Source of the DNA: a virus
Virus record (IMG/VR): IMGVR_UViG_3300025102_000049
Location: 1-50,398 of that record
Direction: 5' to 3' (one strand)
Length of the DNA stretch: 50,398 nt
Shown here: positions 1 to 50,398 of the stretch, piece after piece
Layout of the letters: each line of letters opens with the position of its first letter
Numbering within the stretch: position 1 is the stretch's first letter
Made by a program: the position numbers and the translations under genes
Notes under the pieces: generated by a model
What the model saw: only the letters and a program-made list of their open reading frames with translations
The model's database searches: none
Told to the model about the DNA's origin: nothing

Positions 1-2
1 AT

Positions 3-3000
3 GTTAAAACCGAAAGTGGATTTACAAGTTTTAAGATATCAGGTAGAGACGATAGTTCTAAGTTGCTAGGAGATACAATAAGTAAAACATTAACACAATT
101 TAGTGATGTAATTAAAACTTCTTTACCACCTTTACTCACAGTATCTCCAATTACTAATGTTGATAATCTTACTATCAGTGGTAAAACAGTAACAATTGAG
201 TTAGATGATGAAAACCCAGTTCCTTCTGATTCCTTCGCTAAATATTCACTATTGTTTAATCACACTAATGATTTGATAGGCGAAGTTGCTAGTTCTTCAT
301 ATAACGGAGGTGGTGGCGACCATGAGTGGACAATAACTCTAACAGACCAAGCACTAACTACTTCTGAAAATGACACACTTAAAACATACAATCCATATGG
401 TTCAAATCAGACTAATTCTATAACAGGGACTAAAGCCTTACAAAGTAATCCTACTGATAGTGTTGGGTTTGGTGACTTTACTTCTATTAGTGAAAAAGGA
501 CTTTCATTTAAATCAGGATTAGATATTGGTTATACTACTAGTTTTAATTACACTACATTACAATTATCTTCTAATGATGATTCTACAAAAACAGGCAATA
601 CTCTTGGATATGATATATCTGCCCCTAAATCAATATCAACCGAGGACTCAATTTTTGCATTTACAATAGGAAATGAAAACGGTGTGGATATTACTAAGAG
701 TGATATTATGTCAGTTAACTCTGAAATGTTTGATGTAGTTAGAATTACTGAGCAACACTCTGCTTCAACAGTATTAGAAATTGCTCCTTTATTCCCAATG
801 GTATTAGGTCGAGTAGAGATAAATAGCCTTGATGATAGAGGAAATACTAACTTGTATTTGGCTAATAATAACATAGAATCGGGTGGTTTTATTCATAGAC
901 TCAAAGATAGTTTTGAGGTTGGAGGGAATATAACCCCTTCTGAAACCATTAGATATTGGGATTTACAGACTATAAATGAGGGAGGTTTAACAAGAACACA
1001 TGATAGTATCTATAATGTAGGTAAAAAACCTCAAGCAATACAAGGATATGCAGTAGGATATGGTGTTAAAGCAGATGGTACTCTTACTACATTATCTGCT
1101 ACGTCAACAAGTAAGCCTAAACTTGGTAGTAATACATTAGATGGATGGACTCACTTACCATTGTATTACCATGCTACTGCTCCATTACCAAGAACAGCCC
1201 CATTAGATTTAGTATATTGGGATGAACCTAACAATAAACCATATGAAGTAGATGTTTTATATTCAGCATTTGAACAAATAGACCCTAGAACACTACCATA
1301 TGAATTGTTAGCGACAGGAGATATCTATCCTTCATCTAAATTAAGACACAACAGCATGTTTGCTCATTCTAAATCATATGAAACGTTTGGTATAATATAC
1401 GAAAGTGAAGCCTCTAAAAGCACGAATAAAACCTCGCATCAGTCATATGATGGTGTAACTGCACAATCATTAAAACGAGACATTAATTTTGAAACTGGGG
1501 TTATCAAAGGGAGTGGTAAAAATACTGCCGAAATGAAAAGATGGGGAATAATAAGGTTAGTTGAGGCTACATTTGATTGGCACTTTAATCCAATTGATTT
1601 TGAATCATTACGTTCCTCGAATGAAATACCTGCCGTACCTTATTTTGATTATCACATGATAACAAGACCAAGTACTCCATCTTTAACAGATACTCAGTTA
1701 GATGGAGATGATACTATGGGAGATATGTACTACAAGTTATCTTTACTAAATAGCGGTTATGCTAGTAGCGAAGAAACCGCAGATGGTGATTTTATACTAG
1801 ATAGTAATGAATATGGTGGTTTAGCGGCAGTTAGTGCTAAGGAAGGATTTTCTAAAAATAATCTATCTATAACAGGTTCTAATGACATTCTAAAGTTTTC
1901 GGGATATACATGGCCTTATGGGGATTCTAGTAATGGACACCCTTTCTTCGGTGTTGAAACATTCAGATTATTCTCTGCTCCTGATTACAGTTTAGATGGC
2001 CTAACTACTAGAGACGCTGATTTAGACGGTTCTTCTTTTGCCGAATCTTACTTTGTTGATAGACAAAATAATTACCGTAATATCAGATTTCATACTGCTT
2101 GGCTTATGCGCCCAAATATTACTACTGATTCCTTTTCTCATCAGATGTTGAGAGATGGTACTGACTATGACCCGATGAACATTATTTTACCTATTATAGC
2201 CGAAAATAAAGACCCTTCTGAAAAGACTAGTAATAACAACCGAGATATGAGATATTCTCCTTTTCATTCTATTGATGGTTGGGATGATGATAACACTACT
2301 AATTTGAATATTGACAGTTATAGAAAATTACTACATATGTCTAGGGTGATTTCTGCTATGATTGCAAAATCATATGGGCATGGACATACAAAAACTCCAA
2401 CTGATTATAATTCATTAGGTGTAGGTAGAACACATGTTTATGATAATTGTATTGGATTGTTTAAAGATTGGATTCCGTCTACTGACAACTTAAGTAATGT
2501 TGGTTTAGATATATCACTATCTAGTGCGCCCTTATCTTTGGCCGCAGAATCTACATTTAATAATTTTAGTCAAAGTACATTTGGTGGAAGTACTATTTAT
2601 GGGACAGCAGGACAGGAACAACACACGCAAACGTCAAGATTGTGGCAATTTACTAATACGAATACTGGAAGACAATTACTGAACGGAGCAACATCTGTTG
2701 TATCTAACACCTATCAGGCTTCACTTTTAGGAACAAAAAGTAAACTATATCCTTTAACTAAATTATCTAGTCGTAAGTTCAATGACGCTATTGCATATCG
2801 TAAAACAACACATGCGTTGACGGCTATTACTAGTACTAGTAATAATAATACAGGGATGATGTTTTGTCCACAAATGATAATTAAACCAACATTTGATTTA
2901 ACTGCTAAATCTATTTCAGGTTACTTAGATGGAGTAGTTTATTCAAATAGTAATAAAACAATAACTTTTACTTTAGGTGATAACCTAACTAATACTAATA

Positions 3001-4895
3001 AACCACATACTTGGTTATCATTTATGCCTGACTTAACAGGATATTATATTGTATCGGAAGATTTAGTAGATGGTTCAACACTAAAAAATGCAAGACATCA
3101 TGGTGTTCCTAAGTTTATGGCTAAAATAACAAGCCATAATGTCACTGCTCCTAGTTTAACAGGAACACTTTCTTGGGAGAAACACGAATTAACTTTTGAT
3201 ACCGCAATTGATACATCAAATAATGGTGATAAATATAGACTAATGAAAATAGCAGAAAGAACCTTTGATGAAACCCCTAATAAAATAGAGTTTAATGTAA
3301 TGAACGATACAGGAATAAAATACAATACTTTTGCAGACAATTTTAGAAGCGGTAAATCATCATCTGAAGATGCTTCATCTGCTAATGAAAATAAATATTA
3401 CCAAGAAGGAGTTTACTCAATGTATCTAAGATTAGATATTGATAGTGCTATTGTAGCAGATAATCCATTTATTGAATGTAGAACTACTACAAGTGCTATT
3501 AGAAATGATATAGGGTTATTCTCAGAAGGTGATATAATTACCACTCATGTTACAGATGGTAATAATAAACAACAAGTAGATTTTACAGTATCGCTTACAA
3601 GACCAAAGAAAACAAGTAAAGCAACTGAGCCATGTTTAGTTTTGACCTATGATGGTAAACTAACAGGTAATGGGGTGGTATCTTGTGGTGAAATATTTGA
3701 TGTTACAATAGGTAAGAAACCTAAATTACAAAATGTAAAAAGATGCTACATTGGAACTACATATGATATTGGTTCTAATATTGATACTGAGTTAGCAAAC
3801 ATAGTAAAAAATGCAGGATTGGAATATGATGAAACAAAGAGTACTTCTGTATTTACCACTAACATAGTAAATAGTAATGGAACAAATACAGTTGTCTGTT
3901 TAGAAAGTGTAGTTGGTTTAGATGATGGAGATGTAATATACACTCAAGAAGGACATTTAATAGGTAAAATATTATCAATAAATAACCAAACAATAACCTT
4001 TGCTTCCGGTGGAAAATACTATTCTCCTCCTCGATATTCTGCTATTATAAAATACAATAAGAAAACATTCGTTACTAATTTAACATTTAATGATACAGAT
4101 TTGTATGGAGCAATTAATTCCTTGACTAATAAGAAAGGATTAGACTATAAAATAAAAGGTAAGAAAATAATCTTTAGAGATTCTGACGATAAAACAGGAT
4201 TGAAGATAAAACAGATTAAGTTTGAGAATCTAGCAGGAATAGAACCAATACAAAATAATACTTCTCTTTTTGACAAAGTACATAGGGTAATTGTTAATGG
4301 TGCAGACGGTGTAACTTCAGGCCCACAAGTCAACCCCAATGTAAAAAACATGAAGTCTGAAACATTTAACGATACTACAATTAAAACAAGGGAAGAAGCC
4401 ATAATAGAAGCGAGTAAAAAACTAAGACTTCTCAGTGGAGAAGCAAGAAAGATAACACTACAAATTAACAAAGAAGGATTTGAGTTGTTAGAAGCGGGTG
4501 ATATAGTAGTATTAGACTTCCCAACCTACAATATACCATATGGAGAATATGTAATAATGGAAATAGAAAACGTACTAGGTATGATACTTACAATGACTGT
4601 TGGAACATACAGTAAAGGCATAGCAGAAAGATTATCAGAAATTACTGAAAAAAATAGAACTGATACATCCCACTTGTTAACAGTAGACTCTATTGGTGCA
4701 ACTGGTGGCAGTTCAATATTCGATAACTTGAAGTTAAGAGTTTCTTCCATAGAGTATAAGGTAGTGGGGGAGACGCTGAATGCTAACATGGGTTTCGATG
4801 ATGTGTTTGGTTTCAGTGAAACAGTTGGGTTTGAAACAACCTCTACTGGAATAAGCGCGATAAAGAAGGAATACAAGAATAGATTTTACGATTAA
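3..4895 (+). CDS. Tail hub/tip-like structural protein, 5' end cut off
   Basis: The frame is open to the left edge with no stop, so this is the C-terminal 1630 residues of a larger protein. The TTG at 63 is only an internal codon and not a convincing start. The C-terminal 350 residues look like the hub/tip fold of tailed-phage tails (gp27/gp44-like): a segment rich in Asp and Lys, a stretch with TREEAIIEASKKL followed by KITLQI, then DIVVLDFPTYNIPYGEYVIM, typical of the last beta-domain. The long N-terminal part is rich in Ser, Thr and Asn and looks like a large extracellular beta-structure. No cleavage or peptidase motif was recognised. The next gene follows after a 11-base gap with an AGGAGAT ribosome site. 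A role in the tail tip or baseplate is inferred from the C-terminal resemblance and from the fibre genes that follow. Confidence 0.6.
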   Translation, partial: VKTESGFTSFKISGRDDSSKLLGDTISKTLTQFSDVIKTSLPPLLTVSPITNVDNLTISGKTVTIELDDENPVPSDSFAKYSLLFNHTNDLIGEVASSSYNGGGGDHEWTITLTDQALTTSENDTLKTYNPYGSNQTNSITGTKALQSNPTDSVGFGDFTSISEKGLSFKSGLDIGYTTSFNYTTLQLSSNDDSTKTGNTLGYDISAPKSISTEDSIFAFTIGNENGVDITKSDIMSVNSEMFDVVRITEQHSASTVLEIAPLFPMVLGRVEINSLDDRGNTNLYLANNNIESGGFIHRLKDSFEVGGNITPSETIRYWDLQTINEGGLTRTHDSIYNVGKKPQAIQGYAVGYGVKADGTLTTLSATSTSKPKLGSNTLDGWTHLPLYYHATAPLPRTAPLDLVYWDEPNNKPYEVDVLYSAFEQIDPRTLPYELLATGDIYPSSKLRHNSMFAHSKSYETFGIIYESEASKSTNKTSHQSYDGVTAQSLKRDINFETGVIKGSGKNTAEMKRWGIIRLVEATFDWHFNPIDFESLRSSNEIPAVPYFDYHMITRPSTPSLTDTQLDGDDTMGDMYYKLSLLNSGYASSEETADGDFILDSNEYGGLAAVSAKEGFSKNNLSITGSNDILKFSGYTWPYGDSSNGHPFFGVETFRLFSAPDYSLDGLTTRDADLDGSSFAESYFVDRQNNYRNIRFHTAWLMRPNITTDSFSHQMLRDGTDYDPMNIILPIIAENKDPSEKTSNNNRDMRYSPFHSIDGWDDDNTTNLNIDSYRKLLHMSRVISAMIAKSYGHGHTKTPTDYNSLGVGRTHVYDNCIGLFKDWIPSTDNLSNVGLDISLSSAPLSLAAESTFNNFSQSTFGGSTIYGTAGQEQHTQTSRLWQFTNTNTGRQLLNGATSVVSNTYQASLLGTKSKLYPLTKLSSRKFNDAIAYRKTTHALTAITSTSNNNTGMMFCPQMIIKPTFDLTAKSISGYLDGVVYSNSNKTITFTLGDNLTNTNKPHTWLSFMPDLTGYYIVSEDLVDGSTLKNARHHGVPKFMAKITSHNVTAPSLTGTLSWEKHELTFDTAIDTSNNGDKYRLMKIAERTFDETPNKIEFNVMNDTGIKYNTFADNFRSGKSSSEDASSANENKYYQEGVYSMYLRLDIDSAIVADNPFIECRTTTSAIRNDIGLFSEGDIITTHVTDGNNKQQVDFTVSLTRPKKTSKATEPCLVLTYDGKLTGNGVVSCGEIFDVTIGKKPKLQNVKRCYIGTTYDIGSNIDTELANIVKNAGLEYDETKSTSVFTTNIVNSNGTNTVVCLESVVGLDDGDVIYTQEGHLIGKILSINNQTITFASGGKYYSPPRYSAIIKYNKKTFVTNLTFNDTDLYGAINSLTNKKGLDYKIKGKKIIFRDSDDKTGLKIKQIKFENLAGIEPIQNNTSLFDKVHRVIVNGADGVTSGPQVNPNVKNMKSETFNDTTIKTREEAIIEASKKLRLLSGEARKITLQINKEGFELLEAGDIVVLDFPTYNIPYGEYVIMEIENVLGMILTMTVGTYSKGIAERLSEITEKNRTDTSHLLTVDSIGATGGSSIFDNLKLRVSSIEYKVVGETLNANMGFDDVFGFSETVGFETTSTGISAIKKEYKNRFYD

Positions 4896-4906
4896 GGAGA
4901 TATAAT

Positions 4907-5248
4907 ATGATACCAGTAAACGGATTATTAGATGTAGCAGACTACATTGTAGCACAATATACTAAAGTGAAAATAGGAACAGGTGGTTCTCCTACTTCTT
5001 TTTCTGATTTAAAATTAGACTCTTTTGTAGCAGAGAAGACAGTCGTTCCTTCTGTTAATAGAGCAAGTGGAACTATGTCTTGGGTTGCTGAGTTTACTGG
5101 TTCTGAAATAGGTAATGAAGGTGTAGCAGAACTAGGAATATTCAAGGCTTCAGACGATACACTATTGAGCCGAGTCACCTTCACAAATACAGGAGTGTTG
5201 GCTTCGGCTGATACTTTGACCTTTACTATTGAAATGGAGATGACTTGA
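4907..5248 (+). CDS. Small tail structural protein
   Basis: This is a 113-aa protein with no signal peptide or membrane segment, predicted all-beta. The N-terminus reads VADYIVAQYTKVKIGTGG, and the C-terminal half alternates hydrophobic residues as in small virion proteins encoded just before tail fibres in many tailed phages. AGGAGAT lies 5 bases before the ATG. Its stop TGA overlaps the start of the giant fibre gene by one base, so the two are probably translationally coupled. A role as a fibre-attachment or collar protein is inferred from position only; I do not recognise a named family. Confidence 0.5.
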   Translation: MIPVNGLLDVADYIVAQYTKVKIGTGGSPTSFSDLKLDSFVAEKTVVPSVNRASGTMSWVAEFTGSEIGNEGVAELGIFKASDDTLLSRVTFTNTGVLASADTLTFTIEMEMT

Positions 5249-8200
5249 TGAGTGGTAGAACAAACCCTAATTTCATTAGTAAAATGAACACTAATCCTAA
5301 TGCTAGAATAATAGATGGTACTGATAATATACACAGTGGAATTATTAATGCTCTTAACGTTGCTAGTGGTGGTAATAGAGTAGTTAGAGGATTTAATTTT
5401 AATCTAGGAGGCTCAGGTACTTACACTTCTTATACTTTAAATGGGACTGATAATTTCTTTCTTAGAGATGGAATACTCACTCAAATGCAAAGTGGAACTG
5501 TTAGTCAAACTGTAAATATGCAGAGTTCTAGTGATAATACATATGCGGTACTAGTTATTTCAGCAGTTAAAGACGGTAATGGAATTATTACAGGTAATCA
5601 ATTAGCAATAAGAGACAACACTAATGCGAATATGGTTGCTCCCTTGAATGCAGATGATATTCCTATTGCGGTAATAGAAATCGCAGGAGGTAGTGCGCCG
5701 AATGCTGTTACTAGAAGAGTTCAGTTCTTAGGATATGAACAAACAAATCAAGGGCTTAGTATAATAGATAACAATACTGAAACTCTTAGAATTAATAAAG
5801 AAGGAACTATTACTAAAACAGTATCAGGTACAGAGACAACAATAACTATCCCTTCTACAACAGGAACATTAGCACTAACCTCACAGATACCAACTGCCGC
5901 TTCTACTAGATTTAATGTTGATGCGGCAGGTGATTCAAATGTATTTACAGATGCAGACCATACTAAACTGAATGCGATTGAGGCTAATGCAAACAACTAC
6001 TCTCTTCCTACTGCCGCCGCTAATACTCTTGGTGGAATAAAAGTAGGAAGTAATCTAAGTATTGATGGTAGTGGTGTTTTATCTGCTACTAATACTAACA
6101 CACAATTAGCAACAAGCACAGTTCAAGGAATTGTAGGTGCTATGTTTAGTGGTAACACTGAAACAGGAATAGATGCAGTATATCAAAGCAGTGATGGGAC
6201 TATTGATTTGACATTAACTACAACAGATGTTGATGTAAGTGTAAGCAATTTAGAAACTAGACTTGCTCAGATAAACACTGCTACCACTATTGGTAATGGT
6301 GTTGCGTTAACAACAGGAGGAGATTTAACAGTTACAGGAAACTTGACAGTAAGTGGTGAAACAACCACTCTTAATGTTGCTAATTTGGCCGTAGAAGATA
6401 ACACAGTAATTCTAAATAAGAATCAAACAGGTAACTCTACAACTAATGCAGGTATAGAAGTCGAAAGAGGAAACTATGCTAATGTACAACTAAAATGGAA
6501 TGAAACATCTGACAGATGGACTTTCACTAATGATGGTAGTAATTACTTTAACATACCTGTCACATCTGAATTGGCTAATCCATACACTCATCCTAGTTAT
6601 TCTACAAGTAATATAAATACTAGTGGAGCAGAAATAGTAGATAGTATTACTACAAACAACACAGGACATATTACAGCAATGGGAACTAGAACTTTATCTC
6701 TAGCAGATTTAGGATATACTGGTTCTACTGATGCTAATACATATGTACATCCTAATCACAGTGGAGATGTAACATCTAGTGCAGACGGGGCTACTACAAT
6801 AGGAGCAAATAAAGTCACTACTGCTAAAATAAATAACAGTGCAGTAACGACAGCAAAGATTGCTGATAATGCAATTACTAACGTTAAAGTAGATTCTAAT
6901 GCGGCTATTGCTCAGAGTAAAATTGATGGTTTAGTATCTGCTCTTAGTGGTAAAGAACCCTCTCTTACAATTAGTGATGGTCTTGATAGAACTGGTGCTA
7001 CCTTAAAGTTAGATATAGATGGATTGTCTAATGAAAATGGCATTGACAGAACTGCTGATTTCGTTGCTTTCCATGATAATACTGTTGGATTGAAAAAGGT
7101 AAACCTAGCAAATATATTTAGTAAACTAACTGCTAGTGATATTCCTAGTTTAAGTGGAGCATATAGAGCAGTTGGGACAAAAATAGTAAATGCAGATATA
7201 GATAATGGTGCTAACATTAGTGCAGATAAGATTGCATCAGGGACTACTAATAAAGTATTCACAGGCACGCTAGAATCAAAACTTTCAGGTATTGAAGCAG
7301 GGGCGGAAGTGAATGTTAATGCAGATTGGAACTCAGGTAGTGGAGATTCACAAATATTAAACAAACCAACAATACCAAGTGGTAATCAGATAATTGATTG
7401 GACTGCTAATGGAGCAGGTACTATTCATGCTTCTAATTATACAAACACAACATACACAGTAGGAGATGGTGGATTATCACAAAAGAACTTTACAACTGCT
7501 CTTTATGATAAGTTAGTCGGTGTAGCCGCTAATGCTAATAACTTCTCTTTAACAACAGGAGCAGTTACTAATACTCATTTAGCAGGTAGTATTGCTAACT
7601 CTAAGTTAGATGATATAGCACAAAGTAAAGTTACTGGATTAACAACTGCTCTTAACTCAAAGGTAGAGAACTTAAGCGACTTGAGTATTACTGCTTCTGC
7701 GGCTGAACTAAACATACTAGATGGTGTTAGTGGTGTAAGTTCTACTGAGATAGGACACTTAGATGGTGTTACTTCTTCCATACAAACCCAACTTAACTCT
7801 AAATTAAGTTCACTTGCATTAGCCGGATTAACAGATGTTAGTTCTTTTGATACAAGCATAAGCAGTGGTGCTTCAGGAAGTGGAATACCAAGTACACTAG
7901 CGGTTAAAACTTATGTTGATGGAAAGGCTACTGTTGACACTACTTATTCTATAACAACTGAAGACGGCTTAGATGCAGATGGTAATAATGATTCTGCGGT
8001 TAAAACTATTAGACTAAAGGATAACACTAGTGGTTCAGGTAGTGTATTTCATTTAGCAATGGGAACAGGGCTTGCAATACAAAGAAGTACTGAAAGTAAT
8101 ACTCTCACTATTTTTAACACACATACTAACACTAGTACAGTTAGTAAAGCAACAATTACTCCTGTTCTTGCTAGTTATAATGGAACAGAAACTCTGAACA

Positions 8201-11200
8201 TAGGAGATACAGATAATGATACTACTGTAAATATTCGTGGTAATTTGAATGTTTTAGGAACTACTACTACTGTAAATCAAACTGAAGTTAATGTACAGAA
8301 TGCATTTGTGTTTGAAGGTGCTGTTGATAATGATTTTGAAACCACTTTATCTATTGCAGAACCAACTGCTGATAGAACAATAACTCTTCCTGACATAACA
8401 GGTACTCTAATTACATCAGCAGATACTGGAACTATCTCTAACGGGATGATAGCATCAACTGCTATAACTAGTGCAAAGATTGGTACTAATGCAGTCTTAA
8501 CAAGTAAGATTAATGCAAGTGCTGTAACCACTGCTAAGTTAGCAAGTAATGCAGTTACTAATGCTAAACTTGCTGATGATGCAGTGCAAACAGATAGCAT
8601 TGCTGATGGAGCAGTTACAGTTAGTAAGATAACAGGGCTTACTAATTTAGGTAGTGGAATAGTAATAAGTTCAGCAGAGAGAACTAAACTATCAGGTATT
8701 GAACCGTCAGCAGATGTAACAGATGCAACTAATGTTACGGCGGCAGGGGCTGTAATGGATGGAGACTTTACAAGTAACGGATTCATGAAAAGAACAGGAG
8801 CAGGAAGTTACACTGTTGACAACAGTAATTATCTAACTTCACTATCTGTTACTGGGCTTTCAGATATTAACGCATTTGATTTAGACTTAAGCAGTGTTAG
8901 TGCATCACACGATAGTTTAGCATCTGCTAAAGCAATTAAAGCATATGTTGATACTAGCGTTAGTGGGGCAGGTTCATTTAGTTCTTTCAATATTAAAGAC
9001 GGCGTTGGAACTACTGTCAATGTTACAGATGGTAAGTTTGTTCAGTTTACACAAGGAACAGGTATTACTGCAACATGGACTGATACTAACAGTGGAGCAT
9101 CAACTGACCCATTTGACCTTACATTAGTTAATACTGGTGTTCTTTCTAATGTAGCAGGTACAGGTATTGGGGTTAGTGGTGCAACTGGCAATGTAACTAT
9201 CACTAATACAGACTTAGGTTCTGCACAAAATATATTCAAAACAATAGCAGTTAGTGGACAAGATAACATTGTTGCAGATTCAAATACTGATACATTAACA
9301 CTAGTCGGTGGTGCTAATGTAAATATAACTACAACAGCAGGTTCAGATACAATTACCATTACTTCTACTGATACAGATACTCATCTAACCCAAGAAGAAG
9401 TTGAAGATTACGTTGGTGGGTTAATTACAGCAGGTAGTAATATAACTGTACAATATACAGATAATGCAGGTAGTGCAGGTTCACTAAACATTGCAGGAAC
9501 AGCAAACGATGATGTATCAATTGATAATCTAAAATCTAAACTAAACTCTGATTTTGGTGGAGATTTTACACTAGGTAGTCAGGCTGATGATACACTAACA
9601 GTAAGTGGTTCTCTTACAGTTGGTGCAGATTTAATTGTTAGTGGAGATACTATAACAATGAACACTTCTACTTTAACAGTAGAAGACCCTTTAATTGCTT
9701 TAGGAAGTAATAATGCCGCAGATACAGTTGACTTAGGTTTCTATGGTAAATATGTTGATGGTAGTACTATCAAATATACAGGGTTGTTTAGAGATACATC
9801 AGATAGCAACAAGTGGAAGTTATTTACTGATACAGGTAATACTCATGCCGCACCTACTACTACAATTAATACAACAAGTGGTTTTACTTTAGGTACATTA
9901 GTTGCTTCTACATTCGAGGGAGGATTAGTTGGTAACGCTACAACTGCAAGCACTTTAGAAACTGCTAGAACAATAGCAGGAGTTTCGTTCAACGGTTCAG
10001 CCGACATTGATATACCAATAAACAACTTAACAGGAACATTAACTGCGGCAAATGGTGGTACTGGGTTAACATCCATTTCTACATTATTAAACAGTAATGT
10101 ATCATTAGCAGTTGCAGACTTATCTGATATCGCTTCACTTGATACTGATATAAGTTCAGTTAGTGGTAGTGATGATACCCTTGCTTCTGCTAAGGCTATC
10201 AAAACTTATGTTGATGCTCAGTTTGCAGGAGCAGGTTCAGGTGATATGACTGGTGTTGATATTACAGCAGGAGATGCAATAACAGTATCTCAAAGCAATA
10301 CAACAGCAGGAAATTACACTGCTACAATAAGCGTATCAGGATTAGGTGTTGCACAGTTAGCAGGAAGTGCATTACAATTAAGTTCTGAATCATTCAATAA
10401 TAATGATACAAGTCTTATGACTTCTGCCGCTATTGAAGATAAGATTCTGTCTTATGGATATGGTGTAGGAACAGGTGATGGAGATATTACTAGTGTAATC
10501 GCCGGAGTAGGTTTGAGTGGAGGAGCGACTACTGGTGACGCTACACTTAACCTTGACTTTTCTGAACTAACAGATATGACAGGAGACATAGCAGGAACTA
10601 CTGAGTTTATCATACAAGATGGAACTACTGAATCTAGAAAGGCGGCTTCAGAGATTAAACTGTCTTACTTCAATAATGATTCTAATTGGAATAACTATGT
10701 TCATCCAACGGGAGCAGGAAACAACCATATTCCAACAGGAGGTTCAGCAGGACAATTCCTAAAGTACAGTTCTTCGGGTACTGCTTCTTGGGCTACACCA
10801 TCTTACACAACAGAAGAACAAATAGAAGATTTCGTTGCGGCAATGATTACTGCGGGAACAAATATAACTAGTACATATGATGATACTGCGGGAACACTAA
10901 CACTATCTTCAACTGATACTAATACTCAACTATCTGATGCTCAGGTAATTGCTAAGACTTTAACAGGTTTAAGCACAGCAACAGGTGGAGCAGTTGAATC
11001 AGGTGATTCTATATTAGTGGCGTTTGGTAAGTTAGAAAAGAGAGTAGCATTAAACGATGTTAAAACAACTAACTCTGACACTACTTACAGTGAAGCAACA
11101 AGTACAGACTTAGGTCTAGTTAAGATTGGCTACACTGAATCGGGTAAGAATTACCCAGTTGAACTATCATCAGGTCAGATGTTTGTTAACGTCCCTTGGA

Positions 11201-14200
11201 CTGATACTAACACCAATCTAAACCTATTAAACGATGGTACTTTATCTGCTAATAGTGCTACTTCTGCGGCTAGTCAACAGTCAATTAAAACATATGTTGA
11301 TACTTCAGTTGCTAATTTAGTTGCTTCTGCTCCTGAAGCATTGGATACTCTAAATGAATTAGCAGTTGCCTTACAGTCTAACGATTCAGATATTACTGGT
11401 ATCACTACTGCGTTAGGTAACAGACTCAGAATTGATGTTAACAATCAAGGTTTGTCTTCTACACAACAAGGATATGCATTAGATAACTTAGGTATTACTG
11501 CATCATTAACAGAATTAAACATACTTGATGGTGGATTATCTGATTCTGATATACCAAACCTCCTTGCTAGTAAGATAACCGATGGAGTGTTTGCTAGTGC
11601 AAGAATACCTACATTAAACCAAAATACAACAGGAACTGCGGCAGGACTTTCATCAACATTAGCAATATCAAGTGGAGGAACAGGAGCAACTTCTGCACCA
11701 ATGATTGGAGTAGTTACTGCGGCTAATGCGGGTGCGGCAAGAACAGTATTAGGATTAGGAACAGCATCCACATTATCAGGTACAGGTGCAGTTGCTAACG
11801 GTAATGCAGGGTTAGTAACAGGAGATGTTGTCTTTGATTACATAGCGGCTCAAAGTTTTGCTACATCAGGAGCGTCTAACTTTGTTGTTGGAGATATAAC
11901 AGGACAGACTGAATTATCAAGTGGTCTTGCTTCAACAGATGAATTAGTATTGAGTGATGATGGGACTCTGAAGAGAATGGATGTTTCTGTTCTTCAAGAT
12001 TATATGCAAAACTCATTAACATTCACAACAGATACTCAAAGAACCGCAGGAGCATTATTGGACTTAAACGGTAATGCGTTAGATGTTGACTTATCTGAAT
12101 TGACTGATATGACAGAATCTTGGGTAGCATCAGAAGATGAGTTCGTAGTATTAGATAACGGTGTACAAAAAAGAAAACTATCTTCAGAACTATTTGGTTC
12201 GAACGCATTCAATTCAACATCATATCTAACAGCACACCCTAACATTAATGCGGCTACTTCAGTAGATAATAGTGGTAGAACATACATACAAGATATTACT
12301 CTTGATAGTAATGGACATATTACTGGAATTGTTTCTGCTACTGAAACTGTTACTGACAGTGGTAATACTACTTACGGTATTTCTGCTGTTGATGGTGATA
12401 ACACTGATGAAGAAAAGATTCGATTAACTGGTAGTGATTCTAGCACTGATGACGTAGTGCTTGAAGCAGGTAATGGATTAAGTGTTGCACGTAACGGAGA
12501 TAAGATTACCTTTACGAATACAGTAACTGATAGTGGTAATACTAATTACAGTATAGGTATTCCTGATTCTACAACTGCACTAAGATTAACTGGTACTGAT
12601 TCTACTACTGATGATATAGAGTTTGTAGGTTCAGGTACTGTATCTGTTACAAGAACTGATGATAGTACGTTTACAATTACAGGAACTGATACTAACGTAA
12701 ATACCACTTACGGTATTTCTACTCTTGGAGGAGCATCAGGTACAACTGGTCAAACAAGGATTCGATTAACTGATAGTTCAGGTGGTACTGATGATGTAGT
12801 ACTTGCGGCAGGTAATGGATTAAGTATAGCAAATAATAATGATGTTATTACACTTACAAATACTAATACTGGTCTTTCTAATGCTACTTTATTAGATAAA
12901 TTAAATACTCTTGAATCTGCAACTGGTGATGATGATGAAACAATAAATATCGGTGCAGACGCAGGAGATACAATTAATTTCAGAGGTAATGCTACTATTG
13001 CAGGTAATTCTACTATTTCAGGTAATTCTACTATTGCAGGTAATGCTACTATTGCAGGTAATCTAACTGTTAGTGGAACTACAACCACAATTAATACTGC
13101 TACTGTTGAAGTAGAAGATAACATTTTACAACTAAATACTACACAAGGTTCTCCCGATACTGCTACTGCGGCTACAAGTGGTATATCCATTTACAGAGGT
13201 GTTGATAGTAATAACACTCCTATAACACAAGCATCTTTCATCTTTGACGAATCAGACGATACTTGGGATTTAACAGATAATCTTACTGTTGCGGGAACAT
13301 TAACTGCTACAAGTCCAGTATTTACAACTCCTAATTTGGGAACACCTTCTGCAATTAATCTAACTAACGCTTCAAGTCCTCCAACTTGGAATCAATCAAC
13401 AAGCGGTAATGCGGCTACTGCTACTAACCTTGCCGGAACTACTACTGCCGCTTTCGTATATGCAGGGCCAACAACAGGTAGTGCCGCCGCACCTGCATTT
13501 AGAGCATTAGCAAAAACAGATATACCAACATTAGACCAAGATACAACAGGTAATGCGGCTACTGCAACTACGGCTACATCTGCTACATCTGCTACAACAG
13601 CAACTCATGTAGCAGGAGGGGCATTAGGTTCTATACCATATCAATCCGCTTCTGCTACTACTGCTTTACTAGCAGGTAACACTACTACAACAAAGAAGTT
13701 CCTTACACAAACAGGAGATGATACTGATTCTGCCGCACCTTCTTGGGGAACATTAGCGACAGGTGATATTCCTAGCCTAGCGGCAGGTAAAATTACAAGT
13801 GGTACTTTTGCAGATGGTAGAATTAGTTTGTCTTCTGTTGCTCAACATCTTATTACAGGAGCAAGTCAAACTAAATATCTAAAGATGACTACTAATGGTT
13901 CTAGTGTAGCATCTCTTACTGCTAGAAGTGCTAGTGAAATGTTGGATGACTTAGGATTATCAGCCGCAGGTAAGGTTGCTGTTGCAGTAGGAAGTCCAAG
14001 TAATAGCACAAGTGGTTTGATTAAAATATCAGCAGATGGAAGCGGTACTTTAACTTCTAGTTTGGATACAAACACATATCTGACATCTGTTTCTACTAGC
14101 GATATTGATAACGATGCAGTAACATATGCTAAGATGCAAAATGTTTCTGCTACAAATAGAGTATTAGGAAGAATTACAGCAGGTGAGGGTGTTGTTGAAG

Positions 14201-16131
14201 AATTAACAGCCGCAAATCTTCGGACAATAATAGGAATTGGTGCGGGAACAGCAACAATAGAAAATGGGGCAACAGCAGACCAAACTGCGACTGAGATACT
14301 AAGCCTCTTAGAAGATAATATAGATAGTATTCATTATAAGGATGGAAGTGTTGATAATGTCCATTTAGCAAACTCATCTATTACAGTTTCTGATAGCGAA
14401 AATCCAGCAAACACAAGCCCTGTGGCTTTAGGTGGTACTTTGACGTTTGCAGGTACAGCCAATGAAGTAACAGTATTAGAAAGTGCAGGAACAATAACAG
14501 TTGGATTGCCTGATGATGTGACTATTGCAGGTAATCTAACTGTTACAGGCGATACTATTTATCACAACGAAACTATTAGAATTACCGAAGATAACAAAAT
14601 ATCATTCTTCGCAACTGATACGAGTGCTAGTGGTGATGAGGGAGAAGTAATACTGCGAGCGCAAGACCCTACTAACGCTGATGTAACTATTGATTTACCC
14701 TCATCATCAGGTGTTTTAGCATTAGTAGATACGGCAAAACCTGTTAATCATGTTTATGCAGGGCCATCAAGTGGTACTACTGCTGTCGTTCCTACATTTA
14801 GGGCATTAGCATCAACAGATATACCAAATCTTGACATGGGTAAAATTACTAGTGGAATACTTGGGACTGCTAACGGCGGTACTGGTTCTAATTCTGCTCC
14901 TATGGTTGGTGTAATCACTGCGGCAGACCAAGCGGCGGCAAGAACTGCATTAGGCTTAGGAACATTGGCTACTCTTAATACCGTGAACTCAGCAACAATT
15001 ACTAACAATTCAATTGCGGAAGTAGACCTTAAAGTAACAAATAGTGCGACTGCAAGTGAAGATAATTATATTTTGAGTTATGACCATGCTACCACAGGTT
15101 TCACTTGGGTTGCTCCTACTGCGGGTGGTATCGGTTTAACTGATTTATCTGTTGGCTCAGAGGCAAGTGCTTCAGGTGATGGAGGAATAGCATACGATAA
15201 TACAACTGGTGTATTAACTTACACTCCTCCACTTAACATAGCAGGAAATGCTGAAACTGTTACTGTTACTGATAACAATACAAGCACTGTATTTCCAGTA
15301 GTTTTCCATGATGAGTCAAACTCTCTATTAGATGATACTGGTAATTTCACATACAAACCCGATACAGGAGAACTTCGTGCAAACTTCCTAACAGCAACAT
15401 TCGATGCTAATATAAGTGGTAGTGGTAGGGTTTCGGCAACCTCTGTTGCTAGTACTACGATATCTGCCGCTACTTCTCTAACTACACCACTTCTTACTAA
15501 TAATAATGCGTTGTCAATCACAACTAGTGCTAATAATGGTAATATCACAATAAGTCCTAATGGTAATGGAAATGTTACAGTTGGTACTGATAGTGGTTCA
15601 GGTCTAGTGAACATTAGTTCTCCAATATATAAAACAGGTTTACATTCTACTTTAACTGAAACTGCACATACTTCTACTGCAAGCGACCCCGTATCTCAAA
15701 ACTCAAACTCGTATTCGTATGCTCAGAAAAGAGGTATAACTAAAGTACAAGGTAGAGTAGAACCGTTGTCTAGTACTTTATCAAACGGTTCAAATGTGGC
15801 TATTACAGTTTTACCTCTTGGAGCAGTACATGGTAGTAATTGCTCGTATAGGGGAATTAGAGGAACTATACATATTGACGCAGGAATAACAGGCTCAGGT
15901 AATTTTGTGTTGACTCAAGACTTTATTGCTAATGATAGAGATGGAAGTGGAACTTACGCATTTGTTTCTTCAAACGCTGTATTCGAAGGAAGGAATGACT
16001 TCCCTTTTAAGATTTCTTTTGCTGAAATGACTAGTGATGATATGCAATTAAAAATAGAAAACAATACTGGTGGAAATATAGGTACTACTTTAACAATTTG
16101 GTGGGATTTAACGATGTTCCCTCAAGTATGA
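5248..16131 (+). CDS. Giant repetitive tail fibre protein (3627 aa)
   Basis: This is a very long virion fibre, low in Cys and rich in Thr, Ser, Asn, Gly and Ala, built from recurring modules. One recurs at least five times and combines NLTVSGTTTTIN-like strands with a VEDNTVILNK-like strand. Another is the DDVVLAAGNGLSIANNND type, present three times around residues 2370-2540. A third is the AAARTALGLGTLATL type common in phage tail fibres. HLDGVTSSIQTQLNSK-like and DNAVTNAKLAD-like segments also recur. The C-terminal 140 residues lose the repeats and look like a beta-sandwich head (receptor-binding tip is an inference). I chose ATG 5248 over the in-frame TTG at 5245 because GGAG at 5236-5239 is 8 bases upstream of it and the ATG overlaps the previous stop. 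No chaperone-of-endosialidase catalytic domain was seen. Confidence 0.8.
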   Translation: MSGRTNPNFISKMNTNPNARIIDGTDNIHSGIINALNVASGGNRVVRGFNFNLGGSGTYTSYTLNGTDNFFLRDGILTQMQSGTVSQTVNMQSSSDNTYAVLVISAVKDGNGIITGNQLAIRDNTNANMVAPLNADDIPIAVIEIAGGSAPNAVTRRVQFLGYEQTNQGLSIIDNNTETLRINKEGTITKTVSGTETTITIPSTTGTLALTSQIPTAASTRFNVDAAGDSNVFTDADHTKLNAIEANANNYSLPTAAANTLGGIKVGSNLSIDGSGVLSATNTNTQLATSTVQGIVGAMFSGNTETGIDAVYQSSDGTIDLTLTTTDVDVSVSNLETRLAQINTATTIGNGVALTTGGDLTVTGNLTVSGETTTLNVANLAVEDNTVILNKNQTGNSTTNAGIEVERGNYANVQLKWNETSDRWTFTNDGSNYFNIPVTSELANPYTHPSYSTSNINTSGAEIVDSITTNNTGHITAMGTRTLSLADLGYTGSTDANTYVHPNHSGDVTSSADGATTIGANKVTTAKINNSAVTTAKIADNAITNVKVDSNAAIAQSKIDGLVSALSGKEPSLTISDGLDRTGATLKLDIDGLSNENGIDRTADFVAFHDNTVGLKKVNLANIFSKLTASDIPSLSGAYRAVGTKIVNADIDNGANISADKIASGTTNKVFTGTLESKLSGIEAGAEVNVNADWNSGSGDSQILNKPTIPSGNQIIDWTANGAGTIHASNYTNTTYTVGDGGLSQKNFTTALYDKLVGVAANANNFSLTTGAVTNTHLAGSIANSKLDDIAQSKVTGLTTALNSKVENLSDLSITASAAELNILDGVSGVSSTEIGHLDGVTSSIQTQLNSKLSSLALAGLTDVSSFDTSISSGASGSGIPSTLAVKTYVDGKATVDTTYSITTEDGLDADGNNDSAVKTIRLKDNTSGSGSVFHLAMGTGLAIQRSTESNTLTIFNTHTNTSTVSKATITPVLASYNGTETLNIGDTDNDTTVNIRGNLNVLGTTTTVNQTEVNVQNAFVFEGAVDNDFETTLSIAEPTADRTITLPDITGTLITSADTGTISNGMIASTAITSAKIGTNAVLTSKINASAVTTAKLASNAVTNAKLADDAVQTDSIADGAVTVSKITGLTNLGSGIVISSAERTKLSGIEPSADVTDATNVTAAGAVMDGDFTSNGFMKRTGAGSYTVDNSNYLTSLSVTGLSDINAFDLDLSSVSASHDSLASAKAIKAYVDTSVSGAGSFSSFNIKDGVGTTVNVTDGKFVQFTQGTGITATWTDTNSGASTDPFDLTLVNTGVLSNVAGTGIGVSGATGNVTITNTDLGSAQNIFKTIAVSGQDNIVADSNTDTLTLVGGANVNITTTAGSDTITITSTDTDTHLTQEEVEDYVGGLITAGSNITVQYTDNAGSAGSLNIAGTANDDVSIDNLKSKLNSDFGGDFTLGSQADDTLTVSGSLTVGADLIVSGDTITMNTSTLTVEDPLIALGSNNAADTVDLGFYGKYVDGSTIKYTGLFRDTSDSNKWKLFTDTGNTHAAPTTTINTTSGFTLGTLVASTFEGGLVGNATTASTLETARTIAGVSFNGSADIDIPINNLTGTLTAANGGTGLTSISTLLNSNVSLAVADLSDIASLDTDISSVSGSDDTLASAKAIKTYVDAQFAGAGSGDMTGVDITAGDAITVSQSNTTAGNYTATISVSGLGVAQLAGSALQLSSESFNNNDTSLMTSAAIEDKILSYGYGVGTGDGDITSVIAGVGLSGGATTGDATLNLDFSELTDMTGDIAGTTEFIIQDGTTESRKAASEIKLSYFNNDSNWNNYVHPTGAGNNHIPTGGSAGQFLKYSSSGTASWATPSYTTEEQIEDFVAAMITAGTNITSTYDDTAGTLTLSSTDTNTQLSDAQVIAKTLTGLSTATGGAVESGDSILVAFGKLEKRVALNDVKTTNSDTTYSEATSTDLGLVKIGYTESGKNYPVELSSGQMFVNVPWTDTNTNLNLLNDGTLSANSATSAASQQSIKTYVDTSVANLVASAPEALDTLNELAVALQSNDSDITGITTALGNRLRIDVNNQGLSSTQQGYALDNLGITASLTELNILDGGLSDSDIPNLLASKITDGVFASARIPTLNQNTTGTAAGLSSTLAISSGGTGATSAPMIGVVTAANAGAARTVLGLGTASTLSGTGAVANGNAGLVTGDVVFDYIAAQSFATSGASNFVVGDITGQTELSSGLASTDELVLSDDGTLKRMDVSVLQDYMQNSLTFTTDTQRTAGALLDLNGNALDVDLSELTDMTESWVASEDEFVVLDNGVQKRKLSSELFGSNAFNSTSYLTAHPNINAATSVDNSGRTYIQDITLDSNGHITGIVSATETVTDSGNTTYGISAVDGDNTDEEKIRLTGSDSSTDDVVLEAGNGLSVARNGDKITFTNTVTDSGNTNYSIGIPDSTTALRLTGTDSTTDDIEFVGSGTVSVTRTDDSTFTITGTDTNVNTTYGISTLGGASGTTGQTRIRLTDSSGGTDDVVLAAGNGLSIANNNDVITLTNTNTGLSNATLLDKLNTLESATGDDDETINIGADAGDTINFRGNATIAGNSTISGNSTIAGNATIAGNLTVSGTTTTINTATVEVEDNILQLNTTQGSPDTATAATSGISIYRGVDSNNTPITQASFIFDESDDTWDLTDNLTVAGTLTATSPVFTTPNLGTPSAINLTNASSPPTWNQSTSGNAATATNLAGTTTAAFVYAGPTTGSAAAPAFRALAKTDIPTLDQDTTGNAATATTATSATSATTATHVAGGALGSIPYQSASATTALLAGNTTTTKKFLTQTGDDTDSAAPSWGTLATGDIPSLAAGKITSGTFADGRISLSSVAQHLITGASQTKYLKMTTNGSSVASLTARSASEMLDDLGLSAAGKVAVAVGSPSNSTSGLIKISADGSGTLTSSLDTNTYLTSVSTSDIDNDAVTYAKMQNVSATNRVLGRITAGEGVVEELTAANLRTIIGIGAGTATIENGATADQTATEILSLLEDNIDSIHYKDGSVDNVHLANSSITVSDSENPANTSPVALGGTLTFAGTANEVTVLESAGTITVGLPDDVTIAGNLTVTGDTIYHNETIRITEDNKISFFATDTSASGDEGEVILRAQDPTNADVTIDLPSSSGVLALVDTAKPVNHVYAGPSSGTTAVVPTFRALASTDIPNLDMGKITSGILGTANGGTGSNSAPMVGVITAADQAAARTALGLGTLATLNTVNSATITNNSIAEVDLKVTNSATASEDNYILSYDHATTGFTWVAPTAGGIGLTDLSVGSEASASGDGGIAYDNTTGVLTYTPPLNIAGNAETVTVTDNNTSTVFPVVFHDESNSLLDDTGNFTYKPDTGELRANFLTATFDANISGSGRVSATSVASTTISAATSLTTPLLTNNNALSITTSANNGNITISPNGNGNVTVGTDSGSGLVNISSPIYKTGLHSTLTETAHTSTASDPVSQNSNSYSYAQKRGITKVQGRVEPLSSTLSNGSNVAITVLPLGAVHGSNCSYRGIRGTIHIDAGITGSGNFVLTQDFIANDRDGSGTYAFVSSNAVFEGRNDFPFKISFAEMTSDDMQLKIENNTGGNIGTTLTIWWDLTMFPQV
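12985..13074 (+). repeat. 18-bp tandem coding repeat in the fibre gene
   Basis: Five head-to-tail 18-base units start at 12985, 13003, 13021, 13039 and 13057. The first four are near-identical and encode the hexapeptide Gly-Asn-(Ala/Ser)-Thr-Ile-(Ala/Ser); the fifth is degenerate and leads into NLTVSG. Each unit keeps the frame, so copy number can change without breaking the fibre. This is likely one beta-strand turn per unit. Confidence 0.85.
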
Positions 16132-16195
16132 TAATAAGGTAAGATAGTCTAGGAAGGTTAGAACATAATGGACAGTGAAGTTATGGTGATGAAAT

Positions 16196-18835
16196 ATGAC
16201 AGATAGTAATTTTATAATAAAGAAAGGATTAGATGTATTTGATGGAGATGTTTCTCTTAGAGGTTCTAACAAAGAATTAAGATTTTATGAAGGTTCTAAC
16301 TATGTAGGGTTTGAAGCCCCTGCTCTTACTGCTGATAAGATATGGGTTTTACCTAACGCTGATGGTTCAACTGGTCAAGCATTAAAGACTGATGGTAGTG
16401 GTAATCTCGGTTGGGTTACTGCGGGTGATGCTACATTAGCAGGTACTCAAACATTTAGTGGTGCTAAGACATTTAGTGCAGTTGCTAAAATATCAAACGG
16501 TAGTCTTTCTGCACCAGCACTAAGTTTTAGCACACAAACAAATCAAGGAATGTATAGAATATCAAATGGCTCAACAGGATTTACTTCATCGGGTCAATTA
16601 AAATTAACAGTTGACCCATACGGAATAACTGTTGGAGATGGAAACTCAGCAGGTTATGTCAATGCTAAGGGAACTCAAGATTTAATTCTCAGAACAAATG
16701 ATGGAACTAATTCAGGTTCGATTACTATTACTGATGGTGCTAATAGTGATATTAGTATTACACCAAATGGAACAGGTCAAGTAAACTTAGGTAACTTCCA
16801 ATTTGATGTTGACCAAACAGTAGGTTCAGGTCAAGATAATTATGTATTAACTTACGACCATGCTAATACTCAAATTAGTTTAGAAGAAGCAGGGGGTGGT
16901 GGTGGTACTGCACTTAATGGGTTAACAGATGTAATTAGTAACATTACTAACTTTACAGATAGTATTCTAATTTCTCCTGATGGTGCAGCCCCTCCACATG
17001 GAACTCTCAATGGGGCAACAGGAAATGTCGGTATTGGAAAAGATGCTCTTTCCTCAATTACTTCGGGTACAAATATGGTAGCAATTGGTACTGATGCGGC
17101 CAAGTCAGTTACTACCGCATTTAAGGGTGTAGCAATCGGATTTAGAGCAATGCAAAATGCAACAAGTGTAGCACAAGCGGTTGCTATTGGAACACAAGCG
17201 GGCAGGTCATTAACTTCGGCTACAAACGCAGTTATGATTGGGGCAAGTGCCGGAGAATCATTAACAAGCGGAGCAGGGAATGTGTTTGTCGGTGAAGCGG
17301 CGGGTTATGGAGTTACAACAGAAGCACATAATATAGGAATAGGCTCTATGGCTTTATCAAGTTCTAATATTAATGGTGCAACTTACAACATAGCCATTGG
17401 TTCTTTCGTTGGTTACGCTCATACTTCCGGTGATAACAATATAGGAATAGGGTCTTGGTCATTCCGATACTTAACTTCGGGTAACGACAACATTGCTTTG
17501 GGAAGAAGTGCGAATCAAGGGGTCACTACCGGAAGTCGAAACATAGCCATTGGGACTAATGCCTACGATGCCGCAGATACAGAAAATGATAACATAGCAA
17601 TAGGTTACAATGCTTTAGGTGGTACTGTTAATGGTGGAGAAAAGAACGTAGTTATTGGAAACTATGCCGGAGAGGCAATTACTTCTGCTGATGAAAATAT
17701 ACTAATTGGATATGAAGCGGGTAATGTATTAGGAAGTGGGGGGTATAACGCTTTCATTGGAAGAAGTGCAGGTTTATTACAAACTACTGCCAATAACACA
17801 GTAGCAATAGGACATTTAGCATTAAGCGGTAATAGCAATACTAACAGTATACAAAACACAGTAGTAGGAAGAAGTGCTATGCAAACTTCCGGTGGACATT
17901 ACAATGTTGCGATAGGATATAACACCCTTTACAGTCAAGCAAGCGGGGCAGAATACAATACTGCGGTTGGACATCAAACTGCATACAACTTAACAACAGG
18001 AACAAGCAATACATTCATCGGTAAAGGTGTTGCACACAATGAAACCACAAGTAGTCATAACACAGCAGTTGGAAAATATGCTATGTTGTATGCAAGAGCC
18101 GGAACAGGATATAACACAGCAGTTGGAGAGTTTGCATTAGCCGGAACTACTAATTATCAAACAGGAAATTACAATGCGGCATTTGGTGCTGATTCTCTCA
18201 AAGGTATTTCTTCCGGTTCAAAGAACATAGGTATAGGTTATCAAGCGGGTGATAATATCACTACGGGTTCTAATAACGTAGTAATTGGTGCGGCAGATGT
18301 AGCAAGTGCAACAGGTGACGACCAATTATCAATAAGTTCCGGTGATGGTGGAGTTACTTGGATTACAGGAGATTCGGATGGTAATGTTAAGGGAACTGAT
18401 TTCTATATGACTGCTGAATGGAACGACCAATACTTTACTGATGCGGTTAGAAACGGTAAAAGATTTTCTTTTGGTGGAGGTATGAATAATAACACTAACA
18501 CGGATTCAGGAACAATAGGAACGGAAACTATCTTACCGAAGGCTTGCACCTTAGAAGAGATGCACTTTTGGATAGGAAACGTAGGTGCTGAAACAGGTAG
18601 TGGAAACTTTACAGTAAGAATTGACAAGAACGGAACTGAACTTACTACCGGATATACATTTAATATGAGTGGTAGTGGTGGTAATCATGTTCAAAAGAGT
18701 TTTACTCCTAACGTATCTTTCAATGCAGGTGAAACATTTAACCTAACATTACATGATGCGGCTACTAGTAATTATGGTTCACAAAACCAAATAGGAAGAG
18801 TAAGAGTTACATTTAGATTTAGAACAAATAACTGA
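16196..18835 (+). CDS. Second tail fibre/adhesin with YadA-like beta-roll repeats
   Basis: This is an 879-aa protein. Residues 1-250 share the fibre style of the previous gene (FYEGSNYVGFEAP, GNLGW, SDISITPNGTGQVNLG). From about residue 270 to 715 it is a run of YadA-head-like repeats with the core NxAIGxxAGxxLTSG (for example NVFVGEAAGYGVTTEAHN and NIALGRSANQGVTTGSRN), the signature of trimeric left-handed beta-rolls seen in adhesins and some phage fibres. The last 130 residues form a separate domain (FSFGGGMN, then ILPKACTLEEMHFWIG) that may be the tip. No membrane anchor follows, which argues for a virion fibre rather than an autotransporter. GGTGATG just upstream of the ATG serves as ribosome site. 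Host binding is inferred. Confidence 0.75.
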   Translation: MTDSNFIIKKGLDVFDGDVSLRGSNKELRFYEGSNYVGFEAPALTADKIWVLPNADGSTGQALKTDGSGNLGWVTAGDATLAGTQTFSGAKTFSAVAKISNGSLSAPALSFSTQTNQGMYRISNGSTGFTSSGQLKLTVDPYGITVGDGNSAGYVNAKGTQDLILRTNDGTNSGSITITDGANSDISITPNGTGQVNLGNFQFDVDQTVGSGQDNYVLTYDHANTQISLEEAGGGGGTALNGLTDVISNITNFTDSILISPDGAAPPHGTLNGATGNVGIGKDALSSITSGTNMVAIGTDAAKSVTTAFKGVAIGFRAMQNATSVAQAVAIGTQAGRSLTSATNAVMIGASAGESLTSGAGNVFVGEAAGYGVTTEAHNIGIGSMALSSSNINGATYNIAIGSFVGYAHTSGDNNIGIGSWSFRYLTSGNDNIALGRSANQGVTTGSRNIAIGTNAYDAADTENDNIAIGYNALGGTVNGGEKNVVIGNYAGEAITSADENILIGYEAGNVLGSGGYNAFIGRSAGLLQTTANNTVAIGHLALSGNSNTNSIQNTVVGRSAMQTSGGHYNVAIGYNTLYSQASGAEYNTAVGHQTAYNLTTGTSNTFIGKGVAHNETTSSHNTAVGKYAMLYARAGTGYNTAVGEFALAGTTNYQTGNYNAAFGADSLKGISSGSKNIGIGYQAGDNITTGSNNVVIGAADVASATGDDQLSISSGDGGVTWITGDSDGNVKGTDFYMTAEWNDQYFTDAVRNGKRFSFGGGMNNNTNTDSGTIGTETILPKACTLEEMHFWIGNVGAETGSGNFTVRIDKNGTELTTGYTFNMSGSGGNHVQKSFTPNVSFNAGETFNLTLHDAATSNYGSQNQIGRVRVTFRFRTNN

Positions 18836-18844
18836 GGTGATTAA

Positions 18845-19114
18845 ATGACATACAAATATTTCGGAACTATAACAATGGATGAAGCGTGGCAAAAAGTAAG
18901 AGCAGGTAGAGACTATTGGCTAGAAAAAAGAGTAGACTTCTATCAAAGTAAGCCTCTTTTGTATAATTCTTTGACTGATGAACAGAAAACTGAATTAGCA
19001 ACTTATAGACAAGCATTATTAGATTTCCCTGCTACGCTTGCTACAATAGTGGGTGATGAATTACCTTTGGGATTCGGACAATACTATCCCGATGTACCAA
19101 CATGGATGGATTAA
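18845..19114 (+). CDS. Tail fibre assembly chaperone-like protein
   Basis: This is an 89-aa protein. Residues about 45-88 have the layout of the phage tail assembly chaperone family found downstream of fibre genes: LTDEQKTELATYRQALLDFP followed by a Pro-Asp-x-Pro-Thr-Trp ending. The N-terminus has MDEAWQKVRAGRDYW. GAGGTGAT precedes the ATG and overlaps the preceding stop region. The position directly after two fibre genes supports a role in fibre folding or attachment. The family assignment rests on motif layout by eye. Confidence 0.5.
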   Translation: MTYKYFGTITMDEAWQKVRAGRDYWLEKRVDFYQSKPLLYNSLTDEQKTELATYRQALLDFPATLATIVGDELPLGFGQYYPDVPTWMD

Positions 19115-19115
19115 G

Positions 19116-19421
19116 ATGGCACTAAAAATTGAATACGAAACAAACTACGGAATAACTTGTGATTATGCTCATTGTGTAATAGTTGATACTAGATGTTACA
19201 AAGAAGTAGATGATGAAGGAAATAAAACATTCCCTGTTCAATACAATGGAAAAATATACGCATCTGATGATGCCTATGCTGATGGTGCATCCCCTATTGG
19301 TGGTTTTAATGGTAATTTTTTAATGAGTGAGTCTACCGCTAAAACTCAATACAATATAATTAAACAATGCTACATTGACTTAAAGACAAAAGATGGTTTT
19401 ACAGAAGGCGAAGATTGTTAA
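19116..19421 (+). CDS. Unknown small protein at the end of the tail operon
   Basis: This is a 101-aa protein starting at the ATG one base after the previous stop; the frame is open further upstream but that part overlaps the chaperone-like gene. It begins MALKIEYETNYGITC and has Cys residues near both ends but no clear metal site. Similar short beta-rich proteins occur near phage fibre genes, so a minor virion role is possible. Its TAA stop (19419-19421) overlaps the TAA stop of the convergent gene on the other strand. Confidence 0.6.
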   Translation: MALKIEYETNYGITCDYAHCVIVDTRCYKEVDDEGNKTFPVQYNGKIYASDDAYADGASPIGGFNGNFLMSESTAKTQYNIIKQCYIDLKTKDGFTEGEDC

Positions 19422-19546
19422 TCTAAACCTAAAGAAAATACTTCGTCTAATAACTTACGTTGAGTTTCTAAGTAATCTCTCCAAATAGGTTTCTTGAATT
19501 GATTTTCAAAACCTTCTATTTGTGCTTCCCAATAATCTTCATTCAT
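19418..19546 (-). CDS. 42-aa acidic microprotein, convergent with the tail operon
   Basis: The ORF encodes 42 residues beginning MNEDYWEAQIEGFENQFK and ending DEVFSLGLD, probably one amphipathic helix. Its stop overlaps the stop of the tail operon's last gene tail-to-tail. It starts 1 base after the stop of the 26-aa ORF upstream. No function is recognised. Support is the clean frame, the packed neighbours and a protein-like composition. Confidence 0.4.
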   Translation of the reverse strand: MNEDYWEAQIEGFENQFKKPIWRDYLETQRKLLDEVFSLGLD

Positions 19547-19547
19547 A

Positions 19548-19628
19548 CTAATCCCAATCTTCAAACGCTTCTTTCATGAATGCTTTCCACATTTTACATG
19601 AACCATTGTGATGTTTTCTTTTTTCCAC
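19548..19628 (-). CDS. 26-aa basic/aromatic microprotein (GTG start)
   Basis: The encoded peptide begins MEKRKHHNGSCKMWKAF and ends EAFEDWD. A run of seven G on the minus strand (19635-19641) lies 6 bases before the GTG and could act as ribosome site. The stop is followed at once by the 42-aa ORF. The peptide is very short, and the call rests only on the ribosome-site-like run and its neighbour. Confidence 0.3.
   Translation of the reverse strand: MEKRKHHNGSCKMWKAFMKEAFEDWD
19614..19625 (+). terminator. T-rich tract after the tail operon
   Basis: TTTTCTTTTTTCC lies about 195 bases after the last plus-strand stop. Archaeal RNA polymerase can terminate at T-rich runs without a hairpin. No strong hairpin precedes it, so this is only a candidate end for the structural transcript. 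Confidence 0.25.
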
Positions 19629-19751
19629 TAAATACCCCCCCTTATACACACATAAAATATAACGAATACGCAGTACTACTGCGAATTACAATTTGATTCT
19701 CCCCCACGCAATGATACCTATCAAAAGGTCAAATGGTAGTGTTAACCTATT

Positions 19752-19817
19752 CAAGAATATCATCCTCCGACTCGAACATCGAAAGTAAAGAAGAGATAAT
19801 ACTGTTCGCCATTACTC
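19752..19817 (-). CDS. Possible 21-aa peptide with strong ribosome site
   Basis: GGGGAG lies 3 bases before an ATG that opens a 21-codon frame, MANSIISSLLSMFESEDDILE minus its last residue pair in the motif sense: a hydrophobic N-terminal half followed by an acidic half. It is downstream of the minus-strand motif at 19957-19971 and could be the first ORF of a small leftward unit with the 26-aa and 42-aa ORFs. It is too short to be sure. Confidence 0.25.
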
Positions 19818-19872
19818 CCCTCTCTCCGACAAGTGTAAAAAATACACCGAAGGTTAATTTACTTTTTGCACT

Positions 19873-19971
19873 TAATAGAAATAAACTACTAGTTTTGAAA
19901 AGTTTCTTAGCCAAGGCGTTGCGTAGTGTTGTTAGTTTTTACTTTTACAACATAAAAGTTTATTTCTATTA
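19873..19971. repeat. Perfect 15-bp inverted repeat (TAATAGAAATAAACT)
   Basis: TAATAGAAATAAACT occurs on the + strand at 19873-19887 and on the minus strand at 19957-19971. The arms are perfect reverse complements with 69 bases between them. The same 15-mer occurs again on the minus strand at 49589-49603, and an 11-base core recurs at 48617-48627. The minus-strand copies at 19957 and 49589 are also both followed by TTTTATGT. A promoter element or protein-binding site is likely; the function is not known. Confidence 0.6.
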
Positions 19972-20020
19972 GTAAAATAATAGAGAGTATGCTTTTATTT
20001 CCGAATGAGATTTTTGCGAT

Positions 20021-20067
20021 AAAAAAAAGAGGCACTATGGCCGGAATTAATTATCCGACCATAATGC
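20021..20067 (-). terminator. Hairpin plus T-tract ending the leftward operon
   Basis: On the minus strand an imperfect hairpin (GCA-x-TATGG-x-CGGA paired with TCCG-x-CCATA-x-TGC, loop of 8) is followed by TCTTTTTTTT at 20021-20030. It overlaps the end of the last zinc-ribbon ORF. It looks like an intrinsic terminator for the 30-kb leftward gene set. Confidence 0.6.
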
Positions 20068-20184
20068 TTTACATTCTCTACATTGCCATATCTTGATTTC
20101 ATCAAGACTACCAATATAAACGCCTTTGATGCGTCTTGCTATTGTTGTTTGATTGCAATATCTACAAACTTCACGCAGGGCCAT
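20047..20184 (-). CDS. 45-aa zinc-ribbon microprotein
   Basis: This peptide has two cysteine pairs, CRYC near residues 7-10 and CREC near 35-38, separated by about 24 residues; this is a minimal zinc ribbon. The middle is basic (ARRIKGVYIG). The start overlaps the end of the preceding 53-aa gene by 14 bases. The terminator hairpin overlaps its stop. A nucleic-acid or protein-contact role is typical for such ribbons, but the function here is unknown. Confidence 0.6.
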   Translation of the reverse strand: MALREVCRYCNQTTIARRIKGVYIGSLDEIKIWQCRECKALWSDN

Positions 20185-20332
20185 TTCCTCTGCCCCGTTC
20201 TTCTGCAATTAGTTTATCCATATATTCTTCAATACTTTCTTCGGAATATTTACTATTTCCGAATGCCGCAAAGAAAAGCAATGAGATAACAATAACAAAA
20301 ATAAACCATGCAATAATTTCAAAAGTATCCAT
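20171..20332 (-). CDS. 53-aa single-pass membrane microprotein
   Basis: Residues 6-24 (IIAWFIFVIVISLLFFAAF) form one strong transmembrane helix, followed by an acidic-basic cytoplasmic-type tail with SEESIEEYMDKLIAEERGRG. The ATG follows the exonuclease stop with no gap, and GGAGGTTGAG upstream is a good ribosome site. Function unknown. Membrane anchoring or a lysis-related role are possibilities that the sequence does not decide. Confidence 0.6.
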   Translation of the reverse strand: MDTFEIIAWFIFVIVISLLFFAAFGNSKYSEESIEEYMDKLIAEERGRGNGPA

Positions 20333-20929
20333 TTACCACTCAACCTCCAAGTCTTTTACTATTTCTTCCTCTAGGGAGAAACCTTTAACCATTTTGTTGT
20401 TTACTCCATGTTTCCATAAATCATAGACTAATTCACAGTCACTTAAACAATATTTTGCTACTTCAGAATAGCCACCTGCTTTCCAAACTATGGGAGCATC
20501 TGCACTATCCATTAGTTTCTCAGTACCAAGAGTGTGTTGAACTAAATTATTCAAACTGTATCTCTCTTTATGTTCTTTAGATAAAATTGCACTAGTATCA
20601 ATATATGCTTCACTATCAAAATACTTCTTGATACAATAAATATCCATTGCATTTTTCAATACAGGTAAGTCAAAGTTTCGTATATTATGTCCAAGTAGTT
20701 TGCCACCTTTTTCAAAGTGGTCATCTAAATCAAACTTCAATTGAGATAAAGGCTTAATTTGTACATTGCTTTTTGCTAAATCATCAACTGCTTTGTCAAT
20801 GTATATTGTACCTTTATCACCATCCCAAGTACAAACAGTTGATACAAGAAACATGTGAGTGTTATCCCAACCGCCTATTTCATAAGAGTAGTTTTTTGTC
20901 TCTAAGTCAATTGCTAGAACTGAACTCAT
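20333..20929 (-). CDS. DEDDy-type 3'-5' exonuclease (RNase H-like fold)
   Basis: This 198-aa protein has all three exonuclease motifs: ExoI DLE at Asp8/Glu10, ExoII HNIRNFD with Asn82 and Asp87, and ExoIII Tyr160-x3-Asp164 (YCLSD). The Tyr in ExoIII makes it DEDDy type. It resembles the stand-alone YprB-like/RNase_H_2 exonucleases more than a polymerase proofreading domain. It should remove nucleotides from 3' ends with two metal ions. It sits downstream of the helicase, primase and nuclease genes, which fits DNA repair or end processing during viral replication. Substrate (DNA or RNA) cannot be told from the sequence. Its stop abuts the next ORF. Confidence 0.75.
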   Translation of the reverse strand: MSSVLAIDLETKNYSYEIGGWDNTHMFLVSTVCTWDGDKGTIYIDKAVDDLAKSNVQIKPLSQLKFDLDDHFEKGGKLLGHNIRNFDLPVLKNAMDIYCIKKYFDSEAYIDTSAILSKEHKERYSLNNLVQHTLGTEKLMDSADAPIVWKAGGYSEVAKYCLSDCELVYDLWKHGVNNKMVKGFSLEEEIVKDLEVEW

Positions 20930-21187
20930 CTACTCTTCATCCTTGTTTTTTTTATCGCTAGTTGTCCATAAGTTAGCAATCTTTTGTTGTTCTGACTGTT
21001 TTGGGTTAGGTGCATCTTTTACATTTCCTTTTGTTAGAAACGCAACAATCTGCGTGTCACCTACGTTCAACATGGTGGATAATACCCAACCATCTTGTCC
21101 AAAAGCATTAAGTTGTTCAATAATTACTTTTGGGCCATCTCTTACGTCAAATACCAAAAATTGGTTCTCATATGTTGTTTTACTCAT
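20930..21187 (-). CDS. DUF4177-like small protein
   Basis: This 85-aa protein has the pattern QFLVFDV, then LNAFGQDGWVLSTML, then QIVAFLTK, which matches the small beta-alpha-beta DUF4177 family (tyrosine/aromatic, a helix, then G-x-x-GWEL). The tail is charged (DKKNKDEE). ATGA overlap with the upstream ATPase gene suggests coupling. The family has no established biochemical function. Confidence 0.5.
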   Translation of the reverse strand: MSKTTYENQFLVFDVRDGPKVIIEQLNAFGQDGWVLSTMLNVGDTQIVAFLTKGNVKDAPNPKQSEQQKIANLWTTSDKKNKDEE

Positions 21188-22755
21188 TTTTCATCACTCC
21201 TTTTTAATTTTACATAACCATATCTGCCTACTCTCTTTTCATCAAAGTTCTCCGATATCTGTTTGTAATTTCTATATACTTGGGCTTGTCCTCTTCTTGC
21301 TGTCTTCATAACGTGTGCTAACATGATAGTTTTATTCACCCATTTGTCTCCATCAATTGTTCTAGCATTCGGCGTTTTAACTAAATCATTAAACGCTTTC
21401 TTGAACTCTCCTACCTTTGCTCTGTCTTGAATACTCTTGTGGTCTGCCTTAAGTGCTAAGTCAAGCCACGATACAAGCGATTTATAACACTGTCGAGTAA
21501 TATAAGCCCCTTGGGTAACATGTCTTTCTGTTACAATAAAGCGGTTTTCTTTCTTTTTGATAGTAGTACCTGATTCAGCAATACATGAAAGAACTGCTAG
21601 TTTAACCATCATCCCTTGCATTCTAGTGATAAAGTTGTTTGCTATCTCCATAACCGCAGGTCTGCTACCTTGTACGAAGTTTTGGAACTTCCAAGTTTCA
21701 TTCTTAACAGCATCATTGAATCCCTTACCAAAAGTAATTGTTCTCAAAGGGTCTTCGCCTGTCTCTTCGTAATGTTGTTTCAGTGTTTCATATATCTTAA
21801 CAAAAGAACCTGCAAACCCCATTATAGGAGTATCAGCATCTTCTATAACACCGTAAGAATCTGCTATTCTGTTTCTAACATAGTTCTGTTCACTAATTGG
21901 AACTTCCCTAATGTAAATCAAAGAACGTTGCATTGCTCCTGTTTCAGTAATAGCACCTGTTAATGTTTTTGGTATGTATGATGTAGCCCACATTGAACGG
22001 CTACTTCTACATTCCATTAGACCACCCTTTAGTAATCTCTTGGTGATTACCCAATTCTGACCCCATAAGGTATTCATAAAAGTGTTAATATACAAAACAA
22101 CTTTGTTCTGATGTTGGCTCTGTTTGAATATCCCTGAATCTGCAAACTCATCATAAACTAGTAGGCCACCGCCTTCTAACTCACCATATATTTGTATAGG
22201 AACTTCTACCTTTCTCTCTCTACCTGTTTCATCGTCAACTACAATCTGTTCTTCAGTTCCCATAGACCCAATTAAACCTGCATCCGTAGTATCTTTAATC
22301 TCAGCAACAGAAAACCTAGTTCCTGTTCTAATGTTTTGCCAACCATAATCTCCTACTTCATCTTCTCTAAATACTGTTGGAAACCTTTCATTTAACTGCT
22401 TAAACACTTCCTTTGTTATTGGCCCAAAGAAATTATACATTTCAGTCTTACCAGTACCACTAGTTTGTAGCCAAATAATTTGTAATCTAGTATCTATCCT
22501 CCTTCTACCTGAAGGAATACATACAAAGTCTTTACATATCTGTCCTAGTAGATTATAATACGATAACATTGCAGGAACTTCGTTATTTAACGAAACTTCT
22601 ACTGCACTTGTCACATATTTCTCTACAACTTTAGGTATTTTACTAGTTTTAGTGTATTCTCTTCCTTCTTCTAGAGATTCATAGTACATTCTATCTATTT
22701 CTGCTTCTAATTCAGGATTATCGCTTATTATCATTTCATCTTCTTTCTTATTCAT
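21184..22755 (-). CDS. P-loop ATPase, candidate replicative helicase
   Basis: This 523-aa protein has a Walker A QTSGTGKT at residues 97-104 and a Walker B LLVYDE at 198-203 preceded by GELEGGG. This layout resembles DUF3987/YfjI-like ATPases, which often pair with primases in phages and plasmids. A helical N-terminal domain precedes the P-loop and a winged-helix-like C-terminus may follow (residues 450-520, basic). Since no MCM is visible here and the primase lies two genes upstream, it is the best candidate for the replicative DNA helicase, but this is an inference. It could also be a packaging- or repair-related ATPase. The ATG sits 1 base after the nuclease stop. Confidence 0.5.
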   Translation of the reverse strand: MNKKEDEMIISDNPELEAEIDRMYYESLEEGREYTKTSKIPKVVEKYVTSAVEVSLNNEVPAMLSYYNLLGQICKDFVCIPSGRRRIDTRLQIIWLQTSGTGKTEMYNFFGPITKEVFKQLNERFPTVFREDEVGDYGWQNIRTGTRFSVAEIKDTTDAGLIGSMGTEEQIVVDDETGRERKVEVPIQIYGELEGGGLLVYDEFADSGIFKQSQHQNKVVLYINTFMNTLWGQNWVITKRLLKGGLMECRSSRSMWATSYIPKTLTGAITETGAMQRSLIYIREVPISEQNYVRNRIADSYGVIEDADTPIMGFAGSFVKIYETLKQHYEETGEDPLRTITFGKGFNDAVKNETWKFQNFVQGSRPAVMEIANNFITRMQGMMVKLAVLSCIAESGTTIKKKENRFIVTERHVTQGAYITRQCYKSLVSWLDLALKADHKSIQDRAKVGEFKKAFNDLVKTPNARTIDGDKWVNKTIMLAHVMKTARRGQAQVYRNYKQISENFDEKRVGRYGYVKLKRSDEK

Positions 22756-22756
22756 A

Positions 22757-23455
22757 TTATAACTCCATTTTTTCTTCTTTATTTAGTGTGTCATGTATTC
22801 TTTTTGCTAATACATTACCTATTCCATCTAATGCACACAATTCATTAGACGTTGCTTCTCCTATTTCCATAATAGAACCAAACTCATCCAAAAGCATCTT
22901 TGCTTTCTTCTCACTTAGCCCTTTTATCATGGTTAGTACATCAAGTCGCAAGTCTGCGGTACTAATCTTTCTCTTTTTTACTAATTTGGGAGTGTAAACT
23001 TCCCTATCATGTGGTTGCATCTTACAAACAACTGCTATCATGTCAGCCGCAGTTAGTGCATCTTTAAACCAAAGCAAAGAACAGTCGGTGTCGAGTATAA
23101 TTTTACCCATTGCACCATAGAACTTTTTCTTTAGTATAACTCTTTGAGTTGCCTTGTTCATTGTTGATTTACTGTAATCAGAATGTTTCCTGAACGCCGC
23201 ATCAAACGAACCATATACAATAACTAAGTTATTGGTAAAGGCTCTATCCATATTATCCATTTGATTCCACAACCTATTATTTACAATAGATTGTAGGAAA
23301 TCAAAAGATGACTTTGCTTCAAAACATACATCATTGAATACATAATCTCCAATCTCTATGAATTGCTTTTCATATTGAATATTATATTCTTGAGCCTTTT
23401 CAATTACTTTCTCTGTAAGTTCTGAGTTTTCTCTACTATCTATTATCAATTTCAT
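22757..23455 (-). CDS. XPF/ERCC4-family structure-specific nuclease with HhH domain
   Basis: The N-terminal ERCC4 nuclease domain shows DSRE (Asp6), IGDYVF (Gly36-Asp37) and E-A-K (Glu46, Lys48) followed by SFDFLQSI. The family motif is GD...ERKxxxD; here the middle Arg is Ala, but the catalytic Asp, Glu and Lys remain. Residues 170-230 carry a double helix-hairpin-helix (IKGLSEKKAKMLL and LDGIGNVLAKRI). The length of 232 aa matches a short archaeal/viral XPF without helicase. It should cut 3'-flap or branched DNA during replication or recombination. ATGA overlap with the primase gene. Confidence 0.85.
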   Translation of the reverse strand: MKLIIDSRENSELTEKVIEKAQEYNIQYEKQFIEIGDYVFNDVCFEAKSSFDFLQSIVNNRLWNQMDNMDRAFTNNLVIVYGSFDAAFRKHSDYSKSTMNKATQRVILKKKFYGAMGKIILDTDCSLLWFKDALTAADMIAVVCKMQPHDREVYTPKLVKKRKISTADLRLDVLTMIKGLSEKKAKMLLDEFGSIMEIGEATSNELCALDGIGNVLAKRIHDTLNKEEKMEL

Positions 23456-24450
23456 TCACAATACCTCCAACATTTACCGATACAATACCCTTGAGGTATT
23501 AGTGTCTTACAACTAGGGGCATGATAACCCTTTGAAACTATTCCTGTAACGTACTTTCTAGTGATATGCTCATCCCAATCTAACCATATTTCATCTCTAC
23601 TAGCAATAGTTTTTAGTTCAGACATAACAGTATTAATCAATTCAGCCTGTTGTTCTAAAGGTAAGTTTCTTTCTCTACCACTAAGTAAATCTCTATACCA
23701 CTGAATAAGATATACTCTAGCATAATGACTAGGGTTCTCGACCATAATAGCATTATTCAAACAAGGTAGTATTGGTATTTTACCAATAGGCTTAGGCATT
23801 TCAACTTCTATGTCTGATACTTCTATTGGTTTAACAGATGGGAATACTATCTTCTTTGAACCATATTCTATATCAAAAGCAATCATGTTCTTTGCAGTTT
23901 TAAGTATTAAATCTAAATCTTCTAAATATGCATTAACCGGAATACAAAAATAAGACTTATCATCACCGTAAGTACTACTTAGATTCATAGAGTTAGGTAT
24001 TCTACGCAATCTAGTTATCTGAATACCAGTCCTATCAAGTGTAGGGTAATCTTTAGCCAATTCGGAATAATACTGCTGAATGCTTCTAATATCAGTGACT
24101 CGTTCTCCCTTAGCAATAATGTGGAAACCCTTACCACTAAAATAACTTCTGAACAAGATGTCTTGTTCTTCTAGTCTTCTAGCAACTGATACGAAGTCTT
24201 CGTGTGCTAATTCTAGTGGTTTATCGTGAGCATCAAAATCTAGAAACATTCTGTCAAGAATAACAGAAGAATCAATCTGAGTATTGTCATTAATATCTTC
24301 AAAATCATATACAGTAGTATAACAATTCATTTTACCATTGTATTGGTTAAACCAATCAATATATTCACTTTTTGTTTTTACTACTCTTCTTCTCATCTGC
24401 GGAGCGTTTGGGAGATGACTCCCCGCCCACACTACTCTCGGAAACCTCAT
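23452..24450 (-). CDS. Archaeo-eukaryotic primase (PriS-like) with C-terminal Cys cluster
   Basis: This 332-aa protein makes primers for the viral polymerase. The AEP core shows the metal site FLDFD (Asp71, Asp73), SGKGFH with His110, and the basic RLRRIPNSMN segment. The C-terminus has four Cys (314, 323, 327, 331) in C-x8-C-x3-C-x3-C, probably a PriCT-like metal site (zinc or Fe-S not decidable). The frame opens at TTG 24483, but AAGGAGG lies 9 bases before ATG 24450, which I take as the start. The N-terminus overlaps the previous gene by 86 bases. Neighbours (helicase-like ATPase, XPF nuclease) support a replication role. Confidence 0.8.
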   Translation of the reverse strand: MRFPRVVWAGSHLPNAPQMRRRVVKTKSEYIDWFNQYNGKMNCYTTVYDFEDINDNTQIDSSVILDRMFLDFDAHDKPLELAHEDFVSVARRLEEQDILFRSYFSGKGFHIIAKGERVTDIRSIQQYYSELAKDYPTLDRTGIQITRLRRIPNSMNLSSTYGDDKSYFCIPVNAYLEDLDLILKTAKNMIAFDIEYGSKKIVFPSVKPIEVSDIEVEMPKPIGKIPILPCLNNAIMVENPSHYARVYLIQWYRDLLSGRERNLPLEQQAELINTVMSELKTIASRDEIWLDWDEHITRKYVTGIVSKGYHAPSCKTLIPQGYCIGKCWRYCE

Positions 24451-24760
24451 TTGTTTCATCCTCCTTATTTTTATTATTACCAAAGTTTACATTTGCACTT
24501 AGTAGTTGTTCTTGAAGTATGCTTGCTACTTCTAATTGTATTTGTTCTGTTACTAGGGTCTGAAAGAAACCTCCAAACAATTCTCCATGTTGAATATCTT
24601 CCTTTCGTATTGCCCTTTCCCATACAACAGTTATTTTTTCCTTAGCATCTAATTGAGAGTATATCTCTTCTGAGAAATCTCTTACCAAGCGACTCATATT
24701 AGTTAAATCAGCAAAAGTCCATTCTCTAGAACTCAATATTTTTTCTACTTTATCTTTCAT
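24365..24760 (-). CDS. Unknown protein with helical core and charged tail
   Basis: This 131-aa protein has a helical N-terminal 90 residues (WTFADLTNMSRLVRDFSEE, then TVVWERAIRKEDIQHGELFG), followed by a low-complexity Ser/Lys/Glu/Asn tail that is read through by the primase start. It overlaps the upstream gene by ATGA. No family was recognised. Its position just before the primase suggests a replication accessory role. Confidence 0.55.
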   Translation of the reverse strand: MKDKVEKILSSREWTFADLTNMSRLVRDFSEEIYSQLDAKEKITVVWERAIRKEDIQHGELFGGFFQTLVTEQIQLEVASILQEQLLSANVNFGNNKNKEDETNEVSESSVGGESSPKRSADEKKSSKNKK

Positions 24761-25071
24761 TTCAACACCCCTTTAAGATGCCAAGGCGGTATTCCTTTAT
24801 TCCATAACATTAGTAAAAGTTCAGTGTGAGCCTTAGAACCTATACTTGAAGGTTTTTCGCACTCACATCTTTCATTTCCCCCCCATTCAATAGGCTTGAT
24901 GTTTTTAGCGTGGCTTCTTATTACCTTAGAACATTCAGCACAAACCCCTGCTTCTGAAACCATATCTTTTAATCTAACATACTTAAATGGTTCTTTATCA
25001 TTTAATTTATTTTTTAATGCAAATAGTTCTTTCTCTAACTTTTCAACTTTTTTATCAACGCTATCTTTCAT
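24757..25071 (-). CDS. Coiled-coil plus zinc-ribbon-like protein
   Basis: This 104-aa protein has a short charged coiled coil at residues 5-28 (VEKLEKELFALKNKL). A Cys cluster follows, with CAEC at about 44-47 and CEC at about 69-71, that could bind zinc, and then a C-terminal helix with LWNKGIPPWHLKG. It overlaps the flanking ORFs by ATGA on both sides. No family recognised. Confidence 0.55.
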   Translation of the reverse strand: MKDSVDKKVEKLEKELFALKNKLNDKEPFKYVRLKDMVSEAGVCAECSKVIRSHAKNIKPIEWGGNERCECEKPSSIGSKAHTELLLMLWNKGIPPWHLKGVLK

Positions 25072-25127
25072 TTTTTATTCCTCTCTCTATATTCTTTCTT
25101 TCTTCTGAAATATTCTTTCCACTTCAT
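25068..25127 (-). CDS. 19-aa basic microprotein
   Basis: MKWKEYFRRKKEYRERNKK is preceded by GAGGTGGAGAAA, a strong ribosome site, and joined by ATGA overlaps to the ORFs before and after it. The peptide is a highly basic helix. The three-way overlap chain is the main support. Confidence 0.4.
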   Translation of the reverse strand: MKWKEYFRRKKEYRERNKK

Positions 25128-25204
25128 TTTCTCCACCTCTTAATTATAGTAGATACTTTTCCTATGAAATATATTATTCTTATAGTCCAAGTATCTTTCA
25201 TCAT
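25124..25204 (-). CDS. 26-aa basic hydrophobic microprotein
   Basis: The peptide starts MMKDTWTIRIIYFIGK and ends IIKRWRK: a short hydrophobic stretch with a basic tail, possibly membrane-associated. Its ATG overlaps the stop of the Cas4-like nuclease gene and its TGA overlaps the next ATG. The second ATG (25201) is an alternative start. It is read as coding because of this chain. Confidence 0.35.
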   Translation of the reverse strand: MMKDTWTIRIIYFIGKVSTIIKRWRK

Positions 25205-26088
25205 AGCCACCCATCTTCAGTAGCAGTATCGCATATTGAATAATAACTACAAGTTGGACAAGTTCTAGCACTATATTTTGTAGGGAAAATGTTTCTCTCG
25301 TAAGCATGAATCAAATTAGCAATCCCCTTCAATACTGCGGTTACACTTGACTTCTTAGCCTCTTCCACATACATGTGATTAGAGAGAGGATAATACCAAG
25401 CCCAATGAGTTATCTCATTATCTCTAGTTAACCCTAGTTCTTCAATACGTTCATCAGGACAGTTTTCAAAAAGAAGTTTATAGAAAGCCATTTCTTTTCT
25501 CATCATAGTTTTCTTGTATTCTTTCCATAGCCCCGTCTTTAATTCCATAGGAATATATGCTTCTCCTTCCTGAAACATTCTATCAATAATACCTTGTAAG
25601 TGGACTACATAATCTCTTTCTAATCTAATAGACGGATAATCTTCTCTTCGTATGGTAATCTTAGCATCTATTGTTGCTTCATTGATTACAGGTAGAAAAT
25701 TATCTAATGTTCCTTCTTCTTTAGCATCCATGAATCTCTTTGCTTCATATGTCGCCATAGTTTCATAAACATGGCTCATCTCGTCTAATGGATACAGAGT
25801 ATAACAATAATTAGTTAATTCATCATGAGTCATGTTTTCTGCTTTAGATATATCAAACTCATCAAAGAATGCCTCTCTAGCATTATGTGCGATAGTACCT
25901 TTGTACATTGCTTCAGTTGTGTCCTGTGGTTTTTGCTCAATGTAATTGAACTGATATTTCTTAGGACACCATTGAAAAGAACCAAACGAAGATTTACTTA
26001 TCTTCAATATAGGAAGACTATCGTCTCCATATGTTTGGGCATTCCACTTATATGTATATTCTTTTGTGTTACTTGCGGGTCTACTCAT
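25201..26088 (-). CDS. Cas4/RecB-like exonuclease (PD-(D/E)XK) with Fe-S cysteines
   Basis: This 295-aa protein has the RecB-family nuclease order: SKSSFGSFQWCPKKYQF with Cys41, GTIAH with His68, GIID with Asp169, the E-L-K catalytic pair Glu182/Lys184 (MELKTG), and MAFYKLL as the last motif. Three C-terminal Cys (277, 280, 286) with Cys41 form the four-Cys iron-sulfur site of Cas4/AddB-type nucleases. It probably degrades or trims DNA ends to give 3' overhangs for recombination. There is no cas1, cas2 or CRISPR array, so a CRISPR role is unlikely. The start overlaps the previous gene by 8 bases. Confidence 0.8.
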   Translation of the reverse strand: MSRPASNTKEYTYKWNAQTYGDDSLPILKISKSSFGSFQWCPKKYQFNYIEQKPQDTTEAMYKGTIAHNAREAFFDEFDISKAENMTHDELTNYCYTLYPLDEMSHVYETMATYEAKRFMDAKEEGTLDNFLPVINEATIDAKITIRREDYPSIRLERDYVVHLQGIIDRMFQEGEAYIPMELKTGLWKEYKKTMMRKEMAFYKLLFENCPDERIEELGLTRDNEITHWAWYYPLSNHMYVEEAKKSSVTAVLKGIANLIHAYERNIFPTKYSARTCPTCSYYSICDTATEDGWL

Positions 26089-26410
26089 TTTTATTCCTCT
26101 TTTTAATTATTTTTTCTACTTCTTCTATGTTAGTAATAATACAATTATTACACTTACAATCTCTACCATGTGCAGGTGGAGGAGTTTCTATTACGTTCAT
26201 CTTAGGCATTCCGTTTTCTACATATACGGAATAACCCAAGACAAACTTAGGTTCATTGAACAACACTGTTTGTGCTATAAAATCCTCTTTTAATTCAACT
26301 ACGTCATCTCTTTTTTCTTCTTTGTTAAAGTATTTATTATAGAGAGCGATTATCTTATCAGCCCTACGTTTGTTAGACCAAGATAAACTACTGTAAAATC
26401 TACTTTTCAA
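26081..26410 (-). CDS. Unknown protein with C-terminal CKCNNC motif
   Basis: This is a 109-aa protein. The frame also opens at TTG 26416, but GGAGG lies 7 bases before TTG 26410, which overlaps the polymerase stop (TTGA); I chose that start. The N-terminal helix is basic (FYSSLSWSNKRRADKIIALY). Residues near 80-95 have PPPAHGRDCKCNNC, a compact Cys cluster that may bind metal. No family recognised. Confidence 0.5.
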   Translation of the reverse strand: MKSRFYSSLSWSNKRRADKIIALYNKYFNKEEKRDDVVELKEDFIAQTVLFNEPKFVLGYSVYVENGMPKMNVIETPPPAHGRDCKCNNCIITNIEEVEKIIKKRNKNE

Positions 26411-27324
26411 AACCAATCCTCCACACTACTTTGTTTTCTATCACGGTATATTTGGGTTATATCCCAACCCATAGCATCATAAATAGGTTCTGCTTTACTA
26501 ATAATAGAACTAGCATAATGCCTATAATCAGGAGTATAACTAGACAATCCTTCTAGTGTCATTGCAGACACATAGTTAGGAACTACATCATTTCTATTAA
26601 GAGGGTGAAAGTAAGTATCGTTCAAGTCTTTGACTCGTAGATATAAATAAGAATCATCAATCATGTTATCAGGGTTCTTTGTATTGTGATATAATACACC
26701 TTCAATACCTGAACCTATTGTTGGTCGTTTACCTTTCATAGTTATGAAACTAGGCTTATTACAACATGGGAATCTTTTCCCATCAACAATGTTAGCAAGT
26801 TCATGTAAGTGATACTTAGATGTTTTACTGAACAAACGAATACAAGTAGAACACTTTACCTGAAAACGTTCTTCTCTAAACCTACTACGTTGGGCTAACA
26901 TTGATTTATCAATATCGCCATTAAGAACATTAAAGTATTCTTCGTGTAAATAGTTAGTAATGTCTTCTTCAGACTCTTCCTTGACCCACCTATCTAAAAC
27001 TTCTAGTTGAATCTTCTTTGCTAAAGGAGTAATTGCTACTCTCTTAGCAGTAAAACCCGTCATAGTAAACTCCAAATCATCTAGGTGCTTACCATCTTTC
27101 CATGAGATTAAACCTGCGTTTCTGTTTTTCTTACATCCTACACCTAAAGTCTTGAAGAACTTCTCAAACTCAAGTGTTACAGGATGTTCCTCTAAACCTA
27201 GAACATTAGGAAATATTTCTCTAACGTGTTCGTTTAACTCATCTAATACTAGTTGTGCTTTCTCAACACTATCATCTTCCATCTTAACGTAGATAGAATC
27301 TGTATGTCCATAAACTACTTTCAT
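26407..27324 (-). CDS. polB: DNA polymerase B, C-terminal half (palm motif C and thumb)
   Basis: This 305-aa protein begins directly at catalytic motif C: VVYGHTDSIYV, with the metal-binding Asp at residue 9. The usual first Asp of YGDTDS is His. The KKNRNAG segment at 65-71 matches the post-motif-C KKxY region with Asn for Tyr. The thumb holds a Cys-containing insert (Cys158, 161, 187, 188) that looks like a zinc site. The protein ends QSSVEDWF, a PIP-box-like tail for binding the viral clamp. The N-terminal half is encoded two genes upstream, and together they make one full polymerase. ATGA overlap with the 68-aa ORF between them. It must pair with the other half to be active (inference). 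Confidence 0.85.
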   Translation of the reverse strand: MKVVYGHTDSIYVKMEDDSVEKAQLVLDELNEHVREIFPNVLGLEEHPVTLEFEKFFKTLGVGCKKNRNAGLISWKDGKHLDDLEFTMTGFTAKRVAITPLAKKIQLEVLDRWVKEESEEDITNYLHEEYFNVLNGDIDKSMLAQRSRFREERFQVKCSTCIRLFSKTSKYHLHELANIVDGKRFPCCNKPSFITMKGKRPTIGSGIEGVLYHNTKNPDNMIDDSYLYLRVKDLNDTYFHPLNRNDVVPNYVSAMTLEGLSSYTPDYRHYASSIISKAEPIYDAMGWDITQIYRDRKQSSVEDWF

Positions 27325-27527
27325 ATTATATTCACATCCTGCAACAGAGATACTAGTCCATAGAAAAATATACCTACTGCAAGATACTTTACAATAATAT
27401 AAACATCACCATAGAACTCTTCTTTCAATCTAACCATTCTATTAGGTTCTGTAAACATTTGTGCATTCATTTCTTCAACTTCTTCTTGTAATTGTTCTAC
27501 ATCTATCTTTGCTGTTTTAATTGGCAT
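27321..27527 (-). CDS. 68-aa membrane microprotein between the polymerase halves
   Basis: The N-terminal 35 residues form an acidic helix (VEQLQEEVEEMNAQMF) and residues about 44-63 form a transmembrane helix (YIIVKYLAVGIFFYGLVSLL). It overlaps the N-terminal polymerase half by 11 bases and the C-terminal half by 4 (ATGA). It carries no intein or endonuclease motif. It could be a polymerase-halves partner, a membrane tether, or an unrelated insertion. Confidence 0.6.
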   Translation of the reverse strand: MPIKTAKIDVEQLQEEVEEMNAQMFTEPNRMVRLKEEFYGDVYIIVKYLAVGIFFYGLVSLLQDVNII

Positions 27528-29208
27528 TCATATCCCTCACTTTAAACGCGGCGGCTCTGATTGCTTCTCTAGCACTAGCAGTAATACTAGCGGCTAAATC
27601 AACATTGGCCCAACCAAATCCCTGATACGCAATTATGCCGTAAAAAGACGCAGATAATCGCTTTACTGCTAACTGATTGTTATTCCACTTAGCGTATTCA
27701 TCTTTAGTTGTTGCTTGTTTCATCTTCTTTTTATATTCGTCTCTTAACTCTTTCAAGTCAAGTACTGCTTTAGGTAGTAAACCTAACTCATCTGTTTTGA
27801 AATACATCATCTCTTCTCTTTTGACTTCACTAAAATCTCTAGGTATCGCTAGGTTAACAGCAAAGTCTGTTGGTTCTTCTGAAATAGTCTCCCACGATAT
27901 ATTTCGTGAGATAATCATACTAGGGTATAGTCCTGCAAAATCAAATGCGGCAACGTTCTGATGAAGACCATTTGTACCTTCACTGAGAGGGTTGTATATC
28001 ATTGCCCCCTCATACTCCTTACGTTCACCTTTCTCCCCCGTAGGGGCTTTCCAAGTAGCATTACGCATGAAATATATTCCTCCCATGTTACTTGCATAGA
28101 AACATGCATCAAATGGTGCTTTCAATAATCGTTGTAATGAGAGAACAGCGTCAACACAATGATTCTCTTCATCAATTCTTTTGATTAACTCAACATCCTT
28201 GAAAGCATATTCTAGATAGGTATCTGAATCTTCTAACCATGCCCTTCTAAAGAACTCATTCTTATCAGGAAACTTCTCACTTACTAACTTAACATCACCA
28301 AGTACACTTTCTGAAACATAGTCCAAAGAAAGTGAAGGTAAAGTTCCACGTTGAGCATCATTCCATTGTCGCTCGAACACTAAATCAAGTGCTACTGTAA
28401 TCATACCTTTAATTGGTTGAGATACAGGAGAGTAACCTTCTACTCTTGACTTCCATATAGTTGGCTTGTTCTTCTTCCAACCAATACCTGTTATCTCATC
28501 AAATGGAGATAGTAGTCTTGGGTCTATTCCATGATGTACCATTCTAGTAAATAGTACAGGTATGTCGAACTTCCATCCAAACCATGAGATAAGCATATCA
28601 GGTTCTTTGTCCATAGCAAATGCTAGAAACCCTGTAAGCATATTATGCTCTCCTGTATATCTATGAAGAATGAAGTTATCATTATCTTTCAATACTACAT
28701 TCCTAGCCTCATCAGGATACCAAGCAAATACATGATACTCATCATCATAGTTATCGTATATTACAATACAAGTAATTGCTTCATCATACTTACCACCTTG
28801 TTGCCATTCCATATCCCAATACCATCTACGTAAGTTTTGTTCAGGTATTTCTTTTACTTCATCAACTGCATATCTATAATGATGTTGAACATCACCCTCA
28901 TATGTTTTCATACCTCTAGCCTCTAGAACTATTCTTACATCTTTAGCATATTTAGGATGTTTGGGTTGCCAAGTTACTTTGTGAAGTTTATCACCGTTTA
29001 AGTTAACCTCATCTGTACTTTCAAACATTACTTTAATTTGAAATGTACCTAAGTTATCCTTACACTTGAAAGTAAATGGTAGGGAAGAGTGTGCTTTATC
29101 TGCATACATGTAAGGTTGAAAGTCGGAGTGAGACACAATCTTACTTTGTATCTCATCTCCTTCTCTCCACCTTAATCCTATTCCATTTTCTGTTTTACAT
29201 ATTATCAT
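27517..29208 (-). CDS. polB: DNA polymerase B, N-terminal half (exonuclease, motifs A and B)
   Basis: This 563-aa protein carries the proofreading exonuclease: ExoI WDMEW (Asp132/Glu134), ExoII SWFGWKFD (Asp215) and ExoIII YAFKD (Tyr334/Asp338). It also carries palm motif A FDFAGLYPS (Asp423) and fingers motif B AVKRLSASFYG (Lys516, Tyr523, Gly524). It stops after SITASAREAIRAAAFKVRDM, where an intact enzyme would continue for a few residues to motif C. The missing motif C opens the downstream gene, so nothing of the conserved core appears lost. Function: leading- and lagging-strand synthesis with proofreading. The ExoII residue before GWKFD is Phe rather than Asn. The start follows GAGGAAT. 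Confidence 0.88.
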   Translation of the reverse strand: MIICKTENGIGLRWREGDEIQSKIVSHSDFQPYMYADKAHSSLPFTFKCKDNLGTFQIKVMFESTDEVNLNGDKLHKVTWQPKHPKYAKDVRIVLEARGMKTYEGDVQHHYRYAVDEVKEIPEQNLRRWYWDMEWQQGGKYDEAITCIVIYDNYDDEYHVFAWYPDEARNVVLKDNDNFILHRYTGEHNMLTGFLAFAMDKEPDMLISWFGWKFDIPVLFTRMVHHGIDPRLLSPFDEITGIGWKKNKPTIWKSRVEGYSPVSQPIKGMITVALDLVFERQWNDAQRGTLPSLSLDYVSESVLGDVKLVSEKFPDKNEFFRRAWLEDSDTYLEYAFKDVELIKRIDEENHCVDAVLSLQRLLKAPFDACFYASNMGGIYFMRNATWKAPTGEKGERKEYEGAMIYNPLSEGTNGLHQNVAAFDFAGLYPSMIISRNISWETISEEPTDFAVNLAIPRDFSEVKREEMMYFKTDELGLLPKAVLDLKELRDEYKKKMKQATTKDEYAKWNNNQLAVKRLSASFYGIIAYQGFGWANVDLAASITASAREAIRAAAFKVRDMNAN

Positions 29209-29210
29209 TA

Positions 29211-29303
29211 TTATTCCTCTTCTATATTAAAACCGGATATATCAACGGCTGACTGTCCTGTTCCGCAAGTTTCTAACCAAAATAACTTTATTCTTTCATC
29301 CAT
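29211..29303 (-). CDS. 30-aa microprotein between clamp and polymerase genes
   Basis: The peptide begins MDERIKLFWLETCGTGQSA and ends DISGFNIEEE. AACAGGTGAG gives a good ribosome site 5 bases before the ATG, and the gap between the clamp stop and the polymerase start is otherwise unused. No function is recognised. Confidence 0.45.
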   Translation of the reverse strand: MDERIKLFWLETCGTGQSAVDISGFNIEEE

Positions 29304-29307
29304 ATAC

Positions 29308-30087
29308 TCACCTGTTAAGATATGGTGCTTTCAATAATAGTCTGTTTGTTGTTACGAAAAGAACAGGAGCATCATCCTTGAGGTACAGTCTAACTGCACC
29401 ATTCAAGAACTTTGCAAACTGTCCATTAAACTCAACAGTAGCACTATCACCTTCTGCAATAGTGTACTCTACATTAGTATCAATAGTCTCGTTCATTGTC
29501 TTAGTACTCGACATTGTTAATACTTCATCATCAAAGTTAAACTTGTATCTAGCAATGTTAACTACATCACATACAGAACTTGCTCTTGCTAACTCATCTT
29601 CTGATATTACTATCTCTGCTTCGAACTGAGTCTTACCGAAGATAGGTAACTCATCACCCCAAGAAGGAGTGTCGCTTCTCATATCATTAGTAAATGTAAC
29701 AATCCTACCAATGTAATCATTGTGAGGATGTTCTGAAACTAACGGTACTTTAGCAGTAGCAGTTTGTGTTTCTGTTTGTGTTATTGTTAAGTAATCACCA
29801 ACTAGTAACGTTACTTCTCCACTAAACGCTTTAAGATATTTAACTGTCTTCTCAATATCAACTATCCAAGAAGCAGTTGTAATACCCTCATTCGGTACTC
29901 TTGCGGCACATATGGTTGTAGTATCAGCATTGTAAGCATGAAGGTATTCACCATCACTGATAAGCCAAGCATAATTACTCAACTGACCATTCTTACTAGT
30001 ATCTCCACTATTGTATTTACCTTTCAATGCAACACTTTCTATCAAGTCTTTGAACTCGCTCACTTCTATTTCTATTGTTATTACCAT
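29308..30087 (-). CDS. pcn: PCNA-like sliding clamp
   Basis: This 259-aa protein matches PCNA in length and layout: two similar halves of mixed beta-strands with a connector, and a C-terminus RLLLKAPYLN resembling the last strand (LLAPR) of archaeal PCNA. The identity is low by eye, so the call also uses position: it lies next to polB, and the C-termini of two other proteins here carry PIP-box-like motifs. It should form a trimeric ring that holds the viral polymerase on DNA. TAAGGAGATAATAAT precedes the ATG. Confidence 0.7.
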   Translation of the reverse strand: MVITIEIEVSEFKDLIESVALKGKYNSGDTSKNGQLSNYAWLISDGEYLHAYNADTTTICAARVPNEGITTASWIVDIEKTVKYLKAFSGEVTLLVGDYLTITQTETQTATAKVPLVSEHPHNDYIGRIVTFTNDMRSDTPSWGDELPIFGKTQFEAEIVISEDELARASSVCDVVNIARYKFNFDDEVLTMSSTKTMNETIDTNVEYTIAEGDSATVEFNGQFAKFLNGAVRLYLKDDAPVLFVTTNRLLLKAPYLNR

Positions 30088-30099
30088 ATTATTATCTCC

Positions 30100-30939
30100 T
30101 TAAAGTTCGCCTGTTTTTATTTCTTCAACGCCTGTCCAATCAACATTACCGTCTTTGATAACTAGTACTTTTCTTCTACTACCAATCAGTTCAGGCTTTC
30201 TTGCACTTGCTTCAAACAGAGCAGTATATTCTGCTCCGCCTTTTCTTAAGTCTCTCTGCATACGAATTGTAGCAGTAAAGATATCTTCTGTTGAGTCATG
30301 CCAATTAGCAATAACACCAACAGGGTTAGGGTTTCCTGCATACTTATCTTTAGAGTGAGCAATCACTATTCTATGACAAGCCATTTCTAGAACTTGCTTA
30401 TGTAAGAAGTTCTTGTAAGGAGTATTTCTATCTCCCCAAACATACGGCGGTTGTTTAATAACAGTATCCGCATCCATCTTGTGTTTGTTTCTCATGTGAG
30501 TTTCACAAACATCTGTAAGTAGTTTATCTGCACCATCTACAATTACGGCTTTTAGTTTGCCTTCTGCTAAACACTCCATAGCCATTTCATAAAAGGTTCT
30601 TGCATTAGCCATAGTCGCTTCAAAGTTAACCAAACTATTTTCCTCTCTTTCGATAGGGTTATCTACAACAATATTTGCTATATTACCATAGTGGTTTCTC
30701 TTAACGTCAATAGCCCTGTTGTCAAAATCAAAAACATATACTTTCATATCATTCTTAATATCTTCATCAGTTAAAATATCTAACGATATTGCTGACTTAG
30801 CGGATTTGGGTTCTCCCCAAATACCTAGACACATGTATGACTGTGCTACTTCTGCCTTATACTTGATTTGCTCAAGCCTTTCTTTCTTTCGTTCTTCAAA
30901 CGTCTTAGTTCCTGTACTTTTTCCTGTGTTCCAACTCAT
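30100..30939 (-). CDS. RecA/RadA-like (Sak4-type) recombination ATPase
   Basis: This 279-aa protein has the phage-type P-loop GIWGEPKSAKSAIS (residues 39-52), an unusual Pro/Ala Walker A, a Walker B VIVDGAD near 132-138, and a segment with RIVIAHSKDKY typical of Sak4-like recombinases. It should act on single-stranded DNA in strand annealing or exchange. The frame also opens at TTG 30963 and ATG 30945; I prefer ATG 30939, which has AGGAATAGGA spaced upstream. It overlaps the previous gene by 35 bases. Between the clamp and SSB genes, so it is part of the replication-recombination set. Confidence 0.7.
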   Translation of the reverse strand: MSWNTGKSTGTKTFEERKKERLEQIKYKAEVAQSYMCLGIWGEPKSAKSAISLDILTDEDIKNDMKVYVFDFDNRAIDVKRNHYGNIANIVVDNPIEREENSLVNFEATMANARTFYEMAMECLAEGKLKAVIVDGADKLLTDVCETHMRNKHKMDADTVIKQPPYVWGDRNTPYKNFLHKQVLEMACHRIVIAHSKDKYAGNPNPVGVIANWHDSTEDIFTATIRMQRDLRKGGAEYTALFEASARKPELIGSRRKVLVIKDGNVDWTGVEEIKTGEL

Positions 30940-31210
30940 ATTCATTCCTATTCCTATTTTCAAATTGCACTAAATCATTACCAACTGTTGCTAGTATTTC
31001 ATTTAGTCCATCTTTATCTACCTTTACTCTTATTTCTTTACCGGATTTAGTATGTAATTTCATCCAAATCTCGTTTTTAAGTTCGTTATTGGGTTTCCAA
31101 GTAACAAAATCAATGTTACTAACCCTTATTGCATATGACTGACCATGAATTATATCATCATCATCAGCATACGAAGTTATTGTATATTCATTATAGTATC
31201 CTTTATTCAT
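30905..31210 (-). CDS. Unknown small beta-rich protein
   Basis: This 101-aa protein has an acidic stretch (YADDDDIIHG), then alternating strands with KNEIWMKLHTKSGKEIRVKV and a C-terminal basic helix. AAGGAGGAAATTAA gives a strong ribosome site. No family recognised. Its place between the SSB-like and RecA-like genes suggests a DNA-related role. Confidence 0.55.
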   Translation of the reverse strand: MNKGYYNEYTITSYADDDDIIHGQSYAIRVSNIDFVTWKPNNELKNEIWMKLHTKSGKEIRVKVDKDGLNEILATVGNDLVQFENRNRNEYELEHRKKYRN

Positions 31211-31229
31211 TTAATTTCCTCCTTAAGAG

Positions 31230-31250
31230 TTAGGGGCGTTGCACCCCTAA
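31230..31250. other. Small hairpin between SSB-like gene and next gene
   Basis: TTAGGGG and CCCCTAA form a perfect 7-bp stem with a 7-base loop in the 77-base gap. No T-tract follows on the minus strand, so it is not a clear terminator. RNA processing or stability control are possible. Confidence 0.45.
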
Positions 31251-31287
31251 GACCAACAATATGTGTATGGTTACACGGTTACAATAA

Positions 31288-32529
31288 TTAGACTGGCATC
31301 CAGTCGTCATCGAACCCATCAGAGTCATCCTCTATATGGGTGATTTCGTCAGGACTGCCGCCTCTAGCCTTTGTCACTAGTATTCCGTTAACATTTAATG
31401 AAATAGGTCTTAAATTACCTTCTTCATCAGTGCCTTGTGAAGTTCTACCAACAACAACAACCTTTGACCCAATACCAAAGTCTATTTCTATATGTGGTGG
31501 TGTCCAACATGTTAGGTTATCATCATCTAGAGAAAACTCTGAGTTGAAGTCTGCTAGAACAAAGTATCTATTACCATTCTTTGTCTGATTCATGTTAACA
31601 GTAGTAACATCACCATCAGTAAATACAAACCTATCATTGTAGTCTTTATCCATAACCATACTGTGTGCTTGTCCTAAATCAACAATAGGACAGAAGTTCG
31701 CTTCGCTGTATTCCATTAAAGCGTCTTGCATGTTTATGTCAGATGTGTCTTCTTTACGAGGGTCATCATCAGCAAGAGAACTGTTTACAACAAGAGACTC
31801 TAGGGTTCTTGCTTTTCCACCATGTATCTTAGTACCATCATTTGAGTTCAAGATACAATCAAAGTGTACAAACTCAAAGGTCTTAGGGGTGAAGTCTTTT
31901 GTAGACTCTCCTTTGTAGTTAAAGAAGAACTTACCAAACTTACCATCAACTTCTCCAATGAAAACACCTGAGCGTCTCCATTCTGAAACAGCAAGTGGTT
32001 TACCATATCTTGCTTTATTCCAATCAGCATCGTTTGTGTCAAGAGGAGTGACGTATGTACCGTCATCCATATCAGTATGGTTAGCAGGTAGTTTATCCAT
32101 AGACTTAACTAACTCTTCACCATCTCTCATCATTCTACCTTCGTACTTACCATCAACTTCAGTGAACACTGCTACTTGACCAGTAGAGAAAGACGTATCT
32201 TTATCTCTTCTATAATCAGTAATAACTGCTTCATTCTTTCTTGCTAACATATCTCTTGCTTCATCTAGTGATGCAAAGAAACCAAACGCTTGTTTGTAAA
32301 ATCCACCACTACTTGTTGTTGCATTGGTGTTCATACTGTTCTTCTGCGCTCTTAACGCACTGTTGTAGAACTCTTTCCACAAGTTGAGACATAACATGCC
32401 TTCATCTTGGACACTAACATTGTTCTTCTGACATATGTCATCAAACCTCGCTAGTGCTTCTGCTTCGGTTAAACCGATTGCAGACGCTGTTTTCGCTATC
32501 ATTGCTTTTATTTCATTTTCATTTTTCAT
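31288..32529 (-). CDS. RPA/SSB-like single-strand DNA-binding protein
   Basis: This 413-aa protein has an OB-fold-like C-terminal region (SKVVVVGRTSQGTDEEGNL, then ISLNVNGILVTKA) and an extreme acidic tail DDSDGFDDDWMPV, the kind of C-terminal tip SSBs use to recruit partners. The N-terminal 120 residues are helical and may hold a separate domain (LTEAEALARFDDICQ). The middle has a second beta-rich segment that may be another OB fold. The call rests on the tail, the beta-strand pattern and its position beside the RFC, clamp and RecA-like genes. AAAGGAGGAAAAATAA precedes the ATG. Confidence 0.5.
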   Translation of the reverse strand: MKNENEIKAMIAKTASAIGLTEAEALARFDDICQKNNVSVQDEGMLCLNLWKEFYNSALRAQKNSMNTNATTSSGGFYKQAFGFFASLDEARDMLARKNEAVITDYRRDKDTSFSTGQVAVFTEVDGKYEGRMMRDGEELVKSMDKLPANHTDMDDGTYVTPLDTNDADWNKARYGKPLAVSEWRRSGVFIGEVDGKFGKFFFNYKGESTKDFTPKTFEFVHFDCILNSNDGTKIHGGKARTLESLVVNSSLADDDPRKEDTSDINMQDALMEYSEANFCPIVDLGQAHSMVMDKDYNDRFVFTDGDVTTVNMNQTKNGNRYFVLADFNSEFSLDDDNLTCWTPPHIEIDFGIGSKVVVVGRTSQGTDEEGNLRPISLNVNGILVTKARGGSPDEITHIEDDSDGFDDDWMPV

Positions 32530-32782
32530 TTATTTTTCCTCCTTTTGGGGTTTTCATTCTTTTTCTTTCGTGTTTTATTTCCACTAATCCTTCTGTCAGC
32601 ATGACTACGCCACACAATATCCAAAAGAAATTAGAATCTACGCTGATATAATTTAGCGTGTTTAGTACAGGCAGTACTATCAGCAACGCACCGCCTAACG
32701 CTATTATCTCATAGCGTAGTAGTAGATGTTTAACATCTTCAATATCCACTACGCCGTCTTCATTAATATCTAATTTACTCAT
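32519..32782 (-). CDS. EF-hand/dockerin-like membrane protein
   Basis: This 87-aa protein starts MSKLDINEDGVVDIEDVKHL, a Ca-binding loop pattern (D-x-N-x-D-G-x-x-D-x-x-D) of EF-hand or dockerin type. Two transmembrane helices follow (IIALGGALLIVLPVL and WILCGVVMLTEGLV) and then a basic tail. I chose ATG 32782 rather than 32788 because GGAGGAG is spaced 8 bases from it. The preceding 27-aa membrane ORF ends at TAATG overlapping this start. A membrane-linked calcium-sensing or structural role is possible, but unknown. Confidence 0.6.
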   Translation of the reverse strand: MSKLDINEDGVVDIEDVKHLLLRYEIIALGGALLIVLPVLNTLNYISVDSNFFWILCGVVMLTEGLVEIKHERKRMKTPKGGKINEK

Positions 32783-32865
32783 TACCATCTCCTCCTACCT
32801 CGTTTATCCATTCTCATTAAAAATCTCAATACAATAAACCCAAGTAAAACTGCTACTCCTTCCAT
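32782..32865 (-). CDS. 27-aa membrane microprotein
   Basis: MEGVAVLLGFIVLRFLMRMD with a basic tail (KRGRRRW) is one short transmembrane helix. It overlaps the RFC stop (TAATG) and ends overlapping the next ATG, so it sits in a three-gene coupled chain. It probably functions with the EF-hand-like membrane protein that follows, but that is only context. Confidence 0.45.
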   Translation of the reverse strand: MEGVAVLLGFIVLRFLMRMDKRGRRRW

Positions 32866-33782
32866 TACACCATCTGTCCTATCATCCAAGATGCTAATAC
32901 TTTTGGAGTCATATTACTACTTCTCCATTCAGCCTCACCTACTACACGTAGCATCTTGAACTTGGATTGGGGCGAAGAATCCATCTTTAATATAATATCG
33001 TGCAAATTAATGCATATAGTCTTCATATCAGTAGAATCGTAAATCAATTTATGCACCTTCTCTAAAGCATTATTATAGTCATTTTCATTTATCATTTTCA
33101 TTATTTCAGAGTACGGTTCTAAACTTCTGTCTATTTGGTTTTGTAGGCTTCGATTACTCGATGAGGATGCCTGTAATTCGTTAATCCCTCGTCTCAAATC
33201 ACCCTGCAAATAGGTAATAAACCTTTGCAACTCTTCGTCAGAATACTGATTCACACCTTCTTCAGCCAATATTTTTGTGAAAATATCTAACATACTTGTG
33301 GGGTTGACTCTCTTAAATTGGTAGTTGGCACATCTAGATTGTAGGGGATGAATAATCTTGTGTCTCTCATTACATGTAATAATGAACCTACAATTATCAG
33401 CATACCTTTCCATGACTCTCTTCAATGCATTCTGAGCATCTTTAGTCATACCATCCATCTCATCAAGAAGTATAATCTTGAAAGGAGCATCACCGATAAC
33501 TTTGGTGGATGCAATTTCCTTAATCTTGGTTCTGACAGTTTCTAGTTTCCTATCATCAGACGCATTAATCTCAAAGAAGTTACCTTGTTTATTATCACTT
33601 AACAACTCATTGACTAACGCAATAGAAGCCGCAGTTTTACCTGTACCCGCTACACCGTAAAACAATACATTAGGCATATTACCTGATGTAACCCAATGTT
33701 CTGCATCTAATACAAAACTTAGTTGTCCTACTATCTCACTCAATCTAGATGGTCTATATTTCTCTGTCCATAATTCGCTCAT
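32865..33782 (-). CDS. rfcS: Clamp loader small subunit
   Basis: This 305-aa AAA+ ATPase has every RFC-S landmark: WTEKYRPSRLSEIVGQ at the N-terminus, Walker A GVAGTGKT (43-50), Walker B ILLDEMD (104-110), sensor 1 FIITCNE, and the SRC arginine-finger motif at 149-151. It opens and loads the clamp using ATP, normally as a pentamer with one large subunit. The length is slightly shorter than typical archaeal RFC-S (about 320 aa). ATGA overlap with the HTH protein gene. Confidence 0.92.
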   Translation of the reverse strand: MSELWTEKYRPSRLSEIVGQLSFVLDAEHWVTSGNMPNVLFYGVAGTGKTAASIALVNELLSDNKQGNFFEINASDDRKLETVRTKIKEIASTKVIGDAPFKIILLDEMDGMTKDAQNALKRVMERYADNCRFIITCNERHKIIHPLQSRCANYQFKRVNPTSMLDIFTKILAEEGVNQYSDEELQRFITYLQGDLRRGINELQASSSSNRSLQNQIDRSLEPYSEIMKMINENDYNNALEKVHKLIYDSTDMKTICINLHDIILKMDSSPQSKFKMLRVVGEAEWRSSNMTPKVLASWMIGQMV

Positions 33783-34579
33783 TGTCTCACCTTTTTATCC
33801 CAACCTAATGAAGATAGAATAATTGTATTTGCTTCAGAGTCTTTAAGACCCATTGCTCTATTCATATTAACTGCTAATTCAGAAGCATCTTCTTTTGTTA
33901 ACTCTAAGAACATACCATGTTCAAGATGATTATAACCATGCTCATGTTCTATAACACCAACAACATCATACAACCCTGTTTCATAGTTTCTAATAGTACT
34001 ATACGCTTTTCTATTCTTTGTAATATTACTAGGTGTAGGTTTAGAATAAGGGTTTACTTGAATAGTTTTAGGGACAATAGTTTGTTGTTGTGCCAACAGA
34101 AACCTATCTTCTTTTCGTGTTCTATATGCGGCTTTACCCGATTTTGTTAAACCATATTTTTTTAACCAGTATCTGACTACTGCTTCAGATACGCCGAACT
34201 GTTTTGCCATCTGATAGACAGGCATATTTTCATCGTAGAACAATCTCTTAAGAACAGTCTTAGATTTATATTTCTGCGTTTTAGGTTTTGTTTTAGGTTT
34301 TGACCCCCAAACTTTTTTCTTAACCTTCTTAACCTTCTTAGGTTTACTTACAGTTTCAAAGTATTCCTTAACTTGTTGTTCTTCTTTATTATGTTCAAGT
34401 TCTAAATTAAACATTTCAATATATTTGATTATAGTTCCAACTGGAACATTAAACATATCACTTATTTCTTTAGCAGACTTATCCTTTAACACATATTGTT
34501 CTTCAAGCCACATTCTATTGGTGTAAAGTTGCTTACTTTTCTTGTTTTTAACATTTCTATTTTTCTTATTATTATACAT
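33779..34579 (-). CDS. DNA-binding protein with two helix-turn-helix domains
   Basis: This 266-aa protein has two HTH repeats: SAKEISDMFNVPVGTIIKYI around residues 35-54 and VYQMAKQFGVSEAVVRYWLK around 121-140. They are linked by a Lys-rich spacer (KPKKVKKVKKKVWGSKPK). The C-terminal 100 residues are less distinctive. It probably binds DNA as a regulator or replication-initiation factor. No family name is assigned. AAGGAGG, lying inside the preceding ORF, is its ribosome site. Confidence 0.6.
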   Translation of the reverse strand: MYNNKKNRNVKNKKSKQLYTNRMWLEEQYVLKDKSAKEISDMFNVPVGTIIKYIEMFNLELEHNKEEQQVKEYFETVSKPKKVKKVKKKVWGSKPKTKPKTQKYKSKTVLKRLFYDENMPVYQMAKQFGVSEAVVRYWLKKYGLTKSGKAAYRTRKEDRFLLAQQQTIVPKTIQVNPYSKPTPSNITKNRKAYSTIRNYETGLYDVVGVIEHEHGYNHLEHGMFLELTKEDASELAVNMNRAMGLKDSEANTIILSSLGWDKKVRQ

Positions 34580-34688
34580 TTTTTATTTCCTCCTTAGTAG
34601 GATGTCCACATCTTTTGCAGACTAAGTTACCTCTTCTTGTTCTAACGTGAGGTAAAACGTGTAAACAGGATAAGCATATCTTATCCAT
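34572..34688 (-). CDS. 38-aa zinc-ribbon microprotein
   Basis: CLSC at residues 5-8 and CKRC at 24-27 make a two-pair zinc ribbon with a basic loop (LPHVRTRRGN). The ATG overlaps the upstream stop by one base (TAATG) and it ends 7 bases into the next gene. It contains the next gene's ribosome site. Function unknown. Confidence 0.6.
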   Translation of the reverse strand: MDKICLSCLHVLPHVRTRRGNLVCKRCGHPTKEEIKNV

Positions 34689-35539
34689 TAAAACCACTCT
34701 CCCAATCCTTGTTGTGGTACTATTCTATCTGTTTTCTTTCTTCTTTTCTTTTCTCCTAAACCCAATAGTCTACATTCACCATTGTTTAGTTTAGTTTTAG
34801 CATATTCTGCAAACTTATCATCCTTAAGTAAGTCAGTGAGTAGGTAACACTCATGACGTTTTAATCCTAACCTTGATGCTAAGTTGGGTAGTTTAGAATA
34901 ACTACCGCGTTTAGGCATTTGCATTTTACGGTTTAATCTACCATCATGTGTATATGCAAGCATTTCATAAAAATATGAACTAGACCAACGCCTCTTAACT
35001 GAGAAATCTACAAATGACAACTTGTTCGGATGTAGGTTAGGAATTAACCATGATAAGAAATGAATATCACTAGGCTTAGATAACTTCAACATTGATGCTA
35101 TCTCATCTCGATTAGGGTTTTTCAAATACTCTCTTATCATAGGATACATATCAATATCGTACTCTTTTGCATCATCTGCTCTAGGTGATTCTACTTCATG
35201 TTCTATTTTCTTACCTGCTCTCTTCAATTTACATAATGAAAACAATTCTTTAGGTACTGATTTCTGATTATCAGAAACTAATATAACTTGTCCTCTATAC
35301 TCTAACATTGTCTTTTTGATTAAAGCAGTATTAGGTTTGTAATGTACTTCATCAATAATAATACCTCTATCACTAGGGATACTATAATTATCATCAATAG
35401 TATATTCGTTAGCATACATCACAATGGGATTGTTGGACACGAAAGACAACGCTTTGTCCATCTTGTCTAGTTTAGTGTTACCTACTATTATCATTGGTTT
35501 GTTATTCATATGTTCATTTGCTGTCTTTATCAGACTCAT
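34688..35539 (-). CDS. Divergent AAA+-like protein with C-terminal PIP box, possible clamp loader large subunit
   Basis: This 283-aa protein has a degenerate P-loop-like IIVGNTKLDKMDKA (17-30), a Walker B GIIIDEVH (59-66) and a sensor-like VILVSDNQKSVPKEL (85-99) followed by CKLKRAG, echoing the core of RFC large subunits. It ends QQGLGEWF, matching the PIP box pattern Q-x-x-h-x-x-a-a. With RFC-S two genes downstream and no other large subunit in the window, an RFC-L role is attractive, but the P-loop lacks the usual G-K-T/S. It could also be another PCNA-binding replication factor. Confidence 0.4.
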   Translation of the reverse strand: MSLIKTANEHMNNKPMIIVGNTKLDKMDKALSFVSNNPIVMYANEYTIDDNYSIPSDRGIIIDEVHYKPNTALIKKTMLEYRGQVILVSDNQKSVPKELFSLCKLKRAGKKIEHEVESPRADDAKEYDIDMYPMIREYLKNPNRDEIASMLKLSKPSDIHFLSWLIPNLHPNKLSFVDFSVKRRWSSSYFYEMLAYTHDGRLNRKMQMPKRGSYSKLPNLASRLGLKRHECYLLTDLLKDDKFAEYAKTKLNNGECRLLGLGEKKRRKKTDRIVPQQGLGEWF

Positions 35540-35852
35540 TTATTCTCACTTCCATTATTTCCTTATATTGTGTGTGGCAATTTCCACAGTGTATGTGCGC
35601 TACATACCATTTTAATTCGCTTTCTTCTTTAACTCCGACCTCAAAACCGAAGTCTTTGTTTCCGCATTCTCTACATCCATCCATTAACATCCTAACAGTA
35701 TGGTGTCTTACTATCTCAAAATCAGACATGTCTTCACTTGTTTCACCAAAACCAAAGGATTCTATTTTTTGTCCTACTAAACTAATAGAACAAACGGAAC
35801 ATACATCTTTGTTATGTTCAGACTCTCTATGATTACATCTAGAGCATAACAT
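35514..35852 (-). CDS. Multi-zinc-ribbon protein
   Basis: This 112-aa protein has four Cys pairs: CSRC (3-6), CSVC (18-21), CREC around residues 60-63 and CGNC around 89-92. They could form two zinc ribbons around a central beta-segment. The gene overlaps its downstream neighbour by 26 bases. A nucleic-acid-binding adaptor is likely for such a layout; no family recognised. Confidence 0.55.
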   Translation of the reverse strand: MLCSRCNHRESEHNKDVCSVCSISLVGQKIESFGFGETSEDMSDFEIVRHHTVRMLMDGCRECGNKDFGFEVGVKEESELKWYVAHIHCGNCHTQYKEIMEVRINESDKDSK

Positions 35853-36307
35853 CAGAGTACCCCTTTGAGTTTCAATATCTCATCAAGACCTTCTGATGTA
35901 AGATGTTTCTTTCCTTCGACATTAGCAAGTATCAATAGGAACTTTAACCATACATCTCTACTACCTTCATCCCCAATGTAAAGAGCATTATCTTCATCTA
36001 AAGCATTTTGAAGATAGGTTGATTGAAAGTTTCTAATATGCTCCAATCTTCCTATCCTCAATATTGGTCTAGGTCTTACCTTAGACTCTACTTCTTTGAT
36101 ATTACAATAGATACCATTCTGCATAAAGACCCGTTGTACCTTAGTTAGTAGGTGCATATCTCCTCTCATTACAATTGAGAGTTTGACCTTATACCCCAAA
36201 TCATGATTACTATCTCTGTTGATAACAACCACAGGTTTTGCTAGTATTGCACATACACCTGAAATAACATCTTTGTTTAATCCAACAACTGACGCTGTAT
36301 TCCACAC
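35852..36307 (-). CDS. LAGLIDADG-fold-like protein without clear catalytic motif
   Basis: This 151-aa protein (GTG start, AGGG 6 bases upstream) has the beta-beta-alpha pattern of single-domain LAGLIDADG proteins: GYKVKLSIVMRGDMHLLTKVQ, then GIYCNIKEV, then RPILRIGRLEHI, then a helical end. The acidic LAGLIDADG helix itself is not seen at the N-terminus (ISGVCAILAKP), so it may be a DNA-binding protein derived from a homing nuclease, or a coincidental match. It lies directly downstream of the ligase gene. Confidence 0.4.
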   Translation of the reverse strand: MWNTASVVGLNKDVISGVCAILAKPVVVINRDSNHDLGYKVKLSIVMRGDMHLLTKVQRVFMQNGIYCNIKEVESKVRPRPILRIGRLEHIRNFQSTYLQNALDEDNALYIGDEGSRDVWLKFLLILANVEGKKHLTSEGLDEILKLKGVL

Positions 36308-36344
36308 GATTAACCCTATGCGAATAGGTACATAACCATTTACC

Positions 36345-37895
36345 CTAAGCCATCATCTGCAAGTCTAAAATAGAGTTACATTCCTTAGCGAACTTATCGT
36401 TTCTAATCCTTAGAACTCTAGGAAAACGCAGTCCATAATTACCTTCTGCGTCCCTTGATATTAAATCACAAGTTACTTCTAGTACAATTCTAGGTAGTAC
36501 ATGGAAAACTTCAGCATTGAACTTCTCAATAATCTTCTTTAGTTCTGTTGTTAAAAACATTAAATCACCATCAGACAATCCCGTTCCTACTGAACCCACT
36601 GATAGATAACCAGTAGGAGAAGAGTCATCTTTAACTGAAATACCAAACGTACCAAAGACATTACTTCTTTTACCATCACCATACTTAGCAGACGTAATCA
36701 CTACATCTAAATCAATTCTAGGCGGTTTGTGTTTTACCATAGCACTAGTTCTTCTTCCTGCTTGATAAGTAGCGTCTAAATCCTTTATCATAATACCTTC
36801 AAAGCCTTCGTTGATAGCCATATTATATGCTCTTTCAATGTCTTTATCTGTAAAAGATATTGCTCTATTGATAGAAGGGAAGTCAGGCATATGAATTAAA
36901 CGTTCTTTGTATTTTTGTTCTATCAAACTATGACCCATGTAATATAATATATCAAAGATAACTAAGTGTACAGGACATGTTTCCACCGCAGTTTCTATGT
37001 CTTTAGAATGCACTCTTGTTGCTAGTTTCTTATGGTCAGCAGGTTCTATGCTACCTGTTCTTTCTACTGGGTAAATCTCAGTATCTAAAATAAAGGTACT
37101 GGCATTAAACGTTTTAGCCAACTCAACTATGTCGGGGTATTGTCTAGTAACTACCTTACCTTTCCTATTGAAAATAATTACGTTATCTTTATCTCTATGA
37201 ATCTGATACCTATTACCATCGTACTTGTAATCAATTAGATAATTATCAGGTGTTACATATGGAGTCTTAAACTTCTTAGCCAATGAACACTGAATATACT
37301 TACCAACTCCTGAATGTGTAGGTGGTGTATTACCACTAGATAGATACCTAAATACTTCAGAAGGCGAATGCAGTTTGAGGTATTCCTCACGAAATCGAGA
37401 GTTGAACCTACGCTTCAATAGAGAAGAAAGAGCCTTTTCCCCGATACCGTTTCTAGGATGTCTAAGCCAATAGCGAATAAACCACTTAACTTCTAATGCT
37501 GACATTTTATTTAATGCTTCATTAATCATAGTGTATGAATTACTATTGATAGAAGAACAATCTAATGTCAAAAGAGAATACATATTTCTGATTGTATAGT
37601 TAGAATCATTGTTCCACTCACCATCTAGAAACTTGTATATTCCTTCACCTAAATCACTCCACATTCCTGCTTGAGATTTAACCTCGTCTTCGAACATCTG
37701 TAATGAGTTAGCAATCCATGTGACTGCTCTCTTATTACCGATGTTATTAGTCTCAAGATTTAATGATAGAATATCTAATACAACATTAGGATTACTAAAT
37801 GAACTAAGTGATTCATCTAATATTCTAATCTTATCTGTTGTTCTATTCTGTTGTTCTATTGCTTCACACATTCTAGCGAATCTAATTAGACTCAT
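36345..37895 (-). CDS. lig: ATP-dependent DNA ligase
   Basis: This 516-aa protein has the nucleotidyltransferase core: motif I DYKYDGNR with the adenylated Lys at 224, motif III LDTEIYP, motif IV FEGIMIKDLDATYQAG, motif V AMVKHKPP, and the C-terminal OB-fold region with GTFGISVKDD and VTCDLISRD. The N-terminal 200 residues form the helical DNA-binding domain. It seals nicks and Okazaki fragments using ATP, as archaeal and eukaryotic ligases do. Length is close to archaeal ligases (about 550-600 aa), a little short. The start overlaps the PC4-like gene by 14 bases. Confidence 0.92.
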   Translation of the reverse strand: MSLIRFARMCEAIEQQNRTTDKIRILDESLSSFSNPNVVLDILSLNLETNNIGNKRAVTWIANSLQMFEDEVKSQAGMWSDLGEGIYKFLDGEWNNDSNYTIRNMYSLLTLDCSSINSNSYTMINEALNKMSALEVKWFIRYWLRHPRNGIGEKALSSLLKRRFNSRFREEYLKLHSPSEVFRYLSSGNTPPTHSGVGKYIQCSLAKKFKTPYVTPDNYLIDYKYDGNRYQIHRDKDNVIIFNRKGKVVTRQYPDIVELAKTFNASTFILDTEIYPVERTGSIEPADHKKLATRVHSKDIETAVETCPVHLVIFDILYYMGHSLIEQKYKERLIHMPDFPSINRAISFTDKDIERAYNMAINEGFEGIMIKDLDATYQAGRRTSAMVKHKPPRIDLDVVITSAKYGDGKRSNVFGTFGISVKDDSSPTGYLSVGSVGTGLSDGDLMFLTTELKKIIEKFNAEVFHVLPRIVLEVTCDLISRDAEGNYGLRFPRVLRIRNDKFAKECNSILDLQMMA

Positions 37896-38112
37896 CAGTA
37901 TTCACCTTGTAATTATCATTAATCTTAGTCAAACCTTTCAGCAAAACATCTAGTTCATCCATATTCATTCGGATTCCTTTTCTAGACGGTTTACCATTTG
38001 TGTACCACCTAACATCTACTACATCTATTTTGTAATATTGTCCTTTCTTTACTATCATTTCCATTGTCGCATTTCTTGGTATTCTTAATACCGTTTCTAA
38101 CTCTTTACTCAT
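37882..38112 (-). CDS. PC4/Sub1-like single-strand DNA-binding protein
   Basis: This 76-aa protein contains QYYKIDVVDVRWYTNGKPSR followed by KGIRMNMDELDVLLKGL, matching the PC4 core (VDIRxYY, then GxxxPxKKGIxLxxEQWxxL). PC4 proteins bind single-stranded DNA as dimers and act in transcription or replication. I use ATG 38112 (ATGA overlap with the upstream stop) instead of the TTG at 38121. Neighbouring ligase fits a replication or repair role. Confidence 0.65.
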   Translation of the reverse strand: MSKELETVLRIPRNATMEMIVKKGQYYKIDVVDVRWYTNGKPSRKGIRMNMDELDVLLKGLTKINDNYKVNTDESN

Positions 38113-38510
38113 TCGTACCAACCTTCCTTAAATCTATTCAAATCTTTTAGAGATGTGAACGTTCTAATTCCCTCAACGTCATCAACTCTTGTGGCAATAT
38201 ACACCACGCCCCCTAAACTACTAATCTTAATTATCTCATATGTTCTATTCTCAGGATGTTCGAAAACTTCCATTGTTTCTATATCAGGAACTAAACCATA
38301 GTTCTTAGACAAATCTGAACTTATTGAGTTAATATTGTTAGCGACATACTTTACTATCAATGCCTTTTGTATTGGGACTTTAGCATCAACTACTAGTTTT
38401 ATTTTACCACTCATTTCACAAACCTTACACTTATTACCTTCACAAATAGGACAAGTTATATCCGCAGGTAGCGGAGCAGGGAACTGAACGGTTATTGCTT
38501 TCTTCTTCAT
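38109..38510 (-). CDS. Zinc-finger protein with CxxC-x4-CxxC site
   Basis: This 133-aa protein has CPICEGNKCKVCEMSGKI at residues 20-37, a tight DnaJ-like Cys arrangement. A beta-alpha region of unclear family follows (VPIQKALIVKYVANNI and TYEIIKISSLGGVVYIATRV). ATGA overlaps on both sides. Function unknown. Confidence 0.55.
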   Translation of the reverse strand: MKKKAITVQFPAPLPADITCPICEGNKCKVCEMSGKIKLVVDAKVPIQKALIVKYVANNINSISSDLSKNYGLVPDIETMEVFEHPENRTYEIIKISSLGGVVYIATRVDDVEGIRTFTSLKDLNRFKEGWYE

Positions 38511-38998
38511 TCTCTACCATTCCATACACGATACTTTACTTCATATTCAACTGTTACATCAAATGGGAAAGTAGCAAACATAAGTGTTGCATTTCCAAAT
38601 TGTGGTGCATATCCTGTATTCCATAGTAAGCCGTCTTGCAGAAGATGACCCTCGATATTAAATGAATAGTTGTTAAATATAACAGAGTTATTCACAATAT
38701 CAAAACTAAGATGAGTTACATTATAATTAAAATAATCTAACTCAATCAAACCATAAGTAGTATTAACATCTAACCAAACAGTCTGATATGTAGAATTATT
38801 CACATCGTTAATTAAAAATGTAAACGTACCATTAATGGTTGTCCATTCTTTTGGTGCTTGTGTTTCTTCATCAAACACTTCATCGGGTGTTGGAATTGTA
38901 CATCCTGCTAACAATGTTGTTAGTATTAAGAATACAAAACCATACTCCTTAAGGGTTGTTTGTCTGCTATTTTCCATAGTTAATGTATTATCGCTCAT
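38507..38998 (-). CDS. Putative surface lipoprotein rich in N-glycosylation sequons
   Basis: This 163-aa protein has a signal segment YGFVFLILTTLLAGC with a lipobox-type LLAGC at about residues 29-33, so it is probably exported and lipid-anchored. The mature part is a beta-rich domain carrying at least eight N-x-S/T sites in about 110 residues. Export suggests a role at the host surface, such as superinfection exclusion or masking; this is an inference. It sits inside the replication operon with ATGA overlaps to both neighbours. Confidence 0.6.
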   Translation of the reverse strand: MSDNTLTMENSRQTTLKEYGFVFLILTTLLAGCTIPTPDEVFDEETQAPKEWTTINGTFTFLINDVNNSTYQTVWLDVNTTYGLIELDYFNYNVTHLSFDIVNNSVIFNNYSFNIEGHLLQDGLLWNTGYAPQFGNATLMFATFPFDVTVEYEVKYRVWNGRE

Positions 38999-39339
38999 AT
39001 TTCTTCATCTCCATAAAAGTCATCAATGGTAGGTGCGGGACTGTCATTGAATGCAATTATCCCTTCAACATGTAGGTTATCAGTCTTTTCTAGACGTTTT
39101 GCTTCCTTTATCATAGCCTTTTCATGTTCAACTTCCATCATAATGGTAAATGCCCTATCTAATTTCTTATGAGAGAAATCAATCTGTTCAGTTATACCAT
39201 TCTTGTTAATCATACAGTCATCCAACATTTTTCGCATAAAACAAACAAGGTCTAACAGTTCCGTGTTATGTTTTACTAGTGTTTTAACACCTTTCGCTAC
39301 ATCATTCGCATCTTCTATCAATTTTTTACTTTTATTCAT
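38995..39339 (-). CDS. Unknown helical protein
   Basis: This 114-aa protein is almost all helical, with heptad-like stretches (LIEDANDVAKGVKTLVKHN, then LDRAFTIMMEVEHEKAMIKE) and an acidic C-terminal tail (IDDFYGDEEI). No family recognised. Confidence 0.55.
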   Translation of the reverse strand: MNKSKKLIEDANDVAKGVKTLVKHNTELLDLVCFMRKMLDDCMINKNGITEQIDFSHKKLDRAFTIMMEVEHEKAMIKEAKRLEKTDNLHVEGIIAFNDSPAPTIDDFYGDEEI

Positions 39340-39525
39340 TTATTCTTCCTCCATCATTATACATTTTTGTAAATATACTGCTAGGTCAAGAGCCTCCTCC
39401 TGTGCATGAATTAACCATGCTTTACGAGTTAGGTCTTTCCTTTCCATAGTAGTATTATACTTTCTCTTACCTATTTCGGCTCGTTGCCTTAACTTTACTA
39501 TTACTATCTCTTCTACTTCACTCAT
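39340..39525 (-). CDS. Short MazG-like/NTP-pyrophosphohydrolase-like protein
   Basis: This 61-aa protein has RQRAEIGKRKYNTTMERKDL followed by WLIHAQEEALDLAVYL. This resembles the dATP/dGTP and MazG-type all-alpha pyrophosphatases, where the E-E-x-x-D-x-x-x-Y motif binds Mg. The protein is shorter than most members. It may trim non-canonical or excess dNTPs beside the viral RNR. It overlaps the upstream gene by 8 bases. Confidence 0.55.
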   Translation of the reverse strand: MSEVEEIVIVKLRQRAEIGKRKYNTTMERKDLTRKAWLIHAQEEALDLAVYLQKCIMMEEE

Positions 39526-39748
39526 CTTCTTTCGCCTTCCTTCTTTCGTGCATTACATCTTCAAACGCATGAAGTTGTGCTTCACTCATATGACTAGTAA
39601 ATATAGTGCCACTAATCATATGAATATCAGTAACGTATGTGTTTTTCTTCAACATACCTTGTGCTTCTTCATTAATACAATACCCACTAATATCATCTAC
39701 CTTTAGAGTAGTGACACCTGAATTAGTTACTAAACTAATCAATCTCAT
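39518..39748 (-). CDS. Unknown small protein
   Basis: This 76-aa protein is beta-rich at the N-terminus (MRLISLVTNSGVTTLKV) with a C-terminal helix (AQLHAFEDVMHERRKAKEDE). ATGA overlap with the JAMM gene. No family recognised. Confidence 0.5.
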   Translation of the reverse strand: MRLISLVTNSGVTTLKVDDISGYCINEEAQGMLKKNTYVTDIHMISGTIFTSHMSEAQLHAFEDVMHERRKAKEDE

Positions 39749-40254
39749 TCCTCTTCCCCACTGTATGAACTCTTTTGTTCTAGTAGCCCATAGAAAACCT
39801 TCTTTGCTACAATAGTTTCAGGATTGAATGCTAAGTATTGGTTATCACCAAGAACAATAGCAGACTTTAGTATAGGTTTCCAAGTGTTAATTGTTGACCA
39901 ATCAGTTGAACTGAAATAAGCCTGACCAAAAGGATGAGTGTGAATCCAACATTTAATCGGTATTCTCATCGGTGCGCCGTTTACTAGTTCATCTTCATGT
40001 CCTTCAAATGACACAAAGGATGGGTCGCCACTGCTGATGTATAAATCATCTTTATCATCAACAATTACTTGTACTTCCATACCTTCTAATACATCTATTG
40101 ACATCTTCCATATTGCTGTCATGAAGGCTTCAGTGGAATTGTTAGGGAAGAGATATTCTATATCATCTGCCATATCATTATACACATCTCGTATGTGTTG
40201 TTTCCAATCAAACTCCTTCATTACCTTTTCATTTTCTGTTACTTCTTCTTCCAT
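39745..40254 (-). CDS. JAMM/MPN+ metallopeptidase
   Basis: This 169-aa protein has a complete JAMM zinc site HTHPFGQAYFSSTDW: His105, His107, Ser115 and Asp118, with PIKCWIHTHP as the preceding strand. Such proteins remove ubiquitin-like proteins or trim their C-termini. The frame opens further upstream at 40311, but GAGGAGGAATAAAA gives ATG 40254 a far better start. It shares the strand with a ThiF/E1-like gene (41285-41875) and a ubiquitin-like ORF ending in Gly-Gly-Tyr (46404-46604), suggesting a linked conjugation or processing pathway. Substrate unknown. Confidence 0.8.
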   Translation of the reverse strand: MEEEVTENEKVMKEFDWKQHIRDVYNDMADDIEYLFPNNSTEAFMTAIWKMSIDVLEGMEVQVIVDDKDDLYISSGDPSFVSFEGHEDELVNGAPMRIPIKCWIHTHPFGQAYFSSTDWSTINTWKPILKSAIVLGDNQYLAFNPETIVAKKVFYGLLEQKSSYSGEEE

Positions 40255-40256
40255 TT

Positions 40257-40406
40257 TTATTCCTCCTCGTTTTTCTTTATTTTTGCTGTTGCTTTCTCTA
40301 ATTGAATCCAATTAGAAAACGTTAGACTTGCATCTATTCTTCCATCAAGTAATGCTTGTTCATAATCATCACGCATTTCTTGAAACTTTCTTCCCATCTT
40401 TCCCAT
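40257..40406 (-). CDS. 49-aa helical microprotein
   Basis: The peptide starts MGKMGRKFQEMRDDYEQALL and ends AKIKKNEEE, a charged helix. A run of six G 7 bases before the ATG serves as ribosome site, and the ORF fills the gap between the C2H2 finger gene and the JAMM gene. Function unknown. Confidence 0.5.
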   Translation of the reverse strand: MGKMGRKFQEMRDDYEQALLDGRIDASLTFSNWIQLEKATAKIKKNEEE

Positions 40407-40646
40407 TTATATTCCCCCCATATTATCTATAATCATATCTTGACTGTTAACAAACTCATGATAGGCTCGATGTCCTGCAATGAATCCACCTGCATGTCTT
40501 TTAGTTCCTAAGAACTCCTCACCACATACAGGACAAGTAACCTTTACTATCTCTGCTTGTTGGTAATATCCATCTGTTGAAATAACATTCATAACTTCGT
40601 CAATCATTTGTTCGTCTATATCTTCTATATTCTCTTCATCACTCAT
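40407..40646 (-). CDS. C2H2 zinc-finger protein
   Basis: This 79-aa protein has CPVCGEEFLGTKRHAGGFIAGH at residues 38-59, a C-x2-C and two His, with a preceding acidic helix (EENIEDIDEQMIDEVM). The finger resembles DNA-binding archaeal/viral C2H2 proteins. ATGA overlap with its upstream neighbour. Likely DNA or protein binding. Confidence 0.55.
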   Translation of the reverse strand: MSDEENIEDIDEQMIDEVMNVISTDGYYQQAEIVKVTCPVCGEEFLGTKRHAGGFIAGHRAYHEFVNSQDMIIDNMGGI

Positions 40647-40915
40647 ATTTTCACCTTCATATATTGTCTCAATGTTTTTATTGGTCTAAGTAATTGTTTA
40701 CCCTCGACCTTGGTTTCTGTTTTAGATTCTACTACGGATGTAGTTTTACTAAAAACACTTACACCACTTTTTATTCTTCGCCTGTACTGTTCTCTCCACA
40801 TTACTTGAACACAATCATTGCAGAACCTTCTGCTATCTGCCAAATGTTCGGGAACAGGTTCATCCTCTTTACCACAAAGAGTCTTTCCTAATATTGTAAA
40901 GCAGATATATTTCAT
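40643..40915 (-). CDS. Cys-rich protein with CxxC pair
   Basis: This 90-aa protein has Cys at 5 and 14, a His at 24 and C-N-D-C near 32-35 that could chelate zinc, followed by a basic C-terminus (WREQYRRRIKSG, then RPIKTLRQYMKVKI). The pattern is not a standard ribbon. Function unknown. Confidence 0.5.
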   Translation of the reverse strand: MKYICFTILGKTLCGKEDEPVPEHLADSRRFCNDCVQVMWREQYRRRIKSGVSVFSKTTSVVESKTETKVEGKQLLRPIKTLRQYMKVKI

Positions 40916-41058
40916 TATTCAAAACCCCCTCTCTCTGTTATTCTTTTCATCATTAGTTTGTATGAACCATACCTACCTTTGCCATGGCACTTCCAACAGA
41001 GTGGGCGACCAATATAGGTAAGTTGTGATTCGTTTTTATTACATACTATGCACTTCAT
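40915..41058 (-). CDS. 47-aa zinc-ribbon microprotein
   Basis: CIVC (3-6) and CWKC (21-24) form two CxxC pairs, followed by a basic GKGRYGSYKLMMKRI tail. The ATG overlaps the upstream stop (ATGA) and its own stop TAA shares bases with the next ATG. Function unknown; nucleic-acid binding is likely for the basic tail. Confidence 0.6.
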   Translation of the reverse strand: MKCIVCNKNESQLTYIGRPLCWKCHGKGRYGSYKLMMKRITERGGFE

Positions 41059-41285
41059 TCTTCTTTCTCCTTGTATGCGGGATGGGTCTTTGGTAATCTA
41101 TGTAATCTTCTACTCATCATATTATGGATGAGAGAGGAAACAGAGTCAGCCCCATCCAAGAATCTTTTCTCGGCTGTTTTATCTCCTGAAGGACACATCT
41201 TCTCTTCTAATTCTGTTAAGTCTATTCTATCCATAAGATGCTTCAGTACTTCATATTCGACATGTATCTTAGAAGCGGCTCTCAT
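41055..41285 (-). CDS. Unknown small helical protein next to the E1-like gene
   Basis: This 76-aa protein has a helical N-terminal segment (EYEVLKHLMDRIDLTELEEK) and a central Cys in MCPSGD. The start overlaps the E1-like gene stop by one base (TAATG). No family recognised. The pairing with the E1-like gene is noted for the modification-system hypothesis. Confidence 0.5.
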   Translation of the reverse strand: MRAASKIHVEYEVLKHLMDRIDLTELEEKMCPSGDKTAEKRFLDGADSVSSLIHNMMSRRLHRLPKTHPAYKEKEE

Positions 41286-41875
41286 TAAACATTCACCACC
41301 ATTTTATCAGCAACGTTCTCATTGTCTTGCCACCATCTTTGAATCCACTGTACTGCAATACCTGCAATTGCAACTTGCATACAGTTTACTTGTTCAGGAC
41401 TACCATCCCAATCTCCACCTTGACAACTGAATGAACCTTCTGCTCCTGATAGTAAATCGTCAACAAGATTAGCATTAACCTTGTAAGAGATTAAAGCCGC
41501 ATTGCGACCTTGCGCTCTCAAATCCAACCACTTAATCTTAGCATCATCACCATATCCTTGACGATATAATAAACGTCTTACTGCTAAGTTATCAGCACAA
41601 CAAACTACTAGGTCATATCCTTTCAATTGTTTCTCCACTAATACTTGATAAGGTTGAGGCTTCACAGGTTTTAACCCGTTTACCTTCAACCTATTGTTGA
41701 GAGCGTTAACTTTAGTTTGTCCTACCATATCGGCCATAAAGTTTTGATATGTTAGATTCTTTTCTTCTAACTTATCATCATCAAATACTGTTATGTCGTA
41801 TATACCAATTCTCGATAGGAAGTCAACCAAATAACTTCCAATTCCACCTGTTCCTATTATCATTACTTTTCTCAT
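41285..41875 (-). CDS. ThiF/MoeB/E1-like adenylating enzyme
   Basis: This 196-aa protein has the Rossmann nucleotide loop GTGGIGSY (8-15), FDDDKLEEKNLTYQNF (31-46) with the Asp pair 32/34, a Lys at 55 in GQTK, and CCADN at 92-96. The usual N-x-x-R-Q has Tyr in place of Arg (YQ). Cys151 and Cys165 in the C-terminal part are candidates for the thioester or zinc role. The length (196 aa) is a minimal E1 core without extra domains. E1s adenylate the C-terminal Gly-Gly of ubiquitin-like proteins for transfer or sulfur delivery. A ubiquitin-like ORF is encoded 4.5 kb upstream in the same direction. ATGA overlap with the TFB gene. Confidence 0.8.
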   Translation of the reverse strand: MRKVMIIGTGGIGSYLVDFLSRIGIYDITVFDDDKLEEKNLTYQNFMADMVGQTKVNALNNRLKVNGLKPVKPQPYQVLVEKQLKGYDLVVCCADNLAVRRLLYRQGYGDDAKIKWLDLRAQGRNAALISYKVNANLVDDLLSGAEGSFSCQGGDWDGSPEQVNCMQVAIAGIAVQWIQRWWQDNENVADKMVVNV

Positions 41876-42750
41876 TCTCTTATTCCTCCAATTATTTTAT
41901 TTACATTATATTTATTCAAGATAGTTCTTTCTATCTGTATTAATTCACATATCTTTCTTATGTGTATTCTCAGTGTTACTTCACTGATATTAACTGTTGA
42001 TGCTAATTCTCTCTGTAATACTGAATGACCTAACATCTTACATGCAATGTATACTGCTCCCGCGATTTCACCATTACCAACTCTAACATTAACTGATTCA
42101 TAATAGTTAGATACATAGTCAACAAAAGCAAAGATAAGATTTCTATCTTTTATATCTGCTCCTGATTTATCTAAGCATACGGTTACTACATCATGAACAT
42201 CTCTAACACCAAAAATATGAGACTTACGATAGAACTTGGCTATCTTTTTAGAAGCCCTCATTATCTTACTTCTATGAACTCCTGTTGTTTTCTGTAAAGA
42301 CTTGAGCGATACAAAAATACTTTCATCCTTTAGAATGAAGTATGCTAAACCTGCCGCCCTAACTTCTGTTGGTAGACCAATTAATACTCTATTTCGTTGT
42401 AACTCTTGATAGTAGTGTTCTACCTCTCTTCTTAATGAGAGTTTATACGGTTTGTAAGGAGATAGATACATCATACATGTATTGTGAGTTGCTATATCTC
42501 CTTCTGACCAAAACTTACTCTTTGCCTCCGTCTTAATATGGTTGAGTCTTAGACTATGTTTTACAGACGTTTTACTTCTATTACCAAATTGTATTGTACT
42601 ACCCATACCATATTTAGAGTCTGATTCCATTGCACTAGACGTTTCCTCGAATATCTCGACATTAAGCACAAGACCACAATCAGAACATATGTGGTAGCCC
42701 AACCTATCATCAAACGATGATTCGGTTGAGCCACACTCCATACACTTCAC
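41872..42750 (-). CDS. tfb: Transcription initiation factor B (TFIIB family)
   Basis: This 292-aa protein has the zinc ribbon CMEC and CSDC (Cys3, 6, 22, 25), a B-finger-like segment, and two cyclin-fold repeats, with GEIAGAVYIACKMLGHSVLQ in the second. It recruits RNA polymerase to TATA/BRE promoters. The GTG start at 42750 overlaps the previous stop. A viral copy may redirect host RNA polymerase to viral promoters; the repeated AATAGAAATAA motif is a candidate target, which is inference. Confidence 0.88.
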   Translation of the reverse strand: MKCMECGSTESSFDDRLGYHICSDCGLVLNVEIFEETSSAMESDSKYGMGSTIQFGNRSKTSVKHSLRLNHIKTEAKSKFWSEGDIATHNTCMMYLSPYKPYKLSLRREVEHYYQELQRNRVLIGLPTEVRAAGLAYFILKDESIFVSLKSLQKTTGVHRSKIMRASKKIAKFYRKSHIFGVRDVHDVVTVCLDKSGADIKDRNLIFAFVDYVSNYYESVNVRVGNGEIAGAVYIACKMLGHSVLQRELASTVNISEVTLRIHIRKICELIQIERTILNKYNVNKIIGGIRE

Positions 42751-44051
42751 GCTTTAGCCTCCAATGCTTTCTTTGCCGCATAGTCTTGTTCTTTCTGTTT
42801 AGACCAAGAGTTTAGTTTGGACATATCCATACGGTAATTATCAGGGTTTACTAGGTTTCTTTCAGATGCTTGTTTAACATAATCAACAATAGTATAGATA
42901 CTCTTAGCAGAAGTTTCATCATTCATTAATGCTAATGCTCTAGCAGTTAGTTGGTCGCCAATGCTTGAGTTTCTATGAATATTATCAATACATATTGGGC
43001 CAGTGAGTGAATGACCTTTCCAAGTTTTTCCACCTGCATCTTTACCATTAATCATGTATGTGTTAACATTCTGATGACCAAGTTTCATACCTTTCTTCTC
43101 ATCAACAACAACCCAATCAGCAACTTTACCTCTAACGAATAGAGCCTTGTTCATTGGGTTTCTGAATTGAACCAATCTAATATTCGGATATTCAGCATCC
43201 ATATCATGTAGTAGTTTTGTTGCTCTGTCTTCAACCATATTCTGCTTTCTGTTCTGCATTAACCACGCTATACATAACTTCTGTTCTGTTGGACTAGGCA
43301 TATTACCCATCAACAATTGCCATAATTTTGAAGGGTCTGCTCTATACCAAGTCTTAGACTTAGATTGACCAAACCTAAAAGTATTAATGAACACATTCAA
43401 ATCTTTGAGAGTAATAGCACCCCAAACACCTTCGGAAATCTCTAAGGCACATTCGGTTTCACTGATTACTTTAGTATTAATCAACACCTCATGTTTTTCT
43501 CCTACATGATAAAAATTGTAATTACTTCTATTTTCAATAGCATGAAGAACATTAGGTGGATAGTGAACAACCTTCTCAATGTAATCATCCATTACAAGTA
43601 CATCTCTTACAAACGCACCACGAATTATTATCTTAGATAGAACAACTGCAAGGTCTTTCTTACTTACTCTAACACCATCAATATAATGTCCACTACCTTT
43701 TCGACCATAAACAACAATACTTTCACCATTATGGTATTTGAAAGTTATAGTATTCAAGAAGTTTTCATTCTGTACTTTAGTTAACAATGCGTTAGTTATT
43801 AATGCAGAAGTATTTGTTAGTACAGGGTCTTGTTCACCTCTAACATTTGATAGGCTTGGCCTAGTTACTTGCCATGACATTTCCCCAAATTGATTGAAAG
43901 CATTTCTATTAGTTACATACTTACCGAATCTATCTCGCATCCAAATACTGCGAAACAACTGTTTCTTAGATGACCTGAGCAAGAAACTACTAGTTGTGTA
44001 ACTTCTTGTGTCATCTCCTACTGAGGGTATTGTTACTTTTATTTTTACCAT
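42747..44051 (-). CDS. Large unknown protein with possible E2-like region
   Basis: This 434-aa protein was not recognised as a known family. Residues 276-360 have an E2-like order: an amphipathic helix (ATKLLHDMDAEYP), strands (LFVRGKVADWVVVDEKK), a YMINGKDAGGK turn, then GHSLTGPICIDNI, where Cys354 follows Gly-Pro-Ile and precedes Ile-Asp. This echoes the G-x-I-C-L-D around the catalytic Cys of ubiquitin-conjugating enzymes. The N-terminal 250 residues are beta-rich with a basic start (FLLRSSKKQLFRS). Position between an E1-like enzyme plus TFB and the RNR/ubiquitin-like pair adds weight, but the match is weak. AAGGTGAATAAAA gives the start. Confidence 0.35.
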   Translation of the reverse strand: MVKIKVTIPSVGDDTRSYTTSSFLLRSSKKQLFRSIWMRDRFGKYVTNRNAFNQFGEMSWQVTRPSLSNVRGEQDPVLTNTSALITNALLTKVQNENFLNTITFKYHNGESIVVYGRKGSGHYIDGVRVSKKDLAVVLSKIIIRGAFVRDVLVMDDYIEKVVHYPPNVLHAIENRSNYNFYHVGEKHEVLINTKVISETECALEISEGVWGAITLKDLNVFINTFRFGQSKSKTWYRADPSKLWQLLMGNMPSPTEQKLCIAWLMQNRKQNMVEDRATKLLHDMDAEYPNIRLVQFRNPMNKALFVRGKVADWVVVDEKKGMKLGHQNVNTYMINGKDAGGKTWKGHSLTGPICIDNIHRNSSIGDQLTARALALMNDETSAKSIYTIVDYVKQASERNLVNPDNYRMDMSKLNSWSKQKEQDYAAKKALEAKA

Positions 44052-44334
44052 TTTTATTCACCTTTTTATTTTCTTTTTCCCAATATTTGGCATCACCATA
44101 ATTATGTAAATACCATGCGTCTCTTTCTATATGAGAAGCAAGTTCTTCCATTGATTTGAAAGAACTATGCCCTCCTACAACAGCACGTTCCATAGAATGA
44201 TACAACTTACTGTATCTAAGATTACCACTCTTGTATAGTTTGAAACTCTTGTCTAACCAAACCCTTTGAGGGATAGTTACACTAGTCCTAATAACATACT
44301 CGAAGTTAAGGAAATCTTTCTCTTTAATTAACAT
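44011..44334 (-). CDS. Unknown basic protein
   Basis: This 107-aa protein starts 1 base after the RNR stop and overlaps the following gene by 41 bases. It has an N-terminal helix pair (IPQRVWLDKSFKLYKSGN, then FKSMEELASHIERDAWYL) and a low-complexity Lys/Asn tail. No family recognised. Confidence 0.5.
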   Translation of the reverse strand: MLIKEKDFLNFEYVIRTSVTIPQRVWLDKSFKLYKSGNLRYSKLYHSMERAVVGGHSSFKSMEELASHIERDAWYLHNYGDAKYWEKENKKVNKNGKNKSNNTLSRR

Positions 44335-46236
44335 CTATACTTCACATGCTCCACCTGCACAGGCTATTTCGCCCTGAAGGTTGGTGGTATCCTCCAATTC
44401 TATTACTTCAGTCAAATCTATTGGGTGAAGTTTTTTGACCATTTCGTTATATCTTTCTTCATCTATTTCTTCGAATGGGGCTTGTTTGTATTCTCCTCCA
44501 TGATAAGGTAAGAAAGACATACCGTTGTATGAATGTCTATTATCCCATAGCCATTGAGTTACTTCTTTCCATTCTGTTGGTTTAACGTAAACAGTAGCCG
44601 AAACATTGTGACCATTGTTTCCTCTACGATGACCTGTTTTAACCCAATTCTCAGAAACAAACTTTACTCTCTCTAACATATCCAAAGCAGTTTCATCTGC
44701 TCTTGTTGTCACATAGTCGTATGGAATAGTTTGTGGTATAGATAGTACTGCACTTTCATCTTCTTTACCTATTTCATCTTCAATCAAATCAGGAAGTTTC
44801 TCTAACAAGTAAGGATAGATTGCTTCACTCTTACCTACACGAACTGACCTGAGATAGTACTTTCCATACCATGCATGAATACCACTAGAAGTTCCTAAAA
44901 CACAACTAGTTGTTCCTGCGGGTTTAACGCATGTAGTTCTAGCGGCTTCGTTGATACCAAGCATCTTAGCGTAGGTAGCATTAGTTGTCTTAACTAACAT
45001 TGCCGCCTTACTATACCAAGAATCCATGAGTTGGTTACTAGCAATACCTGTCATACCAATACCAATAAGAGCATCTTTCTCAGTGTTCCTTCTCCAAACT
45101 TCTCTAAGATAGTGGAAGTCAGTATATGTCGCTTGCACTGTTCCTAAGACTGTCGCCGCCTCTACTCGTTGTAGTAAGTCTGCCTCGTTTTCAACATTAG
45201 ATACATTAACTTCGCAAAGGTTGCAGAACTGATAAGGTCGTAGTCCTATTTCTACACAAGGATTAGTACCCCAATCTTTGTCATTAGTTAGATAAACGCC
45301 GGGTTCTCCTGAATGACTATTAGCAACATTAGACATTAGTTCTTTGAAGAAATCTTCTGTAACTCTATGTCTCAATACAACTGCCGAATTGTTTGCTCTA
45401 TATCTTTGAGCATTACCTTCTTCTGCGAAGTTACCTGCTTTAGCATTAATCATCTCTCTATCATCAGCACTGAATAAACTGATTAAAGCAGAACGGCGAA
45501 TACCTCCTGATAATACAGTATCAGCAATATAACACATCATGTCATGTGCTTCAATTGGCTTAATCTTATGTCCTTCTTTCATCTCATTGAACATACCTTG
45601 TATAATAACAATACACTTCTTTAGTGGTTCAGGGCCGGGTGCATTTCCACCTGTTGTTTTGAGTCTAGCACCTTTAGGTCTAATGTCTGAATAGTCAAAT
45701 CTAGGCATTGTTGTTCTCTTACCAGTATAACTATCAAAAAGAACTCTAATGGCTTCAGCCCAACCTTCAATGGTGTCGGCTACTTTGTATCTATAAGTTC
45801 TATCAGTACTAGGCTTTCTAACAACAGGTAGTTTGTCAATATGATGTTTCTGTACTGAGAAACCAACACCTGTTCCACCCAATAGTAGGAACATTGCTTC
45901 ACTAAAAGATAGAGTACTATCTATTGGTAAGAATGCACAGTTATATATTCTATTTGGAGATACTTCTATTGGCTTTCCGCCAAACTGCATTGAACGCATT
46001 GATGGAAGTATCTTTCGAGTTTTAACGAAGTTGTCATATACATCATATAACCTAGTTGCTATTGTAGTATAAGTATCCTCATCTAAATCCAATGTTTGTT
46101 TTAGATGTTTAAGATGCATGTTTCTATTTCTATCACAAATCTCATCCCATGTTTCCTTTCGTTGTTCTGTTTCTATCCATTTAGCATACTTCATATTCTC
46201 TACGGTTTCTGCTAATACTTCATTCCCTAATTTCAT
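44335..46236 (-). CDS. nrdJ: Class II (adenosylcobalamin-dependent) ribonucleotide reductase
   Basis: This 633-aa protein makes dNTPs from NTPs or NDPs using coenzyme B12. It has YNCAF (Cys100), the active-site NPCVE (Cys327/Glu329), and the C-terminal redox pair CAGGAC (Cys626/631). The order and size match monomeric class II RNRs of the Lactobacillus RTPR type rather than the longer bacterial NrdJ. There is no NrdB or NrdG partner, consistent with class II. The host or its neighbours must supply cobalamin. AAAGGAGAGAAGGAAA lies before the ATG, after a 167-base leader. Confidence 0.9.
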   Translation of the reverse strand: MKLGNEVLAETVENMKYAKWIETEQRKETWDEICDRNRNMHLKHLKQTLDLDEDTYTTIATRLYDVYDNFVKTRKILPSMRSMQFGGKPIEVSPNRIYNCAFLPIDSTLSFSEAMFLLLGGTGVGFSVQKHHIDKLPVVRKPSTDRTYRYKVADTIEGWAEAIRVLFDSYTGKRTTMPRFDYSDIRPKGARLKTTGGNAPGPEPLKKCIVIIQGMFNEMKEGHKIKPIEAHDMMCYIADTVLSGGIRRSALISLFSADDREMINAKAGNFAEEGNAQRYRANNSAVVLRHRVTEDFFKELMSNVANSHSGEPGVYLTNDKDWGTNPCVEIGLRPYQFCNLCEVNVSNVENEADLLQRVEAATVLGTVQATYTDFHYLREVWRRNTEKDALIGIGMTGIASNQLMDSWYSKAAMLVKTTNATYAKMLGINEAARTTCVKPAGTTSCVLGTSSGIHAWYGKYYLRSVRVGKSEAIYPYLLEKLPDLIEDEIGKEDESAVLSIPQTIPYDYVTTRADETALDMLERVKFVSENWVKTGHRRGNNGHNVSATVYVKPTEWKEVTQWLWDNRHSYNGMSFLPYHGGEYKQAPFEEIDEERYNEMVKKLHPIDLTEVIELEDTTNLQGEIACAGGACEV

Positions 46237-46403
46237 TTTCCTTCTCTCCTTTAATAAGTGTTTTTAGTAGGCTTCTCACCTACTTGACATCTGCCCCGAT
46301 GTTAGGACTACAAACGTGCGTAATACAGCATATAGTAGTTATCTCCCATGTGATATACACCACAGGGGTTTCTTGACAATCCGACTTTTTTTTATTTACC
46401 GAA
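46237..46403 (-). promoter_or_regulatory. RNR leader region with two hairpins
   Basis: This 167-base gap has no ORF with a ribosome site. On the minus strand it holds CCC-x-TGTG paired with CACA-x-GGG (around 46339-46363) and AGTAGG paired with CCTACT (around 46268-46286), the second just before the RNR ribosome site. No B12-box of cobalamin riboswitches was found. A regulatory leader or promoter for RNR is plausible, not proven. Confidence 0.35.
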
Positions 46404-46604
46404 TTAATAGCCGCCGACAATAGCAGGGACTAGGTTTACATTATCAACAGTTGACCAATCTATGTTGGTTATGTTCTGTCTGCTTACCATATCACCGTTA
46501 ACATAAACCCAATGAGTTGGGTGTTCTGCTATCTGCTCAATCATCTCTGCACTAGATACCTCTAGTTCAGTGTGGCCTGTTTCATTCATTATTCGCAATT
46601 TCAT
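46404..46604 (-). CDS. Ubiquitin-like (ThiS/MoaD-like beta-grasp) protein ending in Gly-Gly-Tyr
   Basis: This 66-aa protein has a beta-grasp order: strand MKLRIMNETG, strand HTELEVSS, helix AEMIEQIAEHP, strand HWVYVNGDMV, and a last strand NVNLVPAIVGGY that ends in Gly64-Gly65-Tyr66. The LVPAIVGG end is very close to MoaD/ThiS and SAMP C-termini, where Gly-Gly is adenylated. The extra Tyr66 would have to be removed before activation, which suits the JAMM peptidase on the same strand. AGAAGGTAATAAAA gives the ribosome site. It lies just upstream of RNR. Alternatives: a stand-alone sulfur carrier, or a chance beta-grasp resemblance. Confidence 0.6.
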   Translation of the reverse strand: MKLRIMNETGHTELEVSSAEMIEQIAEHPTHWVYVNGDMVSRQNITNIDWSTVDNVNLVPAIVGGY

Positions 46605-46639
46605 TTTTATTACCTTCTTTTTTTTTCATTCAACTATTT

Positions 46640-46915
46640 TTAAGACTCTGTTGACTGTCTTGCTTGGTTAAGCGTATTCTCTAATGATGTAATGTAGGAT
46701 TTTAATTCCTTCTTATCACCAAGGAGTTGTATCTGCATTGACTCGTAAACTTCAACCTTCTGTCTGAATGCTTGAATAGTTCCTTCTAAACCTTTAGCAT
46801 ACTCTAGAAGACGATTGAAATCTTCTTGCAATGTGTTTACGGGTGTTTGCTCCACCACTACTTCTTCTGTTACTTCTTCAGTTTCTTCTTTTGTTTCTTT
46901 ATTCTTCTTACTCAT
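46640..46915 (-). CDS. Coiled-coil protein
   Basis: This 91-aa protein has an acidic N-terminus (ETKEETEEVTEEVVVEQ) and a coiled coil at residues 28-85 (FNRLLEYAKGLEGTIQAF, then LKSYITSLENTLNQA). The start overlaps the previous gene by 8 bases. It could multimerise a partner; no family recognised. Confidence 0.5.
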   Translation of the reverse strand: MSKKNKETKEETEEVTEEVVVEQTPVNTLQEDFNRLLEYAKGLEGTIQAFRQKVEVYESMQIQLLGDKKELKSYITSLENTLNQARQSTES

Positions 46916-48086
46916 GAACTTCCCTCCATGTACCTTTTCTTACTACTGGCGAAGCATCAGTTTTCTTTAATATTTCTATCTCCTTAGATGCTTGCTGTTT
47001 AGTAAGTAATGTCATATCCCCTTTATATCCTAATCCTTTTAGAAAGTTAAGTTGCGGCTCTGTTGCCTTGGTAGTCTTACGTGTTAGTAAAATCTCCTTT
47101 AACCTTTCGGCTTGGTTTACTGTTGGTTCGCCTCCTCTAGTGAATAATCGCTTCATATCTCTCAAAAAACCACGTTCCCAAGAATTAATACCATCTTCAA
47201 ACGCATTGAATACAGGGAAACCAAAGTAGAGACACGCTTCCATAAACCTACGTTCGGTTACATCATGTTCTCTAAGTTTACTCATCTTATCCTTAATGTC
47301 TAAGTCCAAGTTTTCTAGGAATACTTTCCTGTCTTCTACATACTTGTCCTCAACACCTAGTTGTTCTAGATAGTCATCAATGTATATTGAAAATAAATCC
47401 ATATCACCCAACAACTTATCGTTAGGATAACCTCTAGTCTTACTCTGCGCTCTCTTGTTATCAGGATGATTCCATCTCCAAACAATAGAAGCCATTTGAT
47501 AATCCTCTCTACCGAACTTACCTGAGCCTGTTTTTCTAATGTAGGTTACAGGACGGTATTCTTTGAGTTCAGTGTCATAGTATTTCTTATCTGTCTTCTT
47601 AACGTTAAGCCTTAAGTCTAGGTCTTTGATTTCATCAAACAGTTTAGTAAACTCTTCTCCTTCATCATCCCACCATGCTTCTCTAATCAAAGTCTGAACA
47701 GCAACGTTCTTCCACTCTTCTATCTTTTCCTCAGTGATAGCACTAATAGGAATGTTAAGTGTCTCAGACATATGTCTTAGAACCATCCAATTGTTGATAC
47801 ATGTTGAACCAACTATCTCCTTAACATTGTTTACAGTATTCTCTATCTCAAAGTGGTATACAATATCTTTACCACATAGACAATTATGCGGATGTCCACT
47901 AGGGTGATTTAGAATAATCTCTCTATATCTTCCAATAGGTGATTTCTTCCAAACATTACCTGTGATACGCCATTCTTTCTTTGCTATCTCATAGTCATCT
48001 GACTCAGACAATGCTAACAATCTTGAAGTTAAAGCAGGGTAATTATTACCTCTCTTTAAGTTCCTTTCATTATCTATATCATTCAT
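46908..48086 (-). CDS. Large protein with Cys-rich domain and ATxxQLxxLKxLGY C-terminal motif
   Basis: This 392-aa protein has HPHNCLCGKDIVYHFEIENT with a further GSTCINNW, a likely zinc-bound beta-domain in the N-terminal third. The last 80 residues contain ATEPQLNFLKGLGYKGDMTL followed by LTKQQASKEIEIL, a C-terminal module seen on many phage proteins. The middle is helical and basic. I use ATG 48086 rather than the upstream codon at 48113, because GGAGAAGATTCAG precedes it. Function unknown. Confidence 0.5.
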   Translation of the reverse strand: MNDIDNERNLKRGNNYPALTSRLLALSESDDYEIAKKEWRITGNVWKKSPIGRYREIILNHPSGHPHNCLCGKDIVYHFEIENTVNNVKEIVGSTCINNWMVLRHMSETLNIPISAITEEKIEEWKNVAVQTLIREAWWDDEGEEFTKLFDEIKDLDLRLNVKKTDKKYYDTELKEYRPVTYIRKTGSGKFGREDYQMASIVWRWNHPDNKRAQSKTRGYPNDKLLGDMDLFSIYIDDYLEQLGVEDKYVEDRKVFLENLDLDIKDKMSKLREHDVTERRFMEACLYFGFPVFNAFEDGINSWERGFLRDMKRLFTRGGEPTVNQAERLKEILLTRKTTKATEPQLNFLKGLGYKGDMTLLTKQQASKEIEILKKTDASPVVRKGTWREVHE

Positions 48087-48318
48087 CTGAATCTTCTCCA
48101 ATTGTTGCAACACTATCAGTCATCTCAGTCATTAGCATTTGTATTCTAGATAATGTTACTAGTGTTAGATGTCTTGAATCCCTAGCCAAGTCCTGAATCA
48201 TAGCATCAGTTTTGATAATCTGTTGCATACATTCTGATACCATTTGTGAAGGAAACTCTACTGCGGTTTTAATTTTCTCAGTTAGTTCCTTAATATCTTC
48301 AACCATATCATCACTCAT
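48079..48318 (-). CDS. Unknown helical protein
   Basis: This 79-aa protein is wholly helical, Met-rich (QMVSECMQQIIKTDAM, then LSRIQMLMTEMTDSV), with an acidic tail. ATGA overlap with the upstream gene. No family recognised. Confidence 0.45.
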   Translation of the reverse strand: MSDDMVEDIKELTEKIKTAVEFPSQMVSECMQQIIKTDAMIQDLARDSRHLTLVTLSRIQMLMTEMTDSVATIGEDSDE

Positions 48319-48560
48319 TCTAAATCCATCCTCTCGTTGTTTCTCTGTTCTCTCAAGAATCCGTCTAGAAGCATGTCTATCTTACCATACAGTGCTTCAG
48401 GCAATCCACCAATTGTCTTTCTATTTAGCGATAGCCAAATTAAAAAACGTTGGTTAAGCACTACCTTAACTTCATCATTGTCATTCATTGTTATTACCAT
48501 AGGTGGCATTTCATCATCATTTACCATCCTAAACTCTACATTACTTTCTTGTTTTATCAT
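48315..48560 (-). CDS. Unknown small protein, first gene after a TATA-like element
   Basis: This 81-aa protein has a short beta-start (NVEFRMVNDDEMPPMVITMN) and a C-terminal helix. AAGGAGGAATAAAA precedes the ATG, and a TTTAAATA element lies 34 bases before it. No family recognised. Confidence 0.45.
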   Translation of the reverse strand: MIKQESNVEFRMVNDDEMPPMVITMNDNDEVKVVLNQRFLIWLSLNRKTIGGLPEALYGKIDMLLDGFLREQRNNERMDLE

Positions 48561-48594
48561 TTTTATTCCTCCTTATTTTCATTCTTTCTGAGAG

Positions 48595-48627
48595 TATTTA
48601 AACTCTACAATTGCTGTTATTTCTATT
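48595..48627 (-). promoter_or_regulatory. Candidate promoter (AATAGAAATAA motif plus TTTAAATA)
   Basis: On the minus strand AATAGAAATAA (48617-48627) is followed by GAGTTTAAATACTC, containing a perfect archaeal-type TATA sequence (48595-48602). The ATG lies 34 bases downstream of the TATA element, allowing a short leader with the AAGGAGG site. The AATAGAAATAA core is shared with the repeats at 19873, 19957 and 49589. Confidence 0.4.
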
Positions 48628-48710
48628 CAGACATCATCGTTCCCTGTACCGTCACTAGTCCAGTTCCAAGGTGTTGCTATCTGATACATTGTTTTTAATA
48701 TTCCAAACAT
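48627..48710 (-). CDS. 27-aa microprotein with strong ribosome site
   Basis: MFGILKTMYQIATPWNWTSD followed by GTGNDDV, with AAGGAGGAAAAATATA before the ATG, which overlaps the previous stop (TAATG). The peptide is short and hydrophobic-polar; no family is seen. Confidence 0.4.
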   Translation of the reverse strand: MFGILKTMYQIATPWNWTSDGTGNDDV

Positions 48711-48910
48711 TATATTTTTCCTCCTTCATCTATTATTTCTTTTATCACGCCATCCATAGTAGCCCCAATCACTAAGATAGCATCTTCTATTATTTGTTTT
48801 CTTACAGGTTTAAGTTCAGGTAACTTTTCATACGCCTCAACCATACCATTGTAATGATTCTTCATTTTCTCTATATTGATTGCTATTATATCTATCATAT
48901 CATCTGTCAT
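48710..48910 (-). CDS. Unknown small helical protein
   Basis: This 66-aa protein (ATG 48910 after GAGGAATGATA) is helical with an IIAINIEKMKNHYNGMVEAY start and a Gly-rich end (DEGGKI). No family recognised. Confidence 0.45.
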   Translation of the reverse strand: MTDDMIDIIAINIEKMKNHYNGMVEAYEKLPELKPVRKQIIEDAILVIGATMDGVIKEIIDEGGKI

Positions 48911-48912
48911 TA

Positions 48913-49185
48913 TCATTCCTCTTCATCAGACCATTGTCTTTTGAATCTTCTAATCAAATGGTCAAGGTTCTTCTTTGTGCAAGCAGATACAAAGTTCTGC
49001 CCTCCACGAAGAAATACTACTACTTTGTAGTACTTTGGTCTACCGTGTTCACCTATCCTATCACCGTAGAATAACTTATTCATTTCGTCTGTTTCTTTCA
49101 GACTAGACCAAGTAAACGCTTGAATCTCTTTCACTGAAAGAAGTGCATTCTTAAATCTAATATACTGCTTGTCTCTCTCTAACAT
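48913..49185 (-). CDS. Unknown small basic protein
   Basis: This 90-aa protein has a helical start (DKQYIRFKNALLSVKEIQ), a KYYKVVVFLRGGQNFVSAC strand region and a basic helix (NLDHLIRRFKRQW). A weak ribosome site precedes the ATG. It overlaps the 36-aa zinc-ribbon ORF by 7 bases. Function unknown. Confidence 0.5.
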   Translation of the reverse strand: MLERDKQYIRFKNALLSVKEIQAFTWSSLKETDEMNKLFYGDRIGEHGRPKYYKVVVFLRGGQNFVSACTKKNLDHLIRRFKRQWSDEEE

Positions 49186-49289
49186 GTTAGGGTCTGATAG
49201 CAGTCATAACATGTATCTTTGGGTTGGTTAGTCCAAATAGCCTTTCTGATATGGCATATTTCACATCTACCTATTATCTTCTTGGTCAT
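49179..49289 (-). CDS. 36-aa zinc-ribbon microprotein
   Basis: CEIC (9-12) and CYDC (27-30) form a two-pair zinc ribbon, with TLTC at the end. GAGGTTGAGGAAG is the ribosome site inside the previous gene. Function unknown; part of the family of tiny ribbons in this window. Confidence 0.55.
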   Translation of the reverse strand: MTKKIIGRCEICHIRKAIWTNQPKDTCYDCYQTLTC

Positions 49290-49455
49290 CTTCCTCAACC
49301 TCTATACCGTGTCTCTCAAAGAACTTCTGCATAACACAAAGACATTCTTCAACTTCGTATTCGCCATACTCTGTTTGTACCGCAACTCGTTCTGTGTCAT
49401 TACAGATATTACAGTAAAACTCTTTATTATTTAATTTATTGTTACTTATTACCAT
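49267..49455 (-). CDS. 62-aa zinc-ribbon-like protein
   Basis: This protein has CNIC near residues 15-18 and CLC near 38-40, with a Tyr-rich loop (VQTEYGEYEVEE) between, a DnaJ-like layout. It is the first gene after the 244-base region at 49456-49699. AAGAGGAATTAAA precedes its ATG. Confidence 0.5.
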   Translation of the reverse strand: MVISNNKLNNKEFYCNICNDTERVAVQTEYGEYEVEECLCVMQKFFERHGIEVEEDDQEDNR

Positions 49456-49699
49456 TTTAATTCCTCTTATGCTTTTTATTCATTTGTAATGGAGATAAAC
49501 TAATTCCTGTGAAAAATAAATCCTGAGACTACTTAAACTGTCCAAAACCACGCATTCTCATGAGAAGTTTGTTCTTTTTACATAAAATAGTTTATTTCTA
49601 TTACATTTAATATCGGAAAGTGATTATGCGGAGAGAGCAACACCACGATTTTTGAGAATCTCACTTATTACTGTGGAAACCGACTTGACTATGTTTGGG
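49456..49699 (-). promoter_or_regulatory. Intergenic regulatory region with palindrome and shared motif
   Basis: This 244-base gap separates the 49700-50263 gene from the gene at 49455. It carries TAATAGAAATAAACT (49589-49603) followed by TTTTATGTAAAAAG on the minus strand, and a 12-base perfect palindrome TTCTCATGAGAA (49555-49566) just downstream. A promoter with a nearby operator is likely. An 8-codon ORF, MNKKHKRN, just before the gene may be a leader or chance. No RNA gene was seen. Confidence 0.4.
49555..49566. promoter_or_regulatory. Perfect 12-bp palindrome TTCTCATGAGAA
   Basis: This palindrome lies about 22 bases downstream (minus strand) of the TAATAGAAATAAACT copy and ahead of the gene at 49455. 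A homodimeric regulator site is typical for this form; no partner gene can be named. Confidence 0.35.
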
Positions 49700-50263
49700 T
49701 CAAAGACCCCATTTTTCTTTAAGAGCATCAATATCAACTCTAACGCTCTTAATCCTACCTGAATTAATCAGGGTTGTTTTTCTAAACTTTTTAACTGACT
49801 CGTTCAATCCATCAATAGCCGCTTGTATTGAAGACACACTATCCTTGTCTTCTCTCAATTTCTTGTTTTCTTTATTGACGGCTTTGACTATTTTCTTCAA
49901 TTCTTTGACCTCTTTCTTCAATTCTTTGAGTTCCTTTTCGACCTTAGACCTACCATTACTCTTACCCAACAAACCCTCTGAATCTCTTTCCATTAAATCA
50001 ACAATGAAAAGTCTCATCTCTTCGGTGTTTGTATTTCTTGCATATCTGTTTCTTAGATTCTTAGGTTCAGATGAGTTGTTTTCAACAGCATCGTCAGGCT
50101 TGTGTTCAGCACAATATACATGCTTCACTGAGAATCCCTCAAAAGGGATATTGCATCTATGTCCATCCTCTTTGATGAACGCACAAAAACGTTCTGATTT
50201 ACGATGCATCTTAGTATTTGCATTTCTATTCATATTTCTATTATTATTATTAAATCGTGTCAT
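49700..50263 (-). CDS. C2CH zinc-finger coiled-coil protein
   Basis: This 187-aa protein has an Asn-rich basic N-terminus, then CAFIKEDGHRC and VYCAEH around residues 27-54, a C-x10-C then C-x2-H metal site. A long Lys/Glu coiled coil follows (KVEKELKELKKEVKELKKIV and beyond). It probably multimerises and binds nucleic acid or protein. AGGAGAGATAGT precedes the ATG. Function unknown. Confidence 0.55.
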   Translation of the reverse strand: MTRFNNNNRNMNRNANTKMHRKSERFCAFIKEDGHRCNIPFEGFSVKHVYCAEHKPDDAVENNSSEPKNLRNRYARNTNTEEMRLFIVDLMERDSEGLLGKSNGRSKVEKELKELKKEVKELKKIVKAVNKENKKLREDKDSVSSIQAAIDGLNESVKKFRKTTLINSGRIKSVRVDIDALKEKWGL

Positions 50264-50274
50264 TACTATCTCTC

Positions 50275-50397
50275 CTAAAACCTAGCATACTGATTCACAT
50301 GTTTGGCATACCAAGATGGTGGATTTAACGGCCACCTCCATGTTGCAAACCAATACTTGTCGTGAATGTAATATGCTCTATACTTTTCGACAGTACT
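50275..50397 (-). CDS. Partial gene at the right edge (C-terminal 40 aa)
   Basis: The frame is open to the edge and ends at TAG 50275, giving a C-terminus with KYWFATWRWPLNPPSWY and ending YAKHVNQYARF. It is rich in Trp and Tyr. The rest lies outside the window, and no function can be assigned. Confidence 0.4.
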   Translation of the reverse strand, partial: STVEKYRAYYIHDKYWFATWRWPLNPPSWYAKHVNQYARF

Positions 50398-50398
50398 T

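What the first reader, a model, noticed from the sequence alone, without database searches (positions are those of the whole stretch)
39745..46604. Possible viral ubiquitin-like modification system: Ubl ending in Gly-Gly-Tyr, E1-like enzyme and JAMM peptidase
Three parts of a ubiquitin-type pathway lie within 7 kb on one strand. They are a 66-aa beta-grasp-like ORF ending LVPAIVGGY, an E1/ThiF-like adenylating enzyme with GTGGIGSY and a diagnostic Asp pair, and a JAMM peptidase with HTHP...SxxD. The single Tyr after Gly-Gly would need removal before activation, which a JAMM peptidase could do. Established: E1s adenylate Gly-Gly tails, and JAMM enzymes process or remove ubiquitin-like proteins; plasmid PRTRC-type operons combine similar parts. 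Inferred: that these viral genes form one pathway, and that it modifies viral or host proteins or carries sulfur. I do not know of such a set described for these archaeal viruses.
Basis: partly seen in the sequence, partly recalled or inferred. Interest (0 to 1): 0.92.

Follow-up and report, generated by a model that had tools for sequence, protein, structure and literature searches.

The report
Archaeal-virus ubiquitin-like tagging gene set
A large group of ocean viruses thought to infect archaea all carry, next to their replication genes, a tiny ubiquitin-like protein, the enzyme type that activates such proteins and the protease type that trims or removes them, so these viruses probably run their own protein-tagging cycle during infection.

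Summary
The 50.4-kb record is a magrovirus-like archaeal tailed virus (split PolB, TFB, RFC, ligase). Its 66-aa protein is predicted as a beta-grasp (pLDDT 85.6; best PDB matches ubiquitin and NEDD8, weak E). The 196-aa protein is a minimal ThiF/E1 with an invariant candidate catalytic Cys. The 169-aa protein has a complete JAMM motif. In 79 non-redundant viral contigs all three occur in the order Ubl-E1-JAMM on one strand. Every Ubl has an invariant Gly-Gly followed by 0-2 (once 4) freely varying residues. Loci fetched with one member or an unrelated neighbour always carried E1 and JAMM (69/69; 70/70). Six contigs, from at least three independent changes, encode a Ubl ending exactly at GG yet keep an intact JAMM, so JAMM is not only a tail trimmer. 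I favour a virus-owned, reversible Ubl conjugation cycle (about 0.6) over a sulfur carrier (about 0.2): rhodanese, PALP and thiolase-type families were absent from 20 genomes of 83-103 kb. No E2/E3 was found and the substrate is unknown. I found no description of it for magroviruses, but key papers were not readable here.

The parts
46404..46604 (-). Ubl: 66-aa beta-grasp ubiquitin-like protein, C-terminus VPAIVGG+Y
   Evidence: ORF; AF2 pLDDT 85.6, b-b-a-b-b-a-b with disordered tail; Foldseek top PDB hits ubiquitin/NEDD8/SUMO, prob 0.98, TM 0.4-0.5, best E 3e-3; GG invariant 79/79, tail 0-2 residues (one case 4)
41285..41875 (-). E1-like adenylating enzyme, 196 aa, candidate catalytic Cys151 in S[FY]SCQ
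   Evidence: Pfam ThiF 2.8e-18; PDB profile hits Cap2, UBA5, MoeB, ThiF; GxGGIGS, D32, D34, N40, K55, D95, R120, R124, C151 invariant in 80 rows
39745..40254 (-). JAMM/MPN+ peptidase, 169 aa, E60...H105-T-H107-P-x6-S115-x-x-D118
   Evidence: Motif intact 79/79; profile hit AMSH-LP 1.4e-5, archaeal Rpn11-like 1.9e-4; Prok-JAB 0.0048
40407..40646 (-). Accessory: 79-aa C2H2-like zinc protein between E1 and JAMM; ends MGGI, but this GG probably reads through a Shine-Dalgarno site
   Evidence: Present in 29/69 Ubl-seeded loci; GG codons mostly GGAGGA, with a start codon 2-8 nt (mostly 5-8 nt) downstream in 36/37
39518..39748 (-). Accessory: 76-aa conserved protein after JAMM; in other viruses directly before E1
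   Evidence: Profile hits and shifting position; function unknown
42747..44051 (-). Possible partner: 434-aa protein with one invariant Cys (C354) in GPICIDN, two genes upstream of E1
   Evidence: 79/79 loci, C354 invariant; AF2 pLDDT 91.8, no PDB fold match; not related to PRTRC_B by profile
41872..42750 (-). Neighbour: transcription factor B, overlaps E1 start by 4 bases
   Evidence: Pfam Zn_Ribbon_TF 7e-8, TFIIB 1.9e-4; 79/79 loci; TFB-E1 gap -29 to 2154 bases

Best explanation
These viruses encode a minimal, reversible ubiquitin-like conjugation cycle. JAMM trims the 1-2 residue tail from the Ubl and exposes Gly-Gly (inferred). The E1 adenylates Gly-Gly with ATP and takes the Ubl onto Cys151 (inferred from motifs). 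The Ubl is then passed to protein amines with no recognisable E2/E3, as in the archaeal SAMP-UbaA system, or with the help of the invariant-Cys 434-aa neighbour (speculative). JAMM later removes it. The genes lie on the strand of the replication module beside the viral TFB, so action early in infection is likely (inferred). Shown here: the parts, their invariant active-site residues, their constant linkage and the predicted Ubl fold. Not shown: any activity, the target, or the conjugate. Because the Ubl has almost no lysines, it is probably attached as a single unit rather than as chains.
For: Constant co-occurrence and order in 79 non-redundant contigs and in loci found with an unrelated gene; one E1 in each of 20 genomes of 83-103 kb. 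GG invariant with a variable short tail, codon-independent. Predicted beta-grasp with ubiquitin-type structural matches. E1 ATP-site and Cys residues invariant. Complete JAMM motif, nearest solved relatives are the deubiquitinase AMSH-LP and the archaeal Rpn11-like protease. JAMM retained where no tail exists, pointing to deconjugation. No lysine beyond residue 3 in 67 of 80 Ubls. No viral rhodanese, ATP_bind_3 thiolase or PALP in 20 genomes, with controls positive.
Against: No E2 or E3 was found; the UQ_con search had no positive control. The Arg that follows NLx in most E1s (MoeB Arg73, from memory) is Tyr in 76 of 80 rows and never Arg, and the N-terminal Arg-bearing helix is missing, so the ATP chemistry may differ. 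The Ubl's best weak family match is ThiS, a sulfur carrier. Foldseek E-values for the Ubl are only 3e-3 with TM at or below 0.5. Host genes could supply sulfur donors. No biochemical data exist.
Confidence: 0.6

Rival explanations
1. The Ubl is a sulfur carrier like ThiS, MoaD, CysO or QbsE: JAMM uncaps Gly-Gly, E1 adenylates it, a host persulfide makes a thiocarboxylate, and sulfur goes to a tRNA, cofactor or small molecule.
For: Best weak Pfam and NCBIfam matches of the Ubl are ThiS. E1 is equally close to ThiF. Known QbsE and CysO systems pair a Ubl, an E1 and a JAMM (own knowledge; gene clusters of this type in PMC1779556).
Against: No rhodanese, ATP_bind_3 thiolase or PALP in 20 genomes of 83-103 kb although controls ring. 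No conserved sulfur-acceptor enzyme in the census of neighbours.
Confidence: 0.2
2. Counter-defence or hijack: the viral E1 and JAMM act mainly on the host's SAMP-type system (over-activating, depleting or stripping it), and the viral Ubl is a decoy or competitor.
For: Archaea use SAMP, E1 UbaA and HvJAMM1 (PMC4443979, PMC4895103). Borg elements were reported to carry many JAMM proteins predicted to remove host SAMP (PMC12660748). Genes lie in the replication module.
Against: The virus keeps its own Ubl with an invariant GG in every genome, which a pure stripping role does not need.
Confidence: 0.12
3. The three genes are independent and merely neighbours in a conserved replication block.
For: Ubl and E1 are 2.7-8.1 kb apart, not one tight operon; the whole block is conserved, including TFB and the 434-aa protein.
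Against: RNR, chaperonin, the zinc protein and others in the same block come and go (56, 33 and 33 of 79) while the trio never does. Three proteins with matching biochemical logic and all active-site residues invariant.
Confidence: 0.05

Closest known systems
SAMP-UbaA-HvJAMM1 system of Haloferax (PMC4443979, PMC4895103)
   Same: Ubl with GG end, single ThiF/MoeB-type E1, no classical E2, JAMM deconjugase, in archaea
   Different: Viral; E1 only 196 aa and far below the UbaA model (45.8 against 450 bits); Ubl carries a short tail after GG in most members; genes linked in one genome block
PRTRC plasmid system (ThiF, JAB, proteins B, C, E, F)
   Same: Small E1 of the closest named subfamily across all members (TIGR03736; hhalign 98.4%); Ubl plus JAMM on a mobile element
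   Different: Below the model cut-off; no PRTRC_B relative recognised (single PRTRC_B sequence only); different gene order, genes spread over 3-9 kb, linked to TFB and RNR
Bil / Bub / Cap2-Cap3 bacterial Ubl systems in phage defence
   Same: E1 plus JAMM logic; Cap2 is the best PDB match of the E1
   Different: Those have an E2 (separate or fused) and belong to the host's defence; here no E2 was found and the virus owns the set
Lambda-type tail proteins I and K (Ubl plus JAB, PMC1779556)
   Same: Viral Ubl with a conserved Gly and a JAB peptidase
   Different: Tail assembly module, no E1; here E1 is always present and the genes are in the replication module
crAss-like phage ThiF plus JAMM neighbours (crAss001 Gp76-Gp77)
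   Same: Phage-encoded E1 (hhalign 98.4%) directly after a gene with a HSHx7SxxD JAMM motif
   Different: E1 is 383 aa with an N-terminal extension; JAMM 414 aa and only weakly alike; a Ubl was not looked for there

Membership tests
Ubiquitin-like beta-grasp modifier | Beta-grasp fold | tested here: met
   AF2 b-b-a-b-b-a-b, pLDDT 85.6; top Foldseek hits ubiquitin-type, though E 3e-3 and TM at or below 0.5
Ubiquitin-like beta-grasp modifier | C-terminal Gly-Gly, mature or followed by a removable tail | tested here: met
   79/79; tail 0 residues in 6, 1 in 32, 2 in 40, 4 in 1
Ubiquitin-like beta-grasp modifier | Covalent attachment to substrates | not testable with these tools
   Needs protein chemistry
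E1-like ThiF superfamily (PF00899) | Rossmann adenylating domain, GxGGxGS, D..D, N, K, D residues | tested here: met
   2.8e-18 over cut-off; residues invariant
E1-like ThiF superfamily (PF00899) | Conserved Arg after NLx (MoeB Arg73) and Arg from the N-terminal helix (not universal in the superfamily) | tested here: not met
   Tyr43 in 76/80, never Arg; protein starts at the first Rossmann strand
E1-like ThiF superfamily (PF00899) | Catalytic Cys | tested here: met
   Cys151 invariant in 80/80 rows; role inferred from position
JAMM/MPN+ peptidase | E, HxH, x7, SxxD zinc site | tested here: met
   79/79; profile hit to AMSH-LP 1.4e-5
PRTRC system | ThiF protein above the TIGR03736 cut-off | tested here: not met
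   50 bits for the window E1 against 144.75
PRTRC system | Protein B (E2-like) nearby | tested here: not met
   434-aa neighbour unrelated to PRTRC_B (hhalign prob 0.1; one PRTRC_B sequence only); no NCBIfam PRTRC hits for JAMM or Ubl
SAMP/UbaA | E1 above NF047750 cut-off | tested here: not met
   45.8 against 450 bits
Bil/Bub type system | E2 present | tested here: inconclusive
   UQ_con found in 0 of 20 genomes but no control rang; 434-aa protein has an E2-like motif only
ThiS/QbsE/CysO sulfur carrier | Sulfur donor or acceptor enzyme encoded with it | tested here: not met
   0 of 20 for three families, controls positive; host supply not excluded
Magrovirales | 90-110 kb tailed-virus genome with split PolB, TFB, RFC, ligase, GroEL/ES | tested here: met
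   Split PolB, TFB, RFC, ligase in window; relatives of 92-103 kb; GroEL-like in 33 and GroES-like in 30 of 79 loci by sequence inspection; hallmarks from PMC10768690; exemplar records not held

The most novel reading that the evidence does not exclude
Magroviruses own a complete, essential ubiquitin-like conjugation cycle of a new layout, in which the universally conserved 434-aa protein with an invariant Cys in a GPICIDN motif serves as an E2-like or ligase component of unknown fold, and the system re-programmes the archaeal cell, for example its transcription factors, early in infection.
Probability: 0.15. Interest if true: 0.95.

Novelty: new variant of a known kind. Interest (0 to 1): 0.78.

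Why it matters
Viruses usually exploit or block host ubiquitin systems. Here a widespread group of marine archaeal viruses appears to bring its own modifier, activating enzyme and deconjugase as core genes kept across all genomes examined. It would give archaeal virology an early-infection mechanism to test, show how small an E1-Ubl-JAMM cycle can be, and add a viral branch to the history of ubiquitin signalling.

Tried and rejected
(1) A second GG-tailed protein: the zinc protein at 40407-40646 ends MGGI and its relatives end GG plus one residue, but the GG codons are mostly GGAGGA/GGGGGA and a start codon follows at 2-8 nt (mostly 5-8) in 36/37, so a ribosome-binding site explains it; two divergent relatives lack GG. 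(2) The 434-aa neighbour as an E2: its GPICIDN motif resembles GxICLDIL of E2s, but Pfam, PDB profile, Foldseek on a confident model and comparison with one PRTRC_B sequence gave no support, and it has many other invariant polar residues; left open at low probability. (3) PRTRC membership: E1 related but below cut-off, set not matched. (4) Literature: no mention of ThiF or ubiquitin in the magrovirus and marine archaeal virus papers that could be read; Philosof 2017 and Prabhu 2025 were not held. (5) DNA-level relatives in phage records: none; exemplar magrovirus records not held.
Full report
WHAT IS THERE. The window is a 50,398-base virus record. The 66-aa ORF ends VPAIVGGY. The 196-aa ORF matches ThiF at 2.8e-18. 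The 169-aa ORF carries E60...HTHPx6SxxD, with a weak Prok-JAB match (0.0048, below cut-off), and the 66-aa ORF a weak ThiS match (0.0044, below cut-off).

WHICH VIRUS. The - strand holds split PolB, RFC, ATP-dependent ligase, TFB and a B12-type ribonucleotide reductase; very large ORFs lie on the + strand, and GC skew flips near 20 kb. This matches the ICTV description of Magrovirales, with split PolB, TFB, RFC and two oppositely transcribed clusters in a 90-110 kb genome (PMC10768690; PMC12999244). Relatives reach 92-103 kb, and proteins that I read as GroEL and GroES occur in 33 and 30 of 79 loci. The exemplar records were not available for direct comparison, so the assignment is by hallmark genes.

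CONSERVATION OF THE SET. Profile searches of the viral collection brought in about 240 loci. In Ubl-seeded loci with enough downstream DNA, 69 of 69 carry E1 and JAMM; E1-seeded 37 of 37 carry both others; JAMM-seeded 45 of 45 carry E1 and 44 carry the Ubl. Seeding on the unrelated 434-aa gene gave 45 of 45 with all three and 70 of 70 with E1 and JAMM. Loci from different seeds overlap in contigs. After removal of near-identical E1s, 79 contigs remain: the order Ubl, E1, JAMM on one strand is kept in all; Ubl to E1 spans 2.7-8.1 kb; E1 to JAMM -27 to 2007 bases. Twenty genomes of 83-103 kb hold exactly one such E1 each.

THE UBL TAIL. Gly-Gly is invariant in 79 of 79 while pairwise identity falls to 35%. 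After it come 0 (6 contigs), 1 (32), 2 (40) or 4 (1) residues of free choice: Y, C, SL, NQ, NC, QE, IR and more. The codons for GG vary (13 combinations) and no start codon lies within 11 nt, so the constraint is on the protein. Among 43 conserved families, the Ubl family is the only one with GG near the C-terminus in every member; background 7.6%. The tail-less state arose at least three times on the E1 tree (quick tree, midpoint root) and JAMM stays intact there. JAMM therefore has a role besides trimming, most simply deconjugation.

THE UBL FOLD. AlphaFold2 on 18 sequences gives b-b-a-b-b-a-b with mean pLDDT 85.6 and a disordered GG tail. The best PDB matches are ubiquitin, NEDD8 and SUMO, probability up to 0.99, but E only 3e-3 and TM 0.4-0.5. 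Most Ubls have one lysine, near the N-terminus, or none; 67 of 80 have none beyond residue 3, so lysine-linked chains are unlikely (inference).

THE E1. GxGGIGS, D32, D34, N40, Q44, K55, D95, N96, R100, R120, R124 and Cys151 are invariant in 80 rows. Best solved relatives are Cap2, UBA5, Uba4, MoeB and ThiF; best named family across members is PRTRC_ThiF, well under its cut-off. The usual Arg in NLxRQ is Tyr. That, and the absent N-terminal helix, are the strongest reasons for caution about standard E1 chemistry. Cellular relatives in genome collections are few: two mis-binned viral contigs, then Methanoperedens E1s at 34-36%.

THE JAMM. The motif is complete in 79 of 79, and the profile hits the deubiquitinase AMSH-LP and an archaeal Rpn11-like protease.

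NEIGHBOURS. A 434-aa protein and TFB sit between the Ubl and E1 in all 79. The 434-aa protein has one invariant Cys in GPICIDN, a confident model (pLDDT 91.8) and no known fold. It could be an E2-like partner, but nothing beyond the motif supports this. A zinc protein and a 76-aa protein travel with the set in part of the viruses.

MECHANISM. The best reading is a small reversible conjugation cycle like SAMP-UbaA-HvJAMM1: trimming, adenylation, thioester, transfer, removal. Sulfur transfer is the main rival; viral rhodanese, ATP_bind_3 and PALP genes are absent from 20 genomes with controls positive, though the host could supply them. Viral proteasome subunits are also absent, so any degradation would use the host's. 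Published archaeal work shows a TATA-binding protein modified by ubiquitin-like bonds and targeted to the proteasome (PMC4895103, abstract); the constant company of viral TFB makes transcription a target worth testing (speculation).

NOVELTY. Ubl-E1-JAMM sets are known in bacteria, archaea and plasmids, and Ubl-JAB in lambda-type phages (PMC1779556); Borg elements carry JAMM proteins (PMC12660748); crAss-like phages have an E1 beside a JAMM gene. I found no report of this set in magroviruses among the papers that could be read, but central papers were not held. I rate it a new variant of a known kind.

Noticed in passing
window 42747-44051 (-): 434-aa protein conserved in 79/79 loci with one invariant Cys (C354, GPICIDN), confident predicted structure and no PDB fold match.
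   Followed up: partly
window 40407-40646 (-): C2H2-like zinc protein whose C-terminus also reads GG plus one residue; explained by an overlapping ribosome-binding site for the next gene.
   Followed up: yes
L241:9998-11174 and L242:9875-11077: Methanoperedens contigs with an E1 of the same YQNF subtype, followed about 90 nt later by a conserved 166-aa protein ending KGKGG: possibly another E1 plus GG-tail pair on an archaeal element.
   Followed up: partly
L253:4256-6654 (Bacteroides phage crAss001): JAMM-motif protein (HSHx7SxxD) directly upstream of a 383-aa ThiF-like protein: a phage E1 plus JAMM pair.
   Followed up: partly
L239 and L240: Contigs filed under Altibacter and Maricaulis MAGs carry magrovirus genes (E1 and a JAMM in both, Ubl in L239) and look mis-binned.
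   Followed up: no
window 39745-40254 (-) and relatives: JAMM proteins nearly all end in acidic residues (GEEE, EEE, DEDE) encoded by GA-rich codons just before the next gene, perhaps another ribosome-site overlap.
   Followed up: no
window 26407-29208 (-): DNA polymerase B is split into N- and C-terminal genes, as described for Aoguangviridae.
   Followed up: no
window 63-4895 and 5245-16131 (+): Two very large ORFs (1610 and 3628 aa) on the strand opposite to the replication genes, probably tail or fibre proteins.
   Followed up: no
window 39518-39748 (-): 76-aa protein (DIHMxSGTIFT motif) that changes place between viruses: after JAMM, before E1, or before the Ubl.
   Followed up: no
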